The notes under the pieces: generated by a model
Databases searched by the model: none
Told to the model about the DNA's origin: nothing
What the model saw: only the letters and a program-made list of their open reading frames with translations
Assembly: GCA_022647575.1 (NCBI GenBank)
Contig: JALCKY010000003.1
Coordinates: 1-64,000 of the forward strand
Length of the DNA: 64,000 nucleotides
Direction: 5' to 3'
Origin: Lachnospiraceae bacterium
GTDB taxonomy: Bacteria; Bacillota; Clostridia; Lachnospirales; Lachnospiraceae
In this document: positions 1 to 64,000 of the stretch, in pieces
How positions within the stretch are numbered: the first letter of the stretch is position 1
Layout: each line of letters starts with the position of its first letter
Position numbers and translations under genes: made by a program

Positions 1-442
1 GGCGCGACCACAGAGATTACCGGGAGCACGGTTTCCTTTGACAACATCATGGATGTGTTCCACTCCCTGCGTTCCGTTTATAGGAGCAAGGCCATCTGGA
101 TTCTGAACGACACCCACCATCAAGGCGCTCCGCAAGATTAAGGACAACAACGGAAATTACATCTGGCAGCCGTCTGTTGTCGTCGGTCAGCCCGACACGA
201 TCCTGAACCGTCCTTATAAGACTTCGATTTATGCGCCGGAGCTGGTTGCAGGTAATGTACCAATTCTGTTCGGCGATTTCTCCTACTACTGGATCGCCGA
301 GCGTCAGGGACGTTCCTTCAAGCGCCTCTCCGAGCTCTACGCGGCAAACGGCCAGATTGGCTTCCTTGCCTCTGAGCGCATCGACGGCAAGCTCATCCTG
401 CCGGAGGCCGTGAAGGGACTGTCCGTCAAGGCCGGTGCCTGA
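1..442 (+). pseudogene. Major capsid protein, C-terminal part, frameshifted
   Basis: The left edge cuts this gene, so only the C-terminal part is seen. The first frame reads to about position 112. A run of three C at 113-115 appears to hold one base too many, and reading continues in another frame through an IWQPSVVVGQPD stretch to a TGA at 440-442. The two pieces join into one HK97-type capsid tail, with the typical tip sequence LFGDFSYYWIAERQG. Position directly before a head-tail connector gene supports the call. Either the gene is broken by a 1-nt insertion or the base is a sequencing error. Confidence 0.7.
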
Positions 443-521
443 TCAAAATGGCAGCTAACGTAACCAGCCGTCTGCAGAAATTAACCTTCCTGCAGGCGGT
501 ATCTTTTTAAGGAGGCGGACG

Positions 522-809
522 ATGGAAGTAACTCTTGAGGAAGCAAAAGCCTATCTCCGGGTCACCACCGGTGACGAGGACGAGCTGATAAAAAGCCTGA
601 TTTCTGCGGCGACAAAGCAGGTACAGGACATCACAAGACAGTCCGACGAGGAGTTTATGGCAAACGAGGAAAAAGCCCTGATCCGCATCCGGGTGGCCAT
701 CCTTTACACCGTGGCCTATCTCTACGAGCACCGGGAGGAAGCCGACCACCATGCCCTCAACATGACGCTGCGCTCCCTTCTCTTTGGCACGCGGAAGGAG
801 GGCTTCTGA
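522..809 (+). CDS. Phage head-tail connector protein (gp6-like)
   Basis: This 95-residue protein begins with MEVTLEEAKAYLRV and is mostly helical, as in the gp6/YqbG connector family that forms the ring under the portal. The start is set by a strong AAGGAGG just upstream. The gene lies 79 nt after the capsid gene and overlaps the next start codon in TGATG, so it is translated together with the neck genes. Length and position are normal for the family. The function is assigned by family resemblance and gene order. Confidence 0.75.
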   Translation: MEVTLEEAKAYLRVTTGDEDELIKSLISAATKQVQDITRQSDEEFMANEEKALIRIRVAILYTVAYLYEHREEADHHALNMTLRSLLFGTRKEGF

Positions 810-1141
810 TGAATATCGGCGCGATGCGGACAAAAATCACTTTTCAGAAAAGTGCGGTCACCGTTGACAAATACGGAAACCACACCAACGGCTGGACGGA
901 TTACTGCTCCTGCTGGGCAACAGTCGGCACAAGCACCGGTTCGGAATCCGAAGGCGTTGTTGTTAACCCGGAAGAATCCCTTGACTTTACCTGCCGGTAC
1001 TCTTCCGAGCTTGCCGCCGTGGAATCCACAAAATACCGGATCATCGCGGAAGGCCATATCTACAACATCACCTATGTGAACCCGATGGGCTGCAAGCGGA
1101 ACAGCCTTAAATTCAACTGCAAGCTGGAGAAAAAAACATGA
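809..1141 (+). CDS. Phage head closure / head-tail adaptor protein
   Basis: The 110-residue product starts MNIGAMRTKITFQ and is beta-rich, like SPP1 gp16-type head-completion proteins that close the capsid after packaging and join the tail. The YRIIAEGHIYNITYVNP segment near the C-terminus is typical of this family. It overlaps its upstream neighbour by 1 nt and its downstream neighbour by 4 nt (ATGA), which points to translational coupling in the neck operon. Confidence 0.75.
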   Translation: MNIGAMRTKITFQKSAVTVDKYGNHTNGWTDYCSCWATVGTSTGSESEGVVVNPEESLDFTCRYSSELAAVESTKYRIIAEGHIYNITYVNPMGCKRNSLKFNCKLEKKT

Positions 1142-1521
1142 GCAGAAAAATACCGATCAGCGAAATGGACGACGCAATCATGGAGGAGCTTCAAAAATAT
1201 TCAAAGCTCGCAACCGACGACATGAAGGATGCCGTAAAGGATACGGCGGCTTCTGTCCGTAAGGACATCCAATCTGGCGCTCCCGTCGATACCGGAAAGT
1301 ACAAGAAAAGCTGGTCGGTAAAAAATGTCCACGAGGATTCCGAGAGCATTGACCTTGTGGTGCATTCGAGGAACCGATACCAGATTGCGCACCTGCTTGA
1401 GAACGGACACGCCAAACGCGGCGGAGGCCGTGTCGAGGGAAAGCCTCACATCGCGCCTGCCGAACAGCGCGGCAACGAAACGCTTGTAAAAACCATCGAA
1501 CAGAAACTGAAAGGCGGCTGA
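1138..1521 (+). CDS. HK97 gp10-like neck protein
   Basis: This 127-residue protein carries the APVDTGKYKKSW motif near residue 50, typical of the HK97 gp10 family, and a late H-I-A-P-A motif. These proteins act in the neck or in tail completion. The gene starts inside the stop of its neighbour (ATGA) and ends 2 nt before the next gene. Nothing looks damaged. Confidence 0.75.
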   Translation: MSRKIPISEMDDAIMEELQKYSKLATDDMKDAVKDTAASVRKDIQSGAPVDTGKYKKSWSVKNVHEDSESIDLVVHSRNRYQIAHLLENGHAKRGGGRVEGKPHIAPAEQRGNETLVKTIEQKLKGG

Positions 1522-1523
1522 GT

Positions 1524-1841
1524 ATGACCTATGACGACATAACCAACATGTTAAAGGAAGCGGGACTCCCTCTTGCCTACGACCATTTCGCCGAAGGTGA
1601 GTCTCCTGAGCCGCCCTTCCTTATTTTTCTCTTTCCGGGCAGTGACAACATGTTCGCAGACAACGGCGTGTATTTCAAAATCAGCCAGCTGAACATGGAA
1701 CTCTACACGGATAAGAAAGACCCGGAGCTGGAAGAAAAACTGGAGGATATCCTGACCGCCCATGAAATTCCGTGGGAGAAATCCGAGGTCTGGATTGATT
1801 CCGAGAAGATGTATGAAGTGCTCTATCAAACTGAGATTTAA
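1524..1841 (+). CDS. Probable tail terminator / tail completion protein
   Basis: The 105-residue acidic protein has an N-terminal helix, a middle strand region (PPFLIFLFPGSDN) and a C-terminal DSEKMYEVLYQTEI. Size, fold pattern and location between the gp10-like gene and the major tail protein match tail terminator proteins that cap the tail tube. Sequence similarity alone does not prove this, so the call rests mainly on gene order. Confidence 0.55.
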   Translation: MTYDDITNMLKEAGLPLAYDHFAEGESPEPPFLIFLFPGSDNMFADNGVYFKISQLNMELYTDKKDPELEEKLEDILTAHEIPWEKSEVWIDSEKMYEVLYQTEI

Positions 1842-1855
1842 AGGAGGATGCCACT

Positions 1856-2512
1856 ATGGCTAACAGAAAAAACAAAGTGAAGTTCGGTCTTAAGAACTGT
1901 CACTACGCACTTGTCACGATTGACGAGGATGGCAAGGTCACCTTCGGGACGCCTGTCAGCATGCCCGGCTCCGTGAGCCTTTCACTGGATGCAGAGGGCG
2001 ATAACGACCCGTTCTACGCGGATGATTCCGTGTATTACATGGTCAGCAACAATAACGGTTATTCCGGCGACTTCGAGCTTGCGCTCATCCCGGAGAGCTT
2101 TCTTGTGGATGTCCTGCATGAAACCGAAGATGCCAATGGCGTGCTGGTGGAAAACAAGGATGTGGAGCCGGAGCATTTTGCTCTGCTCTTTGAGTTCTCC
2201 GGCGACCAGCGGAAGATCCGCCACTGCCTGTATTACTGCAGCGCGACCAGACCTTCGATGGAGGGCGATACCACAGAGGACAAGAAGGAAGTCAAGACGG
2301 AGAAGCTCTCGCTTACTGTTTCGCCGCTTCCGAGCGGGCTGGTAAAGGTCAAAACCGGTACGAACACCAGCGAGGAAACCTACAACAACTGGTACACCAA
2401 GGTCTATGAACCGCAGGATAAGACCACCACTACGACCGCCGCCGCCAGTACCAGCACAAGCACCAGCACCACTGCGACAACGTCTTCCAAGACCAGCTCG
2501 CAGACAGCATAA
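1856..2512 (+). CDS. Major tail tube protein
   Basis: The 218-residue protein starts MANRKNKVKFGLKNCHYAL and resembles the phi13-type major tail proteins, which form the tail tube. An AAGGAGG just upstream fixes the start. The last 30 or so residues are an unusual low-complexity stretch of Thr, Ser and Ala (QDKTTTTTAAASTST), likely an exposed flexible tail. It precedes the gpG/gpGT tail chaperone genes, as expected in siphoviruses. Confidence 0.8.
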   Translation: MANRKNKVKFGLKNCHYALVTIDEDGKVTFGTPVSMPGSVSLSLDAEGDNDPFYADDSVYYMVSNNNGYSGDFELALIPESFLVDVLHETEDANGVLVENKDVEPEHFALLFEFSGDQRKIRHCLYYCSATRPSMEGDTTEDKKEVKTEKLSLTVSPLPSGLVKVKTGTNTSEETYNNWYTKVYEPQDKTTTTTAAASTSTSTSTTATTSSKTSSQTA

Positions 2513-2524
2513 GGAGGCAGCACT

Positions 2525-2902
2525 ATGGCAGTTACAAAAACCATCGAGATTGACGGCAAGCCGGTCGAATTCCGTGCCTCTGCCGCCATTCCTCGTTTGT
2601 ACAGGAACAAATTCCACCGGGATATCTACAAGGATCTGAACCAGCTGCAGAAAGGCATCGACGAAGCCAATCCGCAGGAATCGGATCTGGATACCTTCAG
2701 TCTGGAGCTTTTCGAGAACATCGCCTGGCTTATGGCCAAGCATAAGAATCCGGATATCCCGGACACTCCGGAGGAATGGCTTGATGAGTTCAATACCTTC
2801 TCCATTTATGAAATCCTGCCGCAGATCATTTCGCTGTGGGGGCTGAATGTGGAGACGGAGGTCGAGTCTAAAAAAAACCTTATGAAACTGAACGCGAAAT
2901 GA
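2525..2902 (+). CDS. Tail assembly chaperone gpG
   Basis: The 125-residue acidic, helical protein has the size and position of lambda gpG-type chaperones, which coat the tape measure before tube polymerisation. It has a strong AAGGAGG. Its 3' end contains a perfect A AAA AAC slippery heptamer (2872-2878). Beyond this, a -1 frame stays open into the gpT part that ends at 3063. Both the short form and the extended gpGT form are therefore likely made. Confidence 0.75.
   Translation: MAVTKTIEIDGKPVEFRASAAIPRLYRNKFHRDIYKDLNQLQKGIDEANPQESDLDTFSLELFENIAWLMAKHKNPDIPDTPEEWLDEFNTFSIYEILPQIISLWGLNVETEVESKKNLMKLNAK
2872..2878 (+). other. Programmed -1 frameshift slippery site (gpG/gpGT)
   Basis: The heptamer reads A AAA AAC in the zero frame of the tail chaperone gene, the canonical X XXY YYZ form. 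After a -1 slip the next codon is CCT at 2878, and the frame stays open to 3063. The same arrangement is known between G and T in lambda-like tails. Confidence 0.75.
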
Positions 2903-3063
2903 CGACGCCACTGTTCCTGCTCCGCTGTGTGCAAATCGGGCTTTCTATTTCCGAGCTCGACCTGCTCACCATCGGTACAGTCAATGACATGTACTCGGAA
3001 ATGAGTAATGACAGCTACGACTGGCCCGCAAAAGCAACGCAGGAACAGATGGATCAATTTTAA
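2878..3063 (+). CDS. gpT extension of tail chaperone (via -1 frameshift)
   Basis: This 61-codon extension (PYETEREMTTPLFLLRC...) is in the -1 frame relative to gpG and ends with TAA at 3063. It also contains an internal ATG at 2899, but no convincing ribosome binding site precedes it, so fusion through the slippery site is more likely. Length and position, directly before the tape measure gene, fit the gpT half of gpGT, which binds the tail tube protein. Confidence 0.65.
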   Translation, partial: PYETEREMTTPLFLLRCVQIGLSISELDLLTIGTVNDMYSEMSNDSYDWPAKATQEQMDQF

Positions 3064-3084
3064 CCAAGGGAAGGAGGTCATCGC

Positions 3085-5799
3085 ATGGCTGACAGAATCA
3101 AAGGAATCACAGTGGAAATCGGCGGCGATACGACCGGCCTTTCCAAAGCCCTCTCCGGCGTCAACAAAGAGATCCGAAACACACAGTCGCAGCTTACGGA
3201 CGTCAACCGCCTGTTAAAGCTTGACCCTACCAATTCCGAGCTGCTCTCGCAAAAACAGAAACTCCTGTCACAGGCAGTCGGCGAGACAAAAGAGAAACTC
3301 ACGCAGTTAAAATCCGTGCAGGATCAGATGGACGCGGGCCTGAAAAACGGCTCCGTCACGCAGGAACAGTATGATGCATGGCAGCGTGAGATCATCGCCA
3401 CCGAGCAGGAACTTAAAGGTCTGGAGCAGCAATGCAAGAAAACCGACACCAGCGTATCCGCCACCCTGAAACAGGCTGGCAGCAAGATGCAGGAGGTTGG
3501 CGGCAAAATCTCCGAGGTCGGTGAAGGACTGACCACACACGTGACGGCTCCGATTGTGGCGGTCGGCGCGGCCTCTCTGGCTGCTTTCAGCGAGTTGGAT
3601 TCCGGTCTTGATATCGTCGAGCAGAAAACCGGCGCGACCGGTCAGACCTTGGAAGACATGAACCAGACCGTCAAAGACCTTGCAACGGAAATCCCGACCG
3701 ACTTTGAGACCGCCGGTGCCGCTGTCGGTGAAGTCAACACACGTTTTGGCTTGACCGGACAGGCGCTGGACGATCTCTCCGGGAAATTCATCAAGTTTGC
3801 TGACCTGAACAATACGGATGTTTCCACCTCCGTGGATAATGTCTCCGGCGTACTGAATGCCTTCGGACAGGATGCCTCGGACGCAGGCGATCTGCTGGAT
3901 GCCATGAACGCGACCGGACAGGCAACCGGCATCGACATGGATACGCTGGCTTCCGCCCTGCAGACAAACGCGGTGCAGCTTAAAGAGCTGGGGCTGAATT
4001 CACAGCAGGCCGCAGGCTTCATGGGCATGGTCGAGATGTCCGGTCTTGATACCTCGGCAGCCATGATGGGCCTAAAGACTGCAATGAAGAACGCGACGAA
4101 AGACGGCAAGACGCTGGATCAGGCGATTGCCGGTTTCTCCACCACCATGAAGGGCAACGGCTCTGAAACGGAAAAGCTGCAGGCAGCCTATGACCTTTTC
4201 GGAAGTAAGGCAGGCGCAGCAATCTACAATGCCTGCGCAACGGGAAAACTGAACCTTGACAATCTGTCCGGCTCCCTCGGCAACTTCTCCGGGAGCGTCG
4301 AGAACACCTTCAATGAAACGCTCGACCCGATTGACCAGTTCAAGATGACCATGAACTCCCTGAAGGAAACCGGTGCCGACATCGGAAACAGCCTTGCTTC
4401 CGCCCTTGCGCCGGTGCTGAAGGACATCTCCAATGCCCTGAAATCATTCTCGCAGATCTGGAGCGGCATCCCTGAACCGGTACAGCAGGTCATCATCAAG
4501 GTCGCGCTGATTGCAGCTGCAATCGGGCCACTTCTGGTGGTCATCGGCAAGGTCATCTCGGCAGTCGGTACCATCACCTCCGTCATCGGAACCCTTACTC
4601 CGGTGTTCGGGGCCTTGAACGCAGTCATGCTGGCAAACCCGATCATCCTGATTATTGCGGCAATCGCTGCGCTGGTCGCGGCATTCATTTATCTTTGGAA
4701 TAACTGCGACGGCTTCCGGCAGTTCTGGATTGACCTATGGGAAGGTATCAAACAGACCGTCCTTACTGTGTTCACGGCAATCAAAGATTTCTTCGTCACC
4801 ATCTGGCAGGAAATCCAGACGGTATTTACAACCGTCGTCACAGCCATCGGCACGTTCCTGACGAATGCATGGAATACCATCAAGACTACGGTTGAAACTG
4901 TCATGACGGCAATCCAGATGGTAATCTCTACGATCTGGAGCGGGATCAAGACTTTCTTTGAAACCATCTTTACCGCGATTCAGCTCGTCGTGACGACCTA
5001 CTTTGAAATTTACAAGACGATCATTACAACCGTTCTGACGGCGATCAGTGTCGTTGTCACTACCATCTGGAACGCCATAAAAACGGTAGTAACCATAGTG
5101 GTCAGCGCAATTCAGACCTTTATTACAACGGCATGGAATACCATCCAAACGGTTACCAGTACGGTTTTCAATGCAATCCATACGGTTTTCACCACTGTTT
5201 GGAACGGCATCAAGAGCGTGGTCATGGGCGTGGTGAATGCCATGCAGACCGGCATCTCCACAGCCTTCAACGCAATCCACAACACGATCTCCGGAATTCT
5301 GAACGGCATTAAGGATGTGTTCAGCAGCGTGTTCAACGGCATCTGGAGCTTTGTATCCGGGATTGTAGATAAGCTCAAGGGCATCTTCAATTTCAACTGG
5401 GAACTGCCGAAGATCAAGCTGCCGCACTTTTCTATTTCCGGCAGCTTCTCGCTCGACCCGCCGTCCATCCCTCATTTCTCTGTGGACTGGTATAAGAAGG
5501 CAATGGGAAACGGCATGATTCTGGATTCACCGACCATCTTCGGGATGAGCGGAAACAGCCTGCTTGCCGGAGGTGAGGCCGGTGCGGAAGCCGTCGTCGG
5601 CGTTTCGTCCCTGCAGGCCATGATTCAGAATGCCGTAGCAAGCCAGACCGGCACGATGGTAAACGCGCTCTCTGCAGCTCTTGAAAATGTGGGCGGCGGA
5701 GGTGACATTACCATTCCAGTTTACCTTGGAGGAACCCTGCTGGATGAAACTATTATTACCGCCCAGCAGCGGATGGCGCTCCGGTCAGGAGGCAGATGA
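3085..5799 (+). CDS. Tail tape measure protein
   Basis: The 904-residue protein sets tail length. Residues 1-130 are coiled coil (LSGVNKEIRNTQSQL). A TP901-type core with alternating Gly/Ala-rich helices follows at about 150-480. Hydrophobic segments lie at about 465-540 (IIKVALIAAAIGPLLVVIG, IILIIAAIAALVAAFIYLW). Next comes a long array of short repeats of the type TAWNTIKTTVETV / TIWNAIKTVVTIV up to about residue 760. The repeats share Trp, Ile and Thr at fixed spacing, as in many tape measures. An AAGGAGG precedes the ATG. The frame is intact, unlike the lysis and integration modules. Confidence 0.92.
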   Translation: MADRIKGITVEIGGDTTGLSKALSGVNKEIRNTQSQLTDVNRLLKLDPTNSELLSQKQKLLSQAVGETKEKLTQLKSVQDQMDAGLKNGSVTQEQYDAWQREIIATEQELKGLEQQCKKTDTSVSATLKQAGSKMQEVGGKISEVGEGLTTHVTAPIVAVGAASLAAFSELDSGLDIVEQKTGATGQTLEDMNQTVKDLATEIPTDFETAGAAVGEVNTRFGLTGQALDDLSGKFIKFADLNNTDVSTSVDNVSGVLNAFGQDASDAGDLLDAMNATGQATGIDMDTLASALQTNAVQLKELGLNSQQAAGFMGMVEMSGLDTSAAMMGLKTAMKNATKDGKTLDQAIAGFSTTMKGNGSETEKLQAAYDLFGSKAGAAIYNACATGKLNLDNLSGSLGNFSGSVENTFNETLDPIDQFKMTMNSLKETGADIGNSLASALAPVLKDISNALKSFSQIWSGIPEPVQQVIIKVALIAAAIGPLLVVIGKVISAVGTITSVIGTLTPVFGALNAVMLANPIILIIAAIAALVAAFIYLWNNCDGFRQFWIDLWEGIKQTVLTVFTAIKDFFVTIWQEIQTVFTTVVTAIGTFLTNAWNTIKTTVETVMTAIQMVISTIWSGIKTFFETIFTAIQLVVTTYFEIYKTIITTVLTAISVVVTTIWNAIKTVVTIVVSAIQTFITTAWNTIQTVTSTVFNAIHTVFTTVWNGIKSVVMGVVNAMQTGISTAFNAIHNTISGILNGIKDVFSSVFNGIWSFVSGIVDKLKGIFNFNWELPKIKLPHFSISGSFSLDPPSIPHFSVDWYKKAMGNGMILDSPTIFGMSGNSLLAGGEAGAEAVVGVSSLQAMIQNAVASQTGTMVNALSAALENVGGGGDITIPVYLGGTLLDETIITAQQRMALRSGGR

Positions 5800-6161
5800 T
5801 GGCATTTACACAATATTTAAATATCGATGGCACAGACATGCCGCTTCCTGTTTCCTATGATCTGGCGCTTTCCGATTTGGAGGCAGACAGTTCCGGGGAA
5901 ACGGAAGCCGGTACGACTCAGCGCGACATCGTGCGATCCGGTGTTGCCCAGATATCCGTCTCCTTTCAGGTATCACCGGCGTGGCTTAAAAAGCTGTCCG
6001 CGATGCGTGGGAAGCCAAAGCTCGCAGTCAACTTTTTTAATACAGAAACAATGGTCAGGGAGACCAGAGAAATGTACATCGACGGTTTCAAAGCTTCCCT
6101 TGCACACGACACCAGCAGAAAAGGACTATGGAAAGTCAGCTTTGAACTGAAGGAATATTGA
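5796..6161 (+). CDS. Small tail protein, DUF6711-like
   Basis: The 121-residue protein (MMAFTQYLNIDGTDMPLP...) resembles the DUF6711 proteins found between tape measure and tail tip genes. Its start overlaps the tape measure stop. Two consecutive ATG codons (5796 and 5799) are possible; the AGGAGG at about 5787-5792 fits either. Beta-rich composition and place suggest a distal tail or baseplate adaptor, but no catalytic motif is seen. Confidence 0.6.
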   Translation: MMAFTQYLNIDGTDMPLPVSYDLALSDLEADSSGETEAGTTQRDIVRSGVAQISVSFQVSPAWLKKLSAMRGKPKLAVNFFNTETMVRETREMYIDGFKASLAHDTSRKGLWKVSFELKEY

Positions 6162-6179
6162 TGAGAAAGGAGCGGCGCT

Positions 6180-8450
6180 ATGTATCCCGTATCTGATCTA
6201 TACAAGACAGCAGTACAAGAAAATGCCCGCTCCTTTACATGGTCTGGGAACATCACCACAGCAACCGGGAAAAACTATTCGTTTGTCAATAAGGACATTG
6301 TCAAGGGCTCCGGCTATATTACAAGACAGTGCTCCGGGACATCTGAAATAGAGCTCGGCTCCGTCTATTCTGCGGAACTTGGCATATCCCTTTTCTCAGA
6401 CGTTGACCGTTACTCATTAGAGGACGCACAGATTGCATTGGATTTCCACATGGCACTTCCGGATGGGAATGTCGAGGATATCCCGATGGGAATCTTTTAT
6501 GTGGCGGAGGCAAACCGGAAAATACGGACGCTGGAACTCAAGGCCTATGATGGAATGCTGCGCTTTGAAAAAGCCTATAAAAAAGAACAGTCCAGCGGTT
6601 ATCCATATGATTTTCTAAACATCATGTGTAACGACTGCAAGGTCAGCCTTGCACAGACGCAAGCAGAAATTGAAGCTCTGCCAAATGGCACTGAACTTCT
6701 CGGCGTCTATCCGGACAATGATATCGAAACCTGGCGGGATTTCCTTCATTATCTTTCTCAGGCGCTTGGCTGCTTTGCCTTCATTAACCGGGATGGAAAG
6801 CTGCAGCTTGTAAAATACGGTGAAAGCCCGGTCTGTAGCGTAAACAGCACACACCGGTATTCTTCCAGCTTTTCTGATTTCGTCACCAGATATACGGCCA
6901 TCAGTTCAACAAACCGGCGCACAAATACGGCAGAATACTATGCGCTTGACCCGGATGACGGGCTGACGATGAACCTTGCGGTTAATCCCTTGCTCCAATT
7001 TGGCCTTGATGAAACCAGAACCCGCATCCTTAAAAATATCCTGAATGCCATTTCCGTAATCAATTATGTGCCTTTCGATTCTGAAACCATCGGAGATCCG
7101 GCACTCGACCCAGGTGATGTACTCACATTTACCGGAGGCCAGGCAGATGCCACAAAGATTGCAGCAATCACATCCATTACAGTCAAGGTCAACGGAAAGT
7201 GCTCCCTCAAATGTGTCGGCAAAAATCCACGCCTTTCAGAAGCCAAGAGTAAGAACGATAAGGATATCTCCGGGCTGACCAATTCTGTTGAGGCCACAAA
7301 GATGGCGACCTATTCCTATGTGAATGCGATGGCGTATACGCTCGGCGCAGACAAGGTCGAGATTGTAAACATTGAACTCGCCACGCAGGAAGAAACCGAC
7401 TGTGAATTCAAAGCAGCCGTTCTCCTGCAAGTTACTGCAGCTTCTTTGAAACGCGCGGTCACGGCGACCGGAACAGGCACGACCATCCTACCCGAGGATA
7501 CAAAGGATGCAGACGGTAATACCAAAACCGAAAACAGGGAACTGGCTACCACGGTCACCGTCCCTGTTTCCTGGGAGGAAGATGGTCAATCGGTTGTTAC
7601 GGTTACCTATGTGGTGGATGGGCATGAGGTAGAAGAATTCCATCCGATGGAAACCTGGCACAGCGGCGACCACATCCTGAACCTGTTTTACCCGCTTCTC
7701 GACATGCAGGAAAAAACGCTGCATACCTTTGAAGTCTGGATTTCGGTTGCACCTGGATCTGCGGTCATACAGGCACAGGGCATTATTGCTTCCATTACCG
7801 GCCAGGGTCTAGGCGCGCAGGACAGATGGAACGGGCGCATTGAGGTAAGCGATGAATACCTCCCGATTGTTTTTGCCGGGATGCAGACGCTTCCTCTTGC
7901 TGCAGTTCTTGAAATGGCCCTTTTGACACCGGAGCCTGCAGGCATCACAGAGAGTATTTCAAAGTTTGCTTTTACCGGTATGCCGCTACTTGAGATTGCT
8001 GATCAGCTGAGAATCTTTGCACCGATTGTTCATGACGTAATTGATGTCAGTGATAAGCAAAAGATGCGCTACAGCAAAGTTTATGTGACCGACGATACGC
8101 AGTTCACGCTCCGGCAGGCATACACCATCTCCGGAGGAACTGAACGTGCTCTTAACCGTGGCCGCATGGACTCGCTTACAATTTCTACCGCCGACTTTGA
8201 TACGCTGACGGGCATCACGATTGAGCCGTTTAAGACAGATCCGTTTATTGACGGCAATATGCAGCCTGCGAAGAAGCTAACCGGTACGGCATACACCATG
8301 CTTACAGACGGCAAGGTCATCCTAAAGACCAGCTACAAAGAAACGATAACAGGTGAAAGCCGCGAAATAGACCGCGGCAGTCTTGCAGCCTATCCGCTTG
8401 ACTTTACGGCATTTGAATCGGTATCAGAATTGGAGGTACAAAATGGCTGA
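6180..8450 (+). CDS. Tail tip / tail-associated structural protein
   Basis: The 756-residue protein follows the tape measure and the small tail protein, where the Tal or prophage-endopeptidase-like tip protein is normally found. The first 360 residues (MYPVSDLYKTAVQENARSF..., GDVLTFTGG near residue 310) resemble DUF5048-type tail proteins. The C-terminal half is a series of beta-rich segments without a recognisable enzyme motif. GAGAAAGGAGCGG upstream acts as the ribosome site. Its last 8 nt overlap the next gene. I see no endopeptidase signature, so only a structural role is claimed. Confidence 0.65.
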   Translation: MYPVSDLYKTAVQENARSFTWSGNITTATGKNYSFVNKDIVKGSGYITRQCSGTSEIELGSVYSAELGISLFSDVDRYSLEDAQIALDFHMALPDGNVEDIPMGIFYVAEANRKIRTLELKAYDGMLRFEKAYKKEQSSGYPYDFLNIMCNDCKVSLAQTQAEIEALPNGTELLGVYPDNDIETWRDFLHYLSQALGCFAFINRDGKLQLVKYGESPVCSVNSTHRYSSSFSDFVTRYTAISSTNRRTNTAEYYALDPDDGLTMNLAVNPLLQFGLDETRTRILKNILNAISVINYVPFDSETIGDPALDPGDVLTFTGGQADATKIAAITSITVKVNGKCSLKCVGKNPRLSEAKSKNDKDISGLTNSVEATKMATYSYVNAMAYTLGADKVEIVNIELATQEETDCEFKAAVLLQVTAASLKRAVTATGTGTTILPEDTKDADGNTKTENRELATTVTVPVSWEEDGQSVVTVTYVVDGHEVEEFHPMETWHSGDHILNLFYPLLDMQEKTLHTFEVWISVAPGSAVIQAQGIIASITGQGLGAQDRWNGRIEVSDEYLPIVFAGMQTLPLAAVLEMALLTPEPAGITESISKFAFTGMPLLEIADQLRIFAPIVHDVIDVSDKQKMRYSKVYVTDDTQFTLRQAYTISGGTERALNRGRMDSLTISTADFDTLTGITIEPFKTDPFIDGNMQPAKKLTGTAYTMLTDGKVILKTSYKETITGESREIDRGSLAAYPLDFTAFESVSELEVQNG

Positions 8451-9552
8451 TTACTTTTCTATTAAAGAGCTTCTGGCCACAACAGAAAATATGGCCATCA
8501 TCCGCGACAACTCCGGCAACGATGATGGCACCGATACCCTGACTGGTGTCAGCTGGTTTATCTACAATTCTGTTGCTGCAGAAAACATCTATGTAAATGG
8601 CAACTCGTGGATGGGCATTGGCAGCAATACCGAACAGGTCAAAGTCTGCAGGCGTGACGCAAAGGTATGGACAATCCGACGTGAGGAAGGAACGATCTAT
8701 AACCACTATAAATTTCTGCGCATCCGCTGGGAGGGCTATGCCAACTACAGCGTGACCACAGAGGATGTAAGGCTTGTCTGGGATCTGCTGCTTCTTGATA
8801 CCGGGGACATTGTCCTGCATTTTGAAACGCTGCCGACGAATACTGCTTACCTTGGCGAATCCGCTCTGGTTACCACATCAGGTTCAATCTCCTTTACGCC
8901 AGCAGCCGGGTCGAATCTCTCATTTTTGCATCAGGACGCAACCGGGACAGCCTTCGTTCAGTCAAACGACCTTCCAGTGCTGCTTGACCCATATAACCGC
9001 AGGTACCTCATCACGGATGCCACAAAAGCCTTATACACGGTTTCAAATGGAGCGCTTTCCAAACTGACGGATACCGATCTGACCGCAGAGATATTCGAGA
9101 CAAATGGCGTACAGGAAATCCCGGATGGTGCTTTGCTTCTTTCCCTGAAAGACCCGACCATCCTTTACTGGCATGATTCCAATAACCGGTTCCCGCCCTT
9201 TCAGGCAAGTTACACCGGAATCCCGAAGCCGCAGGTCATCTACTCGGAAAACATCGACATGTCCGATGCTTCTATTCTTGGCATTGAAAAGGTAACCGCC
9301 GACTGCGATGACGCCACACTCCTTGCCGTATCATTTGATGCTGGGAAAGCTTGGTGGACATATACCGGAACGGAATGGGCGCAGCTTTCTGAGGAGAAAT
9401 CCGGCATGTCCAAGGCCGCGCTGGAAGCCATCTCAACCGATGCATGGTCGGAAAAGGCCATCACCGGGCAGCTTATGTACCGCTTTGTGATCAGCGGAGA
9501 AGCGGGCTTTGTAAAGGCGATCACAACCGACTATCTGAACAGGGAGGAATAA
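8443..9552 (+). CDS. Phage baseplate/tail structural protein, unknown
   Basis: The 369-residue protein starts at the ATG at 8443 (MADYFSIKELL), chosen because a GGAGG lies 7 nt upstream; an earlier in-frame start would run deep into the previous gene. The product is beta-rich with many aromatic and Thr residues. I do not recognise a named family. Its place between the tail tip gene and another large structural gene suggests a baseplate or receptor-binding component. Confidence 0.55.
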   Translation: MADYFSIKELLATTENMAIIRDNSGNDDGTDTLTGVSWFIYNSVAAENIYVNGNSWMGIGSNTEQVKVCRRDAKVWTIRREEGTIYNHYKFLRIRWEGYANYSVTTEDVRLVWDLLLLDTGDIVLHFETLPTNTAYLGESALVTTSGSISFTPAAGSNLSFLHQDATGTAFVQSNDLPVLLDPYNRRYLITDATKALYTVSNGALSKLTDTDLTAEIFETNGVQEIPDGALLLSLKDPTILYWHDSNNRFPPFQASYTGIPKPQVIYSENIDMSDASILGIEKVTADCDDATLLAVSFDAGKAWWTYTGTEWAQLSEEKSGMSKAALEAISTDAWSEKAITGQLMYRFVISGEAGFVKAITTDYLNREE

Positions 9553-9554
9553 AC

Positions 9555-10967
9555 ATGCTCAAGGGAAAAAGCACAATAGAACTGACAGACGTCCACACGG
9601 GCAAAAAAGAAATATACCGGGATGAGAACCTTGTAACAGAGGCAATCGCGGACATCTTAAATACCAATATCCAGGGAGCCATGTTTAACAATCCCTACTT
9701 CGACGGTAAATATGGCGAGGACTGGATGCTGCCAATCTACAGCAGGCTGACGGGCGGACTCCTGCTATATCAGAATCCGGTTGAGGAAGATCCTGCAAAT
9801 ATCTACGCACCGCTCGACAATCCGCTCATAGGATACGCGTCCAATGACGCGAACAATACGGAGGACATCCGGCGCGGCAGCAGAAACCTTACAGAAAGCA
9901 AAACTGTAGATGGCGGTTTCAAATATGTCTGGGACTTTGCGACCTCGCAGGCGAACGGGACAATATCCTGTATTTCCCTCACGAATGTACTGGCTGGCAA
10001 AGGAACGCAGTATGACAGCAATTACTTTGTGCGTTTAAAAAGCGATAACGTCATTTCAAACATACCGGGAAACCAGAGCAATTATCAGGAGAACCACCGG
10101 ACATATATCAAAGACGGTTATCGTCTGGAGATGATCCCTGTTTATAATTCAACCTCGGTTACCCTGAGAAAGGTATCGGAGGATTATCTCCATGCCAGAC
10201 TTATGCAGCGGCCATACAGCTTAGTTGCTACGGATGCAGTGGAAGAAAAAACAATCGAGCTGAACCACTATCCATACTGGTATGCCTATAGCGGAGGGAA
10301 CAAGGACGGGACGGTTGCTCCCTATAACAATTCCGGCGATGCTTTCCCGTATCTGTTCCATGCCGCAGATGGCAACTGGTATGGAATCAGCCGGAGGGAC
10401 AATCAGAAATACAGCTATTCCTCCGGCAGCACGGATTATTACAATCACGAAAGCTACGAATGGTTTCTCGATACCGTAAGCGCAGAAAAGGCAACCACGC
10501 AAAAAATCATCCTGCCTGCAAATACTTCAGAAATCAGTCATATCGGTATGAGTGGGAAGTGGCTTATGTTTGCTATTGGAAATACAGTCTATCGGATTGA
10601 CACAACCAGCGTGGCCAATATCGAGGTCGTGCCCAATGCATCCTACAACAGCTCAAGCCTGCATACCTTCCTCATTGACGATGATGTCGTGATTAACGAT
10701 TGGTATTACTTAAACGGCGAACCGAAGCTGCATGTCCGCAATCTCCAGTCAAACGATTATGCAAGATGGGGCAGAAAATCTATGGCAAGATATAAGACCT
10801 TCGCCTATCAGGAATACTACTGCTCCTATGGCAACTATTACTTCTACAAGGATCTGTATCTGTATACGCCATATCTTGCGACCATCAACAATCTGGCGAC
10901 TCCGGTCATCAAGACGGCGGACAAGACGATGAAAATCACCTATACGCTGACGGAAACGCAGTCGTAA
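9555..10967 (+). CDS. Phage tail fibre/receptor-binding-like protein, unknown
   Basis: The 470-residue protein starts at ATG 9555 (MLKGKSTIELTDVHTGKKEI), 2 nt after the preceding stop, with AGGGAGG upstream. It is rich in Tyr, Asn and Ser, has no transmembrane segment or signal peptide, and is the last structural gene before the lysis module. That location and composition suggest a side-fibre or host-recognition protein. The N-terminal MLKGKSTIELTD pattern is shared with many uncharacterised Firmicute prophage tail proteins, in my recollection. Confidence 0.5.
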   Translation: MLKGKSTIELTDVHTGKKEIYRDENLVTEAIADILNTNIQGAMFNNPYFDGKYGEDWMLPIYSRLTGGLLLYQNPVEEDPANIYAPLDNPLIGYASNDANNTEDIRRGSRNLTESKTVDGGFKYVWDFATSQANGTISCISLTNVLAGKGTQYDSNYFVRLKSDNVISNIPGNQSNYQENHRTYIKDGYRLEMIPVYNSTSVTLRKVSEDYLHARLMQRPYSLVATDAVEEKTIELNHYPYWYAYSGGNKDGTVAPYNNSGDAFPYLFHAADGNWYGISRRDNQKYSYSSGSTDYYNHESYEWFLDTVSAEKATTQKIILPANTSEISHIGMSGKWLMFAIGNTVYRIDTTSVANIEVVPNASYNSSSLHTFLIDDDVVINDWYYLNGEPKLHVRNLQSNDYARWGRKSMARYKTFAYQEYYCSYGNYYFYKDLYLYTPYLATINNLATPVIKTADKTMKITYTLTETQS

Positions 10968-11045
10968 ACAACAATCTATATGCACTGGGCGACTTCCTGC
11001 GGGAGGCCGCCTTTTTCATGCAAAAAATCAAAGGAGGAATTTCTC

Positions 11046-11470
11046 ATGAAAGAATTCTGGAACACGTTACAACTTATTTTTGCTGCTGTCGGCGGTTGGC
11101 TTGGCTATTTCTTGGCGGCTGCGACGGATTGCTTATCGCGCTGCTGATCTTTGTCGTCTGCGACTACATCACCGGTGTCATGGGCGCGATCAGCGACAAA
11201 AAGCTCTCCTCGGCGGTCGGCTTTCGCGGCATCTGCCGCAAGGTGCTGATCTTCATTCTGGTCGGCATCGCAAACGTCATCGACATCAATGTGCTCGGAC
11301 AGGTCGGTGTCCTGCGGACGGCAGTCATCTTCTTCTACATCTCGAATGAAGGTCTGTCCCTGATTGAAAATGCTGCCCACCTTGGACTTCCGATTCCGGG
11401 AAAGCTGAAGGAAGTACTGGAGCAGCTGCATAACCGTGATGAAAAAGACACGGATAAGGAGGAAAAATAA
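11046..11470 (+). pseudogene. Phage holin, frameshifted
   Basis: The natural start is ATG 11046 (MKEFWNTLQLIFAAVGGWLGYFL) after AAAGGAGG. Near 11113-11116 the sequence seems to lack one G, and the rest (GGCDGLLIALLIFVVCDYITGVMGAI...) continues in another frame to 11470. Joined, the pieces make a holin of about 140 residues of the phi-CD/TcdE-like phage holin family, with several hydrophobic helices and a charged C-terminus. As written, the first membrane segment is cut from the remainder. It ends 1 nt before the lysin start. Confidence 0.75.
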
Positions 11471-11471
11471 C

Positions 11472-12421
11472 ATGGCTATAAAAGGAATTGACGTATCGGT
11501 ATGGCAGGGTGCGATTGATTTTAACGCTGTCAGGAACAGCGGAGTTGATTTTGTGATCATCCGCGCAGGCTACGGTACAAACTCAAAAGACAAGTACTTT
11601 GAAGAAAACTACAGGAAGGCAAAAGCTGCCGAACTTCACGTCGGCGCTTACTGGTACAGCTATGCAGACAGCTTCTCCGAGGCCGTACAGGAAGCTGAAA
11701 TGTTCCTGTCTACACTTGCCGGGAAGCAGTTTGACTATCCTGTTTTCCTCGACATGGAGGAAAAGAAGCAGATCGAAGCCGGGACTGATTTCTGCTCCGG
11801 CCTGATCAAGACTTTCTGCGACAGGCTGGAGGCTGCCGGATACTTTGCCGGTTTTTATACTTCTGCATCCTTCGCGGGATCTGTTGTGACGGACGCTGTC
11901 CGCAAACGTTACTGTTACTGGTGCGCCCAGTGGGCCGATGCCTGCAGCTATGAAGACTCCTGCGGAATCTGGCAGCACAGCTCCAATGGCTCCGTTCCCG
12001 GCATCAATGGCCGTGTGGATATGGACTGGTCATATCAGGACTTCCCGACAGTCATCATTGGCGGCGGGTTTAACGGATACTCAAAATCAGCTGACGATAC
12101 TCCTACTCCCGTCGCTTCAAAAACCGTTGATGAGCTGGCGCATGAAGTGCTCGCTGGGAACTGGGGCAACGGCGAAGAACGGAAGAATCGCCTCTCTCTG
12201 CTGCCGGTTATGATTATGATTCCGTGCAGTCCAAGGTGAACGAGCTGTGCGGCGTCCATAATGAACCTCAGCCTGTTTATTACACCGTGAAATCAGGCGA
12301 TACGCTCTCTGCCATCGCCCGCCAGTACGGTACAACTGTTTCTGCTATCCAGTCCATGAACAGCTCACTGATTCAAAATGTTAATCTGATTCTGGTCGGC
12401 TGGAAGATCAGAGTGAAATAA
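11472..12421 (+). pseudogene. Endolysin: GH25 lysozyme + Cpl-7-like + LysM, frameshifted
   Basis: The first frame (ATG 11472, AAGGAGG upstream) encodes a GH25 muramidase domain of about 200 residues with the hallmarks KGIDVSVWQG, FLDMEEK and WQHSSNGSVPGINGRVDMDW. A linker and the beginning of a CW_7 (Cpl-7) repeat follow. A CT-repeat tract at 12192-12199 seems two bases too long; the first frame then runs out at 12239. The other frame supplies the rest of the Cpl-7 repeat ([11 protein letters not shown]) and a LysM domain ([18 protein letters not shown]). The catalytic domain is intact, so a truncated enzyme could still be active but would lack its LysM wall-binding part. Confidence 0.8.
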
Positions 12422-12439
12422 CCATCATCCAGTTTCTCG

Positions 12440-12480
12440 CCTGCGAGTGTTCCTTTTTGGAATACCCGCAGGTTTTTTTT
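12440..12480 (+). terminator. Intrinsic terminator after lysin
   Basis: CCTGCG at 12440-12445 pairs with CGCAGG at 12467-12472, and the inner arms GTGTTCC and GGAATAC extend the stem around a T loop. A run of eight T follows. It ends the late operon before the recombinase module. Confidence 0.8.
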
Positions 12481-12538
12481 ATTTTCTTCCGCTCAAATCA
12501 CCGTTCATCTCCAGTGGGAAATTGGAGGTGGATAAGTT

Positions 12539-12745
12539 ATGACAGACAATAATACAAGTGCTCCAACTGGATATTTCACACAGGAGCGCATTCAGGGAGA
12601 CCTTGACTACAAAAGAGCTCAGGCCATCGCGAAAACAATGCTTGATTCCGGGCTCATATCCGTTGCTGAATTCAACAAATTATCGGACATCAACCTTAAA
12701 ACTTTCTCTCCCTTGTTCGCGGAAATATATCCGAATAATGCTTGA
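12539..12745 (+). CDS. SHOCT-like small protein beside recombinases
   Basis: This 68-residue protein contains a short C-terminal-type helical motif (LDYKRAQAIAKTMLDSGLISVAEFNKL) resembling SHOCT domains. Small proteins of this kind are common just upstream of paired or tripled large serine recombinases in Clostridia. A GGAGG lies 10 nt before the ATG. It may help recombination directionality, but that is only an inference from position. It is intact while the recombinases are not. Confidence 0.6.
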   Translation: MTDNNTSAPTGYFTQERIQGDLDYKRAQAIAKTMLDSGLISVAEFNKLSDINLKTFSPLFAEIYPNNA

Positions 12746-12797
12746 TAGTATAGGCATTCAGAGTGATGTATAGACATGCGGAAAGGAGGATGAACCC

Positions 12798-14357
12798 TTG
12801 AAAAAAATAACGAAAATCGAAGAAAATAAAAATGTAGGCTGATGCAAAGCGAAAGCTCCGCGTAGCTGCTTATTGCCGTGTCAGCACAGACTCTGACGCG
12901 CAGGCAGAAAGTCTTGAAGCACAGGTCACACACTATGAAAACTATATTGCTGCCCGGAATGATTGGAAGTGCGCTGGCGTTTATTATGATGAAGGCATCA
13001 CAGGTACAAAGAAGGAGAAACGTCCTGAGCTTAACCGCATGCTTGCCGACTGCAAAGCCGGGAAGATTGATTTTATCATCTCGAAATCAATCAGTCGCTT
13101 CAGCCGCAACACTGCTGACTGCCTTGAGCTTGTCAGAAAGCTTCTCAACCTGAATATTCCTGTTTATTTTGAAAAGGAAAACATCAATACCGGCTCGATG
13201 GAAAGCGAATTATTCCTATCAATCCTTTCCAGTATGGCTGCAGACGAATCCCTATCCATTTCAGAGAATAGCAAGTGGTCTGTGCAGCGCCGATTTGAAA
13301 ACGCGACGTTCAAGATCGGATGCCCGCCCTACGGCTACGATTGGAATAAGCAGAACATAGTCGTCAACCCGGAGCAGGCGGCAATTGTAAAAAGGATTTT
13401 CGCTTCTGCTCTTTCCGGCATTGGCACCGCAAAAATTGCCAACATGCTGAATGAAGAAAAGATTCCTACCAGGAAAGGCCATCACTGGAGCGCATCCACA
13501 GTCAAAGGGATTCTGACAAATGAGAAGTATACCGGCGATGTTCTTTTCCAGAAGACCTACACGGATGCGCAGTTCAACCGCCACCACAATCGCGGTGAGA
13601 AAAATCAGTACTTTGTATCAGATCATCACGAGGCAATCATCAGCCACAGCGAGTTTGAAGCCGCTGGTAAGATGTTAAAGCAGCACGCCAAAGAAAAAAA
13701 CGTCATTCCAGACAGTGAGAAGTACCAGAAGCGCTATGCCTTCTCAGGGAAAATAATCTGCGGCAAATGCGGCAGCACCTTCAAACGCCGGACGCATTAC
13801 ACATCTGGCGACAGTTACATAGCATGGTGCTGTAATACGCATCTGAACGACAAGAACGCCTGCAGCATGAAATCCATAAAGGACGATGACCTGAAGCTGG
13901 CTTTTGTCACGATGATGAACAAGCTTGTTTTCGCTCATCGCTACGTGCTGAAGCCTTATACAGAGGCCCTCAAGACAGAATCCACAGACGATTCCCTGCG
14001 CCGGATTCAGGAGCTGACGACTGAACTCGCTCAGAACACAGAGCAGCGTGAAAGGCTCCAGCAACTGGCCGCACAGGGATTTCTAGATAAGGTACTCTTT
14101 ACAAAGGAAACAAATGAGCTTCTGACAAAGGCTGACCGCATCCGAAAAGAAATGGATGCGCAAAGAATAACGTTTCGTCGGATGTTTCTAAGGTCAATGC
14201 AGCAACCGCCCTTCTTCACTTTGCCGAAAAAGGTGAAATGCTGGAAACCTTCAATGAAGAATTATTTGAAAAACATGTGAGCCGGATAACTGTAATCAGC
14301 CGAACCGAGTACCGCTTCGAACTAAAATGCGGCCTCTCGCTCACGGAAAGGATATGA
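12798..14357 (+). pseudogene. Large serine recombinase 1, frameshifted
   Basis: The TTG start at 12798 follows AAAGGAGG. The resolvase domain carries the nucleophile motif [11 protein letters not shown], then a recombinase domain (CPPYGYDWN..., NEKYTGDVLFQKTY), a zinc ribbon (CGKCGSTF) and a coiled coil. A surplus G near 12837-12838 breaks the frame before the catalytic Ser, and a missing A near 14168 changes the C-terminal frame. The true end (ELKCGLSLTERI) is reached at 14357. Overlap with the next gene is ATGA. No full-length product can be made as written, so this integrase is probably inactive. Confidence 0.8.
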
Positions 14358-14779
14358 AAATGGGACACACACCCTACGGATACAAATTGAAAATGGAAAG
14401 GCAGTTATTGACAATGAAGCTGTCGCCAAAAATTAAGAAAACTGTATGAAGCCTATCTTGCAGGTGCTTCATTACAGAAGGCTGCCAATGATGCCGGTAT
14501 CGAAATGACGTAAAGCATTGCGGTGCCAAACGAATCATGGGAAATCGTCATTATCTCGGCGACAGCTTCTATCCGGCCCTCATTGACAAGTGAAACCTTC
14601 GAACAGGCCGAAGCCGAAAAGCAGCGTCGGGCAAAAGCGCTCGGACGGTTGAACAGAAAAAAAATAAGGTGGTAATACGGTCAGCTCCTACGCTTTGAAA
14701 ATTGAAAAAAGATTACATTACGATCCTGGCAGCGCAGGCCGAGTACCTTTACAGCCTGATAGAAAGGTCGGTGATTTGA
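14354..14779 (+). pseudogene. Short recombinase-associated protein, remnant
   Basis: Read across frames, the segment encodes GHTPYGY, a run like KKLYEAYLAG, then NRHYLGDSFYPALIDKETFEQAEAEK and [15 protein letters not shown]. This is the small middle protein of three-gene serine recombinase cassettes, which looks like an isolated recombinase domain. At least five single-base or few-base indels interrupt it, mostly in A runs (about 14386-14435), plus shifts near 14513 and 14592. It is clearly the most decayed gene here. It starts in ATGA with recombinase 1 and ends in TGATG with recombinase 3. Confidence 0.7.
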
Positions 14780-16346
14780 TGGCAAGCGTTACATTTATTC
14801 CGGCAAAAAGGCAGGTCGGAAACAACATCAGTAAAGAGGAAGCTCCTAAGCTCCGCGTCGCAGCATACTGCCGTGTCAGCACCGATTCTGACGAACAGGA
14901 AACCAGCTACGACGCACAGGTCTCCCACTACACAGAATACATTCAGAAGAATCCGGAATGGGAGCTTGCAGGTATTTTTGCTGATGACGGCATTTCCGGC
15001 ACCAACACAAAAAAGCGTGATGAGTTTAACCGCATGATTGATGAGTGTATGGCCGGAAACATCGACATGATCATCACAAAATCCATCAGCCGATTCGCCC
15101 GCAACACTCTTGATTGCCTGCAGTATATCCGGCAGCTCAAGGACAAAAATATCCCGGTCTACTTTGAAAAGGAATCCATCAACACAATGGATGCCAAGGG
15201 CGAGGTTCTTATAACGATTATGGCTTCCCTTGCCCAGCAGGAAAGCCAGAGTCTTTCGCAGAACGTAAAGCTCGGTCTGCAGTATCGTTACCAGCAGGGA
15301 AAGGTAAGCGTTAATCACAACCGCTTCCTCGGTTACTCGAAAGACAATGACGGAAAGCTCATAATTGACGCTGAGCAGTCCGAAGTTGTGAAGCGCATCT
15401 ATCGCGAATATCTCGAAGGCCTCAGCATGGACAAAATAGCCTCCGGACTTGAGGCGGATCACATCCTTACCGGTGCCGGAAAAGAAAAATGGCACACGAG
15501 CACGATCAACAAGATTCTCCGGAACGAAAATACATGGGCGATGCCCTTTTGCAGAAAACCTATACCACCGACTTCCTTACAAAGAAACGAATCAAGAACA
15601 CGGCATCGTGCCGCAATACTATGTTGAGGACGATCATCGAAGCCATCATTCCGAAAGAAATCTTCATGCAGGTACAGGAGGAACTTGTCCGCAGGCGCGT
15701 CGTGCACAAGAGCCCGACAGGCAAGAAACGCACCTACTCCTGCAATCATTGCTTTGCGCAGATGATTTTCTGCGGAGAGTGCGGCGAGCTTTACAGGCGC
15801 GTCCATTGGAACAATCACGGCTGCAAATCCATTGTCTGGCGCTGCATCAGCCGCTTGGAGCCATCGGAAGCTGAGAGCAACTGTACGAATCGGACGGTAA
15901 ATGAAGCTGCCCTTGAGGACGTCACGGTCAAATCCTTAAACCGGATTCTACGAGGCAGGAAAGAGTTCTTGGCCCAGCTGCAGGAAAACGTAGCCAGGGC
16001 CGTCGTCACAACCGACACTCTCTCACCGGAAGGCATCCAACTGAGGCTTGAAGATTTACAGAAAGAGCTGCTTCGAAAGGTCGAGGGCGGCAAAGACTAC
16101 AATGCCATCACTGACGAGATGGTTCGCCTGCAGGAAATGAAGAAACAGTCCACGGTCGACAATCACCGTAGAGAAGAAGCCATGAACCGGATCAAGGAAC
16201 TGCAGGATTTCGTCGCCATGCAGAATACAGAAATTCATGTGTTCGATGAATCTCTCGTCAGGAAGCTTATAAAAAGCATCACAATATACACGGATAAGTT
16301 CACCGTCGAATTCAAATCCGGCGTCAGTGTGGATATTGCAGAATAA
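14779..16346 (+). pseudogene. Large serine recombinase 3, frameshifted
   Basis: From ATG 14779 the protein has the resolvase domain ([20 protein letters not shown], catalytic Ser in RVS), [12 protein letters not shown] and a recombinase domain to KILRNE. A missing A in 15527-15530 shifts the frame. A second loss near 15598-15601 and an added C near 15638 shift it twice more. The C-terminal half then runs open with a zinc ribbon (CGECGELYRRV) and coiled coil to TAA at 16346. As written, the catalytic half is severed from the DNA-binding half. Confidence 0.8.
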
Positions 16347-16347
16347 A

Positions 16348-16395
16348 AGAGCAGGCTGCTCCGATAGGAATCTTACCTATGAAGTGGCTTGCTCT
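16348..16395. terminator. Hairpin after recombinase cassette
   Basis: AGAGCA (16348-16353) pairs with TGCTCT (16390-16395), and ATAGG (16364-16368) pairs with CCTAT (16376-16380) inside. It lies between the convergent recombinase and ABC-F genes, so it may serve either. The T run after it is short, so the call is tentative. The prophage end should lie near here. Confidence 0.4.
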
Positions 16396-16451
16396 CTTGT
16401 TTGTACAAATCGGAATTTAATCAAGAAAAAGATCATGCTCATATCACAAAA

Positions 16452-17942
16452 CTATAACTTCACTTTTTTCGTCGCAATTTTCTCACAAAAGGTACTGTCA
16501 TGTTCAACGAACAAAATGGTTGGTTTGAACTGCAAAATTAAATTCTCAATTTGCATACGAGATATTACATCAATATAATTTAACGGTTCGTCCCAAATAT
16601 ATAGGTGAGCGTTTTCGCAAAGACTTCTTGCAATCAATACTTTTTTCTTTTGACCGCCACTAAAATCACGCATATTCTTATCAAATTGTATTCTCGAAAA
16701 ATCAAGCTTGCGAAGAATTGCTTTGAAAAGGCTCTCATCAATTTTGTTTTGTAAAGCGTAATCTGACAAATTTCCGCTTAAAAATGAAGTATCCTGCGAA
16801 ACATACGAAATGGTCAATTGGCTGCCTTTTTCAAAAATACCAGTATGAGTTATATTCTCACCGCAAATAAGCTTTAGTATGCTTGATTTTCCACTTCCGT
16901 TTTTGCCTACAAGAGCAATACGGTCACCACATTCTATGGTAAAGCTGATATCCTGACAAACTGTTTTTCCATCATAGAAAATGGAAACATCGGATAGCTC
17001 TGCAAGCCGGCTTGCATGATAAGAAAGCTGTGTTAATTTTAAATTGTCAGCATTTTCAATATTTTTGACCAGTTTAGACTTTTCTTCAATGGCAGATTCT
17101 TGACGTTCCTCAATAGCTTTGACTCTTTTCATAAGCTTTTTTGATTTTGCACCTTGGAGAGGACGTTTGCCTGCGCTACTACTATCGGTCGCAGTTGAAT
17201 CAAATCCAACTTTTCGACGCTCTGCAGTATCCGCCCAATTCCTTTTTTCTCTTGCGGTTTTTTGAAGACGTTTAACCTCTTTTTTTAGCTTTTCGTTTTC
17301 AGCAAGCTCAAAGTTATCTTGTCGTTCCTTGTTCACAAGCCACGAGGAAAAGTTACCGCTCTGTATTTCAATATTTGTTTTATTAATGGAAAGCACATGG
17401 TCTATGCAGCCGTCTAAAAAAGCTCTGTCATGTGATACTAAGAGAAATCCGCTTTTGGATTTCAGATATCTGCTTACGATTGAGCGCGCTGCGATATCAA
17501 GATGATTTGTAGGTTCATCAATGAGTAAAAAGCTGTTTTCTTTGAGAAATAGAACAGCAAGCAAAACCTTAGTCTTTTCACCATTTGACAACGTTTGAAA
17601 CGGACGATACAACACATCCTCCGACACATCAAGCAATGACAGCTCCCGCAGCAGTTCCCATTGCAGAAAATCCTTACAAATGCTATTGATAACATCCATC
17701 GTGTTTTGTGTTTCGTCAGCCACCGTATAAGGAAAATACTCAAAGTCGACCGAAGATGAAATATTTCCGCTGTATTCAAACTTGCCAAGCAGTAAATTTA
17801 AAAAAGTTGTTTTCCCTCTGCCGTTTCTTCCGATGAAACCCAGTTTCCAATTCGTGTCAATTTGGAAGCTGACATTTTCAAAAATATTGTCGTAACTTCC
17901 CGGATATGAAAAAGTCAAATTATTTACGTTAATAAGCGACAT
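16452..17942 (-). CDS. lsa: Lsa-type ABC-F ribosome protection protein
   Basis: The 496-residue protein has two ABC ATPase halves and no transmembrane segment, as in ABC-F factors that displace lincosamides, streptogramin A and pleuromutilins from the ribosome. Half 1 shows Walker A GRNGRGKTT, signature LSNGEKTK and Walker B LLIDEPTNHLD. A basic inter-domain linker follows at about 210-320. Half 2 shows GKNGSGKSS, FSGGQKKK and YIWDEPLNYID. The start at 17942 (MSLINVNNLTFSYPGSYDNIFENVSF) follows AAGGAGG; an upstream in-frame start runs into the leader. The N-terminus is that of the Lsa family, but the exact subclass cannot be fixed here. A leader peptide and attenuator control it. Confidence 0.85.
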   Translation of the reverse strand: MSLINVNNLTFSYPGSYDNIFENVSFQIDTNWKLGFIGRNGRGKTTFLNLLLGKFEYSGNISSSVDFEYFPYTVADETQNTMDVINSICKDFLQWELLRELSLLDVSEDVLYRPFQTLSNGEKTKVLLAVLFLKENSFLLIDEPTNHLDIAARSIVSRYLKSKSGFLLVSHDRAFLDGCIDHVLSINKTNIEIQSGNFSSWLVNKERQDNFELAENEKLKKEVKRLQKTAREKRNWADTAERRKVGFDSTATDSSSAGKRPLQGAKSKKLMKRVKAIEERQESAIEEKSKLVKNIENADNLKLTQLSYHASRLAELSDVSIFYDGKTVCQDISFTIECGDRIALVGKNGSGKSSILKLICGENITHTGIFEKGSQLTISYVSQDTSFLSGNLSDYALQNKIDESLFKAILRKLDFSRIQFDKNMRDFSGGQKKKVLIARSLCENAHLYIWDEPLNYIDVISRMQIENLILQFKPTILFVEHDSTFCEKIATKKVKL

Positions 17943-17957
17943 GCTTTTGTCCTCCTT

Positions 17958-18000
17958 AAAAATTATGGGCTGCAAGAAAGTACATTCTTGCAGCCCATAA
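17958..18000 (-). promoter_or_regulatory. Attenuator hairpin of the ABC-F gene
   Basis: A perfect 16-bp inverted repeat (17963-17978 and 17985-18000) with a 6-nt loop is followed on the minus strand by five T and then the ribosome site of the ABC-F gene. It looks like an intrinsic terminator in the leader. With the short upstream leader ORF, this is the usual layout of antibiotic-induced, ribosome-mediated attenuation in Lsa, Vga and Msr-type genes. A second weak hairpin (GGCGC/GTGCC arms) lies near 18098-18112. Confidence 0.75.
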
Positions 18001-18048
18001 ACGGACAAAGTCCAGCCAGAAAGGCAAGACAAAGCTATGCGTTTAGAG

Positions 18049-18081
18049 TTAAAGAAGATGGTAACTTTCTTGCATAGGCAT
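18049..18081 (-). CDS. Candidate leader peptide of the ABC-F gene
   Basis: This 10-codon frame encodes MPMQESYHLL and ends 49 nt before the attenuator stem. No strong ribosome site is seen before the ATG. Size and place match leader peptides whose drug-stalled translation opens the attenuator. Another start in a different frame (TTG at 18086) would extend into the ABC-F gene itself, so the assignment is tentative. Confidence 0.45.
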   Translation of the reverse strand: MPMQESYHLL

Positions 18082-18204
18082 AACAAAAGCAGGCACTTTA
18101 AGCGCCCAGGACATCCTATTATGCCTTAATATTTAGCAAGAAATAATACGCATCTTTCCACCCCTATCATTATTTTAAATTATTGTACCATACTTTTCAT
18201 TCTG

Positions 18205-19074
18205 GTGCAAGCCAATCTATATATACAATGCCTAATACTGGATATCCGCCGTCCAGAGGAAGTGTTATCGACCCTTGTCAGTATTAACGAGCGAATTATT
18301 GTAGATGCACCAGAAGATTATCTACTGCTATTACAGGATGAATTCCCATACTTTGAAAAATACGGCGTAACAGATGCTCTTACTGATCTGGTAAATCGCA
18401 TTGAATATTTCATGCAGGAGCATAAAATAAATAGTCCTCGTTCCAAAGCATTATTACTGGACTACAAAGCTGAACTTTTCTATCTAAGAAAAGACTATGC
18501 CAATGCTCTAAAACGCAGAAAAAAAGCACTGGATATCATTACTCCAATGCTTACGGATGATGCAGATATTCAGATTGTCAGTCTTGCATCCAACCTACAC
18601 AATAATATAGCAAACTGCTGTCTAGCTATTAAAGACCTGTTAAATGCAACTGCTGAAATGGAAAAGGCTCTCTCTATTCGAAAAGAATATGAAGCACTTG
18701 GAACTATGGAGAATCACGATGTATTACAGCAGATGGGTAATCTTGTAAGTCTACTGATTCAAGCCAAAGATTACGAACATGCAACTGCTCTACTAGACTT
18801 CTATGAACAGACTGTTATGGAACATGAAGGCAACGATACCTTTGATTATGGCTACTGTCAATTCCAGCGAGGATTACTTGCACTCTCCACAGGAAAAACA
18901 ACCATTGCCGAGAAGCATCTGTTACTTGCAGAATCCATATTTGCTAATACGGTAGGTGTGAATCATGAATACACCAAGGGCATATATGCTTATCTAAATC
19001 TTCTGTATCAGAAATGGAGAAAACCTGAATTGGCAGAGAAATATAAGCAGAAATACATTGATATAGGAAAATAG
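18205..19074 (+). CDS. TPR-repeat protein, probably 5'-truncated
   Basis: The 289-residue protein is all-helical with tetratricopeptide-like units, for example KALLLDYKAELFYLRKDYANALKRRKKALDII at about 90-120 and later repeats around 140-280. Such arrays often form the C-terminal half of STAND/NB-ARC-type or Rgg-like regulators. The GTG start has no clear ribosome site, and coding resemblance seems to begin abruptly next to the ABC-F leader, so I suspect the N-terminal part was lost when that gene was acquired. Base composition is AT-rich like the element around it. No enzyme motif is present. Confidence 0.6.
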   Translation: MQANLYIQCLILDIRRPEEVLSTLVSINERIIVDAPEDYLLLLQDEFPYFEKYGVTDALTDLVNRIEYFMQEHKINSPRSKALLLDYKAELFYLRKDYANALKRRKKALDIITPMLTDDADIQIVSLASNLHNNIANCCLAIKDLLNATAEMEKALSIRKEYEALGTMENHDVLQQMGNLVSLLIQAKDYEHATALLDFYEQTVMEHEGNDTFDYGYCQFQRGLLALSTGKTTIAEKHLLLAESIFANTVGVNHEYTKGIYAYLNLLYQKWRKPELAEKYKQKYIDIGK

Positions 19075-19079
19075 TTTTC

Positions 19080-20063
19080 TTATTTTATCCTTTTACCTAC
19101 TACTACAAACCTACCATCCTCTACCTGATAAGAGCAGCAAGACAATGTAATAAATTCATCCCCATATTCTGCTGTTACACCAGTATCATATAGAGACATT
19201 GCTTTTATGTTATCATACCAGTTATCAAATTCAGCCTGCGTATCAGCCTGAAAGAACTGATAATATTTAAAAACCGTATCTGTACTCATATAGACCTGTG
19301 AATAGAAAACTGTAATCAGTTCATATTCGCGTTGTTCATATAAACTGTCAAAGTAAATAATTGAATGAGCTTTTCCATAATCTTCATCCGCATATTGCTT
19401 TAATCCTCCAAACATCAAGCCTGATTTCATCGTATGTCCATGAATAATCAGATTTGTTGAGGGTTTGGTTCCATCCCTATATTGATAAGTACTCGTTCCT
19501 GTACCCACAATAGAATCTGTGTCCATAATCAAGCATCCATTCATGTTTTCTTCCTTGTTAAAATCATAATCCAGATAATAGTCTTCATCTTCCATCGTCT
19601 GCATGACAGGATAATCAATGACTGTATCCTCTATTCTAAGCCATCCAATCATATCTGCATTTTGTCCATATAATGAATGGTATTCCGGAAGTATCTCTGC
19701 TTGCACTGGTTCATGCGTTGGATTTTTTATTTCATTGTTTAATATATCCTGCAAAACAGTTGCTATACCAGCAGTAGGCATTGTATATAGTTCCGTTTTG
19801 TCTTGTAACCTACTATCGTTTATGGATTCCATTAAAGTGCTTTGTGTTTCAATGGCTTTTCTATTATCACGGTATCTGCCTAGAACGATAACCGCAATTA
19901 CTACGACACAAATGCATAAAACCACAGTCAATAAAATCATATATCTTCGATATCTTCTTTGCAGTTGTCTTCTACGACGAAAACGGGTGACTTTCGCCAC
20001 CCGCTTATTCTTTCTATTTGTTTGTCCTCTATCGCCTAATTCCATCTTCACATCAAACCTCAT
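19080..20063 (-). CDS. Class B-like sortase paired with DGR target
   Basis: The 327-residue protein has a basic N-terminus (RRRRQLQRRYRR), one membrane helix at about 42-65 (MILLTVVLCICVVVIAVIVL) and an extracellular sortase domain. Catalytic residues are visible: His in NLIIHGHTMKSG, Cys in ITLSCCSY and Arg near the C-terminus in GRFVVVGKR. Spacing and the IDYPVMQ strand are class B-like. It starts 6 nt after the end of the DGR target gene, which itself ends in a VPKTG anchor, so this enzyme probably links that protein to the wall or builds a polymer. The ATG at 20063 lacks a good ribosome site; the ATG at 20045 is an alternative. Confidence 0.85.
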   Translation of the reverse strand: MRFDVKMELGDRGQTNRKNKRVAKVTRFRRRRQLQRRYRRYMILLTVVLCICVVVIAVIVLGRYRDNRKAIETQSTLMESINDSRLQDKTELYTMPTAGIATVLQDILNNEIKNPTHEPVQAEILPEYHSLYGQNADMIGWLRIEDTVIDYPVMQTMEDEDYYLDYDFNKEENMNGCLIMDTDSIVGTGTSTYQYRDGTKPSTNLIIHGHTMKSGLMFGGLKQYADEDYGKAHSIIYFDSLYEQREYELITVFYSQVYMSTDTVFKYYQFFQADTQAEFDNWYDNIKAMSLYDTGVTAEYGDEFITLSCCSYQVEDGRFVVVGKRIK

Positions 20064-20069
20064 TTGAAA

Positions 20070-21686
20070 TTATCGAACTGTATTTCTCTTTCTTCCGAAA
20101 TATAAAATTCCAATTCCACTTATCAATGCAAGAACAAATAACCATACAATCGGAGTAGAATCTCCAGTTTTTGGCACATCATCTTTATTTGATGGTGTAT
20201 CTGGTGTATTTGATGGTGTGGTTGCTGCAGCCTCTTTTACTGTAAATGAAGTGGAAGCGGAGCCATCTGTCCATACAAGTTCAAATGTATGATTGCCAGC
20301 AGATAATGTTTTTAAGTAATCTGCTTTCAATGTAACAATTGTGTAACCTTCTGTTACCGTATAATTACTTCCATCCACTACGGTTCCATCTACCTTCACT
20401 TCTTTAAACTTAGATACTTCTCCGTCTCCTCGGATTGACAATGTTCCATCTGTGCCGCTCGTCCATGTACCACCTGCACCTTCGATAATCTTATAAGTTG
20501 GTGTAGCAGGTGTTGGATCTGGTGTTGTTGTATCATTCTCGTAGGTTGCTGTTACAGTAACTGCATTTGCTGGCATTGTAAATACTGCTGTTGCACTGTC
20601 CTTGCTGCCACTTGTGAATGTCAAGCTATCTGTTCCTGTCCATTCCTTAAAATGCTGTCCACTTGGGGCTGCATCTGCAGTAATCGTAACAGATGCATCC
20701 TTTGCATAACTACCGTCTCCTGTACCGTTAGTTACGGTTACCTGATATAAAGTTGGTGGATTTGGAGATGCTGTCACTGTTACAGTCGCTTTCTCGCCTG
20801 CAAGTAATGTATCTGTTCCCGCAAGTCTTACATAATATGTTCCTGCTGCTACTGTAGTATTACTTAATGTACAAGAACTCCATGTAGCATTATTGTTTCC
20901 ATCATATGTAGATTTTAATATATACTCCATCGCTGTCGTTGTTCCAGCTATCTTATCTACTCCATCACTTAATCCTGCCGGAGCATTCTGTGTTCCTTTG
21001 GCTGTAGCATCTGTAAGTGTAATCGTTGCTGTAGCTGTTGGTGTTCCTGAAACTGTAATCTGTGTATAACTGTTTCTTGTTACACTAACTCCACTGACTG
21101 CTGCTACGCTATAATTTGTTGGGAAATAAAATCCCTCATTTGCTTTATATACAACATCAGTCATAGCACCTGTAAGTCCAGTCTGACTTTCTGTACCTGA
21201 TGTATTTGTCTTGGTCATGTTGCTGCCTGGTGTTACAGTCACATCATATGTTGAAACTGGTTCTGGAATGGTAAGTGCTACTGGTTCGGAAGAATAATCT
21301 GATAAAGTATCGCCATTTACATCTTCTGCCATCATGTAAACTTTATAATCTTCTGATAAACCTTCTGGAAGTGTAAATGTACCTGTTCCTGTAGCTGCTA
21401 ATGTGGTAGTTAATGCTCCATAATATAAAATACTTGCATCACCTTCTCCATATGCTTTATCTGTAATCATAATTGAAATCTGTGAAACATCACTACCTGT
21501 ATATGTATATGGAACTGTAATCGTCTGTCCATTTCTTGAAACTGACTGACCCGATGTAATGCTAACTCCTTTAGAAGAATCTTTTAATGTCAACTTCCAT
21601 GTATTCGCACTAGTGGTATTTACCGATGCAAAAGAGGATTTGCTCGTTCCACTCGCAGATGTGAAGAGCACAGAGCTCAGATTCAA
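20070..21686 (-). CDS. DGR target surface protein, C-terminal piece (out of frame)
   Basis: This 538-residue frame continues the target protein after the frameshift in the variable repeat. It opens with NLSSVLFTSA, the end of the DUF6273 lectin-like domain. Ig-like and InlB-type repeats follow (one ends FTMPANAVTVTATYE), then a Pro/Thr linker. At the C-terminus are a VPKTGDS sorting motif, a membrane helix (IVWLFVLALISGIGILYF) and the basic tail GRKRNTVR. The apparent TTG start at 21686 has no ribosome site and falls inside the domain, so I regard this as a severed half. Adding four bases in the VR joins it in frame to the upstream piece. Confidence 0.8.
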   Translation of the reverse strand: MNLSSVLFTSASGTSKSSFASVNTTSANTWKLTLKDSSKGVSITSGQSVSRNGQTITVPYTYTGSDVSQISIMITDKAYGEGDASILYYGALTTTLAATGTGTFTLPEGLSEDYKVYMMAEDVNGDTLSDYSSEPVALTIPEPVSTYDVTVTPGSNMTKTNTSGTESQTGLTGAMTDVVYKANEGFYFPTNYSVAAVSGVSVTRNSYTQITVSGTPTATATITLTDATAKGTQNAPAGLSDGVDKIAGTTTAMEYILKSTYDGNNNATWSSCTLSNTTVAAGTYYVRLAGTDTLLAGEKATVTVTASPNPPTLYQVTVTNGTGDGSYAKDASVTITADAAPSGQHFKEWTGTDSLTFTSGSKDSATAVFTMPANAVTVTATYENDTTTPDPTPATPTYKIIEGAGGTWTSGTDGTLSIRGDGEVSKFKEVKVDGTVVDGSNYTVTEGYTIVTLKADYLKTLSAGNHTFELVWTDGSASTSFTVKEAAATTPSNTPDTPSNKDDVPKTGDSTPIVWLFVLALISGIGILYFGRKRNTVR

Positions 21687-22402
21687 ATTAAAAGCGGGAC
21701 GAACAGAACCGTAGCCAAGAGTACAAGGCCGCCCGAGTCGACGACGCCGTAAGCGGACACGTCGGCTGCATCGAGATCATCGTCACCAGGGGAACGAAGC
21801 CACCACCAAGAGCTTGCAGCTCTTGTGTTATTAGAGGTAAATCCATAATTTGCATTATTTACATCCGCCAAGTCTAGTAAAAAGATTTTATCACTCGTTG
21901 TACCGCTTGGATAAGAAGCATAGCCACCATTCGTTGTCTTGGAACTATTAATTGTAGTTGCGTCAATACTGGTTTGTTCCACGCTTGTCATTGTTCCAAG
22001 AAATCCACCACTAGCTTCTGTTTTTTCTGTATCATTTAAATTTCCACGAATGGTAGAAGTTGACCAATCGGATTTATCATCATCAAACGCTTGTGTTGCT
22101 GAAAGAAAATCTTTTGTCAGTAACAACATATGGTTAGATACAGATGATTTTCCGTTTGTCAGTGAACCATCCTTATCTAACACATAGCACTCTTTTCCAC
22201 CATAATATACTTTACTGCCTGACCAGGTATCACTTGCTGTAGTGTCTGGATTACCGATTCCTCCTGTACGGAGATTAATTGTTGATGGGTTTGTTGATGC
22301 CTGTACCTCAGTTGTTCCTCCTGGCATAAATGAGATTGTGCCTGCCACCATCACCGCAGCTAGTGCAACAGATAGTACTCTTTTAAATCTGTTCTTTTTC
22401 AT
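21683..22402 (-). CDS. DGR target protein, N-terminal piece with DUF6273 domain
   Basis: The start at 22402 (MKKNRFKRVLSVALAAVMVAGTISF) follows GGAAGGAAGG and gives a clear signal peptide. Residues from about 40 on form a DUF6273/C-type-lectin-like fold, with FLLDLADV and SSWWWLRSPG just before the variable repeat. The variable residues read DDDLDAADVSAYGVVDSGG. Then a net 4-nt loss against the template moves the frame, and translation ends after 239 residues at LLI. The expected VRPAFNLNLSSV end of the domain lies in another frame. The start overlaps the RT gene by 20 nt, suggesting translational coupling. As written, the product would be secreted but not anchored. Confidence 0.85.
   Translation of the reverse strand: MKKNRFKRVLSVALAAVMVAGTISFMPGGTTEVQASTNPSTINLRTGGIGNPDTTASDTWSGSKVYYGGKECYVLDKDGSLTNGKSSVSNHMLLLTKDFLSATQAFDDDKSDWSTSTIRGNLNDTEKTEASGGFLGTMTSVEQTSIDATTINSSKTTNGGYASYPSGTTSDKIFLLDLADVNNANYGFTSNNTRAASSWWWLRSPGDDDLDAADVSAYGVVDSGGLVLLATVLFVPLLI
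21694..21811 (-). repeat. DGR variable repeat (VR)
   Basis: This 118-nt segment matches the 122-nt TR. On the coding strand both begin with the A-free TCTTGGTGGTGGCTTCG (27 identical nt in all) and end with the A-free CGGTTCTGTTCGTCCCGC. Between these, all 22 substitutions fall on TR adenines. Four bases are missing, and all four can be placed on adenines in AAC AAT and AAT codons. Ten TR adenines are unchanged. The A-free 3' stretch is the likely initiation-of-mutagenic-homology region. The 4-nt loss shifts the reading frame of the target. Confidence 0.92.
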
Positions 22403-23492
22403 AATGTTCATCCTTCCTTCCGTTTCTCGTGTCCTGTATAGGATTGTCTGTACTCTTTGTAAGTACAAAATTTTGATATACTTGTTTTCTTAATCTCCAA
22501 GTATCTCCATATCGAAGATGACCTTCATAACTTTTCATACTTCTTGTGATATCTTCAAAGCTCTTTTCGCCAGTCTTATACTGTTTTTGATAAAGCTTTA
22601 GTCTTCTTTTCCAACGTTTCTTATTGGAAGTTCGCAGTCTTTTTATGACTTTTCCAGTATCTGTAAGATAGAATCGAAATCCTAGATAATCTGCACCCTG
22701 GCTAATCGGAAATATCTGTGTTTTTTCATTAAACGAAAGTTTCAAATCTTCATTGATGTATTGCTCCATTTGATGCAAGCATTGTCGAAGATATTCTTTA
22801 TTCTCATGTATGATGATTCCATCATCCATGTATCGGCTGTAATATCTTATTCCAAATTGTTCCTTTATCATTCGGTCAAGACCATCCAAATACCATAGTG
22901 CAAACCACTGACTTGTCTGGTTTCCTAACGGAAGTCCTCTCATATCTGATTCATCTGGGTTAACGGAAATACTATCTATGATTTGAAATAATAATTCTTT
23001 TACTTCATCATCCTCAATTCCAATCAGTTTTTGTTTTAAAACGTTATGATTGATGCTATCGAAGAACTTGCGGATATCAAATTTCAAGATATATCCTTTC
23101 GTCCCATGCTGTCTATAATAAGCACGCATAAACTCCGTTAATCGGTCTGTTGCAAAGCGTGTGCCTTTTCCAACTCTACAAGCAGCATTATCATAAATCA
23201 ATCTTGGCTCAAAATAGGGTTTCAGTATATTATCACAAATACTATGCTGAACAATTCTATCTCTAATAGAAAGTGCCTGAATCTTACGTTTCTTTGGATC
23301 ATATATCTGGAAGTAGTGGTATCCACTTAGCCTATACTTTCTACTTTCAAGTTCATCATGGAGCTTCCATAGATTACTTGATAAATCAAGTTCAAAATCT
23401 ATCACATCTTTTTTATTTCTTTTCCCTTTTGCTGTAGCTTTATATGCACGATATAAGGATTCAAACTGATAGATTTTCTCATATTCTGTCAC
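22383..23492 (-). CDS. DGR reverse transcriptase
   Basis: The 369-residue protein starts at a GTG (23492) behind AAGGAGG. An ATG 54 nt upstream is possible but lacks a ribosome site. RT motifs are in order: first catalytic Asp in KFDIRKFFDSI (about 139), LGNQTSQ at 189-195 and YMDDG at 221-225. The GxxxSQ form in place of the QGxxxSP of group II intron enzymes is the DGR hallmark. There is no maturase or endonuclease domain. It makes error-prone cDNA of the TR with errors at adenines, working with Avd. It lies between the TR and the target gene, whose start it overlaps by 20 nt. Confidence 0.95.
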   Translation of the reverse strand: MTEYEKIYQFESLYRAYKATAKGKRNKKDVIDFELDLSSNLWKLHDELESRKYRLSGYHYFQIYDPKKRKIQALSIRDRIVQHSICDNILKPYFEPRLIYDNAACRVGKGTRFATDRLTEFMRAYYRQHGTKGYILKFDIRKFFDSINHNVLKQKLIGIEDDEVKELLFQIIDSISVNPDESDMRGLPLGNQTSQWFALWYLDGLDRMIKEQFGIRYYSRYMDDGIIIHENKEYLRQCLHQMEQYINEDLKLSFNEKTQIFPISQGADYLGFRFYLTDTGKVIKRLRTSNKKRWKRRLKLYQKQYKTGEKSFEDITRSMKSYEGHLRYGDTWRLRKQVYQNFVLTKSTDNPIQDTRNGRKDEHYEKEQI

Positions 23493-23727
23493 CCACACCT
23501 CCTTGATTATATTACCATTCCAGGAAATCGCACAGCAATTTCCCAAAGCATCCGAAAATTAAATAATAACGTCCTATGCTAGAATGGTATGTGTTTTTCT
23601 GTACACAAGTTCGTATACAAAAAGGAATAAGATTCCTTTACCCCAGACAAATATATTGTTTGTAAATTTACTTGCAATACATACGGATGCATCCTCCATA
23701 GAATACATATCAGGTACATGGGGTCAT

Positions 23728-23849
23728 GCGGGACGAACAGAACCGTTTTCATTGTTTACATTGTTGCCGTTCGAGTTGACGTTGCCGTTATCGTTCACGT
23801 TGGCTGCATTGTTATCATTGTTACCAGGGGAACGAAGCCACCACCAAGA
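23728..23849 (-). repeat. DGR template repeat (TR)
   Basis: The 122-nt TR lies 46 nt after avd and 235 nt before the RT start, on the same strand. The coding-strand core holds 36 adenines by hand count, mostly in AAC and AAT codons. Such codons can change to many residues at positions 1 and 2 without giving a stop. The flanks (27 and 18 nt) contain no adenine. It is presumably transcribed as part of an avd-TR-RT RNA, and the following spacer probably contributes to cDNA priming, as in the Bordetella phage system. Confidence 0.93.
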
Positions 23850-23895
23850 CGAAAATATCAATCTTATCCCTATATATGATCAGGCTTTCACCGAA

Positions 23896-24300
23896 TCAAC
23901 TGTTTCTTTGAAATCTCACCGCATCACTTTTCATCCATGCGCCAAGCAGGTTCTGGCAATCATATACTTTCCTTGTTATTTGTTCATACTGTTTTGGCAG
24001 GATACATTGCTGTTCCATTGCCACCTGAACCATATAGGAAAGCAGCTTTAAATTTGTCATTGCTTCTCGTTGCATATGCACTCTTTCTTGTACTAATTGC
24101 ATATTGAGGGTGCGATTTGTTTCATATACATAAATCTCATTCGCTTTTATCAGCATCTCAATCACATTAAGTGCATAATTTTGTATTTTCCCAGTGAGTG
24201 TAAATCGAAAACGTTTTGGTGATTTTTCTGTAACTGTCAAAATGTAATTACACAGCTCCTTTGATTTTGTTATTACTGATAACTCTGTTTTCTTTTCCAT
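23896..24300 (-). CDS. avd: DGR accessory variability protein (Avd-like)
   Basis: The 134-residue protein is helical and basic in its first half (ILTVTEKSPKRFRFTLTGKIQNYALNVIEMLIKANE), the pattern of the bAvd four-helix-bundle family related to 23S rRNA intervening-sequence proteins. Avd forms a barrel-like pentamer that binds the RT and the template RNA. The C-terminal helix is KQYEQITRKVYDCQNLLGAWMK. It is first in the DGR operon, just before the TR. There is no ribosome site before the ATG, and a promoter-like sequence lies so close that the message may be leaderless. Confidence 0.85.
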   Translation of the reverse strand: MEKKTELSVITKSKELCNYILTVTEKSPKRFRFTLTGKIQNYALNVIEMLIKANEIYVYETNRTLNMQLVQERVHMQREAMTNLKLLSYMVQVAMEQQCILPKQYEQITRKVYDCQNLLGAWMKSDAVRFQRNS

Positions 24301-24308
24301 ACAGTACT

Positions 24309-24337
24309 ATTCTACTACTATCAAAATACAATTTCAA
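24309..24337 (-). promoter_or_regulatory. Candidate promoter of the DGR operon
   Basis: On the minus strand TTGAAA (24332-24337) and TAGAAT (24309-24314) are separated by 17 nt. The start of transcription would fall about 2 nt before the avd ATG, implying a nearly leaderless message. Confidence 0.4.
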
Positions 24338-24616
24338 CATCAATTCAAAGAATGGTGTGAATCGATTTTTTTTAGTTATGAAATCTCATTTATTTCGATT
24401 TTGTATCTAGTCATTTAGATAAGCATTTCGTCTGTTAGGAAAGGTATCTCACAGGTTACAAGCCTCTGAAAAATCTGTTTAGTTAAGAAAAGGCATGTGA
24501 AAACGGTTGAGATTTGAATCAGGAAAACAAATCTGACGGTTTCAAAAATATATTGGCGTATGTCAAATAGACAGATTGCAAATCTGCCTAAAAAGGAAGT
24601 ATAATGGTAACGAGAT
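24338..24616. other. Noncoding stretch between DGR and IS4 transposase
   Basis: No credible gene is seen. It is AT-rich and has a small hairpin (CAGATT/AATCTG near 24571-24585) that could end transcription from the right. One end of the IS4-family element should lie here; a TTAAG-and-GTGAA-like stretch near 24484-24502 loosely matches, in inverse, sequence near 26000-26030, but I could not fix the termini. Confidence 0.4.
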
Positions 24617-25924
24617 TTAAGCCGCTCGATACATGAAATCCCTATTTCTCTTTGGTCGGAGGTTGATAGGATATTTACGGTTGCATCTGACTGGTGTCAG
24701 ATGATTTTGTATGAGAAGCATGGTCTTTATTTCGTCACTGCCCTGTTTTAGATATGCTCTGCATATGTTGACTGCAGTGGCGAAATTTATTTTATACGTA
24801 TGTTTCGTGTTGTCCCTTGTTTTTACTACAGCATGAGCGATTACAAGTTCGCAGAAGTTATAAAGTATCATGCGCGCATTGATTTCTTGAAGAATTCCGT
24901 CATACTTGCTACTGTGCCAGTTGACGAGACCAATCGTATATTTCAGTTCCCGAAAACTTGTTTCCACGCTCCATCTCATTCTGTAAAGCTTTTTAATCTC
25001 TTCCAAAGGAAATTCTTCTTCTGATAGATTGGTTGCAATACAAATGTAAGTTCCATTATCAAGAAGAATACGAACAATGCGAAATTCAATAGCAAAATAA
25101 GTACAACCATCATCAAAGAAATCAAAATCGGTAATCGGCTGAAGAATGGTATACGTATTCGGATTTTCGAGTGTTTCCTTCGTATGTCGTCTGGTAAGCG
25201 TAGTTCTTATATAGGTATCAAACTCACTGTCAGGAAGACTGTAAGTGGAAAGGATGCCATTACTGTTGATGTCCTTCATACGGATAACAAATTTCATATC
25301 TTTTTGAATAAGGTGAGCAAAGACATTGAAGCTTTCATATCCCCGATCTGCCATTAAAATAGCTGGTACAGGATCGGAGTAACGGTCAATCATGGAATTT
25401 AGTGCAGCACGTTCATGAAGCTTCTTTTTGCCCTGAACCAGAAAATCACAGTATGTATGGTTAGTGATATCATAAAGTGCATTGACGTGAATTGCATTGT
25501 AACCTTTTTCACCTTCATGGATAAAAGTTCTTTCATCCTCTGGGTTGCGTGCTATGTTGACATCAGAACCATCGCATGCTAAAAGGCGATAGCCGCAATA
25601 GAGCTGATCAGACAGTTCCCTGCACTGTTCCACAAATATATGGAACAGGAAATTCCATCCTTCTGGTTGAAGTTTGAATCGCTGCTGTGTAAAAGCAGAT
25701 TTTGTAGGAGCTGAAAGAGAATGTTCGAAGAAATCCAGGATTTCATTTGAAACAGACTTACTCTGCATTTGAAGCATGAGCTGAATATAATCATGGAAAG
25801 AGAGTTTACGATTTCTTGTAAAATCAGCCTCCGGATTTTGGCAGAACATGAAGTGAATCTCATCAAGGTCTGCAATACAGTTGTCGAGGGTCAGTTTTAA
25901 ATCAGATAAAAAATTTTGAGCCAT
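24617..25924 (-). CDS. IS4-family transposase
   Basis: The 435-residue DDE transposase starts at 25924 (MAQNFLSDLKLTL) behind AAGGAGGCGCC. Catalytic residues are recognisable: Asp in LLACDGSDVN, Asp in AILMADRGYESF and Glu in the YREK-type signature YRMRWSVETSFRELK, which has the IS4-family spacing Y-2-R-3-E-6-K. The frame is complete, so the element may be active. It separates the DGR operon from the mobilization genes and has the AT-rich composition of the element. Terminal inverted repeats were not resolved. Confidence 0.88.
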   Translation of the reverse strand: MAQNFLSDLKLTLDNCIADLDEIHFMFCQNPEADFTRNRKLSFHDYIQLMLQMQSKSVSNEILDFFEHSLSAPTKSAFTQQRFKLQPEGWNFLFHIFVEQCRELSDQLYCGYRLLACDGSDVNIARNPEDERTFIHEGEKGYNAIHVNALYDITNHTYCDFLVQGKKKLHERAALNSMIDRYSDPVPAILMADRGYESFNVFAHLIQKDMKFVIRMKDINSNGILSTYSLPDSEFDTYIRTTLTRRHTKETLENPNTYTILQPITDFDFFDDGCTYFAIEFRIVRILLDNGTYICIATNLSEEEFPLEEIKKLYRMRWSVETSFRELKYTIGLVNWHSSKYDGILQEINARMILYNFCELVIAHAVVKTRDNTKHTYKINFATAVNICRAYLKQGSDEIKTMLLIQNHLTPVRCNRKYPINLRPKRNRDFMYRAA

Positions 25925-26209
25925 AGGGCGCCTCCTTGAAAAATGTTTATAATCAAGGCTCGCGCAACATATTTTGGCTATCTTGTCAACTATTTTCGTA
26001 ATCCTAAATTCCACGTGCATTTTTTATTAGCTTAAAAGAACACTATTTCACGAAGAATTTAAACTGATACTCCCACATTGTAACATTATTTACCACCACC
26101 TTTCAATCTTTTTCAATAAATTATTGATTGCAACTTTGGAGTAAAGATACTTATTAAACCCTGCAAGTTATCCACAGAGCAACACTCGATTTTCAAGATG
26201 ATATCTTTA

Positions 26210-27472
26210 TTATACCAGACATTTTTCATACACTTCCTTGTACGGATAGTTTTCTGACAAATTCATAATTACAGTTCTTGCGGTTTTAATGATTTTGGCT
26301 GCAAGAAATACATACTTCAAACGAAAGGTCTTTATTTGCTGTCTGTATTCTGAAGGCTCTAAGGAATCAATCTTGAACAACAAAAACAGGTTATATGAAA
26401 GCATCATCATTTGAAACACCGCTTCATTTGCCCAAAATGATTTAAGTAAAAGATGACCCACCGCCATGTCGTATTTGGCTTCTTTAATATAGTTCTCAGC
26501 ATTGCCACGTTTTTCATAGGATATAACTACTTTTTCAGAAAGCAATGTAGTGTTTGTCACAAAGAAAAAGTATTCGTACTCAGAGCCTTCTAAAAGTGAT
26601 ATTTGTGCTCTTTCTTTTTCTGGTTTCAGTACGCGAGACACAACAAACCTTCTGTCTTTCTCCCAGTTATCTAATTTTGTAAACAGTTCTGTAGTTTCTC
26701 TGCCTTCTTCACCTTTAACGAATACAACCGATGAATTCGTTGCTTGGGATGCAAGCGTAGAATAACTTTTGGCTTTAATTAAATATTTGCAACCAAGAGA
26801 TTCTATCGTTTCAATAATTTTTTCATCAAAGTAGCCACTATCCATTCGAAATAAAATCTCTAAATCATCTGTTTTGATGTTGGCTACTATTTCTTTGATC
26901 ATTTCAGATGCACCGTTAGCTGTGTAAGTATTGCCACTTCTTACAAATCCGGTGACGTAGGCTTTTAATTCGTCGCAAAATGCAAACTGGATATTGTAGC
27001 ATCGGTTTCCTAGTTTCTTGGGATTATATCCTTTTGATGCACCTTCTTGATGACCTTCTACGTTGATTACACTACTATCAATATCAATCGTAATGGATGT
27101 CAATTTACTTTTAGTGAGCAGTTTTTTAAAGACTTTAAAATTAATGTCTCTAAACATTTGTGTTGTCTTAAAGGTGAAGTTTCCTAAAAACCGTGACACT
27201 GTTTCAGGTTCTTTTACGGAAATATCAAATTCATTAACGAGTGGATCATTTTGAAGGAGCTTTAGACGTTCTAGCTTGTCTATACCAATAAAGTGACCAC
27301 AGATCATCGTCTTTATATGATTCATCTTGATTTTATTTGTGGAGTCATTATCAAATACGAGGTCATTTTCAACTAGATCAAAAATCTCATTACTTTTTGC
27401 GTTCTCAAGGAGAAGAAAAAGACCTGCATTTGATGTTAGATTCTTAGCTGTGAAATCAATTTTATTAATCAT
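26210..27472 (-). CDS. IS1380-family transposase
   Basis: The 420-residue protein has the IS1380 layout: ITIDIDSSVINVEGHQEG holding the first Asp, FRMDSGYFDEKIIE holding the second, and KRGNAENYIKEAKYDMAVGHLLLKSFWANEAVFQ with the catalytic Glu. The frame is full length and the ATG is followed by NKIDFTAKNLTSNAGL. It lies tail to head behind the IS4 transposase. The upstream 69 nt and downstream 190 nt probably hold the element ends, but inverted repeats were not resolved by eye. Confidence 0.88.
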   Translation of the reverse strand: MINKIDFTAKNLTSNAGLFLLLENAKSNEIFDLVENDLVFDNDSTNKIKMNHIKTMICGHFIGIDKLERLKLLQNDPLVNEFDISVKEPETVSRFLGNFTFKTTQMFRDINFKVFKKLLTKSKLTSITIDIDSSVINVEGHQEGASKGYNPKKLGNRCYNIQFAFCDELKAYVTGFVRSGNTYTANGASEMIKEIVANIKTDDLEILFRMDSGYFDEKIIETIESLGCKYLIKAKSYSTLASQATNSSVVFVKGEEGRETTELFTKLDNWEKDRRFVVSRVLKPEKERAQISLLEGSEYEYFFFVTNTTLLSEKVVISYEKRGNAENYIKEAKYDMAVGHLLLKSFWANEAVFQMMMLSYNLFLLFKIDSLEPSEYRQQIKTFRLKYVFLAAKIIKTARTVIMNLSENYPYKEVYEKCLV

Positions 27473-27541
27473 AATTTAAACCCCTTTTTCTGCTTTTGTT
27501 ACTATTATTGTACCATATATCGACTCATAAAAGCTGATAAT

Positions 27542-27859
27542 TCAACACATTTTTGAGCATTTTTCTTTCACCCAATGGGTGAAAGCTGAATTTTGAAGGA
27601 ACGTATATTTATCAATGCTTTGAGGGTGGTTTATAAAGTACTGACGTAGAATCTCAGATACTGGTGGCATCTCCGTGTTGTTTTCACTAAGACGCTTCAA
27701 CATAGCTTCTTCTCCGTGGAGATATTCTTCATCTGTAGAACCAATCCATAGAATGTCCTTATGCAGATGCTCCTTTAATGGTTCTAGGTTACTTTGCCAG
27801 TATTCTTCTAATATGTGTTGTGTCAGGTACATGACCTGAGTACGATTCTTTTTCTTCAT
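27542..27859 (-). CDS. Small protein, chimeric SnoaL-like fragment at IS junction
   Basis: The start at 27859 (MKKKNRTQVMYLTQHILEEYW) has a weak GGAGC site. The first 60 or so residues (HLHKDILWIGSTDEEYLHGEEAMLKRL) look like the start of a SnoaL/NTF2-type sensor domain that in Firmicutes often precedes a LytTR domain. The remaining residues (NHPQSIDKYTFLQNSAFTHWV...) do not continue it. A CTTTCACCCA/TGGGTGAAAG palindrome lies inside at 27565-27585. I take it as a gene truncated by the neighbouring IS, with its end supplied by junk or IS-border sequence. Confidence 0.45.
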   Translation of the reverse strand: MKKKNRTQVMYLTQHILEEYWQSNLEPLKEHLHKDILWIGSTDEEYLHGEEAMLKRLSENNTEMPPVSEILRQYFINHPQSIDKYTFLQNSAFTHWVKEKCSKMC

Positions 27860-27933
27860 GTGTTTGCTCCATTGATTGTAATTATTGTGTTGATTATATT
27901 GTAGCACGCATCCGCACAATAATCACTTTCAAT

Positions 27934-28410
27934 TTATCTGCCTCGTCCTCGTCTGCGAACTGGGGCGATAACCTGCTGTTCTTCTATCTCTTTTGCCTGT
28001 TCCTTATTCTCTTCTTTTCCTTCTTCCATTGTAGGATGTTCCTTTGCATACTTCACACGACAATCATACTCTTCATTAAAGTCATCATAGACAGACATCT
28101 TGTAACGGACTCCCTGCATAGATTCCTCTGTATATCCCATTCGCTCCATATACTTGCTAATCTCTTCCATTCTATCCTCTGTTGGTGGTGGAAGAAGCTT
28201 TGCTCTTTCTGTTAATGATAATTTGCGATATTCTGATGGAGATGGGAATTTCTTTATCTGGTCAGGTTCGTCCGATCGCTGATTAGAAGTATCATCAGAA
28301 CTGCCACCTTGCCATTCTTTATTGAATTCATCAAAAGCACCACCATAGAAGATGCTGTCGTCACCCATCTGGAATACTGTGTTCTTCTCGGAACTGATCA
28401 AAGCCTTCAT
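27934..28410 (-). CDS. Mobilization-associated acidic protein, unknown
   Basis: The 158-residue protein overlaps the relaxase 3' end by 50 nt in another frame. A shorter version starts at 28368, where ATGGGTGA overlaps the relaxase stop. It is acidic and helical (SLTERAKLLPPPTEDRMEEISKYMERMGYTEES) and ends in RRRGRGR, like the ParB of this element (RKGRGR). No named domain is recognised. Tight coupling to the relaxase suggests a role in mobilization. Confidence 0.55.
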   Translation of the reverse strand: MKALISSEKNTVFQMGDDSIFYGGAFDEFNKEWQGGSSDDTSNQRSDEPDQIKKFPSPSEYRKLSLTERAKLLPPPTEDRMEEISKYMERMGYTEESMQGVRYKMSVYDDFNEEYDCRVKYAKEHPTMEEGKEENKEQAKEIEEQQVIAPVRRRGRGR

Positions 28411-29434
28411 AATAGGAGATATCCTTCTTCTCTTCTGTTGGCGCTTCTTCTATATTAGTAGTATTAGGAGCTGTCGTTTGTTTCTCCTGTTCCTCCCACT
28501 TGTCATAATCTTTAATACTGTCATTTGCTTTCTCTATCTCTGCATCTAGTCGCTCATATTCCAGTCTTTTCATTTCCTTCTTTTCCATATAGTCGGTAAT
28601 CCCAGCAACTGTGAACTTATCTCCTAGCTTCGAACCTCTGACTGCCTGTAGCTTGCCTCCTTTCCCTGGTTTATGTGGAAGCGCATAGCTGATGGTGTTG
28701 CCTTTAAGGCGGATATTGATACGATAGACACTCCTTAATTCTTCCACCACATCATCAATAGTCTTCGTGTTACGGCTGTTCATGGCAAGTCTGATATAAG
28801 TACGAAGTTCATCCTTGAAGGATAACTTATTGCGTTTTTTCATCTGATATTCAGGAAATGTCCTACGTTCTCTTTCTTTATCTTCCACATAGAAAGTATC
28901 TCGATAAGAATGTGTCAAACCTTTCTTCCTGCACTGTTCTCCAAAGAATGCACACATTTCTCTTAGTTCCTTTGGTCCTCTTCGGTAAGAGCTGCCATTC
29001 TTCAAGTTGCAGTTGCTGACAATAAAGTGAACATGGATATGCTCTGTATCTGTATGAACTGCAAATAATACTTCAAAGCCCTTTGACCAGAAGAACTCTC
29101 TTGCAAAGTCCTGCGCTATCTGAAATGCATCCTCATAGGTAACCTTATCGTTGTCCTCTGGATGAAAGGAAATAGACATCTTATGTGCTAGGATTTCCTT
29201 TGGAAGCCATCTGTTATACTTCTTTTCGTGCATCTTCCTTGTGATGAGCTGTGTATTGGCAAAGTTATCCCGATTACAGCCTAATGCCATATAGAGGTCA
29301 TCTCTGGTCTTAATGATACCTTCTTTTCTCTGTTGTTCCATGTTGCCAAGGATATAATCTGTTGCTCCCTTTAGCTGTCCTGTGGACTTGCAGGGTGCAT
29401 AGTTTACCTTAACATTTCCATATACCTTTCCCAT
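28361..29434 (-). CDS. MOBP-type relaxase
   Basis: The 357-residue relaxase starts MGKVYGNVKVNYAPCKSTGQL and has an N-terminal Tyr (TDYILGN) and the HUH-type metal motif HTDTEHIHVHF at about residue 127, the HxDxxHxHxH form. It nicks oriT and leads the strand into a recipient cell. The C-terminal third is charged and helical. There is no coupling protein or type IV secretion gene in the window, so the element would depend on a helper. It lies 98 nt after mobC in the same orientation. Confidence 0.85.
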   Translation of the reverse strand: MGKVYGNVKVNYAPCKSTGQLKGATDYILGNMEQQRKEGIIKTRDDLYMALGCNRDNFANTQLITRKMHEKKYNRWLPKEILAHKMSISFHPEDNDKVTYEDAFQIAQDFAREFFWSKGFEVLFAVHTDTEHIHVHFIVSNCNLKNGSSYRRGPKELREMCAFFGEQCRKKGLTHSYRDTFYVEDKERERRTFPEYQMKKRNKLSFKDELRTYIRLAMNSRNTKTIDDVVEELRSVYRINIRLKGNTISYALPHKPGKGGKLQAVRGSKLGDKFTVAGITDYMEKKEMKRLEYERLDAEIEKANDSIKDYDKWEEQEKQTTAPNTTNIEEAPTEEKKDISYYEGFDQFREEHSIPDG

Positions 29435-29532
29435 AAATTCTCCCTCCCGAAGCTATGTTTCGCTTCAATGATTCTTGTTATCTGTAATTACTGCTTCTAA
29501 TTGCATTCCAACTCCTGCTATTGCATCTGCAA

Positions 29533-29886
29533 TCACAGGAGCTTCTCCATAATACCAAGCAGTGTATTCTCCACTCGTTCCAATGCCCGCTTTGCCAGCC
29601 ACAGGTTCGAATCGCTGTAAAGATCTGCATACATATTGGTTGTCCTTGCAATCTGATTGATATTCACGCCCTGCTTCTTCAGTTCGTGCGCAATCTCTCT
29701 CAAAGAATTCCAGATATCTTTCAAGGTAACTCCATCTACTCGTTTTCCTGCATTGGTATCTAGAAGATATTGTAGGAAATCTGCATTACTTTCATAACCA
29801 CTTTCTGCCTTCTGTTTCTCATAATCTCTCTTTAGACGTTCATCTGCTCGGATGTAGATGACTTCGTCTCTGGTTCTGTTTGCCAT
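29533..29886 (-). CDS. mobC: MobC-like relaxosome protein
   Basis: The 117-residue protein starts MANRTRDEVIYIRADERLKRDYEKQK, a ribbon-helix-helix-like N-terminus, and ends with the MobC-type segment LREIAHELKKQGVNINQIARTTN. MobC binds oriT and helps the relaxase open the DNA. A GAGGAGG lies upstream. The oriT should be in the long noncoding region just 5' of it (29887-30719). Confidence 0.85.
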   Translation of the reverse strand: MANRTRDEVIYIRADERLKRDYEKQKAESGYESNADFLQYLLDTNAGKRVDGVTLKDIWNSLREIAHELKKQGVNINQIARTTNMYADLYSDSNLWLAKRALERVENTLLGIMEKLL

Positions 29887-30460
29887 AGGCTTCCTCCTCT
29901 CTGTGTGAATTGTGTTTATAACGCAAAAAGGAAGCTAAACATAAGTTTCCTTACATCTGCTTCCTCTTGAAAAGTTGCTATTCCTAGCACTGTTATTCTG
30001 TTGTCTTGTTGTTATCTTGTAACTTATCTATAAATTGTTGTGGCTATAGGCATAGCCATTATTTCTTACATCTGTAACTATGATGGCTACACGAATCACT
30101 GTAAGTGATGCCACTCTTCCATAATGAATCACTCTGTTGCTACTTTTTCATGATATCCGCTACACATCTTTCCTATTCCGTAGCCTTATAGCATCATAAT
30201 TCATATCTTGTGTATCTCTCTGTAGCCATTTGCTATGGAAATTGAATCCATATAATCCCAGTATTCGATATTTCCATAGCCATAATCTGGGCATTGCTCC
30301 GTTAGCAGGGCACATCATCCCCTTTGGTCTGTCCGTGACGATAGAACCGTCACTCCCATCCCGAAATCCTCCTTCCGCTCTACGCTCCAGTCTGATTTCA
30401 CGCAACTTTCCCGCAATGTCGTTGTGTCACGACAAGTCCGTTGCGTAGTGGATGATATAG

Positions 30461-30564
30461 GCAGGTAGTACCGTTGGCTTGCCAACTCGTCAAAAAAATA
30501 GAACCACAACGGAGTTGCGGTTCTATTTTCTCTCCTCGTCGGCTGCTCCAACGGTGCTACCTGC
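30461..30564. repeat. Nested inverted repeats, candidate oriT or single-strand structure
   Basis: Outer arms GCAGGTAGTACCGTTGG (30461-30477) and its near complement (30548-30564, one mismatch) enclose a 16-bp hairpin with a 3-nt loop (30495-30510/30514-30529, one mismatch). The small palindrome GTTGGC-TT-GCCAAC (30473-30486) overlaps the left arm. A G- and C-run-rich stretch (GCCCCCGAGACCCCC) follows at 30576-30590. Confidence 0.6.
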
Positions 30565-30591
30565 TCATGGTCTTCGCCCCCGAGACCCCCT

Positions 30592-30640
30592 GACATAAAT
30601 CAATCCATCATTACATGGGATGGTTTGATTTATGTCTTTT
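30592..30640. terminator. Strong hairpin, probable terminator
   Basis: GACATAAATCAATCCATC (30592-30609) pairs with 30619-30636 over 18 bp with one mismatch, then TTTT follows on the plus strand. On the minus strand it lies just after the ParM/ParR-like operon and could insulate it from mobC. Confidence 0.6.
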
Positions 30641-30719
30641 CAGCAATTGTGACCACGGAACTGTAGCCGATTGGGCTAGTGGAACTGGCTGTGTTGCATC
30701 GGCTATGTCGGAGCTGTTC

Positions 30720-31202
30720 TTACAGGTTGAAATCAAGAAAATCGTTCTCTTCTGGCTCCTCTGTGAAATCAGTCTGTGCCTGTACTGATGAAATCTCCGT
30801 ATTTCTTTCTTGCTGACTAGCTTTATTCTCGTTTACAGAAGCACTTACATTCATCCCAGCATTGATTGGAACTGCTCCACCTTGAAAACCAGCAGATAAC
30901 ATAGACTGTTGCTGCATCAGATACATTCCTGCAAGTGCCGGAAGATTTGCAAACGCTTTCTGTGTCACCTGTTCCACAATTCTGTCTGCGAACGCGTCTT
31001 CCTTTTCTCTCGTTTCCAGATACGGATCATTCATTTCCTTCTGAAAACGTTCATAATAGTCATTGATTGCTCTTACCACAAATTCATTCTTTGATTTAAA
31101 ATTCTCATTCACTTCCTTGGAATGAAGATTCTCCCATGCTTTCACAGCATCCTCATTTCTATGGCTGAATCTGACATTATAATTCCAGTTTAACTGTGCC
31201 AT
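30720..31202 (-). CDS. ParR-like partition adaptor (inferred)
   Basis: The 160-residue protein has an N-terminal segment (VRFSHRNEDAVKAWENLHSKEVNENFKSKNEFVVRAINDYYE) that resembles the ribbon-helix-helix part of CopG/ParR-like DNA-binding proteins, a Met/Gln-rich middle and an acidic C-terminus (EEPEENDFLDFNL). It starts 8 nt after an actin-like ParM gene, where the adaptor that links filament to centromere normally sits. The role is inferred mainly from that pairing. Confidence 0.6.
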   Translation of the reverse strand: MAQLNWNYNVRFSHRNEDAVKAWENLHSKEVNENFKSKNEFVVRAINDYYERFQKEMNDPYLETREKEDAFADRIVEQVTQKAFANLPALAGMYLMQQQSMLSAGFQGGAVPINAGMNVSASVNENKASQQERNTEISSVQAQTDFTEEPEENDFLDFNL

Positions 31203-31210
31203 CTAACCAC

Positions 31211-32167
31211 CTACTTTCTGCCCTGCTGATGTCTGAGAATCATATAGCAGTAATACTCAAATCCTTTTGCATTCGCTTTGATATCATGGTAAAATGTCAC
31301 TCTGGCTGGATCATATTCTCCAAATGCTTCCATGATAGTTGAACCACCGCCCATGACATAAAGTTTCATGAGCTTTTCATTGTATTCATAATCTTTCAGT
31401 TTCTGGAAAATCTCCTTCACATATTCTTTAGCTGCTTCCTTCATTAAAGACGCATAAGGCTCTGTCACATCGGTGTCTCCCAAACGAAGGAAATTCTCAA
31501 TGACATCGCTCATCAGCTCCGTTCCAGTCTCATCACGAACCTTATTACGAATACGAATCATGCACTGATTAATTCCAAGCTTTTCTGTCCACGATTTACT
31601 CTCCATTGCTCTTCCATTGTTTAACATCATCAGATTCAGTGTGCCATTTCCAATATCTACAAGCAGGTTCATTCCCTGAAAGAATTTCAGATTCTCAGCT
31701 ACCGCCGCATAGCACTGTGGCATAACTGTACATCCTGCAATCTCTAATCCATAGATTCGCTTCTTATATTCAATAGTTACATGGGAGTTTTTCAACATAT
31801 AGCATCTGAATTCTTCCCTCTGCGCCTGCACCCATTTTAACGGAAGTCCTACTGCCAGATGAATCTTTGCAAAGTTTCTGGTATCTGCCATGCCCCTCGC
31901 TTCCAGCTCCTTCACAACCGCCGCCATTGTAAGGATATAGTTATCCTCATCTGTAACCTTGTCTGCCACAAATCCTTTGTGACCTTCCCCGATAATATAG
32001 AATTTCTCATCAAACTGGATATAATCTCTGCTGAAAATTGGTGGCTTGTCACTACAGCTTACTGCGGTCGGGAAACATCTTCTGGCTGTCTTTACATTGC
32101 CATAACCTGTGTCTACTCCGATAATCATTGTTCCATTCATGTTGTATTCTCTAATTCTCTCTGTCAT
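31211..32167 (-). CDS. parM: ParM/StbA-family actin-like plasmid segregation protein
   Basis: The 318-residue protein starts at 32167 (MTERIREYNMNGTMIIGVDTGYGNVKTA), chosen for the GAGAGGA 6 nt upstream. Longer in-frame starts would overlap tnpV. Phosphate loops of the actin fold are visible: IIGVDTGYGNVK near the N-terminus, LLVDIGNGTLN at about 170 and VMGGGSTIMEAFG near 280. Such proteins polymerise to push DNA copies apart. It points to a plasmid-like or extrachromosomal phase of the element. The Asn-rich upstream DNA (32190-32270) with repeated TTGTTATTG-like units could be the centromere. Confidence 0.8.
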   Translation of the reverse strand: MTERIREYNMNGTMIIGVDTGYGNVKTARRCFPTAVSCSDKPPIFSRDYIQFDEKFYIIGEGHKGFVADKVTDEDNYILTMAAVVKELEARGMADTRNFAKIHLAVGLPLKWVQAQREEFRCYMLKNSHVTIEYKKRIYGLEIAGCTVMPQCYAAVAENLKFFQGMNLLVDIGNGTLNLMMLNNGRAMESKSWTEKLGINQCMIRIRNKVRDETGTELMSDVIENFLRLGDTDVTEPYASLMKEAAKEYVKEIFQKLKDYEYNEKLMKLYVMGGGSTIMEAFGEYDPARVTFYHDIKANAKGFEYYCYMILRHQQGRK

Positions 32168-32276
32168 AAAATCCTCTCTTTCCTCAGCGTTTTCGCTGAA
32201 TAAACCATTGTTATTGTTAATAATGTTGCTATTGCCTAACTTGTAATTACTGTTGTTGTTTCTGTTTGAACTTCCT

Positions 32277-32669
32277 CTAATAAAATCTGTATACGATGTC
32301 ATGAAATACAACCTCCTCTGCTGTTTGCTTTGCCTGTTCTCTAAGTTTCCATTGTTCCATGGTGGATGATGGATTGCTCGGCTTGTGTGATTTCAGATAC
32401 TGATTCATGATGGTATCAAGCATCTCATTGGCTTCCTCATTTACTTCTAATGCCTGTTTCTGTAATTCTCCAAGTCTTACCAAGTGGCGATATCTGTCTG
32501 GATGATTCTCTTTCAGATACCTCTTCCAGATATCTCCATGCATTCCTGCGAATTCATTTATATTCGTTACATCCGTTTCGCTTACAGCAAGGTTCGGATA
32601 TAATAATCCATCTTCACCTTCCGTATAAGTTCCACCTAATTGCTCAAATAATGATTTCTCTTTGCTCAT
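32277..32669 (-). CDS. tnpV: TnpV family transposon-encoded protein
   Basis: The 130-residue protein begins MSKEKSLFEQLGGTYTEGEDGLLYPNL and continues KRYLKENHPDRYRHLVRLGELQ, the typical TnpV pattern first seen in Tn4451-type elements. The function is unknown. TnpV genes are common in mobilizable elements with large serine recombinases. It sits between the small hydrophobic protein gene and parM in the same orientation. Confidence 0.8.
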   Translation of the reverse strand: MSKEKSLFEQLGGTYTEGEDGLLYPNLAVSETDVTNINEFAGMHGDIWKRYLKENHPDRYRHLVRLGELQKQALEVNEEANEMLDTIMNQYLKSHKPSNPSSTMEQWKLREQAKQTAEEVVFHDIVYRFY

Positions 32670-32686
32670 AATCTCTCTACTCCTCT

Positions 32687-32842
32687 CTACGGTGTTGCTA
32701 TCCTCACAAGTGCAAGAACAATTTTTGCTACAAGGACGAATAATAAAAGAAATAATTTTACTCCTGCTAATACTAACTGCAACAGAAACAAAATAACCTG
32801 TGCTATAAACTTCAATTTCTTTATAAGAATCTGACCAACCAT
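32687..32842 (-). CDS. Small hydrophobic protein, 51 aa
   Basis: An ATG at 32842 follows a strong TTGGAGGAAT site and opens a 51-codon frame, MVGQILIKKLKFIAQVILFL and onward, ending LVRIATP. Nearly all residues from 12 to 48 are hydrophobic, giving one long or two short membrane helices. It lies between parB and tnpV on the same strand with short gaps on both sides. No family is recognised. Size and context suggest a small membrane protein of the element. Confidence 0.5.
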   Translation of the reverse strand: MVGQILIKKLKFIAQVILFLLQLVLAGVKLFLLLFVLVAKIVLALVRIATP

Positions 32843-32870
32843 GGCTATTCCTCCAATCTGTTATCTAAAA

Positions 32871-33752
32871 TCATCTGCCTCTTCCTTTGCGCATTGGCTT
32901 CATCTCCATACTCTGTTGCTCATGCCAATCCTTCACCAGCTTTTCAATCAGCTCCACCTTCTGCTTTGGTGTATAATCTGATGGAAAATATTTTGATAAA
33001 GAGTCTGCGTTAATTTTAAGCTGCTCTCTCTGATTCGGCTTTTCCTCTCCGAGGACTTCATACATCTGATCCATATCAAGTTTCCCCGACTGGCTCATTC
33101 GCTTCATGCGATTCGCCTGGGATAAAGAAGGAGTACACTGCTCTAAGTCCATAACAGCATGAAGCTCATACTGTTCTTCTTCCTTTAAATAGGAAAGTTC
33201 TACCGCAATAGTAAATGCGATTTTTCCTTCATCTACCATATCCAGTATTTTAGGAATCAGATTGGTCAGACGGATATACCGCTTAATCTGTGCAACGCTT
33301 TCTCCCACCTGCTTTGCAAGAAGCTCATTGCTTCGCATCCCGCTTTCTGGCTTCGGCTCAACTTGGACCGAAGTGCTATCGGTTCTTTTCCCTTGTCTGT
33401 TCATGGCTTCCAGTTTCATCTTAAAAGCATAAGCTTTCTCGCTTGGTCTGATATTCTCTCGTTGGAGATTACTGTCAACCATCGCAATTACTGCCTGATT
33501 GTCGTCCAGATTTCTCACGACAACAGGAACTTTTGCTAATCCCGCCCAATTACAGGCTGCTTTTCTTCGATGCCCTGCAATTAATTCATAACCATCACCG
33601 TAAGGGTTTGCTCTTGCAAGTAAGGGAACAATCACACCTTCCTGCTTAATACTCTGTGTCAGTTCGAATAACTCTGCATTTTCTTCTACCTTAAATGGAT
33701 GATTCTTGAAATCATGCAGTTCATTCAGGTTCACCATAATAATCTTGTCCAT
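32871..33752 (-). CDS. parB: ParB/Spo0J-family protein
   Basis: The start at 33752 (MDKIIMVNLNELHDFKNHPFKV) follows AAAGGAG. The N-terminal ParB/Srx domain shows the CTP/DNA-clamp motifs ELIAGHRRKAAC (GHRR) and NLQRENIRPSEKAYAFKMKLEA. A helix-turn-helix follows (LAKQVGESVAQIKRYIRLTNL). The C-terminus is charged and ends RKGRGR. There is no ParA gene in the window; solitary ParB proteins of this form are common in conjugative and mobilizable elements. A striking inverted repeat lies 138 nt upstream and could be its binding site. Confidence 0.8.
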   Translation of the reverse strand: MDKIIMVNLNELHDFKNHPFKVEENAELFELTQSIKQEGVIVPLLARANPYGDGYELIAGHRRKAACNWAGLAKVPVVVRNLDDNQAVIAMVDSNLQRENIRPSEKAYAFKMKLEAMNRQGKRTDSTSVQVEPKPESGMRSNELLAKQVGESVAQIKRYIRLTNLIPKILDMVDEGKIAFTIAVELSYLKEEEQYELHAVMDLEQCTPSLSQANRMKRMSQSGKLDMDQMYEVLGEEKPNQREQLKINADSLSKYFPSDYTPKQKVELIEKLVKDWHEQQSMEMKPMRKGRGR

Positions 33753-34160
33753 TGCTTCTCCTTTCTCCACTCGCGATAAAAGATTGCTTCGCTTTTATCA
33801 CGCAAAGAAGCCGCCCATTCTCAATTTCTTGAAAATGAACGGCTTCAAGCCTTTTACTCTTATTTAGTTAAATAGTGTACGCGTTAGCTACAAGCCATGT
33901 AAATATAAGATTGAACATTATCCGCTGTGAGTTAACTCACATAAGGATAATTTCAAGATTATATTTATAAGGCGACAGCCGCGACCGAGTGACTTTGTCA
34001 CGAGGTTCATGGCTTGTTTTCAGCTAACATCATATGTTCCGAGACACCACATCGAGAACTACAGATACGTTGACTCCATCCAAAACTGCCTTTTTGTATG
34101 TTTTTCGGTCACTCTGTGAGAAAGTGAAATGTCTCTCAAAGTGCCTAAAATCAAGGATTC
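33753..34160. other. Noncoding right end of the element
   Basis: The stretch holds a hairpin close to parB (GATAAAAG.../CTTTTATC near 33774-33799), a second at about 33806-33846 (GAAGCCG.../CGGCTTC) and the large inverted repeat at 33890-34017. No gene is supported. The border to host DNA should be close to the rlmD stop at 34161. Confidence 0.5.
33890..34017. repeat. Large nested inverted repeat upstream of parB
   Basis: A perfect 14-bp palindrome GTGAGTTAACTCAC (33927-33940) is flanked by near-complementary arms of about 23 nt (33900-33923 and 33945-33967; cores TAAATATAA/TTATATTTA and ATTATCC/GGATAAT). These are enclosed by ACAAGCCATG (33890-33899) and CATGGCTTGT (34008-34017). It could be a ParB-binding site, replication origin or regulatory leader. 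Confidence 0.65.
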
Positions 34161-35504
34161 TTACGAATTGGTCCGATGTAGTGCAACTATGGTCTCCACG
34201 TGGCTCGATTGCGGGAACATGTCGAACGGACGCACGCGTTCCGGACGGTACGATTCCGCACAGAGAATTTTCAGGTCGCGGGCAAGCGTCGAAGGATTGC
34301 AGCTGACATAAATGATTTTTTCCGGTGCCTTTTCCAGCACCGCCGTCAGCAGTTTTTCTTCGCAGCCTTTTCTCGGAGGATCGAGAACGATGCAGTCTGC
34401 CTTCGGAAGGTCCGCTGTCATTTCCTCCGCAGCTCCTTCATAAAAGACGGCATTGCCGATGCCGTTCCGTTCCGCATTTTCCTTAGCATCTTTCACGGCT
34501 GCCGGCACGATCTCCACACCGATGACTTTTTCTGCATCCGGTGCCAGATAGAGTCCGATGGTTCCGATGCCGCAGTAAAGGTCGAGAACGGTTTCCTTTC
34601 CCGTAAGGGCTGCCGCTTCCCGGACCGCATCGTACAGTTTCTTTGTCTGCACCGGATTGACCTGATAAAAAGAAAGAGGCGAGATCCTGAAGGACAGATT
34701 CCCGATCCGGTCGGTGATGAACGGTTCGCCGTAAAGAGGAATCACTTCCTCTCCGAGAATCACATTCGTCCGCTTCGTATTGACATTGAGGCAGACCGAT
34801 TTCACGCCTTCGATTTTTATAAGCTCCGCCGTCAGGCGTTCCGCCTCCGGAAGCTTTCTTCCGTTCAAAATGAGGCAGACCATGATTTCTCCGGTCGCAA
34901 AGGCTTTCCGGATCAGGATGTGGCGGACAAGACCCGTTCCGCTTTTTTCATCGTAAGCGGCAATTCCGTTCCGGTCCATAAAGTCCAGAACCGTATCCAG
35001 GATCACGGAATCATTTTCCGGGGAAATGAGGCATTTCCGGTTATCGATAATATCGTGAGACTTCCCCGCATAGAATCCGGTAATCCGTTTTCCTTCTGCA
35101 GAAGTCCCCACCGGATACTGCGATTTATTGCGGTAATGAAACGGCTCGTCCATCCCCACTGCCGGTTCGACGGCTGTCTGAATGCCCCCGATGCGCAGAA
35201 GACTGTTCTCGACAAGGCTTCTCTTCCACTTCAGCTGGGCTTCATAGGAAAGTGCCTGCAGCGTACATCCGCCGCACTCGCGCGCCTTGGGACAGGCCGG
35301 CTTTACCCGGTCCGGCGAGGAAACAATCACTTTCCTGGTGCGGGCAAATCCGTAGCTGGCCCTGGCCAGCGTCACGACCGCTTCAACGGTATCTCCGATG
35401 ACAGCACCTTTCACAAAGAGGGTATAGCCGTCTGCACGGCCGATACCCTCTCCGGTTGTACTCATATCCGTTATTTCAATCACGACGGAATCGTTTTTTT
35501 TCAC
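34161..35504 (-). CDS. rlmD: 23S rRNA (uracil-5-)-methyltransferase RlmD
   Basis: The 447-residue enzyme methylates a uridine of 23S rRNA with S-adenosylmethionine. Seen are a TRAM domain (residues 1-60), the 4Fe-4S ligand cluster CPKARECGGC (about 76-85), SAM motif VLDLYCGIGTIGLYLA, substrate motif IVLDPPRKGC and the catalytic Cys in YVSCNPSTLARDL. The C-terminus SSHVETIVALHRTNS ends right at the border of the AT-rich element. The 3' end of this gene is a known integration site for Firmicute mobile elements, so its last codons may have been replaced at integration. It overlaps the upstream yhaM-like gene by 4 nt. Confidence 0.92.
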   Translation of the reverse strand: MKKNDSVVIEITDMSTTGEGIGRADGYTLFVKGAVIGDTVEAVVTLARASYGFARTRKVIVSSPDRVKPACPKARECGGCTLQALSYEAQLKWKRSLVENSLLRIGGIQTAVEPAVGMDEPFHYRNKSQYPVGTSAEGKRITGFYAGKSHDIIDNRKCLISPENDSVILDTVLDFMDRNGIAAYDEKSGTGLVRHILIRKAFATGEIMVCLILNGRKLPEAERLTAELIKIEGVKSVCLNVNTKRTNVILGEEVIPLYGEPFITDRIGNLSFRISPLSFYQVNPVQTKKLYDAVREAAALTGKETVLDLYCGIGTIGLYLAPDAEKVIGVEIVPAAVKDAKENAERNGIGNAVFYEGAAEEMTADLPKADCIVLDPPRKGCEEKLLTAVLEKAPEKIIYVSCNPSTLARDLKILCAESYRPERVRPFDMFPQSSHVETIVALHRTNS

Positions 35505-36442
35505 TCTTCAGTCTTCCTCAGATTGGATTCAAACAGCTTGCTGTATCCGATCCAGTCCGGCGCATCCTTTGCATTTTCAAGGAGCTCGGTCATCGTTTCC
35601 ATTTTGGCATCCGTGTTATCCGCCATGTGCAGGGCAACTGCCTCGACAATGGCCGGCAGCTTCGGCGATCCGAAGTCGTACTGTCCGTGATGGGAAAGGA
35701 TGCAGTGCTTCAGCTCGCTCTCCAGCACTTCCGGAAAACCTTCTATCTTCGAAGCACGGTCATGAACCATTTCCGCACCGATCATGATGTGCCCGAGCAG
35801 CTGTCCTTCGTCCGTGTATTCATTCAGCGGAAACAGCGACAGTTCCTTCGTCTTGCCTACATCGTGCAGAAGCGCTGCCGTGATCAGCAGGTCCCTGTTC
35901 AGAATCGGGTAGGAGGCACTGAAATAATCGCAGAGCCTCGTGACGGAAAGCGTATGCTCCAGAAGTCCTCCGACGAAACCGTGATGCACGCTCTTTGCCG
36001 CCGAATGCTGGCGGAAAGATTTCGCAAATTCCTCATCTCCGAAAAAGCTGTCGAGCAGCTGATGCAGATAGGGATTCTTTACGCTGTCCTTCAGGACCAT
36101 GAGTTCCTGGAACATGGCCTTGGTATTTTTCTTGGTGACCGGAAGATAATCCGCCGGGATGTATTCGCTTTCATCCGCCTTGCGCACCTGCTTCAGGGAA
36201 GCCTGCAGGCTGCCGTTGAAAGAATTCACGACTCCCGAAACATAGACATAATCAAGGATTTCGAATTCTCCGATTCCTTCCGACGTCGGATCCCAGATTT
36301 TTGCATCCAGATTTCCCGTCCTGTCCTGGAGAATGACATTTTCATAATTCTTGCCGTTTTTCGTAACGGCAGACTGCTTGTACTTGCAGAGATAGACATC
36401 CTGAATACGGCTGCCTTCCCGCAGTTCATTGATATACTTCAT
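35501..36442 (-). CDS. yhaM: YhaM-family 3'-5' exoribonuclease (OB + HD)
   Basis: The 313-residue protein has an N-terminal OB-fold (residues about 10-95, NVILQDRTGNLDAKIWD) and an HD domain with the metal motif LLHDVGKTKE at about residue 193, plus upstream HHGFVGGLLEHTLSV. This is the YhaM/CBF1 architecture, which trims RNA and single-stranded DNA from the 3' end. AAAGGA precedes the ATG. It ends in ATGA with rlmD and follows the HtrA-like gene, so the three may form one minus-strand operon. Confidence 0.88.
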   Translation of the reverse strand: MKYINELREGSRIQDVYLCKYKQSAVTKNGKNYENVILQDRTGNLDAKIWDPTSEGIGEFEILDYVYVSGVVNSFNGSLQASLKQVRKADESEYIPADYLPVTKKNTKAMFQELMVLKDSVKNPYLHQLLDSFFGDEEFAKSFRQHSAAKSVHHGFVGGLLEHTLSVTRLCDYFSASYPILNRDLLITAALLHDVGKTKELSLFPLNEYTDEGQLLGHIMIGAEMVHDRASKIEGFPEVLESELKHCILSHHGQYDFGSPKLPAIVEAVALHMADNTDAKMETMTELLENAKDAPDWIGYSKLFESNLRKTEE

Positions 36443-36475
36443 GAGAATCCTTTCTTTCTGAAATGTTTGCGGAAT

Positions 36476-36551
36476 CCCGGCTGTTCTGCCAAGACTCTTT
36501 CCGGCTGTTCTGCCGGGACTCTTTCCGCTGTTCTGCCGGGATTCTTTCCCG
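36476..36551. repeat. Short tandem repeat between htrA-like gene and yhaM
   Basis: GCTGTTCTGCC occurs at 36480, 36504 and 36527, each followed by a variant of GGGACTCTTTCC, so the unit is 23-24 nt and present about three times. It lies in the gap between two genes of the same strand and may be replication-slippage DNA. Confidence 0.65.
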
Positions 36552-36567
36552 GCCGGAACGGTCGGAT

Positions 36568-37935
36568 TTATTTCTGTCCGATCGTCACGGTAAAATGAAA
36601 TTCCACATAGCCGCCGGCACCCGAGCGCATGACTTTGATTGCCACATTGTCTCCCGGCTTCTTCGTCAGAAGAATTTCCCGGTAGGTCTTCATGGAATCA
36701 ACCGTCTGTCCGTCGAATTCGGTAAGGACATCCGCATTCATGATGCCTGCTGCCAGAGCCGGCGAATCCGTGTCGACCGAGGTGATATAGACGCCGGTCG
36801 GAACACCGGTCTGTGCCGAAATCTGCTCGCTGACGTCTTCGCCCGTGATCCCGATGTAGCAGAGCGGTTCATTGTTCGAAAGCTTTTCGATCAGGTTCTT
36901 CAGAGGCGAAATCGGAATGGCCGTAATCGTGCCGCTGCTCTCCGGGGCATATTCCTGCATGATGATTCCGACGATGGCACCGTCAAGATCCACCAGGACC
37001 CCGGAACCATCTGTGCTCCCCTGGATGTTCGTCGTCAGGATCGTATACTGCCCGTCGGTAACGGTTATGCTGTTGGATACGGACGAAATCTGCCCGTACA
37101 CAATAGAATCACTATACCCCATCGGGCGGCCGATTGCAATGACCGGCTGCCCCTGTGAAACCGTATAGGAATTTCCGAGGTTCGCCACCGCCGTCGCGGA
37201 AGCCGTATCCGCACTCACGGAAGCATCCGGCACGGTCACGATGGAAAGGCCCGTCGCCGGATCGATTTTCTGGAAAGAACCCTCGACAACTGCCCCGTCG
37301 GCAAATGTGACCAGAATCTTGGTAACGCCGTCGCTGACCTCTCCGTCCGTCAGGATCAGCAGGTTCGTCCCGTTATCGGCAACGATCAGTCCGCTGGCAT
37401 TCTGTGAGCTTTCATTTACCGTATTGAACAGGTCTTCCGTACTGGTGATTCCCGTAACGGTAACGACCGACTTGACAGGCTCTCCCGCGATCTTCTCGAT
37501 TGCGGCGTAAAGTTCTTTGTAGTCCGAGATCTGCTGAGCCTCTTCCTCTTCCGGCGTAGGTGTTTCTGTCGGAACGGGTGTCGGCGTCGGTGTCGGCGCT
37601 GTCACGGTCGGAGTCGGGGTAGCGGCAGCTGTCGGAGTCGCTGTCGGACTGGGCGTAGGCGTGACGGTAACCGAAGACTCATCCGTCGGGATCGTAATCT
37701 GACCGTCCGACCCGGAAGAAATCATGCCCTTCATGATCGCACCGGAAATGAGTCCGAAAATCACCGCGGCTCCGGCAGCTGTCAGCAGCACCTGAAGAAC
37801 GCGGCGGACACGAAGAGGACGGTCTTTCACCGTCTCTTTAATAAAGGAGTACTGTTCCTGATCCTGCTCCTGATTCTGCTCTTCTTCTTCTTCGCTTTTC
37901 AGCCCGCTGTCTCCGGGCTTTCGGTCGTCGTCCAT
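36568..37935 (-). CDS. HtrA-like trypsin-fold protein with PDZ, catalytic triad lost
   Basis: The 455-residue protein has a charged cytoplasmic N-terminus, a membrane helix at about 45-68 (VLQVLLTAAGAAVIFGLISG), a Thr-Pro repeat linker (TPTPTVTAPTPTPTP), a trypsin-like domain at about 140-340 and a PDZ domain at about 350-450. Alignment by eye to HtrA shows loss of each catalytic position: the His site reads ILTDGEV, the Asp site DPATGLS and the Ser site TDGSGVLVD instead of GNSGGPLVN. It is probably a non-proteolytic binding protein outside the membrane. It shares its strand with yhaM and rlmD. Confidence 0.8.
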   Translation of the reverse strand: MDDDRKPGDSGLKSEEEEEQNQEQDQEQYSFIKETVKDRPLRVRRVLQVLLTAAGAAVIFGLISGAIMKGMISSGSDGQITIPTDESSVTVTPTPSPTATPTAAATPTPTVTAPTPTPTPVPTETPTPEEEEAQQISDYKELYAAIEKIAGEPVKSVVTVTGITSTEDLFNTVNESSQNASGLIVADNGTNLLILTDGEVSDGVTKILVTFADGAVVEGSFQKIDPATGLSIVTVPDASVSADTASATAVANLGNSYTVSQGQPVIAIGRPMGYSDSIVYGQISSVSNSITVTDGQYTILTTNIQGSTDGSGVLVDLDGAIVGIIMQEYAPESSGTITAIPISPLKNLIEKLSNNEPLCYIGITGEDVSEQISAQTGVPTGVYITSVDTDSPALAAGIMNADVLTEFDGQTVDSMKTYREILLTKKPGDNVAIKVMRSGAGGYVEFHFTVTIGQK

Positions 37936-38029
37936 AGTGAGAATATTTTATCAGCCGAATATGAACTTTTTATGAATGAGAATGTGAATAATCCTTCCCA
38001 AGACGGGGCCGACAGAGTAAAATGAAAGC

Positions 38030-40405
38030 ATGAATGCAAAAGCCTTAAAAACACTGGAATACGACAAAATCATTGCTCTTCTGACCAATCACGCCACTTC
38101 CGCTCCGGGCAGGAAACTCTGTTCAGAGCTGGAACCGTCCTTCATCCCCGATGAGATTGAGAGAATGCAGTCCCAGACGGCGGACGGACTGTCGCGCCTT
38201 TTTAAGAAAGGAAGCATTTCCTTCGGGGATACTTACGATGTCCGCGGACTCCTGAAGCGGCTGGAAATCGGATCTTCGCTGAACACCCGCGAGCTTCTCC
38301 AGATCGCCAAGCTGCTGGAAAATGCCGGACGGGTCAGGACCTACGGAAAAAATGACCGGGACGATGCACCGAAAGACAGCCTCTCGCCGATGTTCGAGAC
38401 GCTGGAGCCCGTGACTTCCCTCTCTGAGGAAATCCGCGCCTGCATCCTCTCCGAAGATGAAATCAGCGACAATGCCTCCCCTGCCCTCCGGCAGATCCGC
38501 AGGAGCATCAAGGCTTCAGGCGAACGGATTCACGGAGAGCTGACCAGGCTCATTTCCTCCTCCGCGAAGGATTATCTGCAGGACTCCCTGATCACGACCC
38601 GCGACGGACGCTACTGCGTTCCGGTAAAAGCAGGCTGTCAGGCGCAGGTTCCGGGCATCATCCACGACCAGAGTTCGACGGGTTCCACGATCTTCATAGA
38701 ACCCGCTTCCGTCGTACGGCTGAACAATGAGATCCGTGAACTGGAGCTGAAGGAGCAGGAAGAGATCGAGGCCATCCTCGCACGCATTTCGGAAAATGCC
38801 GCCCAGCATACGGATGAGATCCTGCTGGACTTCGACAATATGGTGCAGCTGGATTTCATTTTTGCAAGGGCTTCCCTGGCGATGGAGGAAAATGCCAGCC
38901 GGCCGCTCATCAACCGCGACGGCATCATTGACCTCCGGCAGGCACGGCATCCCCTGATCGATAAAAAGAAAGTCGTGCCGATTGATATCCGCCTGGGTGA
39001 AAAATTCGACCTGCTCGTCATCACCGGCCCGAATACCGGCGGCAAGACCGTCTCCCTGAAGACGACCGGCCTGCTGGTCCTGATGGGTCTTTCCGGGCTG
39101 CATATTCCCGCAGCCGACCGGAGCCGCATCGCTCTTTTCAGCGAGGTCTATGCCGACATCGGCGATGAGCAGAGCATCGAACAGAGCCTGTCCACGTTCT
39201 CTTCGCACATGAAGAATGTCACCGAATTCCTGAAAAAGGCAGACGAGGATTCCCTGGTCCTTTTTGACGAACTCGGCGCCGGCACCGATCCGGTCGAGGG
39301 CGCCGCGCTGGCGGCCTCCATCCTGATGTCCCTGCACAAAAGGCACATCCGCACAATCGCCACAACGCACTACAGCGAACTGAAGCTCTGGGCACTGCGT
39401 ACCCCGGGCGTCATCAACGGCGCGTGCGAATTCAATGTCGACACGCTTTCGCCGACCTACCGGCTTCTCATCGGAGTCCCCGGGAAGAGCAACGCCTTTG
39501 CCATTTCCAAAAAGCTCGGCCTGCCCGAAGACATCATTGAGACGGCACGCGGACGCCTTTCCCACGAAGCGGAATCCTTCGAGGATGTCCTGGCGGATCT
39601 TGAAAAGAAGCGCACGGAAATGGAGAACGAGCGCCTGGAAATCGAGAAAGAAAAGAATGACGCCGAAAAGCTCCGCCTCGAACTTGAGGAAAAGAAAAAG
39701 CAGTTTTCCGAGAAAAAATCCAACCTCATCGAGCAGTCTTCCGCCGAAGCAAAGCGCATCCTGCAGGAAGCAAAGGATTATGCCGACCGCACCATCAGCT
39801 GGTACACGAAGAACGGAACCGGCACTTCGATGCGGGAAATGGAAGAAGTGCGCGGGAACCTCCGCGAGAAGATCAAGTCCCTCGATAAGAATATCCGGAC
39901 GGAAGCACCGGAGCGCGCTTCCCGTCCCCTTCGTCCCGGCGACCTGAAAATCGGCGACGGCGTAAAAGTCTTAAGCCTCCATGTGAACGGCACCGTCAGT
40001 ACGCTCCCGGACAAATCGGGAAGCCTCTATGTCACGATGGGCCTGATGCGGACGAAGGTCGCTTTATCCGATCTGGAGAAGCTCGCATCGGATGATTCCG
40101 CCGACAGCGCATCCGGAAAAACCGGAAGCGGTCAGATCCGCATGGAAAAATCGGCGGCCGTGGCACCGGAAATCAATCTTCTCGGAAAGACGGTCGATGA
40201 AGCCGTTACAGAACTTGACAAATATCTCGACGATGCCTATCTGGCTCATTTGGATAAAGTGCGCATCGTCCACGGAAAAGGCACCGGCGCCCTCCGCAAG
40301 GGCGTCCACGATTATCTCCGGAAACAGAAACGGATTGCCGCCTACCGCCTCGGAGAATACGGCGAGGGCGATACCGGCGTCACGATAGCCGAATTCAGAA
40401 AATAA
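38030..40405 (+). CDS. mutS2: MutS2 ATPase with Smr domain
   Basis: The 791-residue protein has the MutS core without a mismatch-binding N-terminal domain. Walker A is GPNTGGKTVSLKT (about 333), Walker B with signature is LVLFDELGAGTDPVEGAALA, then a long coiled coil at about 510-600, a KOW-like part and a C-terminal Smr domain (VRIVHGKGTGALRKGV). In B. subtilis MutS2 acts on collided ribosomes; in other bacteria it suppresses homologous recombination. It is divergent from the HtrA-like gene and 18 nt before the two-component system. The ribosome site is weak. Confidence 0.93.
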   Translation: MNAKALKTLEYDKIIALLTNHATSAPGRKLCSELEPSFIPDEIERMQSQTADGLSRLFKKGSISFGDTYDVRGLLKRLEIGSSLNTRELLQIAKLLENAGRVRTYGKNDRDDAPKDSLSPMFETLEPVTSLSEEIRACILSEDEISDNASPALRQIRRSIKASGERIHGELTRLISSSAKDYLQDSLITTRDGRYCVPVKAGCQAQVPGIIHDQSSTGSTIFIEPASVVRLNNEIRELELKEQEEIEAILARISENAAQHTDEILLDFDNMVQLDFIFARASLAMEENASRPLINRDGIIDLRQARHPLIDKKKVVPIDIRLGEKFDLLVITGPNTGGKTVSLKTTGLLVLMGLSGLHIPAADRSRIALFSEVYADIGDEQSIEQSLSTFSSHMKNVTEFLKKADEDSLVLFDELGAGTDPVEGAALAASILMSLHKRHIRTIATTHYSELKLWALRTPGVINGACEFNVDTLSPTYRLLIGVPGKSNAFAISKKLGLPEDIIETARGRLSHEAESFEDVLADLEKKRTEMENERLEIEKEKNDAEKLRLELEEKKKQFSEKKSNLIEQSSAEAKRILQEAKDYADRTISWYTKNGTGTSMREMEEVRGNLREKIKSLDKNIRTEAPERASRPLRPGDLKIGDGVKVLSLHVNGTVSTLPDKSGSLYVTMGLMRTKVALSDLEKLASDDSADSASGKTGSGQIRMEKSAAVAPEINLLGKTVDEAVTELDKYLDDAYLAHLDKVRIVHGKGTGALRKGVHDYLRKQKRIAAYRLGEYGEGDTGVTIAEFRK

Positions 40406-40422
40406 AGCGGGAGGACAGATGC

Positions 40423-41139
40423 ATGGCCGTAAAACAGAAAATCCTGATTGTCGACGATGACAGCAACATTGCCGAACTCATTTCCCTCTACCTTACGAAG
40501 GAAATGTACGAGTGCGTCACCGCTGAAGACGGGGAAGAGGCACTGAAGACCTTCGGGACTTTCAAGCCGGATCTCGTCATGCTGGACCTGATGCTGCCCG
40601 GCATGGACGGCTATCAGGTCTGCCGGGAAATCCGCAAGAAATCCGATACCCCGATCATCATGCTCTCCGCCAAGGGAGAAACTTTCGACAAGGTGCTCGG
40701 GCTTGAACTCGGCGCAGACGATTATATCATCAAGCCGTTCGAAACCAAGGAACTGGTCGCCCGCGTCAAGGCCGTGCTGAGACGCTGGCATTCCGAGCCC
40801 CGTACGCAGGATACCCCGCCGGCTGCCGCCGTCAAGTACGTGGAGTATCCGGATCTCATCATCAACCAGACCAACTACTCCGTCATCTACAACGGCGAAG
40901 CGGTGGATATGCCGCCGAAAGAACTGGAGCTGCTTTATTTCCTGGCCTCGCAGCCGAACCAGGTCTTTACGCGCGAACAGCTGCTCGACCATATCTGGGG
41001 CTATGAATACATCGGCGATACGCGGACGGTCGACGTGCACATCAAGCGCCTGCGTGAAAAAATCAAGGATCATGACGACTGGTCCATCGGAACGGTCTGG
41101 GGCATCGGCTACAAATTCGAGGTAAAGAACAAGGCATGA
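40423..41139 (+). CDS. OmpR-family response regulator
   Basis: The 238-residue protein has a receiver domain with acidic pocket DDD (11-13), phospho-acceptor Asp55 in LVMLDLMLPG and Lys in IIKPFE, followed by a winged-helix DNA-binding domain (ELELLYFLASQPNQVFTREQLLDHIWG). Its stop overlaps the kinase start by 4 nt. The sensed signal cannot be read from the sequence; envelope stress is a plausible target given the neighbours. Confidence 0.92.
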   Translation: MAVKQKILIVDDDSNIAELISLYLTKEMYECVTAEDGEEALKTFGTFKPDLVMLDLMLPGMDGYQVCREIRKKSDTPIIMLSAKGETFDKVLGLELGADDYIIKPFETKELVARVKAVLRRWHSEPRTQDTPPAAAVKYVEYPDLIINQTNYSVIYNGEAVDMPPKELELLYFLASQPNQVFTREQLLDHIWGYEYIGDTRTVDVHIKRLREKIKDHDDWSIGTVWGIGYKFEVKNKA

Positions 41140-42548
41140 AGAAGTCTCTCTTCCTGAAGTTCATCATCGCCTATGCCATTCTGGCCATCCTCTTTCTCTT
41201 TGCTGCATCGGCAATGGGCCCGCAGCTTTTTCAGGACAGGATCGTCAGCTCGACTGCCGAGTCCCTCTATTCGGAGGCGACCCAGATTGCTTCGCAGCGG
41301 GCCAGCCAGATTTTCTCAAAATCTGCCTCGCTCAGCGATCTCTACACGAATCTGAAAATGATCGCGACCTCCCAGAACGTCGATATCCGCATCATAGATT
41401 CTTCCGGAACGGAACTGATCTATACGGGCACCGCCCTGAAGAAAGAGAATCCGGATAAAATTCCAAACTTCGACTTTGCGGCATTCGGGCCGCGGTATTA
41501 TGAGATCAGTGATTTTTACGGACAGTATTCCGAAGAGCAGCTCAACGTCATGACGCCTGTAACCGGGAATCTGACGACCAAGGGCTACGTCTCCATTCAC
41601 AAATCCATGACGGAAATCTATTCCCAGCGGGATTCCCTGATGGGCAGTCTATACATCATGACGCTGATCTTCTTCCTCCTCACGCTTCTCATCCTGGTGT
41701 ATTTCACCTTTGCGGTCTTCCGTCCCATGGGACGCATCATGACCGGTGCCAAGGAGCTTTCCGCCGGACACTACGACTACCGCATCGAACTGAACACGGA
41801 TGATGAGATGGGGTCTCTTGCCGAGTCCCTGAACAATATGGCCGAAGACATCGAAAAGACCGGCGAGTATCAGAAAAAATTCATTTCCAACGTATCGCAT
41901 GATTTCCGCTCCCCGCTGACTTCCATCAAGGGTTTCACGGAAGCCATGACGGACGGCACCATTCCTCCGGAAATGCATTCCAAATACCTGAAAATCATTT
42001 CTTCGGAAGCGGACCGTCTGGAAAAACTGACGCACGACACGCTGACGCTGAACAATCTGGACAGCCGCAATTACACGCTTGAGCTTTCCGCTTTCGACAT
42101 CAATCACGTGATCCGTCACACGGCCGCCGTCTTCGAAGGCTCCTGCCGTGAAAAAATGATTTCTTTCGATCTGCGGCTGCTCGGTGAAAAACTTTTCGTG
42201 CGGGCGGACAAAGGGAAAATCCAGCAGGTTCTCTACAACCTGATCGACAATGCCATCAAGTTCAGCGAAAAGAATTCAACCATCCATCTGGAGACTTCCA
42301 TCCGCCACGGAAAATGCGAGGTGTCCGTGAAAGATGAGGGCATCGGCATCAGCAAGGAAAACCTGAACAAGATCTGGGATCGCTTCTATAAGACAGATGC
42401 CTCGCGGGGCAAGGACAAGAAGGGGACGGGTCTCGGTCTTTCAATCGTCAAAGAAATCCTGAACGCACACGGCGAGAACATTACCGTGACAAGCACGGAA
42501 AATGTCGGGACGCGTTTCGTCTTCACGCTGGAGCTTGTAAAAGAATAA
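41136..42548 (+). CDS. Sensor histidine kinase
   Basis: The 470-residue kinase has two membrane helices (about 8-26 and 172-193) around a roughly 140-residue extracellular sensor, then a HAMP domain. The phospho-acceptor is His255 in ISNVSHDFRSPLTSIKG, followed by an HATPase domain with N box NLIDNAIKF, G1 DEGIGIS and G2 KKGTGLGLSIV. It is the partner of the overlapping response regulator. A terminator follows 12 nt after the stop. Confidence 0.92.
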   Translation: MKKSLFLKFIIAYAILAILFLFAASAMGPQLFQDRIVSSTAESLYSEATQIASQRASQIFSKSASLSDLYTNLKMIATSQNVDIRIIDSSGTELIYTGTALKKENPDKIPNFDFAAFGPRYYEISDFYGQYSEEQLNVMTPVTGNLTTKGYVSIHKSMTEIYSQRDSLMGSLYIMTLIFFLLTLLILVYFTFAVFRPMGRIMTGAKELSAGHYDYRIELNTDDEMGSLAESLNNMAEDIEKTGEYQKKFISNVSHDFRSPLTSIKGFTEAMTDGTIPPEMHSKYLKIISSEADRLEKLTHDTLTLNNLDSRNYTLELSAFDINHVIRHTAAVFEGSCREKMISFDLRLLGEKLFVRADKGKIQQVLYNLIDNAIKFSEKNSTIHLETSIRHGKCEVSVKDEGIGISKENLNKIWDRFYKTDASRGKDKKGTGLGLSIVKEILNAHGENITVTSTENVGTRFVFTLELVKE

Positions 42549-42559
42549 TAAAAGATGAG

Positions 42560-42583
42560 CCGGAAATTCTGATTTTCCGTTTT
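42560..42583 (+). terminator. Terminator after two-component operon
   Basis: CGGAAA (42560-42565) pairs with TTTCCG (42573-42578) and five T follow. It lies between the convergent kinase and AIR-synthase-like genes. Confidence 0.7.
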
Positions 42584-43566
42584 TACAGAACTTTATATAA
42601 TTCGTCGGTCTGCGGCTTGTCGAGATAGCGGACTTCTTCGCCGTTTCTCACGATCCGGTCATTGCCCGGCGTCATTCTCCCGATAACCGAAGCCGGAATT
42701 CCTGCCGCCTTCAGCTTCTTCACAAGGCCTGCCCCGTCAGGCGAGGCAATCAGCATCGAACCGCTCGACATGGAAAGATAGGGATTGATGTCGAAGTATT
42801 CGCAGATCTCCACGCTCTCCTGCCGGATCGGAATCTTTTTCAAATCGGCTTCCAGCCCGCAGCCGGAACCGGAACCCATTTCCCACAGGGCACCGAAGAT
42901 GCCGCCTTCCGTCACGTCGTGCATGGCGGAAATCCCATGCTCCATGGCGATTTTCGATTCCGGAATCACGGACAGGTACGCATCAAAATCCGATGCCGCA
43001 TCGACAATGCCGTCCGGGAAATGCTTCAGCAGTTCTTCTCTCTTTTCTTTCGCCAGAATCGAGGTCGCCTCAAGGGCAATCCACTTGGTGACGACAAGAT
43101 CGTCGCCTTCATGGACGCTCTTCAGCGTAAAGAGCCTGTTCTTCCGGATCTTCCCGACTCCTGTCACGGAAATGACCGGGCGGACGACGGCATCGGTAAT
43201 TTCCGTATGGCCGCCGATGACTTCCACGCCGATTTTTCCGCACGACTCTTCTGTTTCGGAAATCATCTGTTTCAGCTGCGCCTCCGTCGTGTCTTCCGGC
43301 AGAAGCATGGTCAGGATAATGCCGACGGGCTCCGCACCCGCCGCAGCGATGTCGTTCGTCGTAACGAGTGCCCCGAATCTTCCGATGTCCTTTGTCGTAC
43401 CGGTAATCGGATCGGACGAAAGGACAAGCGCCTCTCCGTCTTCAAGGCATAAGGCAGCACAGTCCTGCCCAACGGCAGGACCGACAGCGACTTCTTTTCT
43501 TCTTTTGTGAAGCTGTTTCAGAACCGAACGGATCAGCACCGCTTCGGGTATTTTTCCTTTTTTCAA
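42583..43566 (-). CDS. AIR synthase / HypE-like ATP-binding protein
   Basis: The 327-residue protein has the PurM-like two-domain fold: VGPAVGQDCAALCL, LVLSSDPITGTTKDIGRFGALVTTNDIAAAGAEPVGI and a second-half MHDVTEGGIFGALWEMG. This resembles HypE, but the C-terminal Pro-Arg-Ile-Cys of true HypE is absent (end KPQTDELYKVL) and no hydrogenase genes are near. The start is a TTG at 43566, directly after the VanW stop, with GGAGG 11 nt upstream. Its substrate is unknown. Confidence 0.75.
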   Translation of the reverse strand: MKKGKIPEAVLIRSVLKQLHKRRKEVAVGPAVGQDCAALCLEDGEALVLSSDPITGTTKDIGRFGALVTTNDIAAAGAEPVGIILTMLLPEDTTEAQLKQMISETEESCGKIGVEVIGGHTEITDAVVRPVISVTGVGKIRKNRLFTLKSVHEGDDLVVTKWIALEATSILAKEKREELLKHFPDGIVDAASDFDAYLSVIPESKIAMEHGISAMHDVTEGGIFGALWEMGSGSGCGLEADLKKIPIRQESVEICEYFDINPYLSMSSGSMLIASPDGAGLVKKLKAAGIPASVIGRMTPGNDRIVRNGEEVRYLDKPQTDELYKVL

Positions 43567-45108
43567 TTAATCCGAATCCTCCGCTTCTGCCGTGCTCGTC
43601 GAACCTTCCGGCATCTGCACAAGATTGACAGCTGCCCCGTTACTGGTAATGGAATCTGTCGCAATGCCGACCTCGCCTGCGCTGACCGCCTGCGAGAACG
43701 CTTCCAGTTCTCCGGCATCCGCCCCTTTCGTCCCCAGGACATACATGATCGGAGACGTTTCATAGGAATCGGAATTGATCAGTTCATCCGTCGTGGTTCC
43801 ATCCACGGTTACATGCTTCCAAAGCTCGGAAACCGTTCCCATATGGCCGTAGGCCACCTGTTCGACTGTTCCGTAATCCACGGTATCATCCAGAGAGATC
43901 ACGCTGTTCGGCTGCGTCTGGCTGATGACCTTGCTTTCATACGTTACTTTCCTGTCCGGATCGCGGCTCTCCACTCCGTAAATCGTAAAGTCGATTTTGC
44001 CGTCTTCCGTCTTTCCCATAATGTAGATCGGATAATCCGTATTGTTGGTAAAGACCAGGTCCTTGCCGCCTTCTTCGGAAATCGCCGCATCCATGGAAGG
44101 AGTCACATAGCCGACCAGCATCGAATGATTGGTCCGGGCATCCACCTGGAGCTCCGCCTGAAGCACAGCCATATAAAGGGTTGTGGATACCTGGCAGATC
44201 CCGCCGCCGTATGTGTCCACGATGCTCCCGCTGGAATAGGACGGTGCCGGTGCGTATCCGTTGTCTTCGCTGAAAGGCGTAACCGTTCCGATCAGGGAGA
44301 ACTGTCCTCCCGGAGCAACCAGCGTGCCGTTGACCTTGGCCACGCCGTTCACGATATTCTGGCTGCGGTTTGCCGTGCTTCCTGCATAAACGGTTTCTCC
44401 CGATCCCAGGACATCCTTGACCTTGGCAAGATCGTCTGCGGAAACAGAAGGCTCTTTCACGGCCGTTGCAAGTTCGGCCGATGCCGCTCCGCCCGTCCAG
44501 GTATTCAGCAGGTAATCCTTGATGGAAGATACGGCTGCATCCTGATCGATGACCGTTCCTTCCGTTCCTGCCGTTACCTGCAGCGTGCCGTCATCCGCCG
44601 CGCTGAGCTGCGGTTCCGTCGCGGGAACATCCGCCGTCGCCGCAAACGCAGAGACAAAGGAGCGGATGGCATCTTCATTGACCGTACAGGTCATGGGAAT
44701 GACGTACGGAGACTGTTCAAGATCTTTCTGGAATTTATACCGGCTGAGAATGTTGCCGCATTTTCCGAGATCCGGAGCCGTATCCAGATCCGACTCATTC
44801 GTCCATGAATACCCGAGGTCTGAAACGGTGATGCTCTGCGTCTGTCCGTTCGCGGAAACCGTCAGGGTCTGCGCAGACTTTTCACTGACTTCCTCATTGA
44901 CCTTCGCCTTTGCTTCATCGACCGTCAGGCCGGAAACGTCTACGTCCCCGACATGAATGTCATTCCCGATCACGCCTTCCGTCCTGACGAGGCTGTCCGT
45001 CTGATTCTCCGCCAGGACAGGCATCAGAAGCGCAAGCACCATGGATGCCGCCAGGATGACCGCAAGAATAATGACAATGATTCTTCTGTTCTTAGGATTC
45101 CACATCAT
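43567..45108 (-). CDS. VanW-domain envelope protein
   Basis: The 513-residue protein has one N-terminal membrane helix (IIVIILAVILAASMVLALL), a PG_binding_4-type domain (DVSGLTVDEAKAKV) and a VanW domain at about 260-400 with GGGICQVSTTLYMAVLQAEL and TNHSMLVGYVTPSMDAAI. VanW-domain proteins act outside the membrane near peptidoglycan; the biochemical role is unknown and no vancomycin resistance should be inferred. It lies in a minus-strand operon with nth upstream and the HypE-like gene downstream. Confidence 0.85.
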   Translation of the reverse strand: MMWNPKNRRIIVIILAVILAASMVLALLMPVLAENQTDSLVRTEGVIGNDIHVGDVDVSGLTVDEAKAKVNEEVSEKSAQTLTVSANGQTQSITVSDLGYSWTNESDLDTAPDLGKCGNILSRYKFQKDLEQSPYVIPMTCTVNEDAIRSFVSAFAATADVPATEPQLSAADDGTLQVTAGTEGTVIDQDAAVSSIKDYLLNTWTGGAASAELATAVKEPSVSADDLAKVKDVLGSGETVYAGSTANRSQNIVNGVAKVNGTLVAPGGQFSLIGTVTPFSEDNGYAPAPSYSSGSIVDTYGGGICQVSTTLYMAVLQAELQVDARTNHSMLVGYVTPSMDAAISEEGGKDLVFTNNTDYPIYIMGKTEDGKIDFTIYGVESRDPDRKVTYESKVISQTQPNSVISLDDTVDYGTVEQVAYGHMGTVSELWKHVTVDGTTTDELINSDSYETSPIMYVLGTKGADAGELEAFSQAVSAGEVGIATDSITSNGAAVNLVQMPEGSTSTAEAEDSD

Positions 45109-45170
45109 AATGGTTTATCATAGCGCAATTTCCGTTTTCCCGCAAGCATGCGCCCTGAAATTCAGCGCTG

Positions 45171-45818
45171 TTACGGTTTTGCGCGGAAATTCTTATGCTC
45201 TTCTCGGCAGTATTTCACAAGGAAGCACTGGTCGCAGAGCGGATGCTGCGCTTTGCAGATAGCCCTGCCGAAGGCAATGATCTGCAGGTTCCATAAAATC
45301 CAGTGATCCTTCGGCAGCTTTTTCATCAGGTCGAATTCCACTTTTTCCGGATCCTTTTCATCCGTGACATTCAGCCGCCATGAAATTCTCTTGACGTGGG
45401 TGTCGACGACAATGCTCGGTTCGTCGTAAATGTTTCCGCGGATGACATTGGCTGTTTTTCTCCCGACGCCCGGAATCTTCACCAGTTCATCGATATCGGA
45501 GGGCACCTTCCCTCCGTAGTCCTTCACGATCTTCTGCGCCGCCGCAATGATGTTCTTTGCCTTGTTGTGATAGAATCCCGTCGAGCGGATATCCTGTTCC
45601 AGTTCTTTCAGGTCGGCTGCCGCAAAAGCTTCCATATCCGGGTATTTCCGGAACAGGTCCGGAGTGATGCTGTTCACGCGGGCGTCTGTGCACTGTGCAG
45701 AAAGGATCGTCGCTATGAGAAGCTGACCCGCATCCTGATGATGAAGATAGACTGCCATGGCCGTGCCGTAATGCTCATCCAGCAGTTCAATGATCTCTTT
45801 CGTTCTCTTTGCCGTCAT
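45171..45818 (-). CDS. nth: Endonuclease III
   Basis: The 215-residue DNA glycosylase/AP lyase removes oxidised pyrimidines. Seen are the helix-hairpin-helix with catalytic Lys (IPGVGRKTANVI), catalytic Asp in VVDTHVKRIS and the 4Fe-4S cluster C-x6-C-x2-C-x5-C in CKAQHPLCDQCFLVKYC. Length is normal. Its start overlaps the stop of the radical SAM gene by 4 nt. Confidence 0.95.
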   Translation of the reverse strand: MTAKRTKEIIELLDEHYGTAMAVYLHHQDAGQLLIATILSAQCTDARVNSITPDLFRKYPDMEAFAAADLKELEQDIRSTGFYHNKAKNIIAAAQKIVKDYGGKVPSDIDELVKIPGVGRKTANVIRGNIYDEPSIVVDTHVKRISWRLNVTDEKDPEKVEFDLMKKLPKDHWILWNLQIIAFGRAICKAQHPLCDQCFLVKYCREEHKNFRAKP

Positions 45819-47374
45819 TTTTTCCTGACCTCCGCATTGTTGGTGAAAACGTCCCGTCTGCCGTAATCAAATTCATAGCGTCCCGAAAGATCCTGCACCC
45901 AGTCCGGCCGGTGCTTCAGCTTCTCCCGAAGATACAGATCGACGGACAGTCTTTCGATGAGTTCTTCCCTGCGGACCGGCTCCCCGGAACCCGTGCCCGG
46001 GAACATCGGACTCAGTGCAAAGTCCCGCAGGATCTCATACCTGGTGATTCTGGAATCCGTCACCGACGGACAGCCGTTTTTTTCGTAATAGAGGGCCAGC
46101 GCCTCAAAGAATGCAAACGGGTTTTCCGCCCGCGAAAGCAGGTACGGAAGCGTCTGCGTATACTGTGCGGAATTGTGGTAAATGTCCGTGATCCTGGCAA
46201 TCCTTTCCAGTCTTTCTCTCTCCGCTTCGGAAAGCCAGGGCGTGCGGATGACTTCATACGGTGCCGCGGAATCATAGACGATGCCGAATTTTCCGGACAG
46301 CCTTTCCATTTCCGTTCCTTTCAGGACTTTGAGAAAACCCAGCTGAAGCTGGTCCGGCTTCATTTCCCAGACGTCATTGAAAGAACGGCCGAAGGATGCA
46401 TAGTCTTCGTACGGCAGTCCGGCAATCAGGTCGAGATGCTGGTGGATCCTGCCTGCTTCATGGATCTTCAGGACCGCCTGCCTGAGATGCTCCATGTCCA
46501 CCGTCCGTGAGACGGAAGCCAGCGTTTCCGCATTCGTGCTCTGGACGCCGATTTCAAACTGGACCAGGCCCCGTCTCATTTTCGAAAGGAGTTCCAGGTC
46601 TTCTTCCCTCAGAAGATCCGCCCCGATTTCAAAATGGAAGTTCGTCGTCCCGTTATCGTTCTCATGAATGAATTCCCAGATGGAATAGGCATGCTCGTGG
46701 CTGCAGTTGAAGGTCCGGTCCGTGAACTTGACCTGCGGGACTTTCGCATCCAGGAAAAGACGGAGCTCCCTGCGCACCAGATCCATGCTCCGGAGACGCA
46801 CCGGTTCCTTCCGCGACGACAGGCAGTAGCTGCAGGAAAACGGGCAGCCGCGGCTCGTTTCATAGTAAAGGATCTTTCCGCGCTTGCCGGCTTCCCGGAG
46901 AAATGCTTCTTCATAGGGAAACGGAACCATGTCCAGCGGCAGAAGCGCATCTGCCCGGAGGATCCTGCCCATCGCTTCGCGTGCGGGCCAGCCGGCAAGA
47001 AGTTTCGTCATGACCGCCTCGCCTTCCCCGGCAATCACGCCGCTAAGAAAAGGAAATTTCTTCAGCCTCTCTTCCGGATCAAAGCTCACTTCCGGTCCGC
47101 CCAGATAAATGGATGCCTTCGGAAGCCTTTCATGGATTTTCGGAAGCATCCTTTCAATCAGGGAAATGTTCCAGATATAACAGGAGAAGAAAATCCCGTC
47201 CGGCGCCTTCTCAGCGATGCGCCCCAGGATCTCCTCCTCCTTCTCATTGATCGTGAATTCTTCAATTTCCAGTTCCTGCCCGTGCGCAGATGCAAACGCA
47301 GCGAGGTCATAAGCCCCGAGACACGTATGAATGTATTTTGCGTTGACCGCCGCAAGCAGGAAATGATTGCGCAT
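45815..47374 (-). CDS. B12-binding radical SAM protein (DUF4080 type)
   Basis: The 519-residue protein has an N-terminal cobalamin-binding-like domain (residues 1-130, IYLGGPEVSFDPEE), a radical SAM barrel with the cluster motif CPFSCSYC at about residue 175 and a C-terminal DUF4080-like part. The B12 site lacks the classical DxHxxG. The substrate is unknown. It lies between glyA (8-nt gap) and nth (4-nt overlap). Confidence 0.85.
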   Translation of the reverse strand: MRNHFLLAAVNAKYIHTCLGAYDLAAFASAHGQELEIEEFTINEKEEEILGRIAEKAPDGIFFSCYIWNISLIERMLPKIHERLPKASIYLGGPEVSFDPEERLKKFPFLSGVIAGEGEAVMTKLLAGWPAREAMGRILRADALLPLDMVPFPYEEAFLREAGKRGKILYYETSRGCPFSCSYCLSSRKEPVRLRSMDLVRRELRLFLDAKVPQVKFTDRTFNCSHEHAYSIWEFIHENDNGTTNFHFEIGADLLREEDLELLSKMRRGLVQFEIGVQSTNAETLASVSRTVDMEHLRQAVLKIHEAGRIHQHLDLIAGLPYEDYASFGRSFNDVWEMKPDQLQLGFLKVLKGTEMERLSGKFGIVYDSAAPYEVIRTPWLSEAERERLERIARITDIYHNSAQYTQTLPYLLSRAENPFAFFEALALYYEKNGCPSVTDSRITRYEILRDFALSPMFPGTGSGEPVRREELIERLSVDLYLREKLKHRPDWVQDLSGRYEFDYGRRDVFTNNAEVRKK

Positions 47375-47382
47375 GACGGAAT

Positions 47383-48621
47383 CTATGCCTCCAGCGGATG
47401 TGCCTCCGTAAGTTCTCTGACAATGGCTTTTGCTTTTTCCTTATTTCCGGAATCCCGGATCATCAGCGTAATGGCTTCCGCGATCCGGTCCATATCTGCC
47501 TCATTCAGTCCGCGGGTCGTGACGGCCGGAGTTCCCAGACGGATTCCGGAAGTGACGAACGGACTCTCCGGATCGCCCGGAACCGTATTCTTGTTGACGG
47601 TAATGTTGGCCTGCTCCAGACGGGCTTCCAGCTCCTTGCCCGTGATTCCGGATCCGATCAGGTCGAGCAGCATCAGATGGTTATCGGTACCGCCGGTCAC
47701 GATTTTGGTTCCTCTTCCGACCAGGCCTTCGGCCAGCGCTTTGGCATTCTTTACGATGTTCTCGCAGTAGACGGCAAATTCCGGCTGCAGATCCTCATGG
47801 AAGGCAACTGCCTTCGCCGCGATGCAGTGCATCAGGGGACCGCCCTGCGTTCCCGGGAAAATCGCCTTGTTCAGATGATGCTCTTTGGCAAACTCTGCCG
47901 TGGAAAGAATCATGCCGCCGCGCGGTCCGCGCAGGGTCTTGTGCGTCGTTGTCGTTACGACATCCGCATATGGGAACGGACTCGGATGAAGTCCGGTTGC
48001 TACCAGTCCGGCGATGTGGGCAATGTCGACCATCAGGTAGGCACCCGCCTTGTCGGCGATTTCCCTCAGCCGTTTGAAATCGATGATGCGGCAGTACGCG
48101 GAAGCTCCGCCGACAATCAGCTTCGGATGACATTCCAGGGCTTTTTTCTCAAGGGCGTCGTAATCGAGGAAGCCTTCCGGCGTGACCCCGTAGGGTTCGC
48201 AGCGGAAATAGTTTCCGGAAACATTTGCGGGTGAACCATGGGAAAGGTGTCCGCCGTCCGACAGGTTCATTCCCATGAACGTGTCACCCGGCTGAAGAAG
48301 GGAATAGAAGACGGCGAAGTTCGCCTGCGCTCCGGAATGGGGCTGTACATTGGCATACGTGCATCCGAACATCTTCTCGGCGCGTTCGATGGCCAGTTTT
48401 TCGACGACATCCACGAATTCGCATCCGCCGTAATAGCGGTGTCCCGGATATCCTTCCGCATATTTATTTGTCAGCGGGCTGCCGAGTGCCGCCATGCAGG
48501 ATTTGCTGACCCAGTTTTCCGATGCAATCAGTTCCAGATGAGTCTGCTGACGGTTGATTTCGTTCCGTATCGCCTTTGCAATTTCCGGATCTTCTCTTTC
48601 AATCTCCTCAAAAGAATACAT
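47383..48621 (-). CDS. glyA: Serine hydroxymethyltransferase
   Basis: The 412-residue PLP enzyme converts serine and tetrahydrofolate to glycine and methylene-THF. The PLP lysine lies in [15 protein letters not shown]. Other family segments are [23 protein letters not shown] and [19 protein letters not shown] precedes the start. It heads the operon glyA, radical SAM, nth, vanW-like, hypE-like. Confidence 0.96.
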
Positions 48622-48728
48622 CGACGCCTCCTTTTTAAGCCCGCATTACTTGTTTTTTCCTTATTTTCCGGCTTTTGCCGCCTGTCCATTATAGCATTTG
48701 ACCTGTATGACTGTAAATGTTAAAATCT

Positions 48729-48734
48729 TATAAT
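48729..48734 (+). promoter_or_regulatory. Candidate -10 box before the alcohol dehydrogenase
   Basis: TATAAT lies just before the first in-frame ATG (48742), which would leave no leader. This favours translation from the ATG at 48760. No good -35 box is present at the usual distance. Confidence 0.4.
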
Positions 48735-48759
48735 CAAAATCATGGAAAGAGGCTCGAAC

Positions 48760-49953
48760 ATGGAAAATTTCACCTATTACACCCCTACCAAAGTTCTCTT
48801 TGGAAAGGACATGGAAAACAGGACAGGCGAATGCGTGAGGGAATTCGGCGGCTCCAAAGTACTGATGGTCTACGGAGGCGGCTCTGCCGTTAAATCCGGC
48901 CTGCTGGACCGGATCGGCAGTTCCCTGAAAGAAGCAGGCATTCCCTATGTGCTCCTGGGCGGGGTTCAGCCGAATCCCAGGCTTTCAAAAGTGTATGAGG
49001 GAATCGAGCTTGGAAAAAAGGAAGGCGCTGATTTTCTGCTGGCTGTCGGCGGCGGCTCCGTCATCGATACTTCCAAGGCCATCGCTTACGGAATTGCCAA
49101 CCCGGACATCGATGTCTGGGACATTTACAGCAGCAAGTTCATCCCGAAGAAATGCGCGCCGATCGGCACCGTGCTCACGATTGCCGCGGCAGGCTCGGAA
49201 ATGAGTTCCTCCTCCGTCATCACGAATGAAAAAGGATGGATCAAGGTCGGCAAGAGTTTCGATATCTGCCGTCCGAAATTTTCCGTCATGGATCCGGTGC
49301 TCACGTACACGCTTCCGCCCTATCAGACGGCCAGCGGACTTTCCGACATCATGATGCATACGATGGAACGCTACTTCCACAATAAAAAGGCCGCCGAAAT
49401 CACGGACGGCATTACCGAGGCACTGCTGAAGGATGTCATGGCCAGCGCCAAAATCGTCATGAAGGATCCGACCGACTACGATGCCCGCGCCGAAATCATG
49501 TGGTGCGGCGCCCTCTCCCACAACGGACTGACGAACTGCGGCGGAACGAACGGGGACTGGTCCGTCCACCAGCTGGAGCATGAACTTTCCGGACTCTACG
49601 ACGTCGCGCACGGCGCAGGCCTGACAGCTGTCTGGGGATCCTGGGCCCGCTATGTCCTCGACACCAATCCAAAGCGTTTTGCGCAGTACGCCGTCCGCAT
49701 CATGGACGTGGTTCCGGCGGAAGACCAGGACGATACCGAAATCGCCATGGCCGGCATCAAGGCTACGGAAGACTTCTTCCGCTCCGTCGGCATGCCGACT
49801 TCCCTGACCGAGCTCGGCGTTCATCCGACCGAAGAAGAATTCAAGACGCTGTCCGTCAAATGCACCTTCAATCATACCCGCACCATCGGCAATGACGGCA
49901 TCCGTTCCCTGGATGAAAACGACATCGAAAGAATCTACCGCATGGCCCTTTGA
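48760..49953 (+). CDS. Iron-containing alcohol dehydrogenase (BDH type)
   Basis: The start at 48760 (MENFTYYTPTKVLFGKDME) follows AGAGG and leaves room for the promoter box at 48729. The protein has the NAD(P) region VGGGSVIDTSKAIA and metal ligands in SDIMMHTMERYF and in SVHQLEHELSGLYDVAHGAGL. It resembles NADPH/NADH-dependent butanol dehydrogenases that reduce aldehydes in fermentation. It is a single-gene unit with its own terminator. Confidence 0.92.
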   Translation: MENFTYYTPTKVLFGKDMENRTGECVREFGGSKVLMVYGGGSAVKSGLLDRIGSSLKEAGIPYVLLGGVQPNPRLSKVYEGIELGKKEGADFLLAVGGGSVIDTSKAIAYGIANPDIDVWDIYSSKFIPKKCAPIGTVLTIAAAGSEMSSSSVITNEKGWIKVGKSFDICRPKFSVMDPVLTYTLPPYQTASGLSDIMMHTMERYFHNKKAAEITDGITEALLKDVMASAKIVMKDPTDYDARAEIMWCGALSHNGLTNCGGTNGDWSVHQLEHELSGLYDVAHGAGLTAVWGSWARYVLDTNPKRFAQYAVRIMDVVPAEDQDDTEIAMAGIKATEDFFRSVGMPTSLTELGVHPTEEEFKTLSVKCTFNHTRTIGNDGIRSLDENDIERIYRMAL

Positions 49954-49966
49954 TTTATCCTGCATA

Positions 49967-50006
49967 AAAAAGCTCTGTCAGTCCTTCCGGGCCGGCAGAG
50001 CTTTTT
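49967..50006. terminator. Bidirectional terminator
   Basis: AAAAAGCTCTG (49967-49977) pairs with CAGAGCTTTTT (49996-50006). It ends both the dehydrogenase and the convergent gdpP-rplI-dnaB operon. Confidence 0.85.
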
Positions 50007-50023
50007 ACTTTCTTCGGTACATT

Positions 50024-50083
50024 ATTCCTGCGGTGTCTTATTCCTGCGGTGCCTTATTCCTGCGGTGCCTTATTCCTGCGGTG
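50024..50083. repeat. 16-bp tandem repeat at the dnaB stop
   Basis: ATTCCTGCGGTG recurs at 50024, 50040, 50056 and 50072 with exact 16-nt spacing. The rightmost copy holds the last codons and stop of dnaB (APQE-stop); the other three are extra copies of that gene end. Confidence 0.85.
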
Positions 50084-51422
50084 CAAAATTCTTTCCGTGC
50101 ACGATATTCCTGAATTTTGTAAGCTCCGGAACCCAGGCCAGCGTCGTCGTTCCGATCGGGCCGTTTCTCTGCTTGGCAATGATGATTTCGGTTTCTCCGG
50201 TCTTCTCGGAATCCTTGTGATAGTAGTCATCGCGGTAAATGAACATGACCACGTCGGCGTCCTGCTCAATAGCTCCCGATTCACGCAGGTCGGAAAGCAT
50301 CGGCCGGTGATCCTCTCTCTGCTCAACGCTTCGGTTCAGCTGGGACAGGGCAATGATCGGAATGTCCAGCTCACGCGCCAGGGATTTCAGGGCGCGGGAG
50401 ATTTCCGAAACTTCCTGCTGCCGGTTGTCGGAATTCCTGCTGCCGACCATCAGCTGCAGGTAGTCGATGAAAATCGCCTTGATGTCATGGTCCAGCTTAT
50501 ATTTTCTGGCTCTCGATCTCAGTTCGGAAAAGGAAATTCCGGGCGTATCGTCTATGATCATTTCCGACCGGGAAATGATGCCGGAAACCTTGATCAGGTT
50601 TTTCCATTCTTCATCGGTCAGCTGTCCGGTACGGATATTCTGTGCCTTGATGTCCGCTTCCACCGCGATCAGACGGTTCATCAGCTGTTCCTTTGACATT
50701 TCCAGCGAGAACAGGGCAACGGGAAGCTTCTGGTGAAAAGCCATATTTGCCGCAATGTTCAGGACCAGGGCGGTCTTGCCCATGGACGGACGCGCGGCAA
50801 TCAGGATCAGGTCGGAATTCTGCAGGCCGGTCGTTTTCATGTCCAGATCATAATAGCCTGTCGCCAGACCCGTGACGTGGCTGGTCGTTTTGGAAGCCTT
50901 GTCGATCTTATCCACTGTCGAAAGGACGATTTCCTTGATCGGCGTATATTCACTGTGCATCCTCTGCTGGAGCACGTCGAAAATGCTTTTCTCCGTTTCA
51001 TCAAGGATATCCGGCGTCTCTTCCTTCTGCTCATAGCACTTTCCGGCGATTTCATCCGCCGTCCGGATCAGCTTCCGGAGCGTCGACTTGTTCTTGACGA
51101 TTTCCGCATAATGGCGGACATTTGCCGATGTCGGCACTGATGTGACGAGATCCTTCACGAAATCCAGCCCGCTCACTTCCGGAGGGAGATCTTTCTCCCG
51201 GAGTTTCTCCTGCAGCGTGATGGCATCGACCGGCTTCTCCTCATCGTTGAGTTCCTTCATGGATTCGAAAATGATGCCGTACTGACTCTGGTAAAAGTCT
51301 TCCTTTGTCAGGATTTCAATGGCAGCCAGGACCGCTTCTTTATTCATGAGCATGGCACCGATGACCGATTTCTCGGCCTCGATGCTGTGGGGCGGTATTC
51401 TCTTGATCAGGGCCTCATCCAT
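50070..51422 (-). CDS. dnaB: Replicative DNA helicase DnaB
   Basis: The 450-residue helicase has the N-terminal DnaB domain (PPHSIEAEKSVIGAMLMN) and the RecA-like motor with Walker A ARPSMGKTALVLN, Walker B IKAIFIDYLQLM and the arginine-finger region RESGAIEQDADVVMFIYR. It unwinds DNA at replication forks as a hexamer. It starts 1 nt after the rplI stop. Its 3' end is part of a four-copy 16-nt repeat. Confidence 0.96.
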   Translation of the reverse strand: MDEALIKRIPPHSIEAEKSVIGAMLMNKEAVLAAIEILTKEDFYQSQYGIIFESMKELNDEEKPVDAITLQEKLREKDLPPEVSGLDFVKDLVTSVPTSANVRHYAEIVKNKSTLRKLIRTADEIAGKCYEQKEETPDILDETEKSIFDVLQQRMHSEYTPIKEIVLSTVDKIDKASKTTSHVTGLATGYYDLDMKTTGLQNSDLILIAARPSMGKTALVLNIAANMAFHQKLPVALFSLEMSKEQLMNRLIAVEADIKAQNIRTGQLTDEEWKNLIKVSGIISRSEMIIDDTPGISFSELRSRARKYKLDHDIKAIFIDYLQLMVGSRNSDNRQQEVSEISRALKSLARELDIPIIALSQLNRSVEQREDHRPMLSDLRESGAIEQDADVVMFIYRDDYYHKDSEKTGETEIIIAKQRNGPIGTTTLAWVPELTKFRNIVHGKNFAPQE

Positions 51423-51423
51423 G

Positions 51424-51870
51424 TTATGCTTCCTTTACTTCAACCTTCAGCTTCGCGGTAACCTTCGGATGCAGGCGAAGACCGACTTCGGAAATCCCGA
51501 GTTCCTTCAGCGGTGCATCCATGATCATTTTCTTCCTGTCCAGTTCAAGACCCAGCTGCTCCTTTGCCGCGTCCGCGATTTCCTTCGAGGAGACGGAGCC
51601 GAAAGCCCTGCCGCCCGAACCGACCTTGATGGACACGGTAACGGTTTTATTTTCCAGTTCTTCTGCAAGTTTCCGGGCTTCCGCAAGATTCTCGGCAGCC
51701 ATCTTCTCTTCATTTGCCTGACGGAGACGGAGCTCATTCAGGTTTTTGGCAGTTGCTTCATTTGCCAGTTTCTTCGGGAAAAGCAGATTGTGCGCATAGC
51801 CGTCCGAAACATTTACGATCTCCCCCTTTTTTCCGAGGGCTTTTACATCTTCCAGCAGGATTACTTTCAT
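51424..51870 (-). CDS. rplI: 50S ribosomal protein L9
   Basis: The 148-residue protein starts [36 protein letters not shown], the conserved rRNA-binding N-terminal domain, then the long connecting helix and a C-terminal domain. The start overlaps the gdpP stop by 1 nt. The order gdpP-rplI-dnaB is conserved in Firmicutes. Confidence 0.97.
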
Positions 51871-53918
51871 CAGATATCTCCTTCTTCTGCCATCTGAACG
51901 ATGGTTGTCTTCAGCAGTTCTTTTGCACCGTCCATGGACATATTGCCCAGCTGCGCGCCGGCGATATTCATGTGTCCGCCGCCGCCGAGCCTCTCCATGA
52001 TAATCTGTACATTGACTTCATCGATTGCCCTGGCGCTGATATAAACCATGTCATGGAATTCCGTCATGACAAAGGATGCCTTGATGCCGACCACGTTGAG
52101 CAGTTCATTCGCCGCCTGGGCGCAGATCACGGTCGGGCTCTGCAGGCCCTTGGCCGGACATTCGGAAATAGCATACATCTTCTCGAAGATTTCCGCGTTT
52201 GCGATGGCCTGTGCCCTTGCACGGTAATCTTCCATGCTGTCACGGAACATCTTGCGGACGCGCGTGACATCGGCTCCGTTCCTTCTCAGGAATGCCGCCG
52301 CTTCAAAAGTACGCACGCCTGTCCTGGTGATGAAATTGTTCGTGTCGATCATGATGCCCGCGTACAGGGCATCTGCTTCGACGCCGCGGAGGCGGATCTC
52401 TTCATCCCCGAAATACTGCAGGATCTCGGCTACCATTTCACACGCCGAAGAAGCATACGGCTCGATGTAGGAAAGAACGGCGCCGCGGATGATTTCCCTG
52501 CTCTGGCGGTGATGATCCAGCACGACGATGGTCTGCGTCTTTGTCAGCAGTTCTTCGCATTCGGTATAATTCGGCTTGCTGGTGTCGACCACGATGACGG
52601 CCGCTTTGTCGCTGACCATATCGATGGCCTCACGGCATGTCACGAACATCTTCTGCTCGTAATCCGGGTTGTTGAGGAATCCGGACATCAGGGGCTGAAT
52701 GGTGGAAGGCGGATTGTCGATGACGATGTGGACCGGCTTGCCGATGGCCTTGCCCGCGACATAAATGCCGACCGCCGATCCCAGGGTATCGACATCCGTA
52801 ATCTTATGTCCCATGACCAGGATCACATCCTTGCTGGACATGATTTCCCGCAGGGCATGCGCCTTGACACGGGCTTTGACGCGGTTTCCTTTTTCAACGG
52901 ATTCCGTCTTGCCTCCGAAGTACGTCGTCGCATCGCCGTTCTTGATGACGACCTGATCTCCGCCGCGCCCCAGTGCCAGCTCGATGGCTGCACCGGCCGC
53001 TTCTGAATCGGCATTGTAGGATCCCTGGTTGAGACCGATGCCGACCGATGCCGTTACCGCCATGTCGTTTCCGATATTCACGCCTTTTACTTCATCCAGC
53101 AGCGGAAATTTTGCCGCCTTCATATTGTCCAGGGAGGCCTTTTTGATGACGAAGAAATACTTGTCTTTCTCCAGCTTCCTGGCCAGTCCGTCCATCTCCG
53201 CGAAATACTTGCTGATCTTCCGGTCAATCAGTGCCAGCAGCAGCGACCTCCGGACTTCATCGACGCTTTCCAGCGCCTCTTCATAATTATCCAGATTGAT
53301 GAGGCCGCAGACCAGTTTATTCTGTTCCCGCTCGCTGACGAGCCGGTTCACTTCCGTCTCATCAAAGAGGTAAACGGCAATCAGGTAGCTGCTGTTTTCA
53401 AACCCGACCACGCTCTGGTCGTCCATCATGCCGTCCAGGCCGACCTTCTGCATCGCAACGCGGTAATCCCGGTTGTCTGCTTTCATTTCGCATTCCGTCC
53501 GGATATCTTCGCCCGGCAGTGTTTCCTGCCGGATCTCCGGGAACAGCGTGGCGATATTCTTGTGGAAGCTGCGGTTCTTTCCGCAGATGGCGGAAAACTC
53601 GTCATTCATCCAGAGAAGATTTCCTTCGGAATCCGTCAGGGCATAGGGAAGCACAAAATCCTTGAGAAGGTTCTTCTGTACCTGTCCGTACTGCGCCGCA
53701 AAAGTGATCAGTTCATTCAGCAGCTGCTGTCTGTTTCCGAAATAAAGCACCAGCACGATGATCACATAGATTGCCACGAAGCCTGCAGCGATCAGTCCTG
53801 CTTTTACGTTTACGAAAAAGAGGGCGGCCGCCATCACCGCCCACAGCACAGACAGAACAATCGGCCACTGCAGATAACTCTTCAGTTTTCCCTTCAGAAC
53901 GATCTTATTTTCGTTCAT
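51870..53918 (-). CDS. gdpP: Cyclic-di-AMP phosphodiesterase GdpP
   Basis: The 682-residue protein has two N-terminal membrane helices (about 14-60), a PAS domain, a degenerate GGDEF domain and a C-terminal DHH-DHHA1 unit. The DHH motifs include [15 protein letters not shown] and VVLDHHRQS, and the DHHA1 part ends with [16 protein letters not shown]. It degrades c-di-AMP and so affects potassium, wall stress and beta-lactam tolerance. Its start overlaps the end of the upstream sugar kinase gene by 14 nt. Confidence 0.95.
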
Positions 53919-54849
53919 CCTCTAGAACCTTTTCAATCTGGGCTCTCGTCGGCAGAGACGTCATTCCGCCTTTCGTCTGGACGCAGCACCAGCCGCTCAC
54001 GTTCCCGTATGTCAGGGCTTCGCGGATTTTATCCGCCGTCAGATCTGCAGTCGAAGTCACGCCTTCGTTCAGAAGCGTGGAAATAAACCCGCCCCAGAAA
54101 GCGTCCCCTGCGCCTGTTGCATCAATGGCATGGGCGCTGCGGCCTGCGACTTCCAGAACCTGCCCGTCAAAGAAGCATTTCGCACCGTCCGCACCGAGCG
54201 TCTCGATGACCGCTGCAATGGAATACTCCTTCATCGTATCAAAGAGCTTTTCCTCGCCGCCGACCATATCGACTTCCTCTTCGGAAATCTTCAGGAGGTC
54301 AATATAAGGCAGGATTCCTCTGACGGCTTCTGCTGCCTTTTCCTTGTCTCCGTGCCAGACGGTATCCCGGTAATTGATGTCAAAGGCACCCAGTTTCCCG
54401 AGCTCATGTGCTTTCTTCAGGAAATAGACGACCGCTTCCGCCTCCGGATTTTCAGACATGGAGAAAGAGGCTGCATTCACGGCCTTGGCTCCGGCGATTT
54501 CCTCTTCATGGATGTCGTCTGTGGAAAGGAGCATGTCCGCACCGGGTTTCCGGGCGAACGTAAAGGAGCGTTCTCCGTTCTCATAAAGCGTTACGAACGC
54601 CATGGTCGTAACGGCATCATCGGTCAGTTCCGGAACAAGAAGACGGACATTTTCCTTTTCGAGAGTCTCTTTCAGAAAACGCCCGAAGTCATCATTTCCC
54701 AGCTTGCTGTAAATGCCGACATCCAGGCCGTTCCTGGCCATCGCTACGGATGCATTGGCCGGACCGCCGCCCGGATTCCGCACATAGCTTGCCGGTTCAC
54801 TCCCCGGTATGAAGTCAATAAGGGTTTCACCGATGCAGATAACGTCCAT
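53905..54849 (-). CDS. PfkB-family sugar kinase, fructokinase-like
   Basis: The start at 54849 (MDVICIGETLIDFIPG) follows GGGAGGG. The kinase has the PfkB signature 1 (NPGGGPANASVAMARNG), the catalytic signature DATGAGDAFWGGF and a lid region typical of fructokinases. It overlaps gdpP by 14 nt, an unusual partner for a sugar kinase. Fructose is the likeliest substrate, but ribokinase-like alternatives cannot be excluded. Confidence 0.88.
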   Translation of the reverse strand: MDVICIGETLIDFIPGSEPASYVRNPGGGPANASVAMARNGLDVGIYSKLGNDDFGRFLKETLEKENVRLLVPELTDDAVTTMAFVTLYENGERSFTFARKPGADMLLSTDDIHEEEIAGAKAVNAASFSMSENPEAEAVVYFLKKAHELGKLGAFDINYRDTVWHGDKEKAAEAVRGILPYIDLLKISEEEVDMVGGEEKLFDTMKEYSIAAVIETLGADGAKCFFDGQVLEVAGRSAHAIDATGAGDAFWGGFISTLLNEGVTSTADLTADKIREALTYGNVSGWCCVQTKGGMTSLPTRAQIEKVLEDERK

Positions 54850-54893
54850 TTTTCCCTCCCTGTTTCGGGCCTGCCGGGCCCTCTTCTTTGTAC

Positions 54894-54931
54894 AAAAAAC
54901 CGCCATCGCAAGCCTGCAACAGCGGTTTTAT
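54894..54931 (-). terminator. Terminator of the rpsF-ssb-rpsR operon
   Basis: AAAACCGC (54896-54903) pairs with GCGGTTTT (54922-54929), and a T run follows on the minus strand. It separates rpsR from the kinase-gdpP operon. Confidence 0.8.
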
Positions 54932-54945
54932 TATATCATCTTTCT

Positions 54946-55227
54946 TTAATCCTGTACATACGGCAGAATCGCCAGATGCCTTGCTCTCTTGATGGCGACA
55001 GTCAGTGCGCGCTGATGTTTTGCGCAGTTGCCTGTAATCCTTCTCGGAAGGATCTTGCCTCGCTCAGAGATGTATCTCTTAAGCTTGTTGGCATCCTTGT
55101 AGCTGATTCCGTTGTTGCTCTTTCCGCAGAATACACAGACTTTCTTTCTTCTGTGGAATCCGCCCGGCCTTCTCTTGAAACCGCTGTCGCGGCTTCCGGC
55201 TGCTTTATTGTAAGCCATCGAATTCAA
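54946..55227 (-). CDS. rpsR: 30S ribosomal protein S18
   Basis: The 93-residue protein has the S18 core [58 protein letters not shown]. Two CxxC-like positions (CVFC) suggest a zinc-type form. It is last in the rpsF-ssb-rpsR operon and pairs with S6 on the 30S platform. Confidence 0.97.
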
Positions 55228-55243
55228 CTCCTTTCCTGATCAA

Positions 55244-55708
55244 TCAGGTAAACGGCAGCTCCTCATCAATTCCGTCCGGAATATTCATGAAGCCGTCGCC
55301 CGATGTATCGGGCTGCGGTGCTGCCTGCTGCGGAGCCGATGCCTGAGACGGGGTCCTGACCGGACCTGCGCCGTTTGCATCAGATGCCGCTTTGCTTTCG
55401 GCAAATTCCTGATTCTCGACTACGATATCTGTAGTGTAGACTTTGTTGCCGTCCTTGTTTGTATAGCTGCCGGTCTGAATGCGTCCCGTCACCACAATCT
55501 TGATTCCCTGATGGAAATACTTTTCCGCGAACTCTGCTGTCCTTCCGAAGGAAACACAGTTGATGAAGTCTGCGGTCGGTTCTCCGTCTCTCTTGAACCT
55601 GCGGTCTACTGCCAGCGTATATCTGGCAACTGCGAGCGTATTCTCGCCTGTCGTGTAACGGACTTCCGGGTCACGTGTCAAGCGTCCCATTAATACAACC
55701 TGATTCAT
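55244..55708 (-). CDS. ssb: Single-stranded DNA-binding protein
   Basis: The 154-residue protein has the OB-fold (MNQVVLMGRLTRDPEVRYT, FINCVSFGRTAEFAEKYF), a Gln/Ala/Pro-rich linker and the acidic tip DGIDEELPF that binds partner proteins. Its place between rpsF and rpsR is the standard Firmicute order. Confidence 0.97.
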   Translation of the reverse strand: MNQVVLMGRLTRDPEVRYTTGENTLAVARYTLAVDRRFKRDGEPTADFINCVSFGRTAEFAEKYFHQGIKIVVTGRIQTGSYTNKDGNKVYTTDIVVENQEFAESKAASDANGAGPVRTPSQASAPQQAAPQPDTSGDGFMNIPDGIDEELPFT

Positions 55709-55773
55709 AAGTTACCCTCTTTCTTTCTGTGAAAAATCAACGGGTTATGATGGGTTTTCACGTCAAGGTTTTC

Positions 55774-56274
55774 TTATGCTTCTGTCGTATTGTTTTCCGG
55801 TTCTGCTTCTGCAGCGCCGTCAGCTTCTGAAGATGCTTCTTCCGCAGCGGGTGCTGCTTCAGCTTCTTCAGCAGGAGCATCTGCTGTTTCCGCAGGAGCT
55901 GCTTCTTCCGCCGGTGCTTCAGCTTCCGCTGCTGCATCCGTTTCCGGGGCACTCTCTTCAGAAACATTCAGATGGAATTCGTCTTCTCCGTCCTGACGAA
56001 CAATCAGATAACGCAGGACATTGTCCATGATCCTCATGCGTTTCTCAAGTTCGTTCGGGCAGTCGGGTTCCGCTGTGAACGGGATGAAATAATAGTATGC
56101 TTCGTCCATCTTCTGAATTTCGTAAGCGAGTTTGCGCTTACCCCATTCTTCGATTTCGCCGATCTTTCCGCCAAAGCGTTCAATATAGCCTTTCGCTTTG
56201 TCGACGACCGCAGCACGCTCTGCATCCTCGATCTTGGCGTTTACGACTAAAGCCAATTCGTACTCTGATGTCAT
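55774..56274 (-). CDS. rpsF: 30S ribosomal protein S6 with long acidic C-terminal tail
   Basis: Residues 1-95 are a normal S6 (MTSEYELALVVNAKIEDAERA, KRMRIMDNVLRYLIVRQDGED). About 65 further residues follow, almost only Ala, Glu and Pro (AEAEAPAEEAAPAETADAP). S6 is usually about 95-100 residues, so the protein is clearly extended, perhaps as an expanded version of the acidic tails some S6 proteins carry. AAAGGAGG precedes the start. The 5' leader holds an ACCGAAAGG stretch that might belong to an S6:S18 autoregulatory motif, but I cannot confirm a fold. Confidence 0.93.
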   Translation of the reverse strand: MTSEYELALVVNAKIEDAERAAVVDKAKGYIERFGGKIGEIEEWGKRKLAYEIQKMDEAYYYFIPFTAEPDCPNELEKRMRIMDNVLRYLIVRQDGEDEFHLNVSEESAPETDAAAEAEAPAEEAAPAETADAPAEEAEAAPAAEEASSEADGAAEAEPENNTTEA

Positions 56275-56371
56275 GCTGTCTTTCCTCCTTTCGGTCTATG
56301 GCCTCCCGTTTGCATAGGAGACAAGGTTGGTTAAAACTCTCACGGACTTCTAATATAACATACGGGAAATA

Positions 56372-56401
56372 AATAAGCAAGCAGTTTTCTGCCTGCTTAT
56401 T
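56372..56401 (-). terminator. Terminator between sir2 and rpsF
   Basis: AATAAGCAAGCAG (56372-56384) pairs with 56389-56401 over 13 bp with one mismatch. T-rich sequence follows on the minus strand. It separates the Sir2 gene from the ribosomal operon. Confidence 0.7.
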
Positions 56402-56420
56402 AACGCGTTTCTGCCTTCTT

Positions 56421-57149
56421 TCAGGCATTCACCCGGATCTGCGAGAAGACCTCTCCGATCGGCTGCTTGATGACAAGATCCGCAGACGTATCGCGGGCTG
56501 TCGCCGATTTGTTGATCAGGACAAGTTTGTCTCCCGTGAAATAATCGATCAGTCCTGCCGCCGGATAGACGACAAGGGAAGTGCCGCCGATGATGAGGCA
56601 GTCTGCTTCCCGGATTGCCCGGACCGCCCCGCTGATGACTTCATTGTCCAGGCCCTCTTCATAGAGCACGACATCCGGCTTGATGCTCCCGCCGCAGGCA
56701 TCGCATTTCGGGATGCCCTCGCAGTCCTTCACATAATCGACATCGAAAAACTTCCCGCATTTCGTGCAGTAGTTGCGGAGCGTTGATCCGTGAAGCTCAT
56801 ACACGTTCCTGCTGCCCGCTGCCTGATGGAGTCCGTCGATATTCTGCGTCACGACTGCCGTCAGCTTTCCTGCCTTTTCCAGTTCCGCCAGCTTCAGGTG
56901 GGCCGCATTCGGCTTCGCCCCCTTGATCAGCATCTTGTCTTTATAGAAGCGCCAGAACTCTTCCGGATTGCGGACGAAAAAGCTGTGGCTGATAATGGTT
57001 TCCGGCGGATATTTGTACTGCATATGGTAAAGCCCGTCCTGACTGCGGAAATCGGGAATGCCGCTTTCCGTGGAAACGCCTGCCCCTCCGAAAAAGACAA
57101 TGCGGCTGTGACTGTCGATGATTTTCTGAAGTTCTTCGATTTCTCCCAT
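56421..57149 (-). CDS. Sir2-family NAD-dependent protein deacylase
   Basis: The 242-residue sirtuin has the NAD motif GGAGVSTESGIPDFRS, the catalytic HG in QNIDGLHQAAGSRNVYELHGS and four zinc cysteines (CTKC and CDAC pairs at about 128-154). It removes acyl groups from lysines using NAD. It is bacterial class U/III-like. Neighbours on the same strand are sortase B and an L,D-transpeptidase, with no obvious functional link. Confidence 0.93.
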   Translation of the reverse strand: MGEIEELQKIIDSHSRIVFFGGAGVSTESGIPDFRSQDGLYHMQYKYPPETIISHSFFVRNPEEFWRFYKDKMLIKGAKPNAAHLKLAELEKAGKLTAVVTQNIDGLHQAAGSRNVYELHGSTLRNYCTKCGKFFDVDYVKDCEGIPKCDACGGSIKPDVVLYEEGLDNEVISGAVRAIREADCLIIGGTSLVVYPAAGLIDYFTGDKLVLINKSATARDTSADLVIKQPIGEVFSQIRVNA

Positions 57150-57173
57150 AGGCTTCCTTTCTTTTCCGGCTGA

Positions 57174-58049
57174 TCAGCCGGCTGCTTTTGACGGTCTCTG
57201 CGAAGATACGCACTTCCCGAAAACAACACAGCGCGTCGAACTGTCGGACGTACACGTGGACAGCATAACGGTCTTATCGCTTTCAGCCAGCGGAACGCTG
57301 CTTGAGATTTCGGAATTCTTCTGCATTTCCTGCTCCCATGCAAGAAATTCCGCCCCCTGTCCCGAGAACAGCTGATAGGCATCCGAATTCACCGGCGTCT
57401 CAAAGGCCGCAAAAATATGATAACGGTAATTGCCGTTCGGCGTCAGGATCCAGAAATAGGGACTCTTGTCGACAGTTTCCTGACTGCGCAGGGTTTTTAA
57501 AAGACCGAACATGCTCTGGTTGCGCATGTTGTGGCCGTAGACGATGCTGTTCGGATCGGAAAAATCCGCGGAATTATGAAAGTCTTCAAAAATGGAGCCT
57601 GCAAACAGAGATTTCTTTTCAAAGGTGTGATGCAGATAAAAATCATTGTCCGCACCGCGGCAGATCGGATAGCTGACGGATGGAATCGCATCGATGTAAA
57701 GCCAGCCGTTGACATCGGAGTTGACGGCCTGCAGGGAAGCAAAATCGACCGTGAGCGGCGGATCCGCATCTTCTGTGAAGATTTCTTCGCCCGATGATTC
57801 GTCTGACGACGACTGGTCCGGCGACGGAGCGGAAGATGTTTCCGTTGAAACATCCGACGCAGCGGAATAAGAAGAGGTATAGCTGCTCTTCAGGCTGTCA
57901 TATTCATCATTGGCTGCCTGATAGCCGTGATAGATGGAATAAAGCTGAAAAGCTGCATAGCAAAACACGGCAGCGGCTGCTGTCAGGATGATGATCCGGA
58001 CCGCGAAACCTACGCCGTGTTTTTTTGTTTTTTCTCTCTGTTCTTCCAT
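57174..58049 (-). CDS. srtB: Class B sortase
   Basis: The 291-residue protein has a membrane helix at about 15-38 (FAVRIIILTAAAAVFCYAAF), a Ser/Asp-rich linker and a sortase B domain. Catalytic residues: His in IVYGHNMRNQSMFG, Cys in VMLSTCTSDSSTRCVVFGK and Arg in the same segment. It follows an L,D-transpeptidase on the same strand. Its substrate is not apparent here; it is distinct from the AT-rich sortase at 19080-20063. Confidence 0.92.
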   Translation of the reverse strand: MEEQREKTKKHGVGFAVRIIILTAAAAVFCYAAFQLYSIYHGYQAANDEYDSLKSSYTSSYSAASDVSTETSSAPSPDQSSSDESSGEEIFTEDADPPLTVDFASLQAVNSDVNGWLYIDAIPSVSYPICRGADNDFYLHHTFEKKSLFAGSIFEDFHNSADFSDPNSIVYGHNMRNQSMFGLLKTLRSQETVDKSPYFWILTPNGNYRYHIFAAFETPVNSDAYQLFSGQGAEFLAWEQEMQKNSEISSSVPLAESDKTVMLSTCTSDSSTRCVVFGKCVSSQRPSKAAG

Positions 58050-58088
58050 AGCCTTCCGTCAGAAGGATTCCTGATTCTGCTGCTGCAG

Positions 58089-59924
58089 TTAATAGACGCA
58101 GACAGCAGTCCCGATGGAAACCGTATCATAGATTGACTGCATCACATCCTCCGGGATGTTGACGCACCCGTGTGAACCGTTTGACTGGTAAATGGTTCCT
58201 CCGAAAGCATCCCGCCAGTAGGCATCGTGCAGTCCGCGGCCTCCGTCAAACGGACACCACCAGTTCACCGGCTGTGAATAGCCCTGCATATCGAGTGTTC
58301 CCAGAGTCGCCGGAGACTTCTTGGCATCAATGGCAAAGCATCCCGGATACGTTGCCCGTTCTTCCGTCGGAAGACCGGTCACGATATCCGTCGACACGAC
58401 TTCCTGATAATCCTTGTAAACCCACAGGTGCTGTGCCGTAAGACTGACTTCCACATAAGTGCCGGTCAGGCCTCCGTTGTCCCATCCTTTTGCAGTTCCC
58501 CATGTATAGAAAACCGGGTTGCGGGCTCCGGAAGACATGCTGTCGATCGCACTCTTCAGATCCGCTGCCGTTGAATCGGAATCCAGGCACCAGCCGTAAT
58601 CGGAAGTATGGTTATTCGGCTTCGTTCCCGTCGACGGATCCGTACTGGTCTGATCGATGGTATGTCCCGGAAGCGTCACGGTGGTTCCGGAATGCGTCTT
58701 GAACGTCCGGTCTTTTCCGAATGTATTGTATTTATCTGCCCAGGTTCCGACAAGCGGCCGGATCCAGTCCGTCGAAATCGTCACGTTCGTGCCGTCATCC
58801 GTAAGGCAGGGAGCAATGGTCGATTTCCCGACTGTCTCCGTATTGTCGCCGAAGGCATAGGTGATTTCCAGATTCAGATAGGCGTTCCACTGATTCATCC
58901 TGCTGTTCAGGTTTTCATCCGTACTGTAGACATTCGGATAAACGTAGCAGTCCGGATCGACAATGCTGCATTCCGTTTCACCGGCATCCAGCGCTGCTTC
59001 CACCTGCTCAATCAGTTTCGTCTTATCAATTTCATTTCCGACGACCTCGGGAGTAATCGAAGCTCCGTCCGATGTTTCATTTAAAAGGGCATTGACCGGA
59101 TGGGTAATGTTTGCTTCCTGCAGGCAGTCCAGCTTATCGATAGAAGCTTCTGCCGTTCCCTTGTCCCAGGTAGTCCCGGCCGTAAAGTCGAACTTCTTTG
59201 ATTTCGTAATGGCCAGGAACCATTTCCAGTGATCCTGGGCCTGCATGATCTGGTCAACTTTTTTGTCATCGACATAGGACCATCCGACATCTTCGGAGGA
59301 CAGGGTTTCCGTCACTCCGTCCCGTTCCGTAATGGTCAGGGAATACTTGGCAATGTTGCTCTTGATCCAGTCTTTTACATCGTTCACGGTCTGCCCGGAA
59401 ACATCCTTTCCGTTAATGATCGTCCCGCTGTAAAAATGCGTGTCAAAATAATTGGCCATGTAAAGATATACGCCGCCGACAGTTCCGACCAAAAGAAGCA
59501 GGAGTACGAGCGTTACGATAATGGCAGTTTTCTTATGTTTTTTCTTACGGGCTTCCGGGGTCGGTTCTGTGCGTTCCCCAGAACTCACTGTCTCTGTCTC
59601 CGGCCTTTCCGCCGCAGAAGGAACCGCACCGACGACCGTTGCCTCGGCAATCTTACTTTCCAGGTCGCCGACGTTGACATCCGTTTTAATCTCCGGTGCC
59701 TCTTCATCTGCCGGCGGCGTTTCCGCCGCAGTATCCTCAGCAGGTCCTGCATTCTCAGAGACCGTGCTTCCGGATTCTGATTCCGGCGCAGCCGTTTCAG
59801 GTGCCGTTTCCGGCACTGTATTTTCCTGTACTGATTCCGGCACAGTCACTTCAGGCGCCGTTTCCGGCACTGCATTTTCAGCAGACTGCACTGCGTTTTC
59901 CGCTGTTCTTTTCTCTTCTTCCAT
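58089..59924 (-). CDS. L,D-transpeptidase (YkuD) with PG_binding_4 domain
   Basis: The 611-residue protein has a Glu/Pro/Thr-rich cytoplasmic N-terminus of about 130 residues built from repeats like ENAVPETAPEV, then a membrane helix (TAIIVTLVLLLLLVGTVGGVYLYM), PG_binding_4-like domains and a C-terminal YkuD domain with catalytic Cys in GSHGCVNIPEDVMQ. It forms 3-3 crosslinks in peptidoglycan or modifies it. The very long repetitive N-terminus is unusual. Confidence 0.92.
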   Translation of the reverse strand: MEEEKRTAENAVQSAENAVPETAPEVTVPESVQENTVPETAPETAAPESESGSTVSENAGPAEDTAAETPPADEEAPEIKTDVNVGDLESKIAEATVVGAVPSAAERPETETVSSGERTEPTPEARKKKHKKTAIIVTLVLLLLLVGTVGGVYLYMANYFDTHFYSGTIINGKDVSGQTVNDVKDWIKSNIAKYSLTITERDGVTETLSSEDVGWSYVDDKKVDQIMQAQDHWKWFLAITKSKKFDFTAGTTWDKGTAEASIDKLDCLQEANITHPVNALLNETSDGASITPEVVGNEIDKTKLIEQVEAALDAGETECSIVDPDCYVYPNVYSTDENLNSRMNQWNAYLNLEITYAFGDNTETVGKSTIAPCLTDDGTNVTISTDWIRPLVGTWADKYNTFGKDRTFKTHSGTTVTLPGHTIDQTSTDPSTGTKPNNHTSDYGWCLDSDSTAADLKSAIDSMSSGARNPVFYTWGTAKGWDNGGLTGTYVEVSLTAQHLWVYKDYQEVVSTDIVTGLPTEERATYPGCFAIDAKKSPATLGTLDMQGYSQPVNWWCPFDGGRGLHDAYWRDAFGGTIYQSNGSHGCVNIPEDVMQSIYDTVSIGTAVCVY

Positions 59925-59982
59925 TCAGTATTTTCTTCTCCCTCTTTAAACCGCGGAGCCTCCCCTAGGTTCCGTACCGCAA

Positions 59983-61275
59983 TTACTTTTCGGCAAGCAG
60001 CTTCTCAATGCTGACCAGCTTGACGCTTGCCACAAATATTTCCGTCGCCATCCGAAGCTCTCCCGGTGTCGGGAAGGACGGTGCAATCCGGATATTTTTA
60101 TCATCCGGATCATTTCCGTACGGATAAGTTGCTCCGGCATTCGTCATCTTGACTCCGGCTTCCGCCGCTTTCGCCACGATGGCCTTCGCACAGCCGTTCA
60201 TCGAATCGAACGAAATGAAATAGCCTCCGTTCGGTTTGGTCCAGCTTCCGATTCCCAGTCCGCCCAGATTCTCATCCATGATCTGCTCAACCGCTTCGAA
60301 TTTCGGACGGAGAATCGCCGCATGCTTGCTCATATGTGCATGCATATTGGCCATATTCCCGAAATAACGGACATGCCTCAGCTGATTCAGCTTGTCGTGC
60401 CCGATGGTCTGTACCTGAAGATGCTTCTTGATGTCTGCCAGGTTCGCCGGTGAGGAAGCAATGGCTGCCAGACCGGAACCCGGGAATGTGACCTTTGAAG
60501 TTGAAATGAATTTATAAACGATATCCGGATGTCCTGCTTTCCGGCATTCATTCAGGATCTCCAGCAGATAGTCCTGTCTTTCCGGCTCATCATAGAGATG
60601 ATGGATGGAATAGGCATTGTCCCAGAAAATGCGGAAGTCTTCCGCTGCCGGCTGCAGATTCGCGAATCTCTTCACGGTCTTTTCCGAATAGGTATAGCCC
60701 TGCGGGTTCGAATATTTCGGAACGCACCAGATTCCCTTGACAGAAGGATCGTTGTTGACATATTTTTCAACCATATCCATATCCGGTCCGTCCGGAGACA
60801 TCGGGATATTGATCATTTCGATGCCGAAATACTCGGTGATCTTGAAATGACGGTCGTATCCCGGAACCGGGCAGAGGAATTTCACGCTGTCCAGTTTGCA
60901 CCACGGAGTGCTTCCGCAGACCCCGTGCGTCATGGAACGTGAAATCGTATCAAACATGATATTCAATGAGGAATTCCCGAAAATGATCATGTCGTCGGGA
61001 CTTACTTCGGACATTTCGCCCATCAGCCTTTTGGCTTCCGGGATTCCTCCCATAACTCCGTAATTGCGGCAGTCTGTCCCCGTCTCGTCATTGAAATAGC
61101 TGTCCGAATTGAGGACATCCATCATTTCATTTGACAGTTCCAGCTGTGCCATTGCCGGCTTTCCCCTGGACATATCCAGTTTCAGGCCTCTTTCCTGCAT
61201 CGCTTTGAATTGTTCACTGATCTTTTGCTGTTCAGCCGTCAGTTCTTCCTTTGTCATTTCCTGATAGGTTTTCAT
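59983..61275 (-). CDS. Aminotransferase class I (MocR-like family)
   Basis: The start at 61275 (MKTYQEMTKEELTAEQQK) has GGAGAGG upstream; earlier in-frame starts lack one. The protein has the motif LDMSRGKPAMAQLELS and PLP lysine region FISTSKVTFPGSGLAA. It belongs to the Aminotran_MocR-type transaminases (free enzymes without a GntR domain), possibly aspartate- or alanine-using. Here it is transcribed from its own strong promoter. Confidence 0.88.
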   Translation of the reverse strand: MKTYQEMTKEELTAEQQKISEQFKAMQERGLKLDMSRGKPAMAQLELSNEMMDVLNSDSYFNDETGTDCRNYGVMGGIPEAKRLMGEMSEVSPDDMIIFGNSSLNIMFDTISRSMTHGVCGSTPWCKLDSVKFLCPVPGYDRHFKITEYFGIEMINIPMSPDGPDMDMVEKYVNNDPSVKGIWCVPKYSNPQGYTYSEKTVKRFANLQPAAEDFRIFWDNAYSIHHLYDEPERQDYLLEILNECRKAGHPDIVYKFISTSKVTFPGSGLAAIASSPANLADIKKHLQVQTIGHDKLNQLRHVRYFGNMANMHAHMSKHAAILRPKFEAVEQIMDENLGGLGIGSWTKPNGGYFISFDSMNGCAKAIVAKAAEAGVKMTNAGATYPYGNDPDDKNIRIAPSFPTPGELRMATEIFVASVKLVSIEKLLAEK

Positions 61276-61326
61276 ATGCGTTCCTCTCCGGTTTCGTGCA
61301 GAATAGGCATTTCGATATGTCACATT

Positions 61327-61355
61327 ATTTTACCCCAGCCCATGCCACGTGTCAA
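61327..61355 (-). promoter_or_regulatory. Sigma-A-type promoter of the aminotransferase gene
   Basis: On the minus strand TTGACA (61350-61355) and TAAAAT (61327-61332) are separated by exactly 17 nt, a near-consensus promoter. Confidence 0.8.
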
Positions 61356-61395
61356 TGAAATGTCGTTACTTTTTTAAAGTACCTTTCTCCGGCAC

Positions 61396-61424
61396 TTGCA
61401 AAGACGTCCCCTTGGGAATACTAT
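61396..61424 (+). promoter_or_regulatory. Promoter of the methyltransferase gene
   Basis: TTGCAA (61396-61401) and TACTAT (61419-61424) have a 17-nt spacer and point toward the gene that starts at 61454. It is back to back with the aminotransferase promoter. Confidence 0.65.
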
Positions 61425-61453
61425 AGGAAGAGACGAAAAACGGAGGTTGGAAG

Positions 61454-62311
61454 ATGTGGACTGCCGATAACTGGAAAGATTTTGAAGTGCTGGACGCATC
61501 CGGAGGAGAACGTCTGGAGCGATGGGGCGACTATCTCCTGGTGCGCCCTGATCCCCAGGTCATCTGGAATACGGAGAAAAATGACCCGGGATGGAATCAT
61601 TTCTCAGGCCGCTATCACCGCAGCAGCAAAGGCGGCGGCGAATGGGAAAGCAGGAACCTTCCCGAAACCTGGCAGATTTCCTACGGCAGCCTTTCCTTTC
61701 ATCTGAAGCCGTTTGCTTTCAAGCATACCGGGGTCTTCCCCGAGCAGGCCGCCAACTGGGACTGGTTCTCGGAACGGATCCGGAAAGCCGGACGTCCCGT
61801 ACGCGTGCTGAATCTTTTTGCCTATACCGGCGGTGCGACGCTTTCCGCACTTGCTGCCGGAGCTTCGGTAACCCACGTGGATGCCTCTAAGGGCATGGTG
61901 AACTGGGCGAAGGAAAATGCAGCCGCTTCCGGTCTTGCCGACCGGCCTGTCCGCTGGCTTGTGGATGACTGCATCAAATTTGTGCAGAGGGAACTCCGCC
62001 GCGGCAGCCACTATGAAGCAGTCATCATGGATCCGCCTTCCTACGGCCGCGGCCCGAAGGGAGAAATCTGGAAAATCGAGGATGAGATTCATTCCCTGAT
62101 TCTTTCCTGCGCCGGCCTGCTTTCAGATGAGCCGCTTTTCTTCCTGGTCAATTCCTATACGACCGGCCTGCAGCCAGGCGTTCTGACTTATCTGCTCTCC
62201 GATTCCCTGAAGGGACGCGGTGCGGAAATCACTTCCGGTGAACTCGGACTTCCGGTCCGGAGTTCCAGCCTGATTCTGCCGTGCGGCTGTGCGGGACGCG
62301 CCGTTTTCTGA
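61454..62311 (+). CDS. Class I SAM methyltransferase, RlmI/RlmK-like
   Basis: The 285-residue protein has the SAM motif VLNLFAYTGGATLSALAAGA, VTHVDASKGMVNWAKEN and the target motif IMDPPSYGRGPKGE, as in RlmI/RlmK-type 23S rRNA cytosine or guanine methyltransferases, but it lacks the N-terminal PUA domain of RlmI. GGAGG precedes the start. The exact rRNA site is unknown. Confidence 0.85.
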   Translation: MWTADNWKDFEVLDASGGERLERWGDYLLVRPDPQVIWNTEKNDPGWNHFSGRYHRSSKGGGEWESRNLPETWQISYGSLSFHLKPFAFKHTGVFPEQAANWDWFSERIRKAGRPVRVLNLFAYTGGATLSALAAGASVTHVDASKGMVNWAKENAAASGLADRPVRWLVDDCIKFVQRELRRGSHYEAVIMDPPSYGRGPKGEIWKIEDEIHSLILSCAGLLSDEPLFFLVNSYTTGLQPGVLTYLLSDSLKGRGAEITSGELGLPVRSSSLILPCGCAGRAVF

Positions 62312-62348
62312 ACGGATTCCCCTGTGCTCAAGGTGAGCCTCCTGACAC

Positions 62349-62399
62349 AAAAAAGACTCCGGATCCTGACAGTCTGTCAGATACCGGAGTCATTTTTTT
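62349..62399. terminator. Bidirectional terminator
   Basis: GACTCCGG (62355-62362) pairs with CCGGAGTC (62384-62391), with CTGACAG/CTGTCAG inside. A and T runs flank it. It ends both the methyltransferase and mntP transcripts. Confidence 0.85.
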
Positions 62400-62403
62400 C
62401 AGA

Positions 62404-62973
62404 TTAAAAGGTGATTACGCCCAGATGTTCCAGCAGGATCTTCGTTCCGATCAGGATCAGAATGCATCCTCCGATCAGCTCGGCCGATGAACGGAAACGG
62501 TCGCCGAAAATCTTTCCGATCCAGATTCCCAGAAAACCAAAAACAAAAGTCGTGCAGCCGATGATCAGAATGGCTTCCCAGATATTGACCTGAAGGAAGG
62601 CAAAAGAAATGCCGACCGCCAGAGCGTCGATGCTGGTTGCCAGTGCCAGCGGCAGCATCCTTTTCGGAGAAAAATCACCGCCGGCTTTTGCGTCGCAGGT
62701 CTTGGAACGTGATTCGCGGATCATCTGAATGCCGATCAGGCACAGAAGCGCAAAGACGATCCAATGATCGATGCTCTGGATATAGGCATAAAATCCGGTC
62801 CCAGCAAAGTAGCCGATCAGCGGCATCAGGGCCTGGAAACCGCCGAAATAAATTCCTGCTATGCAGGCATTCTTCCAGCTCATTTTTTTCATGGAAAGGC
62901 CCTTGCAGACGGAAACCGCAAAGGCATCCATTGACAGGCCGATGCCCATCAGAAACAGTTCAAGCAGTGTCAT
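62404..62973 (-). CDS. mntP: Manganese efflux pump MntP
   Basis: The 189-residue membrane protein has six helices and the family motifs GIGLSMDAFAVSVCKGL and LALATSIDALAVGISFAFL with the conserved Asp residues of the two repeat halves. It exports Mn2+. No yybP-ykoY riboswitch can fit in the 11-nt gap to the upstream gene, so it is probably cotranscribed with the SH3 lipoprotein gene. Confidence 0.93.
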   Translation of the reverse strand: MTLLELFLMGIGLSMDAFAVSVCKGLSMKKMSWKNACIAGIYFGGFQALMPLIGYFAGTGFYAYIQSIDHWIVFALLCLIGIQMIRESRSKTCDAKAGGDFSPKRMLPLALATSIDALAVGISFAFLQVNIWEAILIIGCTTFVFGFLGIWIGKIFGDRFRSSAELIGGCILILIGTKILLEHLGVITF

Positions 62974-62984
62974 GATTCAATCCT

Positions 62985-63557
62985 TTATGATGAGACGTAG
63001 TCCGATTCGATGTAAGCTGTCTGTCCGAAATAGTCAATCTGCGTCCAGCCGTCCGAAGTTCCCGTAACCGTAATGCTGCTTCCCGCGCTCAGTGAGCCGA
63101 TGACCAGACTTGTTGTGGCATTCGGTTCATTTCTGACATTGACGTCCTGCGTGACCTTCGCATTGCCGGCAGTCGAAGATGTACTTTCCGTCACAGAGGC
63201 AGTGCTCGATGCCGATTCCGCCGGAACGGGAGTCGGTTCAGGAGATGCCGTCGGCGTCGGATCAGGCGTCGGAGTAGCCGTCGGTGTCGGAGTCGGGGTC
63301 GGCGTAACGGTCACGGCCGGAATGACAGCCGGTATCACCGTCGGGGTCGGCGTCGGAGTAGGGGTCGGTGTTTTTTTCGGTGTAGCGGTCGGAACAGGAG
63401 TTTTTACCGGAGTCGGCGTCGCCGCCGGTACAGACATGACTGATGAGGCAGCCGAAGATGCCGCTCTGTCCGTTCTGCTGCTTCCGCAGGCAGAAAGCAT
63501 CAGCATCGCCGAAAGAGAAAAAGCAAAGACCGCTGCAAGCGTCTTCATTTTCTTCAT
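62985..63557 (-). CDS. SH3-domain lipoprotein with Thr-Pro repeats
   Basis: The start at 63557 ([21 protein letters not shown]) gives a lipoprotein signal with lipobox LSAC. A long Thr-Pro repeat region ([27 protein letters not shown]) spans about 60-120, similar to the linker of the HtrA-like protein at 36568-37935. The C-terminal 55 residues are a bacterial SH3 domain ([34 protein letters not shown]) that probably binds the cell wall. Confidence 0.85.
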
Positions 63558-63603
63558 CGTATTGTTCTCCCCTGAAAACCTGAAAGCTTCTCCCCTGGTG
63601 TTT

Positions 63604-63640
63604 AAAAAAGAGTGGGGGAGAAAAACTCGCCCCACTCTTT
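63604..63640 (-). terminator. Terminator of tuf
   Basis: AAAGAGTGGGG (63607-63617) pairs perfectly with CCCCACTCTTT (63630-63640), and six T follow on the minus strand. Confidence 0.9.
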
Positions 63641-63655
63641 GAAAGATGCCGATGA

Positions 63656-64000
63656 TTACTCGATGATTGTAGCAACACGGCCTGATCCGACCGTACGTCC
63701 GCCTTCACGGATAGCGAAGGTAAGACCCTGCTCCATAGCGATCGGGTGAATCAGTTCAATCGTCATTTCGATGTTATCGCCGGGCATGCACATCTCAGTT
63801 CCTTCCGGAAGATTGATGACACCAGTCACATCCGTTGTACGGAAGTAGAACTGCGGACGATAGTTGTTGAAGAACGGTGTATGACGTCCGCCTTCATCTT
63901 TTGTCAGGACGTAGACCTGAGCCGTAAATTTCTTGTGGCAGGTAACGGTTCCCGGCTTTGCGACGATCTGTCCTCTGACGATGCCCGTACGATCGATGCC
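63656..64000 (-). CDS. tuf: Elongation factor Tu, C-terminal part
   Basis: The window edge cuts the gene; 114 codons and the stop are present. The sequence [64 protein letters not shown] is EF-Tu domain 3. EF-Tu delivers aminoacyl-tRNA to the ribosome. A strong terminator follows. Confidence 0.97.

What the first reader, a model, noticed from the sequence alone, without database searches (positions are those of the whole stretch)
19080..24300. Complete DGR operon with a sortase-anchored hypervariable surface protein
On one strand and within about 5.2 kb lie Avd-like protein, TR, a reverse transcriptase with the DGR-specific LGNQTSQ and YMDDG motifs, a target with a lectin-like DUF6273 domain holding the VR, and a sortase. 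The target has a signal peptide and a C-terminal VPKTG anchor, so the diversified loop would be shown on the cell surface. The sortase begins 6 nt after the target, suggesting a dedicated pair. DGRs are known; the tight operon with its own sortase on a mobilizable element is the notable part.
Basis: partly seen in the sequence, partly recalled or inferred. Interest (0 to 1): 0.9.

Follow-up and report, generated by a model that had tools for sequence, protein, structure and literature searches.

The report
Wall-anchored lectin diversified by a retroelement
A bacterial mobile island carries a cassette that rewrites the binding face of a wall-anchored lectin-like protein encoded next to a sortase, but in this genome the rewritten stretch is out of reading frame, so this copy reads as switched off.

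Summary
The DGR is real: Avd, TR, DGR-type RT, DUF6273 target with VR, and a class B-type sortase lie on one strand. All 24 TR/VR mismatches fall at TR adenines. Of 80 other TR/VR pairs only L005's (RT about 60% identical) has a frame-changing gap inside the repeat. The adjoining chromosome shows no split gene. RT-target-sortase recurs in another genus with an intact target (L143). The cassette lies on a low-GC island with relaxase and MobC. A DGR-RT relic in the same family adjoins a homologue of the Thomasclavelia ramosa IgA protease, whose N-terminal domain is DUF6273 with a solved lectin-like fold. Verdict: a known kind in a new variant. The frame break is best read as a null allele made by mutagenic homing, perhaps reversible; reads must test this.

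The parts
23896..24300 (-). Avd-like accessory protein, 134 aa
   Evidence: Pfam bAvd 48.4 bits (cut-off 40), PHROG 3206 4.9e-22; NCBIfam Avd 56.3 bits, below its cut-off of 80
23726..23849 (-). Template repeat (TR), between avd and RT, rich in AAC; reads in the target's frame without a stop
   Evidence: TR/VR alignment
22383..23546 (-). DGR-type reverse transcriptase (start codon uncertain), LGNQTSQ and YMDDG
   Evidence: PHROG 1423 9.4e-121; RVT_1 6.8e-20; best PDB 8ub7 7.5e-43
21683..22402 (-). Target, upstream frame: signal-like N-terminus and most of the DUF6273 (C-type-lectin-like family) domain, ends VPLLI-stop just after the VR
   Evidence: ORF list, Pfam DUF6273 5.6e-11, frame map
21692..21811 (-). 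Variable repeat (VR): 24 substitutions, all at TR adenines; lacks 3 nt and 1 nt against the TR, which breaks the frame
20070..21686 (-). Target, downstream frame: end of the lectin domain, InlB B-repeat, weak CBM_X2, wall-sorting signal
   Evidence: Pfam PF18998 1.5e-12; TIGR03063 23.3 bits against cut-off 18.15
20070..20180 (-). Cell-wall sorting signal: VPKTGD, hydrophobic segment, basic tail
   Evidence: sequence; TIGR03063 residues 505-525
19080..20063 (-). Class B-type sortase, 6 nt after the target stop
   Evidence: PF04203 2.1e-7; TIGR03064 119 bits, below the equivalog cut-off of 153.75; PDB 2oqw sortase B 1e-28
24617..26020 (-). IS4-family transposase upstream of avd
   Evidence: NF033592 172.6 bits, cut-off 115
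26210..27472 (-). Second transposase (DDE group 1)
   Evidence: PF13701 1.5e-55
28361..29434 (-). Relaxase (MobA/VirD2-like)
   Evidence: PF03432 1.5e-21
29533..29886 (-). MobC
   Evidence: PF05713 2.3e-5
31211..32311 (-). Actin-like partition protein (ParM/Alp type)
   Evidence: PF17989 1.3e-11
32871..33770 (-). ParB-like protein at the right edge of the island
   Evidence: PF02195 4.1e-17
16001..34000 (.). Low-GC island (35-42%) between a phage/recombinase region (47-54%) and chromosome (52-57%); edges good to 2 kb only
   Evidence: 2-kb composition profile
13039..16346 (+). Two large serine recombinases left of the island; the second (14695-16346) is split by a frameshift
   Evidence: PF00239, PF07508, PF13408

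Best explanation
It is a diversity-generating retroelement carried on a mobilizable island. Avd and RT copy the TR RNA with errors at adenines and the cDNA replaces the VR in the target gene (inferred from DGR biochemistry; the TR/VR pattern is shown). The target is built as signal peptide, N-terminal C-type-lectin-like DUF6273 domain holding the VR, Ig-like stalk and VPKTG sorting signal, so the sortase made from the next gene would fix it to the wall with the variable face outward (architecture shown, anchoring inferred). In this allele the homing product is out of register: three bases are missing in one adenine-rich stretch and one in another, so translation stops just after the VR and no anchored protein is made. 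TR, RT, Avd and sortase are open, so a later homing event from the in-frame TR could in principle replace the broken VR; the null state may thus be reversible (inference). My odds: DGR with wall-anchored target design 0.97; trio is a conserved arrangement rather than chance adjacency 0.85; break made by the DGR rather than by ordinary mutation or assembly 0.6; reversibility in nature 0.4.
For: 24 of 24 TR/VR mismatches at adenines. Both gaps lie inside the VR in adenine-rich TR stretches, and the rest of the target is open. L005, the nearest relative with a detectable TR/VR pair, has a one-base VR gap at an adenine run and the same VPLLI-stop ending. Power: 385 of 385 planted one-base deletions seen by the aligner and 75 of 77 by the whole pipeline, yet none of 79 other top pairs has a frame-changing gap inside the repeat (L076's end gap not counted). 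25 ORFs tile 28,023 of 29,475 nt of neighbouring chromosome with no sign of a split gene. L143 (G058) holds an RT C-terminus, an intact 970-aa VPKTG target and a sortase 61% identical. DUF6273 in a solved homologue is C-type-lectin-like and that entry, 9qa6, is the only Foldseek match below 0.001. Slippage indels in AAC repeats are described for a DGR RT, in multiples of three (PMC12875486, passage).
Against: Only two broken VRs, in two assemblies, of which L005 is a MAG by its title; reads were not available, and VRs are said to break assemblies (PMC8008677, passage). The described slippage is in multiples of three, which fits the 3-nt gap but not the 1-nt gaps. L143, L158 and the second L018 copy have intact target frames, so the break is not a rule of this group. 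80 of the 92 loci compared are IMG/VR contigs, where selection on the target may be stronger. The second serine recombinase in the window is also frame-broken. Absence of split chromosomal genes is read from ORF tiling, not from homologue lengths. The structure model is weak (pLDDT 60).
Confidence: 0.62

Rival explanations
1. Ordinary decay: a DGR target that has become a pseudogene by a chance indel after its last homing, on an island that is losing function.
For: Transposases next to avd, a frame-broken recombinase in the same window, a DGR relic in G381 and a truncated sortase beside IS21-type genes on contig C5 of the same genome show that such cassettes do decay.
Against: Avd, RT, sortase and the downstream target frame are all open; both gaps fall inside the VR; L005 shows the same kind of event.
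Confidence: 0.25
2. Assembly artefact: a mixture of VR variants was merged into one false consensus, and the real target is in frame.
For: The VR is expected to be a mixture; genome 94.3% complete with 3.74% contamination; VRs are said to break assemblies (PMC8008677, passage); reads not available.
Against: No sign of a split gene in 29.5 kb of adjoining chromosome; 24 of 24 mismatches at adenines and no stray mismatch; same kind of event in a separate record (L005).
Confidence: 0.15
3. Programmed frameshift: two products by design, a short secreted lectin and a long anchored form.
For: Both broken genes end at the same VPLLI-stop. A phage DGR reverse transcriptase is proposed to be made by programmed frameshifts (PMC8008677, passage); odds raised from 0.03 to 0.05 for this precedent.
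Against: The shared ending follows from the conserved VR end read in the same wrong frame; no canonical slippery heptamer is evident there (by eye); the TR itself is in frame and L143 has one intact frame.
Confidence: 0.05

Closest known systems
Bordetella phage BPP-1 DGR (mtd-avd-TR-brt; layout recalled)
   Same: Avd, TR, RT, adenine-specific TR-to-VR change, lectin-type target
   Different: Bacterial wall-anchored target downstream of the RT, VR inside the gene and not at its end, sortase gene in the run
Cellular surface DGRs of Legionella and Treponema (lipoprotein targets partly recalled; Legionella DGR on an acquired island in a PMC4891356 passage)
   Same: Bacterial surface target with a DGR-diversified C-type-lectin domain; horizontally acquired island
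   Different: Here the anchor is a sortase signal with an adjacent class B-type sortase; the VR domain is N-terminal with a stalk after it
DUF6273 DGR targets of Faecalibacterium prophages (PMC11792537, passages)
   Same: DUF6273 with the VR at its C-terminal end
   Different: Phage proteins; 'sortase' does not occur in that main text
Thomasclavelia ramosa IgA protease (PDB 9qa6; PMC12237041 and PMC12402451, passages)
   Same: N-terminal DUF6273 lectin-like domain, beta-rich domains, C-terminal sortase motif
   Different: Carries an M64 peptidase domain, not matched in the window target; 'retroelement' does not occur in either main text

Membership tests
Diversity-generating retroelement | TR/VR pair whose substitutions sit at TR adenines | tested here: met
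   24 of 24 over 120 aligned bases
Diversity-generating retroelement | RT of the DGR group rather than group II intron or retron | tested here: met
   PHROG RT family 9.4e-121; solved RT 8ub7 7.5e-43 (a DGR RT by recall) against 9.3e-16 for a group II intron RT; no tree was built
Diversity-generating retroelement | Avd accessory protein | tested here: met
   Pfam bAvd above cut-off, PHROG Avd; NCBIfam Avd below cut-off
Diversity-generating retroelement | VR in a C-type-lectin-type domain of the target | tested here: met
   DUF6273 by Pfam; fold taken from the solved homologue; own model only pLDDT 60, match to 9qa6 E 7.2e-4
Diversity-generating retroelement | Invariant GC-rich 3' end of the repeat (IMH-like) | tested here: met
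   19 nt up to CCCGC identical in TR and VR
Diversity-generating retroelement | Stem-loop after the VR | tested here: inconclusive
   only a four-pair hairpin seen by eye; not seen in L005 by eye; no folding run
Diversity-generating retroelement | Readable target gene | tested here: not met
   frame broken inside the VR in this allele; intact in the relative L143
Diversity-generating retroelement | Mutagenic homing in the living cell | not testable with these tools
   needs reads or culture
Class B sortase | Class B sequence profile and substrate motif | tested here: inconclusive
   TIGR03064 119 bits below its cut-off of 153.75; PDB sortase B 1e-28; neighbour carries VPKTG, not NPQTN
Integrative mobilizable element | Relaxase with auxiliary Mob protein, integrase, foreign composition | tested here: inconclusive
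   relaxase, MobC and low GC shown; attachment sites and which recombinase belongs to it not determined; no transfer tested

The most novel reading that the evidence does not exclude
In this group the DGR both diversifies and switches a sortase-displayed lectin: one-base register errors at template adenines make off alleles at useful frequency, and the next homing from the in-frame TR restores an on allele with a new binding face. The same module family supplied the recognition domain of gut IgA proteases, so the ligands may be host IgA or mucosal glycans.
Probability: 0.17. Interest if true: 0.86.

Novelty: new variant of a known kind. Interest (0 to 1): 0.6.

Why it matters
A published survey places VRs near-universally at target C-termini, likely because cis DNA signals are needed after them (PMC8144416 section 8). 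A sortase signal must sit at the C-terminus, so this cassette shows another solution: variable lectin in front, stalk and anchor behind, sortase next door, on a mobilizable island here and again in a second genus. The out-of-frame VR in two related elements raises a testable question: do DGRs also act as on/off switches? The tie between a DGR-RT relic and an IgA-protease-like gene suggests where the lectin domain of gut IgA proteases may come from and what such variable proteins could bind.

Tried and rejected
A first gapped TR/VR scan over-extended the repeats and gave false frame calls; it was replaced by a stricter one and not used. In L005 the top-scoring repeat pair (1495-1653 / 2606-2760, away from the RT) was set aside by hand for the second pair. 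Lower-ranked pairs were ignored; three of them (L014 third, L057 and L058 second; 55-69 aligned bases with 16-17 gap letters) do carry frame-changing gaps but are not TR/VR pairs in my judgement. L076 shows a 2-nt gap at the extreme 3' end of its alignment, by the stop codon; I judged it an edge effect and did not count it. Eleven of 92 loci gave no pair; a lenient second look recovered an ungapped one in L069 and nothing convincing in the other ten.

IMG/VR: the RT as a single query gave no relative (the RT alignment did: 563 of 600 stretches, a capped list, best 80 kept); no relative of the sortase or of the L143 target, and no exact match to a 23-base VR flank. The plasmid match to the target stalk (Roseburia, 42.6%) has no DGR or sortase annotated beside it, though that gene table is incomplete. 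A second structure model (L143 domain) was poor, pLDDT 46.5, and was not searched. Promoter and terminator scans gave 33 promoter-like sites against 22.3 expected (sd 4.6) and 3 terminator-like against 2.9: not informative. Programmed frameshifting was considered and given low odds. Seven papers hold 'diversity-generating retroelement', 'variable repeat' and 'frameshift'; I looked at passages of two: the frameshifts there are in RT genes (PMC3521204; PMC8008677). I make no claim that VR frameshifts are unpublished. Passages of PMC6642488 and PMC10053308 had no bearing.
Full report
What is there. Avd: Pfam bAvd 48.4 bits (cut-off 40) and PHROG Avd 4.9e-22, though the stricter NCBIfam model gives 56.3 bits against a cut-off of 80. 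RT: PHROG 9.4e-121; its best solved match is 8ub7 (7.5e-43; a DGR RT by my recall), far ahead of a group II intron RT (9.3e-16). The sortase starts six bases after the target's stop, matches sortase B structures (2oqw, 1e-28) but stays below the class B equivalog cut-off (119 against 153.75 bits). The RT and target genes overlap slightly (22383-22402).

TR and VR. Over 120 aligned bases there are 24 substitutions, all at the 34 TR adenines; the chance of that is about 7e-14. One of the 24 is the second-last aligned base and may lie just outside the repeat. Just before it, 19 bases up to CCCGC are identical, as expected of an IMH-like end. A search of the own genome with the TR found only this TR and VR and a 17-base match, so this assembly (94.3% complete) holds one target of this TR.

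The target is two open frames. The upstream frame (22402-21683: signal-like N-terminus and most of DUF6273) meets a stop six bases after the VR; the rest (20070-21686: end of the lectin domain, InlB B-repeat, weak CBM_X2 and VPKTG signal) is in another frame. The cause lies in the VR: against the TR it lacks three bases at one adenine-rich stretch and one base at another. The TR itself reads through in the target's frame. This allele can make at most a short piece that lacks the end of the lectin domain and the anchor.

Is it chance or error? I aligned TR and VR in 92 loci (window, L005, L014-L022, the 80 IMG/VR loci kept, L106); 81 gave a pair, in 60 TR groups. Among the pairs taken as TR/VR, frame-changing gaps inside the repeat occur in the window and in L005 only. 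Of the other 79, 77 have no gap, L051 has an in-frame insertion of three, and L076 has a two-base gap at the very end that I did not count. Planted one-base deletions were seen in 385 of 385 aligner trials and 75 of 77 whole-pipeline trials. The split (2 of 2 against 0 of 79) has Fisher p = 3e-4, but it was formed after the fact and most of the comparison set is viral. One other null VR was seen, a stop codon without a net gap in L036. In the adjoining chromosome 25 ORFs, picked by me, tile 28,023 of 29,475 bases with no sign of a split gene; I did not check each against homologues. So a high general indel rate is unlikely. Against this, a serine recombinase at 14695-16346 is also frame-broken. 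Reads were not available, and VRs are said to break assemblies (PMC8008677, passage). Slippage indels in AAC repeats, in multiples of three, are described for a DGR RT (PMC12875486, passage); this fits the 3-nt gap, not the one-base gaps.

Relatives. RT relatives at E 1e-90 or better are rare: 2 of 397 genomes drawn from the family, 4 of 392 from the order, 5 of 391 from the class, each count with the own genome; in the genus 2 of 42 at 1e-40. At 1e-80, 2 of 188 in the order of G907 and 2 of 103 in the family of L005's genome, each with the centre itself. L005 (a Christensenellaceae MAG by its title, RT about 60%) has Avd, TR, RT and a target with SLH repeats broken in the VR, with MobA/MobC-like and integrase-like ORFs nearby, named by eye. 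L018 (G907) has a rearranged tandem of targets, one stop inside its RT match and no TR found; its second target copy is in frame. L143 (G058, another genus of the same family) ends inside the RT at a contig end, then has an intact target of 970 aa with DUF6273 and VPKTG, then a sortase 61% identical; its TR and Avd, if any, lie beyond the contig, and one search listed no RT for it, probably because the RT is cut. So RT-target-sortase is seen in two genera. L020 and L021 have intact internal VRs, L021 with SLH repeats. In all, 25 of the 81 pairs have their stop more than 150 nt after the VR, so an internal VR is not unique to this group.

The sortase. Homologues at 1e-40 occur in 79 of 240 family genomes, own included. 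I fetched nine places, eight from other genomes: in four (L143-L146) the sortase directly follows a protein with VPKTG or VPNTG; in two (L147, L151) the upstream neighbour has no such motif; in two (L148, L150, both G234) the contig ends there. So this sortase group often travels with its own substrate and the DGR target fits that habit. Another sortase gene of the same contig, at 57174-58049, is only 26% identical over 202 columns. On contig C5 of the same genome a second copy survives as a truncated sortase beside IS21-type genes, with a related target C-terminus at the contig end.

The lectin domain. My AlphaFold model of the upstream frame is weak (pLDDT 60), but its only Foldseek match below 0.001 is 9qa6, the Thomasclavelia ramosa IgA protease (7.2e-4); three of the other five listed are C-type lectins or a C-type-lectin-like venom protein at E 5 to 9, which is no evidence by itself. 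Two papers (passages) give the N-terminal domain of that protein as DUF6273 and as C-type-lectin-like in a solved structure, with a sortase motif at its C-terminus. In G381, a one-contig genome of the window's family, a truncated DGR-type RT (9e-44) sits directly before a 1209-aa protein with DUF6273, M64 peptidase, SHIRT and APKTG, which matches 9qa6 over residues 32-887 at 995 bits. No TR was found in the 19 kb fetched, nor a relative of this sortase. So the DGR lectin and the IgA-protease lectin are one family, and a DGR relic stands in the target position before an IgA-protease-like gene. What the window protein binds is unknown.

The island. GC is 35-42% from 16 to 34 kb, 47-54% to its left (phage-like genes by eye, recombinases) and 52-57% in the chromosome. 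It holds a relaxase, MobC, an actin-like partition protein, ParB and two transposases. I recognised no conjugation-pilus gene among the ORFs listed (by eye, no profile search of all of them); attachment sites were not sought; which recombinase belongs to the island is not settled.

What is known. DGR targets on bacterial surfaces are known, and DUF6273 targets are known in prophages (passages). A large survey puts VRs near-universally at C-termini (PMC8144416 section 8). In the held library no paper has 'diversity-generating retroelement' with 'sortase', nor 'retroelement', 'DGR' and 'sortase' together; that library lacks most subscription journals and all bioRxiv preprints. I make no claim that VR frameshifts are unpublished: of seven papers with the terms I looked into two.

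Verdict. A real DGR in a new variant: internal VR, wall-anchor design, sortase next door, mobilizable, and in this genome read out of frame. The mechanism of the break and its reversibility are inferences that reads can settle.

Noticed in passing
L158:5431-9540 (G381): Truncated DGR RT directly before a DUF6273 + M64 peptidase + APKTG protein, 995 bits to the Thomasclavelia ramosa IgA protease. DGR and IgA-protease recognition domains belong to one family.
   Followed up: partly
L149:5127-8369 (contig C5 end of the same genome): Second, broken copy: truncated sortase beside IS21-type genes and the C-terminus of a related target at the contig end.
   Followed up: partly
L107:7276-9801 and L160:8119-10692: DGR-linked DUF6273 proteins with TIR and TPR domains (L107) and a sub-cut-off NACHT match (L160): sensor-like designs with the DUF6273 domain at the C-terminus, in contrast to the wall-anchored design.
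   Followed up: partly
L036:7714-7816: VR with an in-frame stop codon and no net gap against the TR: another null VR allele, in an IMG/VR contig.
   Followed up: partly
L018:5787-8155: RT relic, target ending in TR-like sequence and a second RT-target unit: looks like a duplication with recombination between VR and TR.
   Followed up: no
L016:71-7340: Several DUF6273 target-like genes around one DGR.
   Followed up: no
window 14695-16346: Large serine recombinase split by a frameshift.
   Followed up: no
window 16452-19074: ABC protein with two ATPase stretches (ABC-F-like by eye) and a TPR protein between recombinases and sortase.
   Followed up: no
window 1-12300: Phage-like genes by eye (tape measure, tail, lysin), left of the island.
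   Followed up: no
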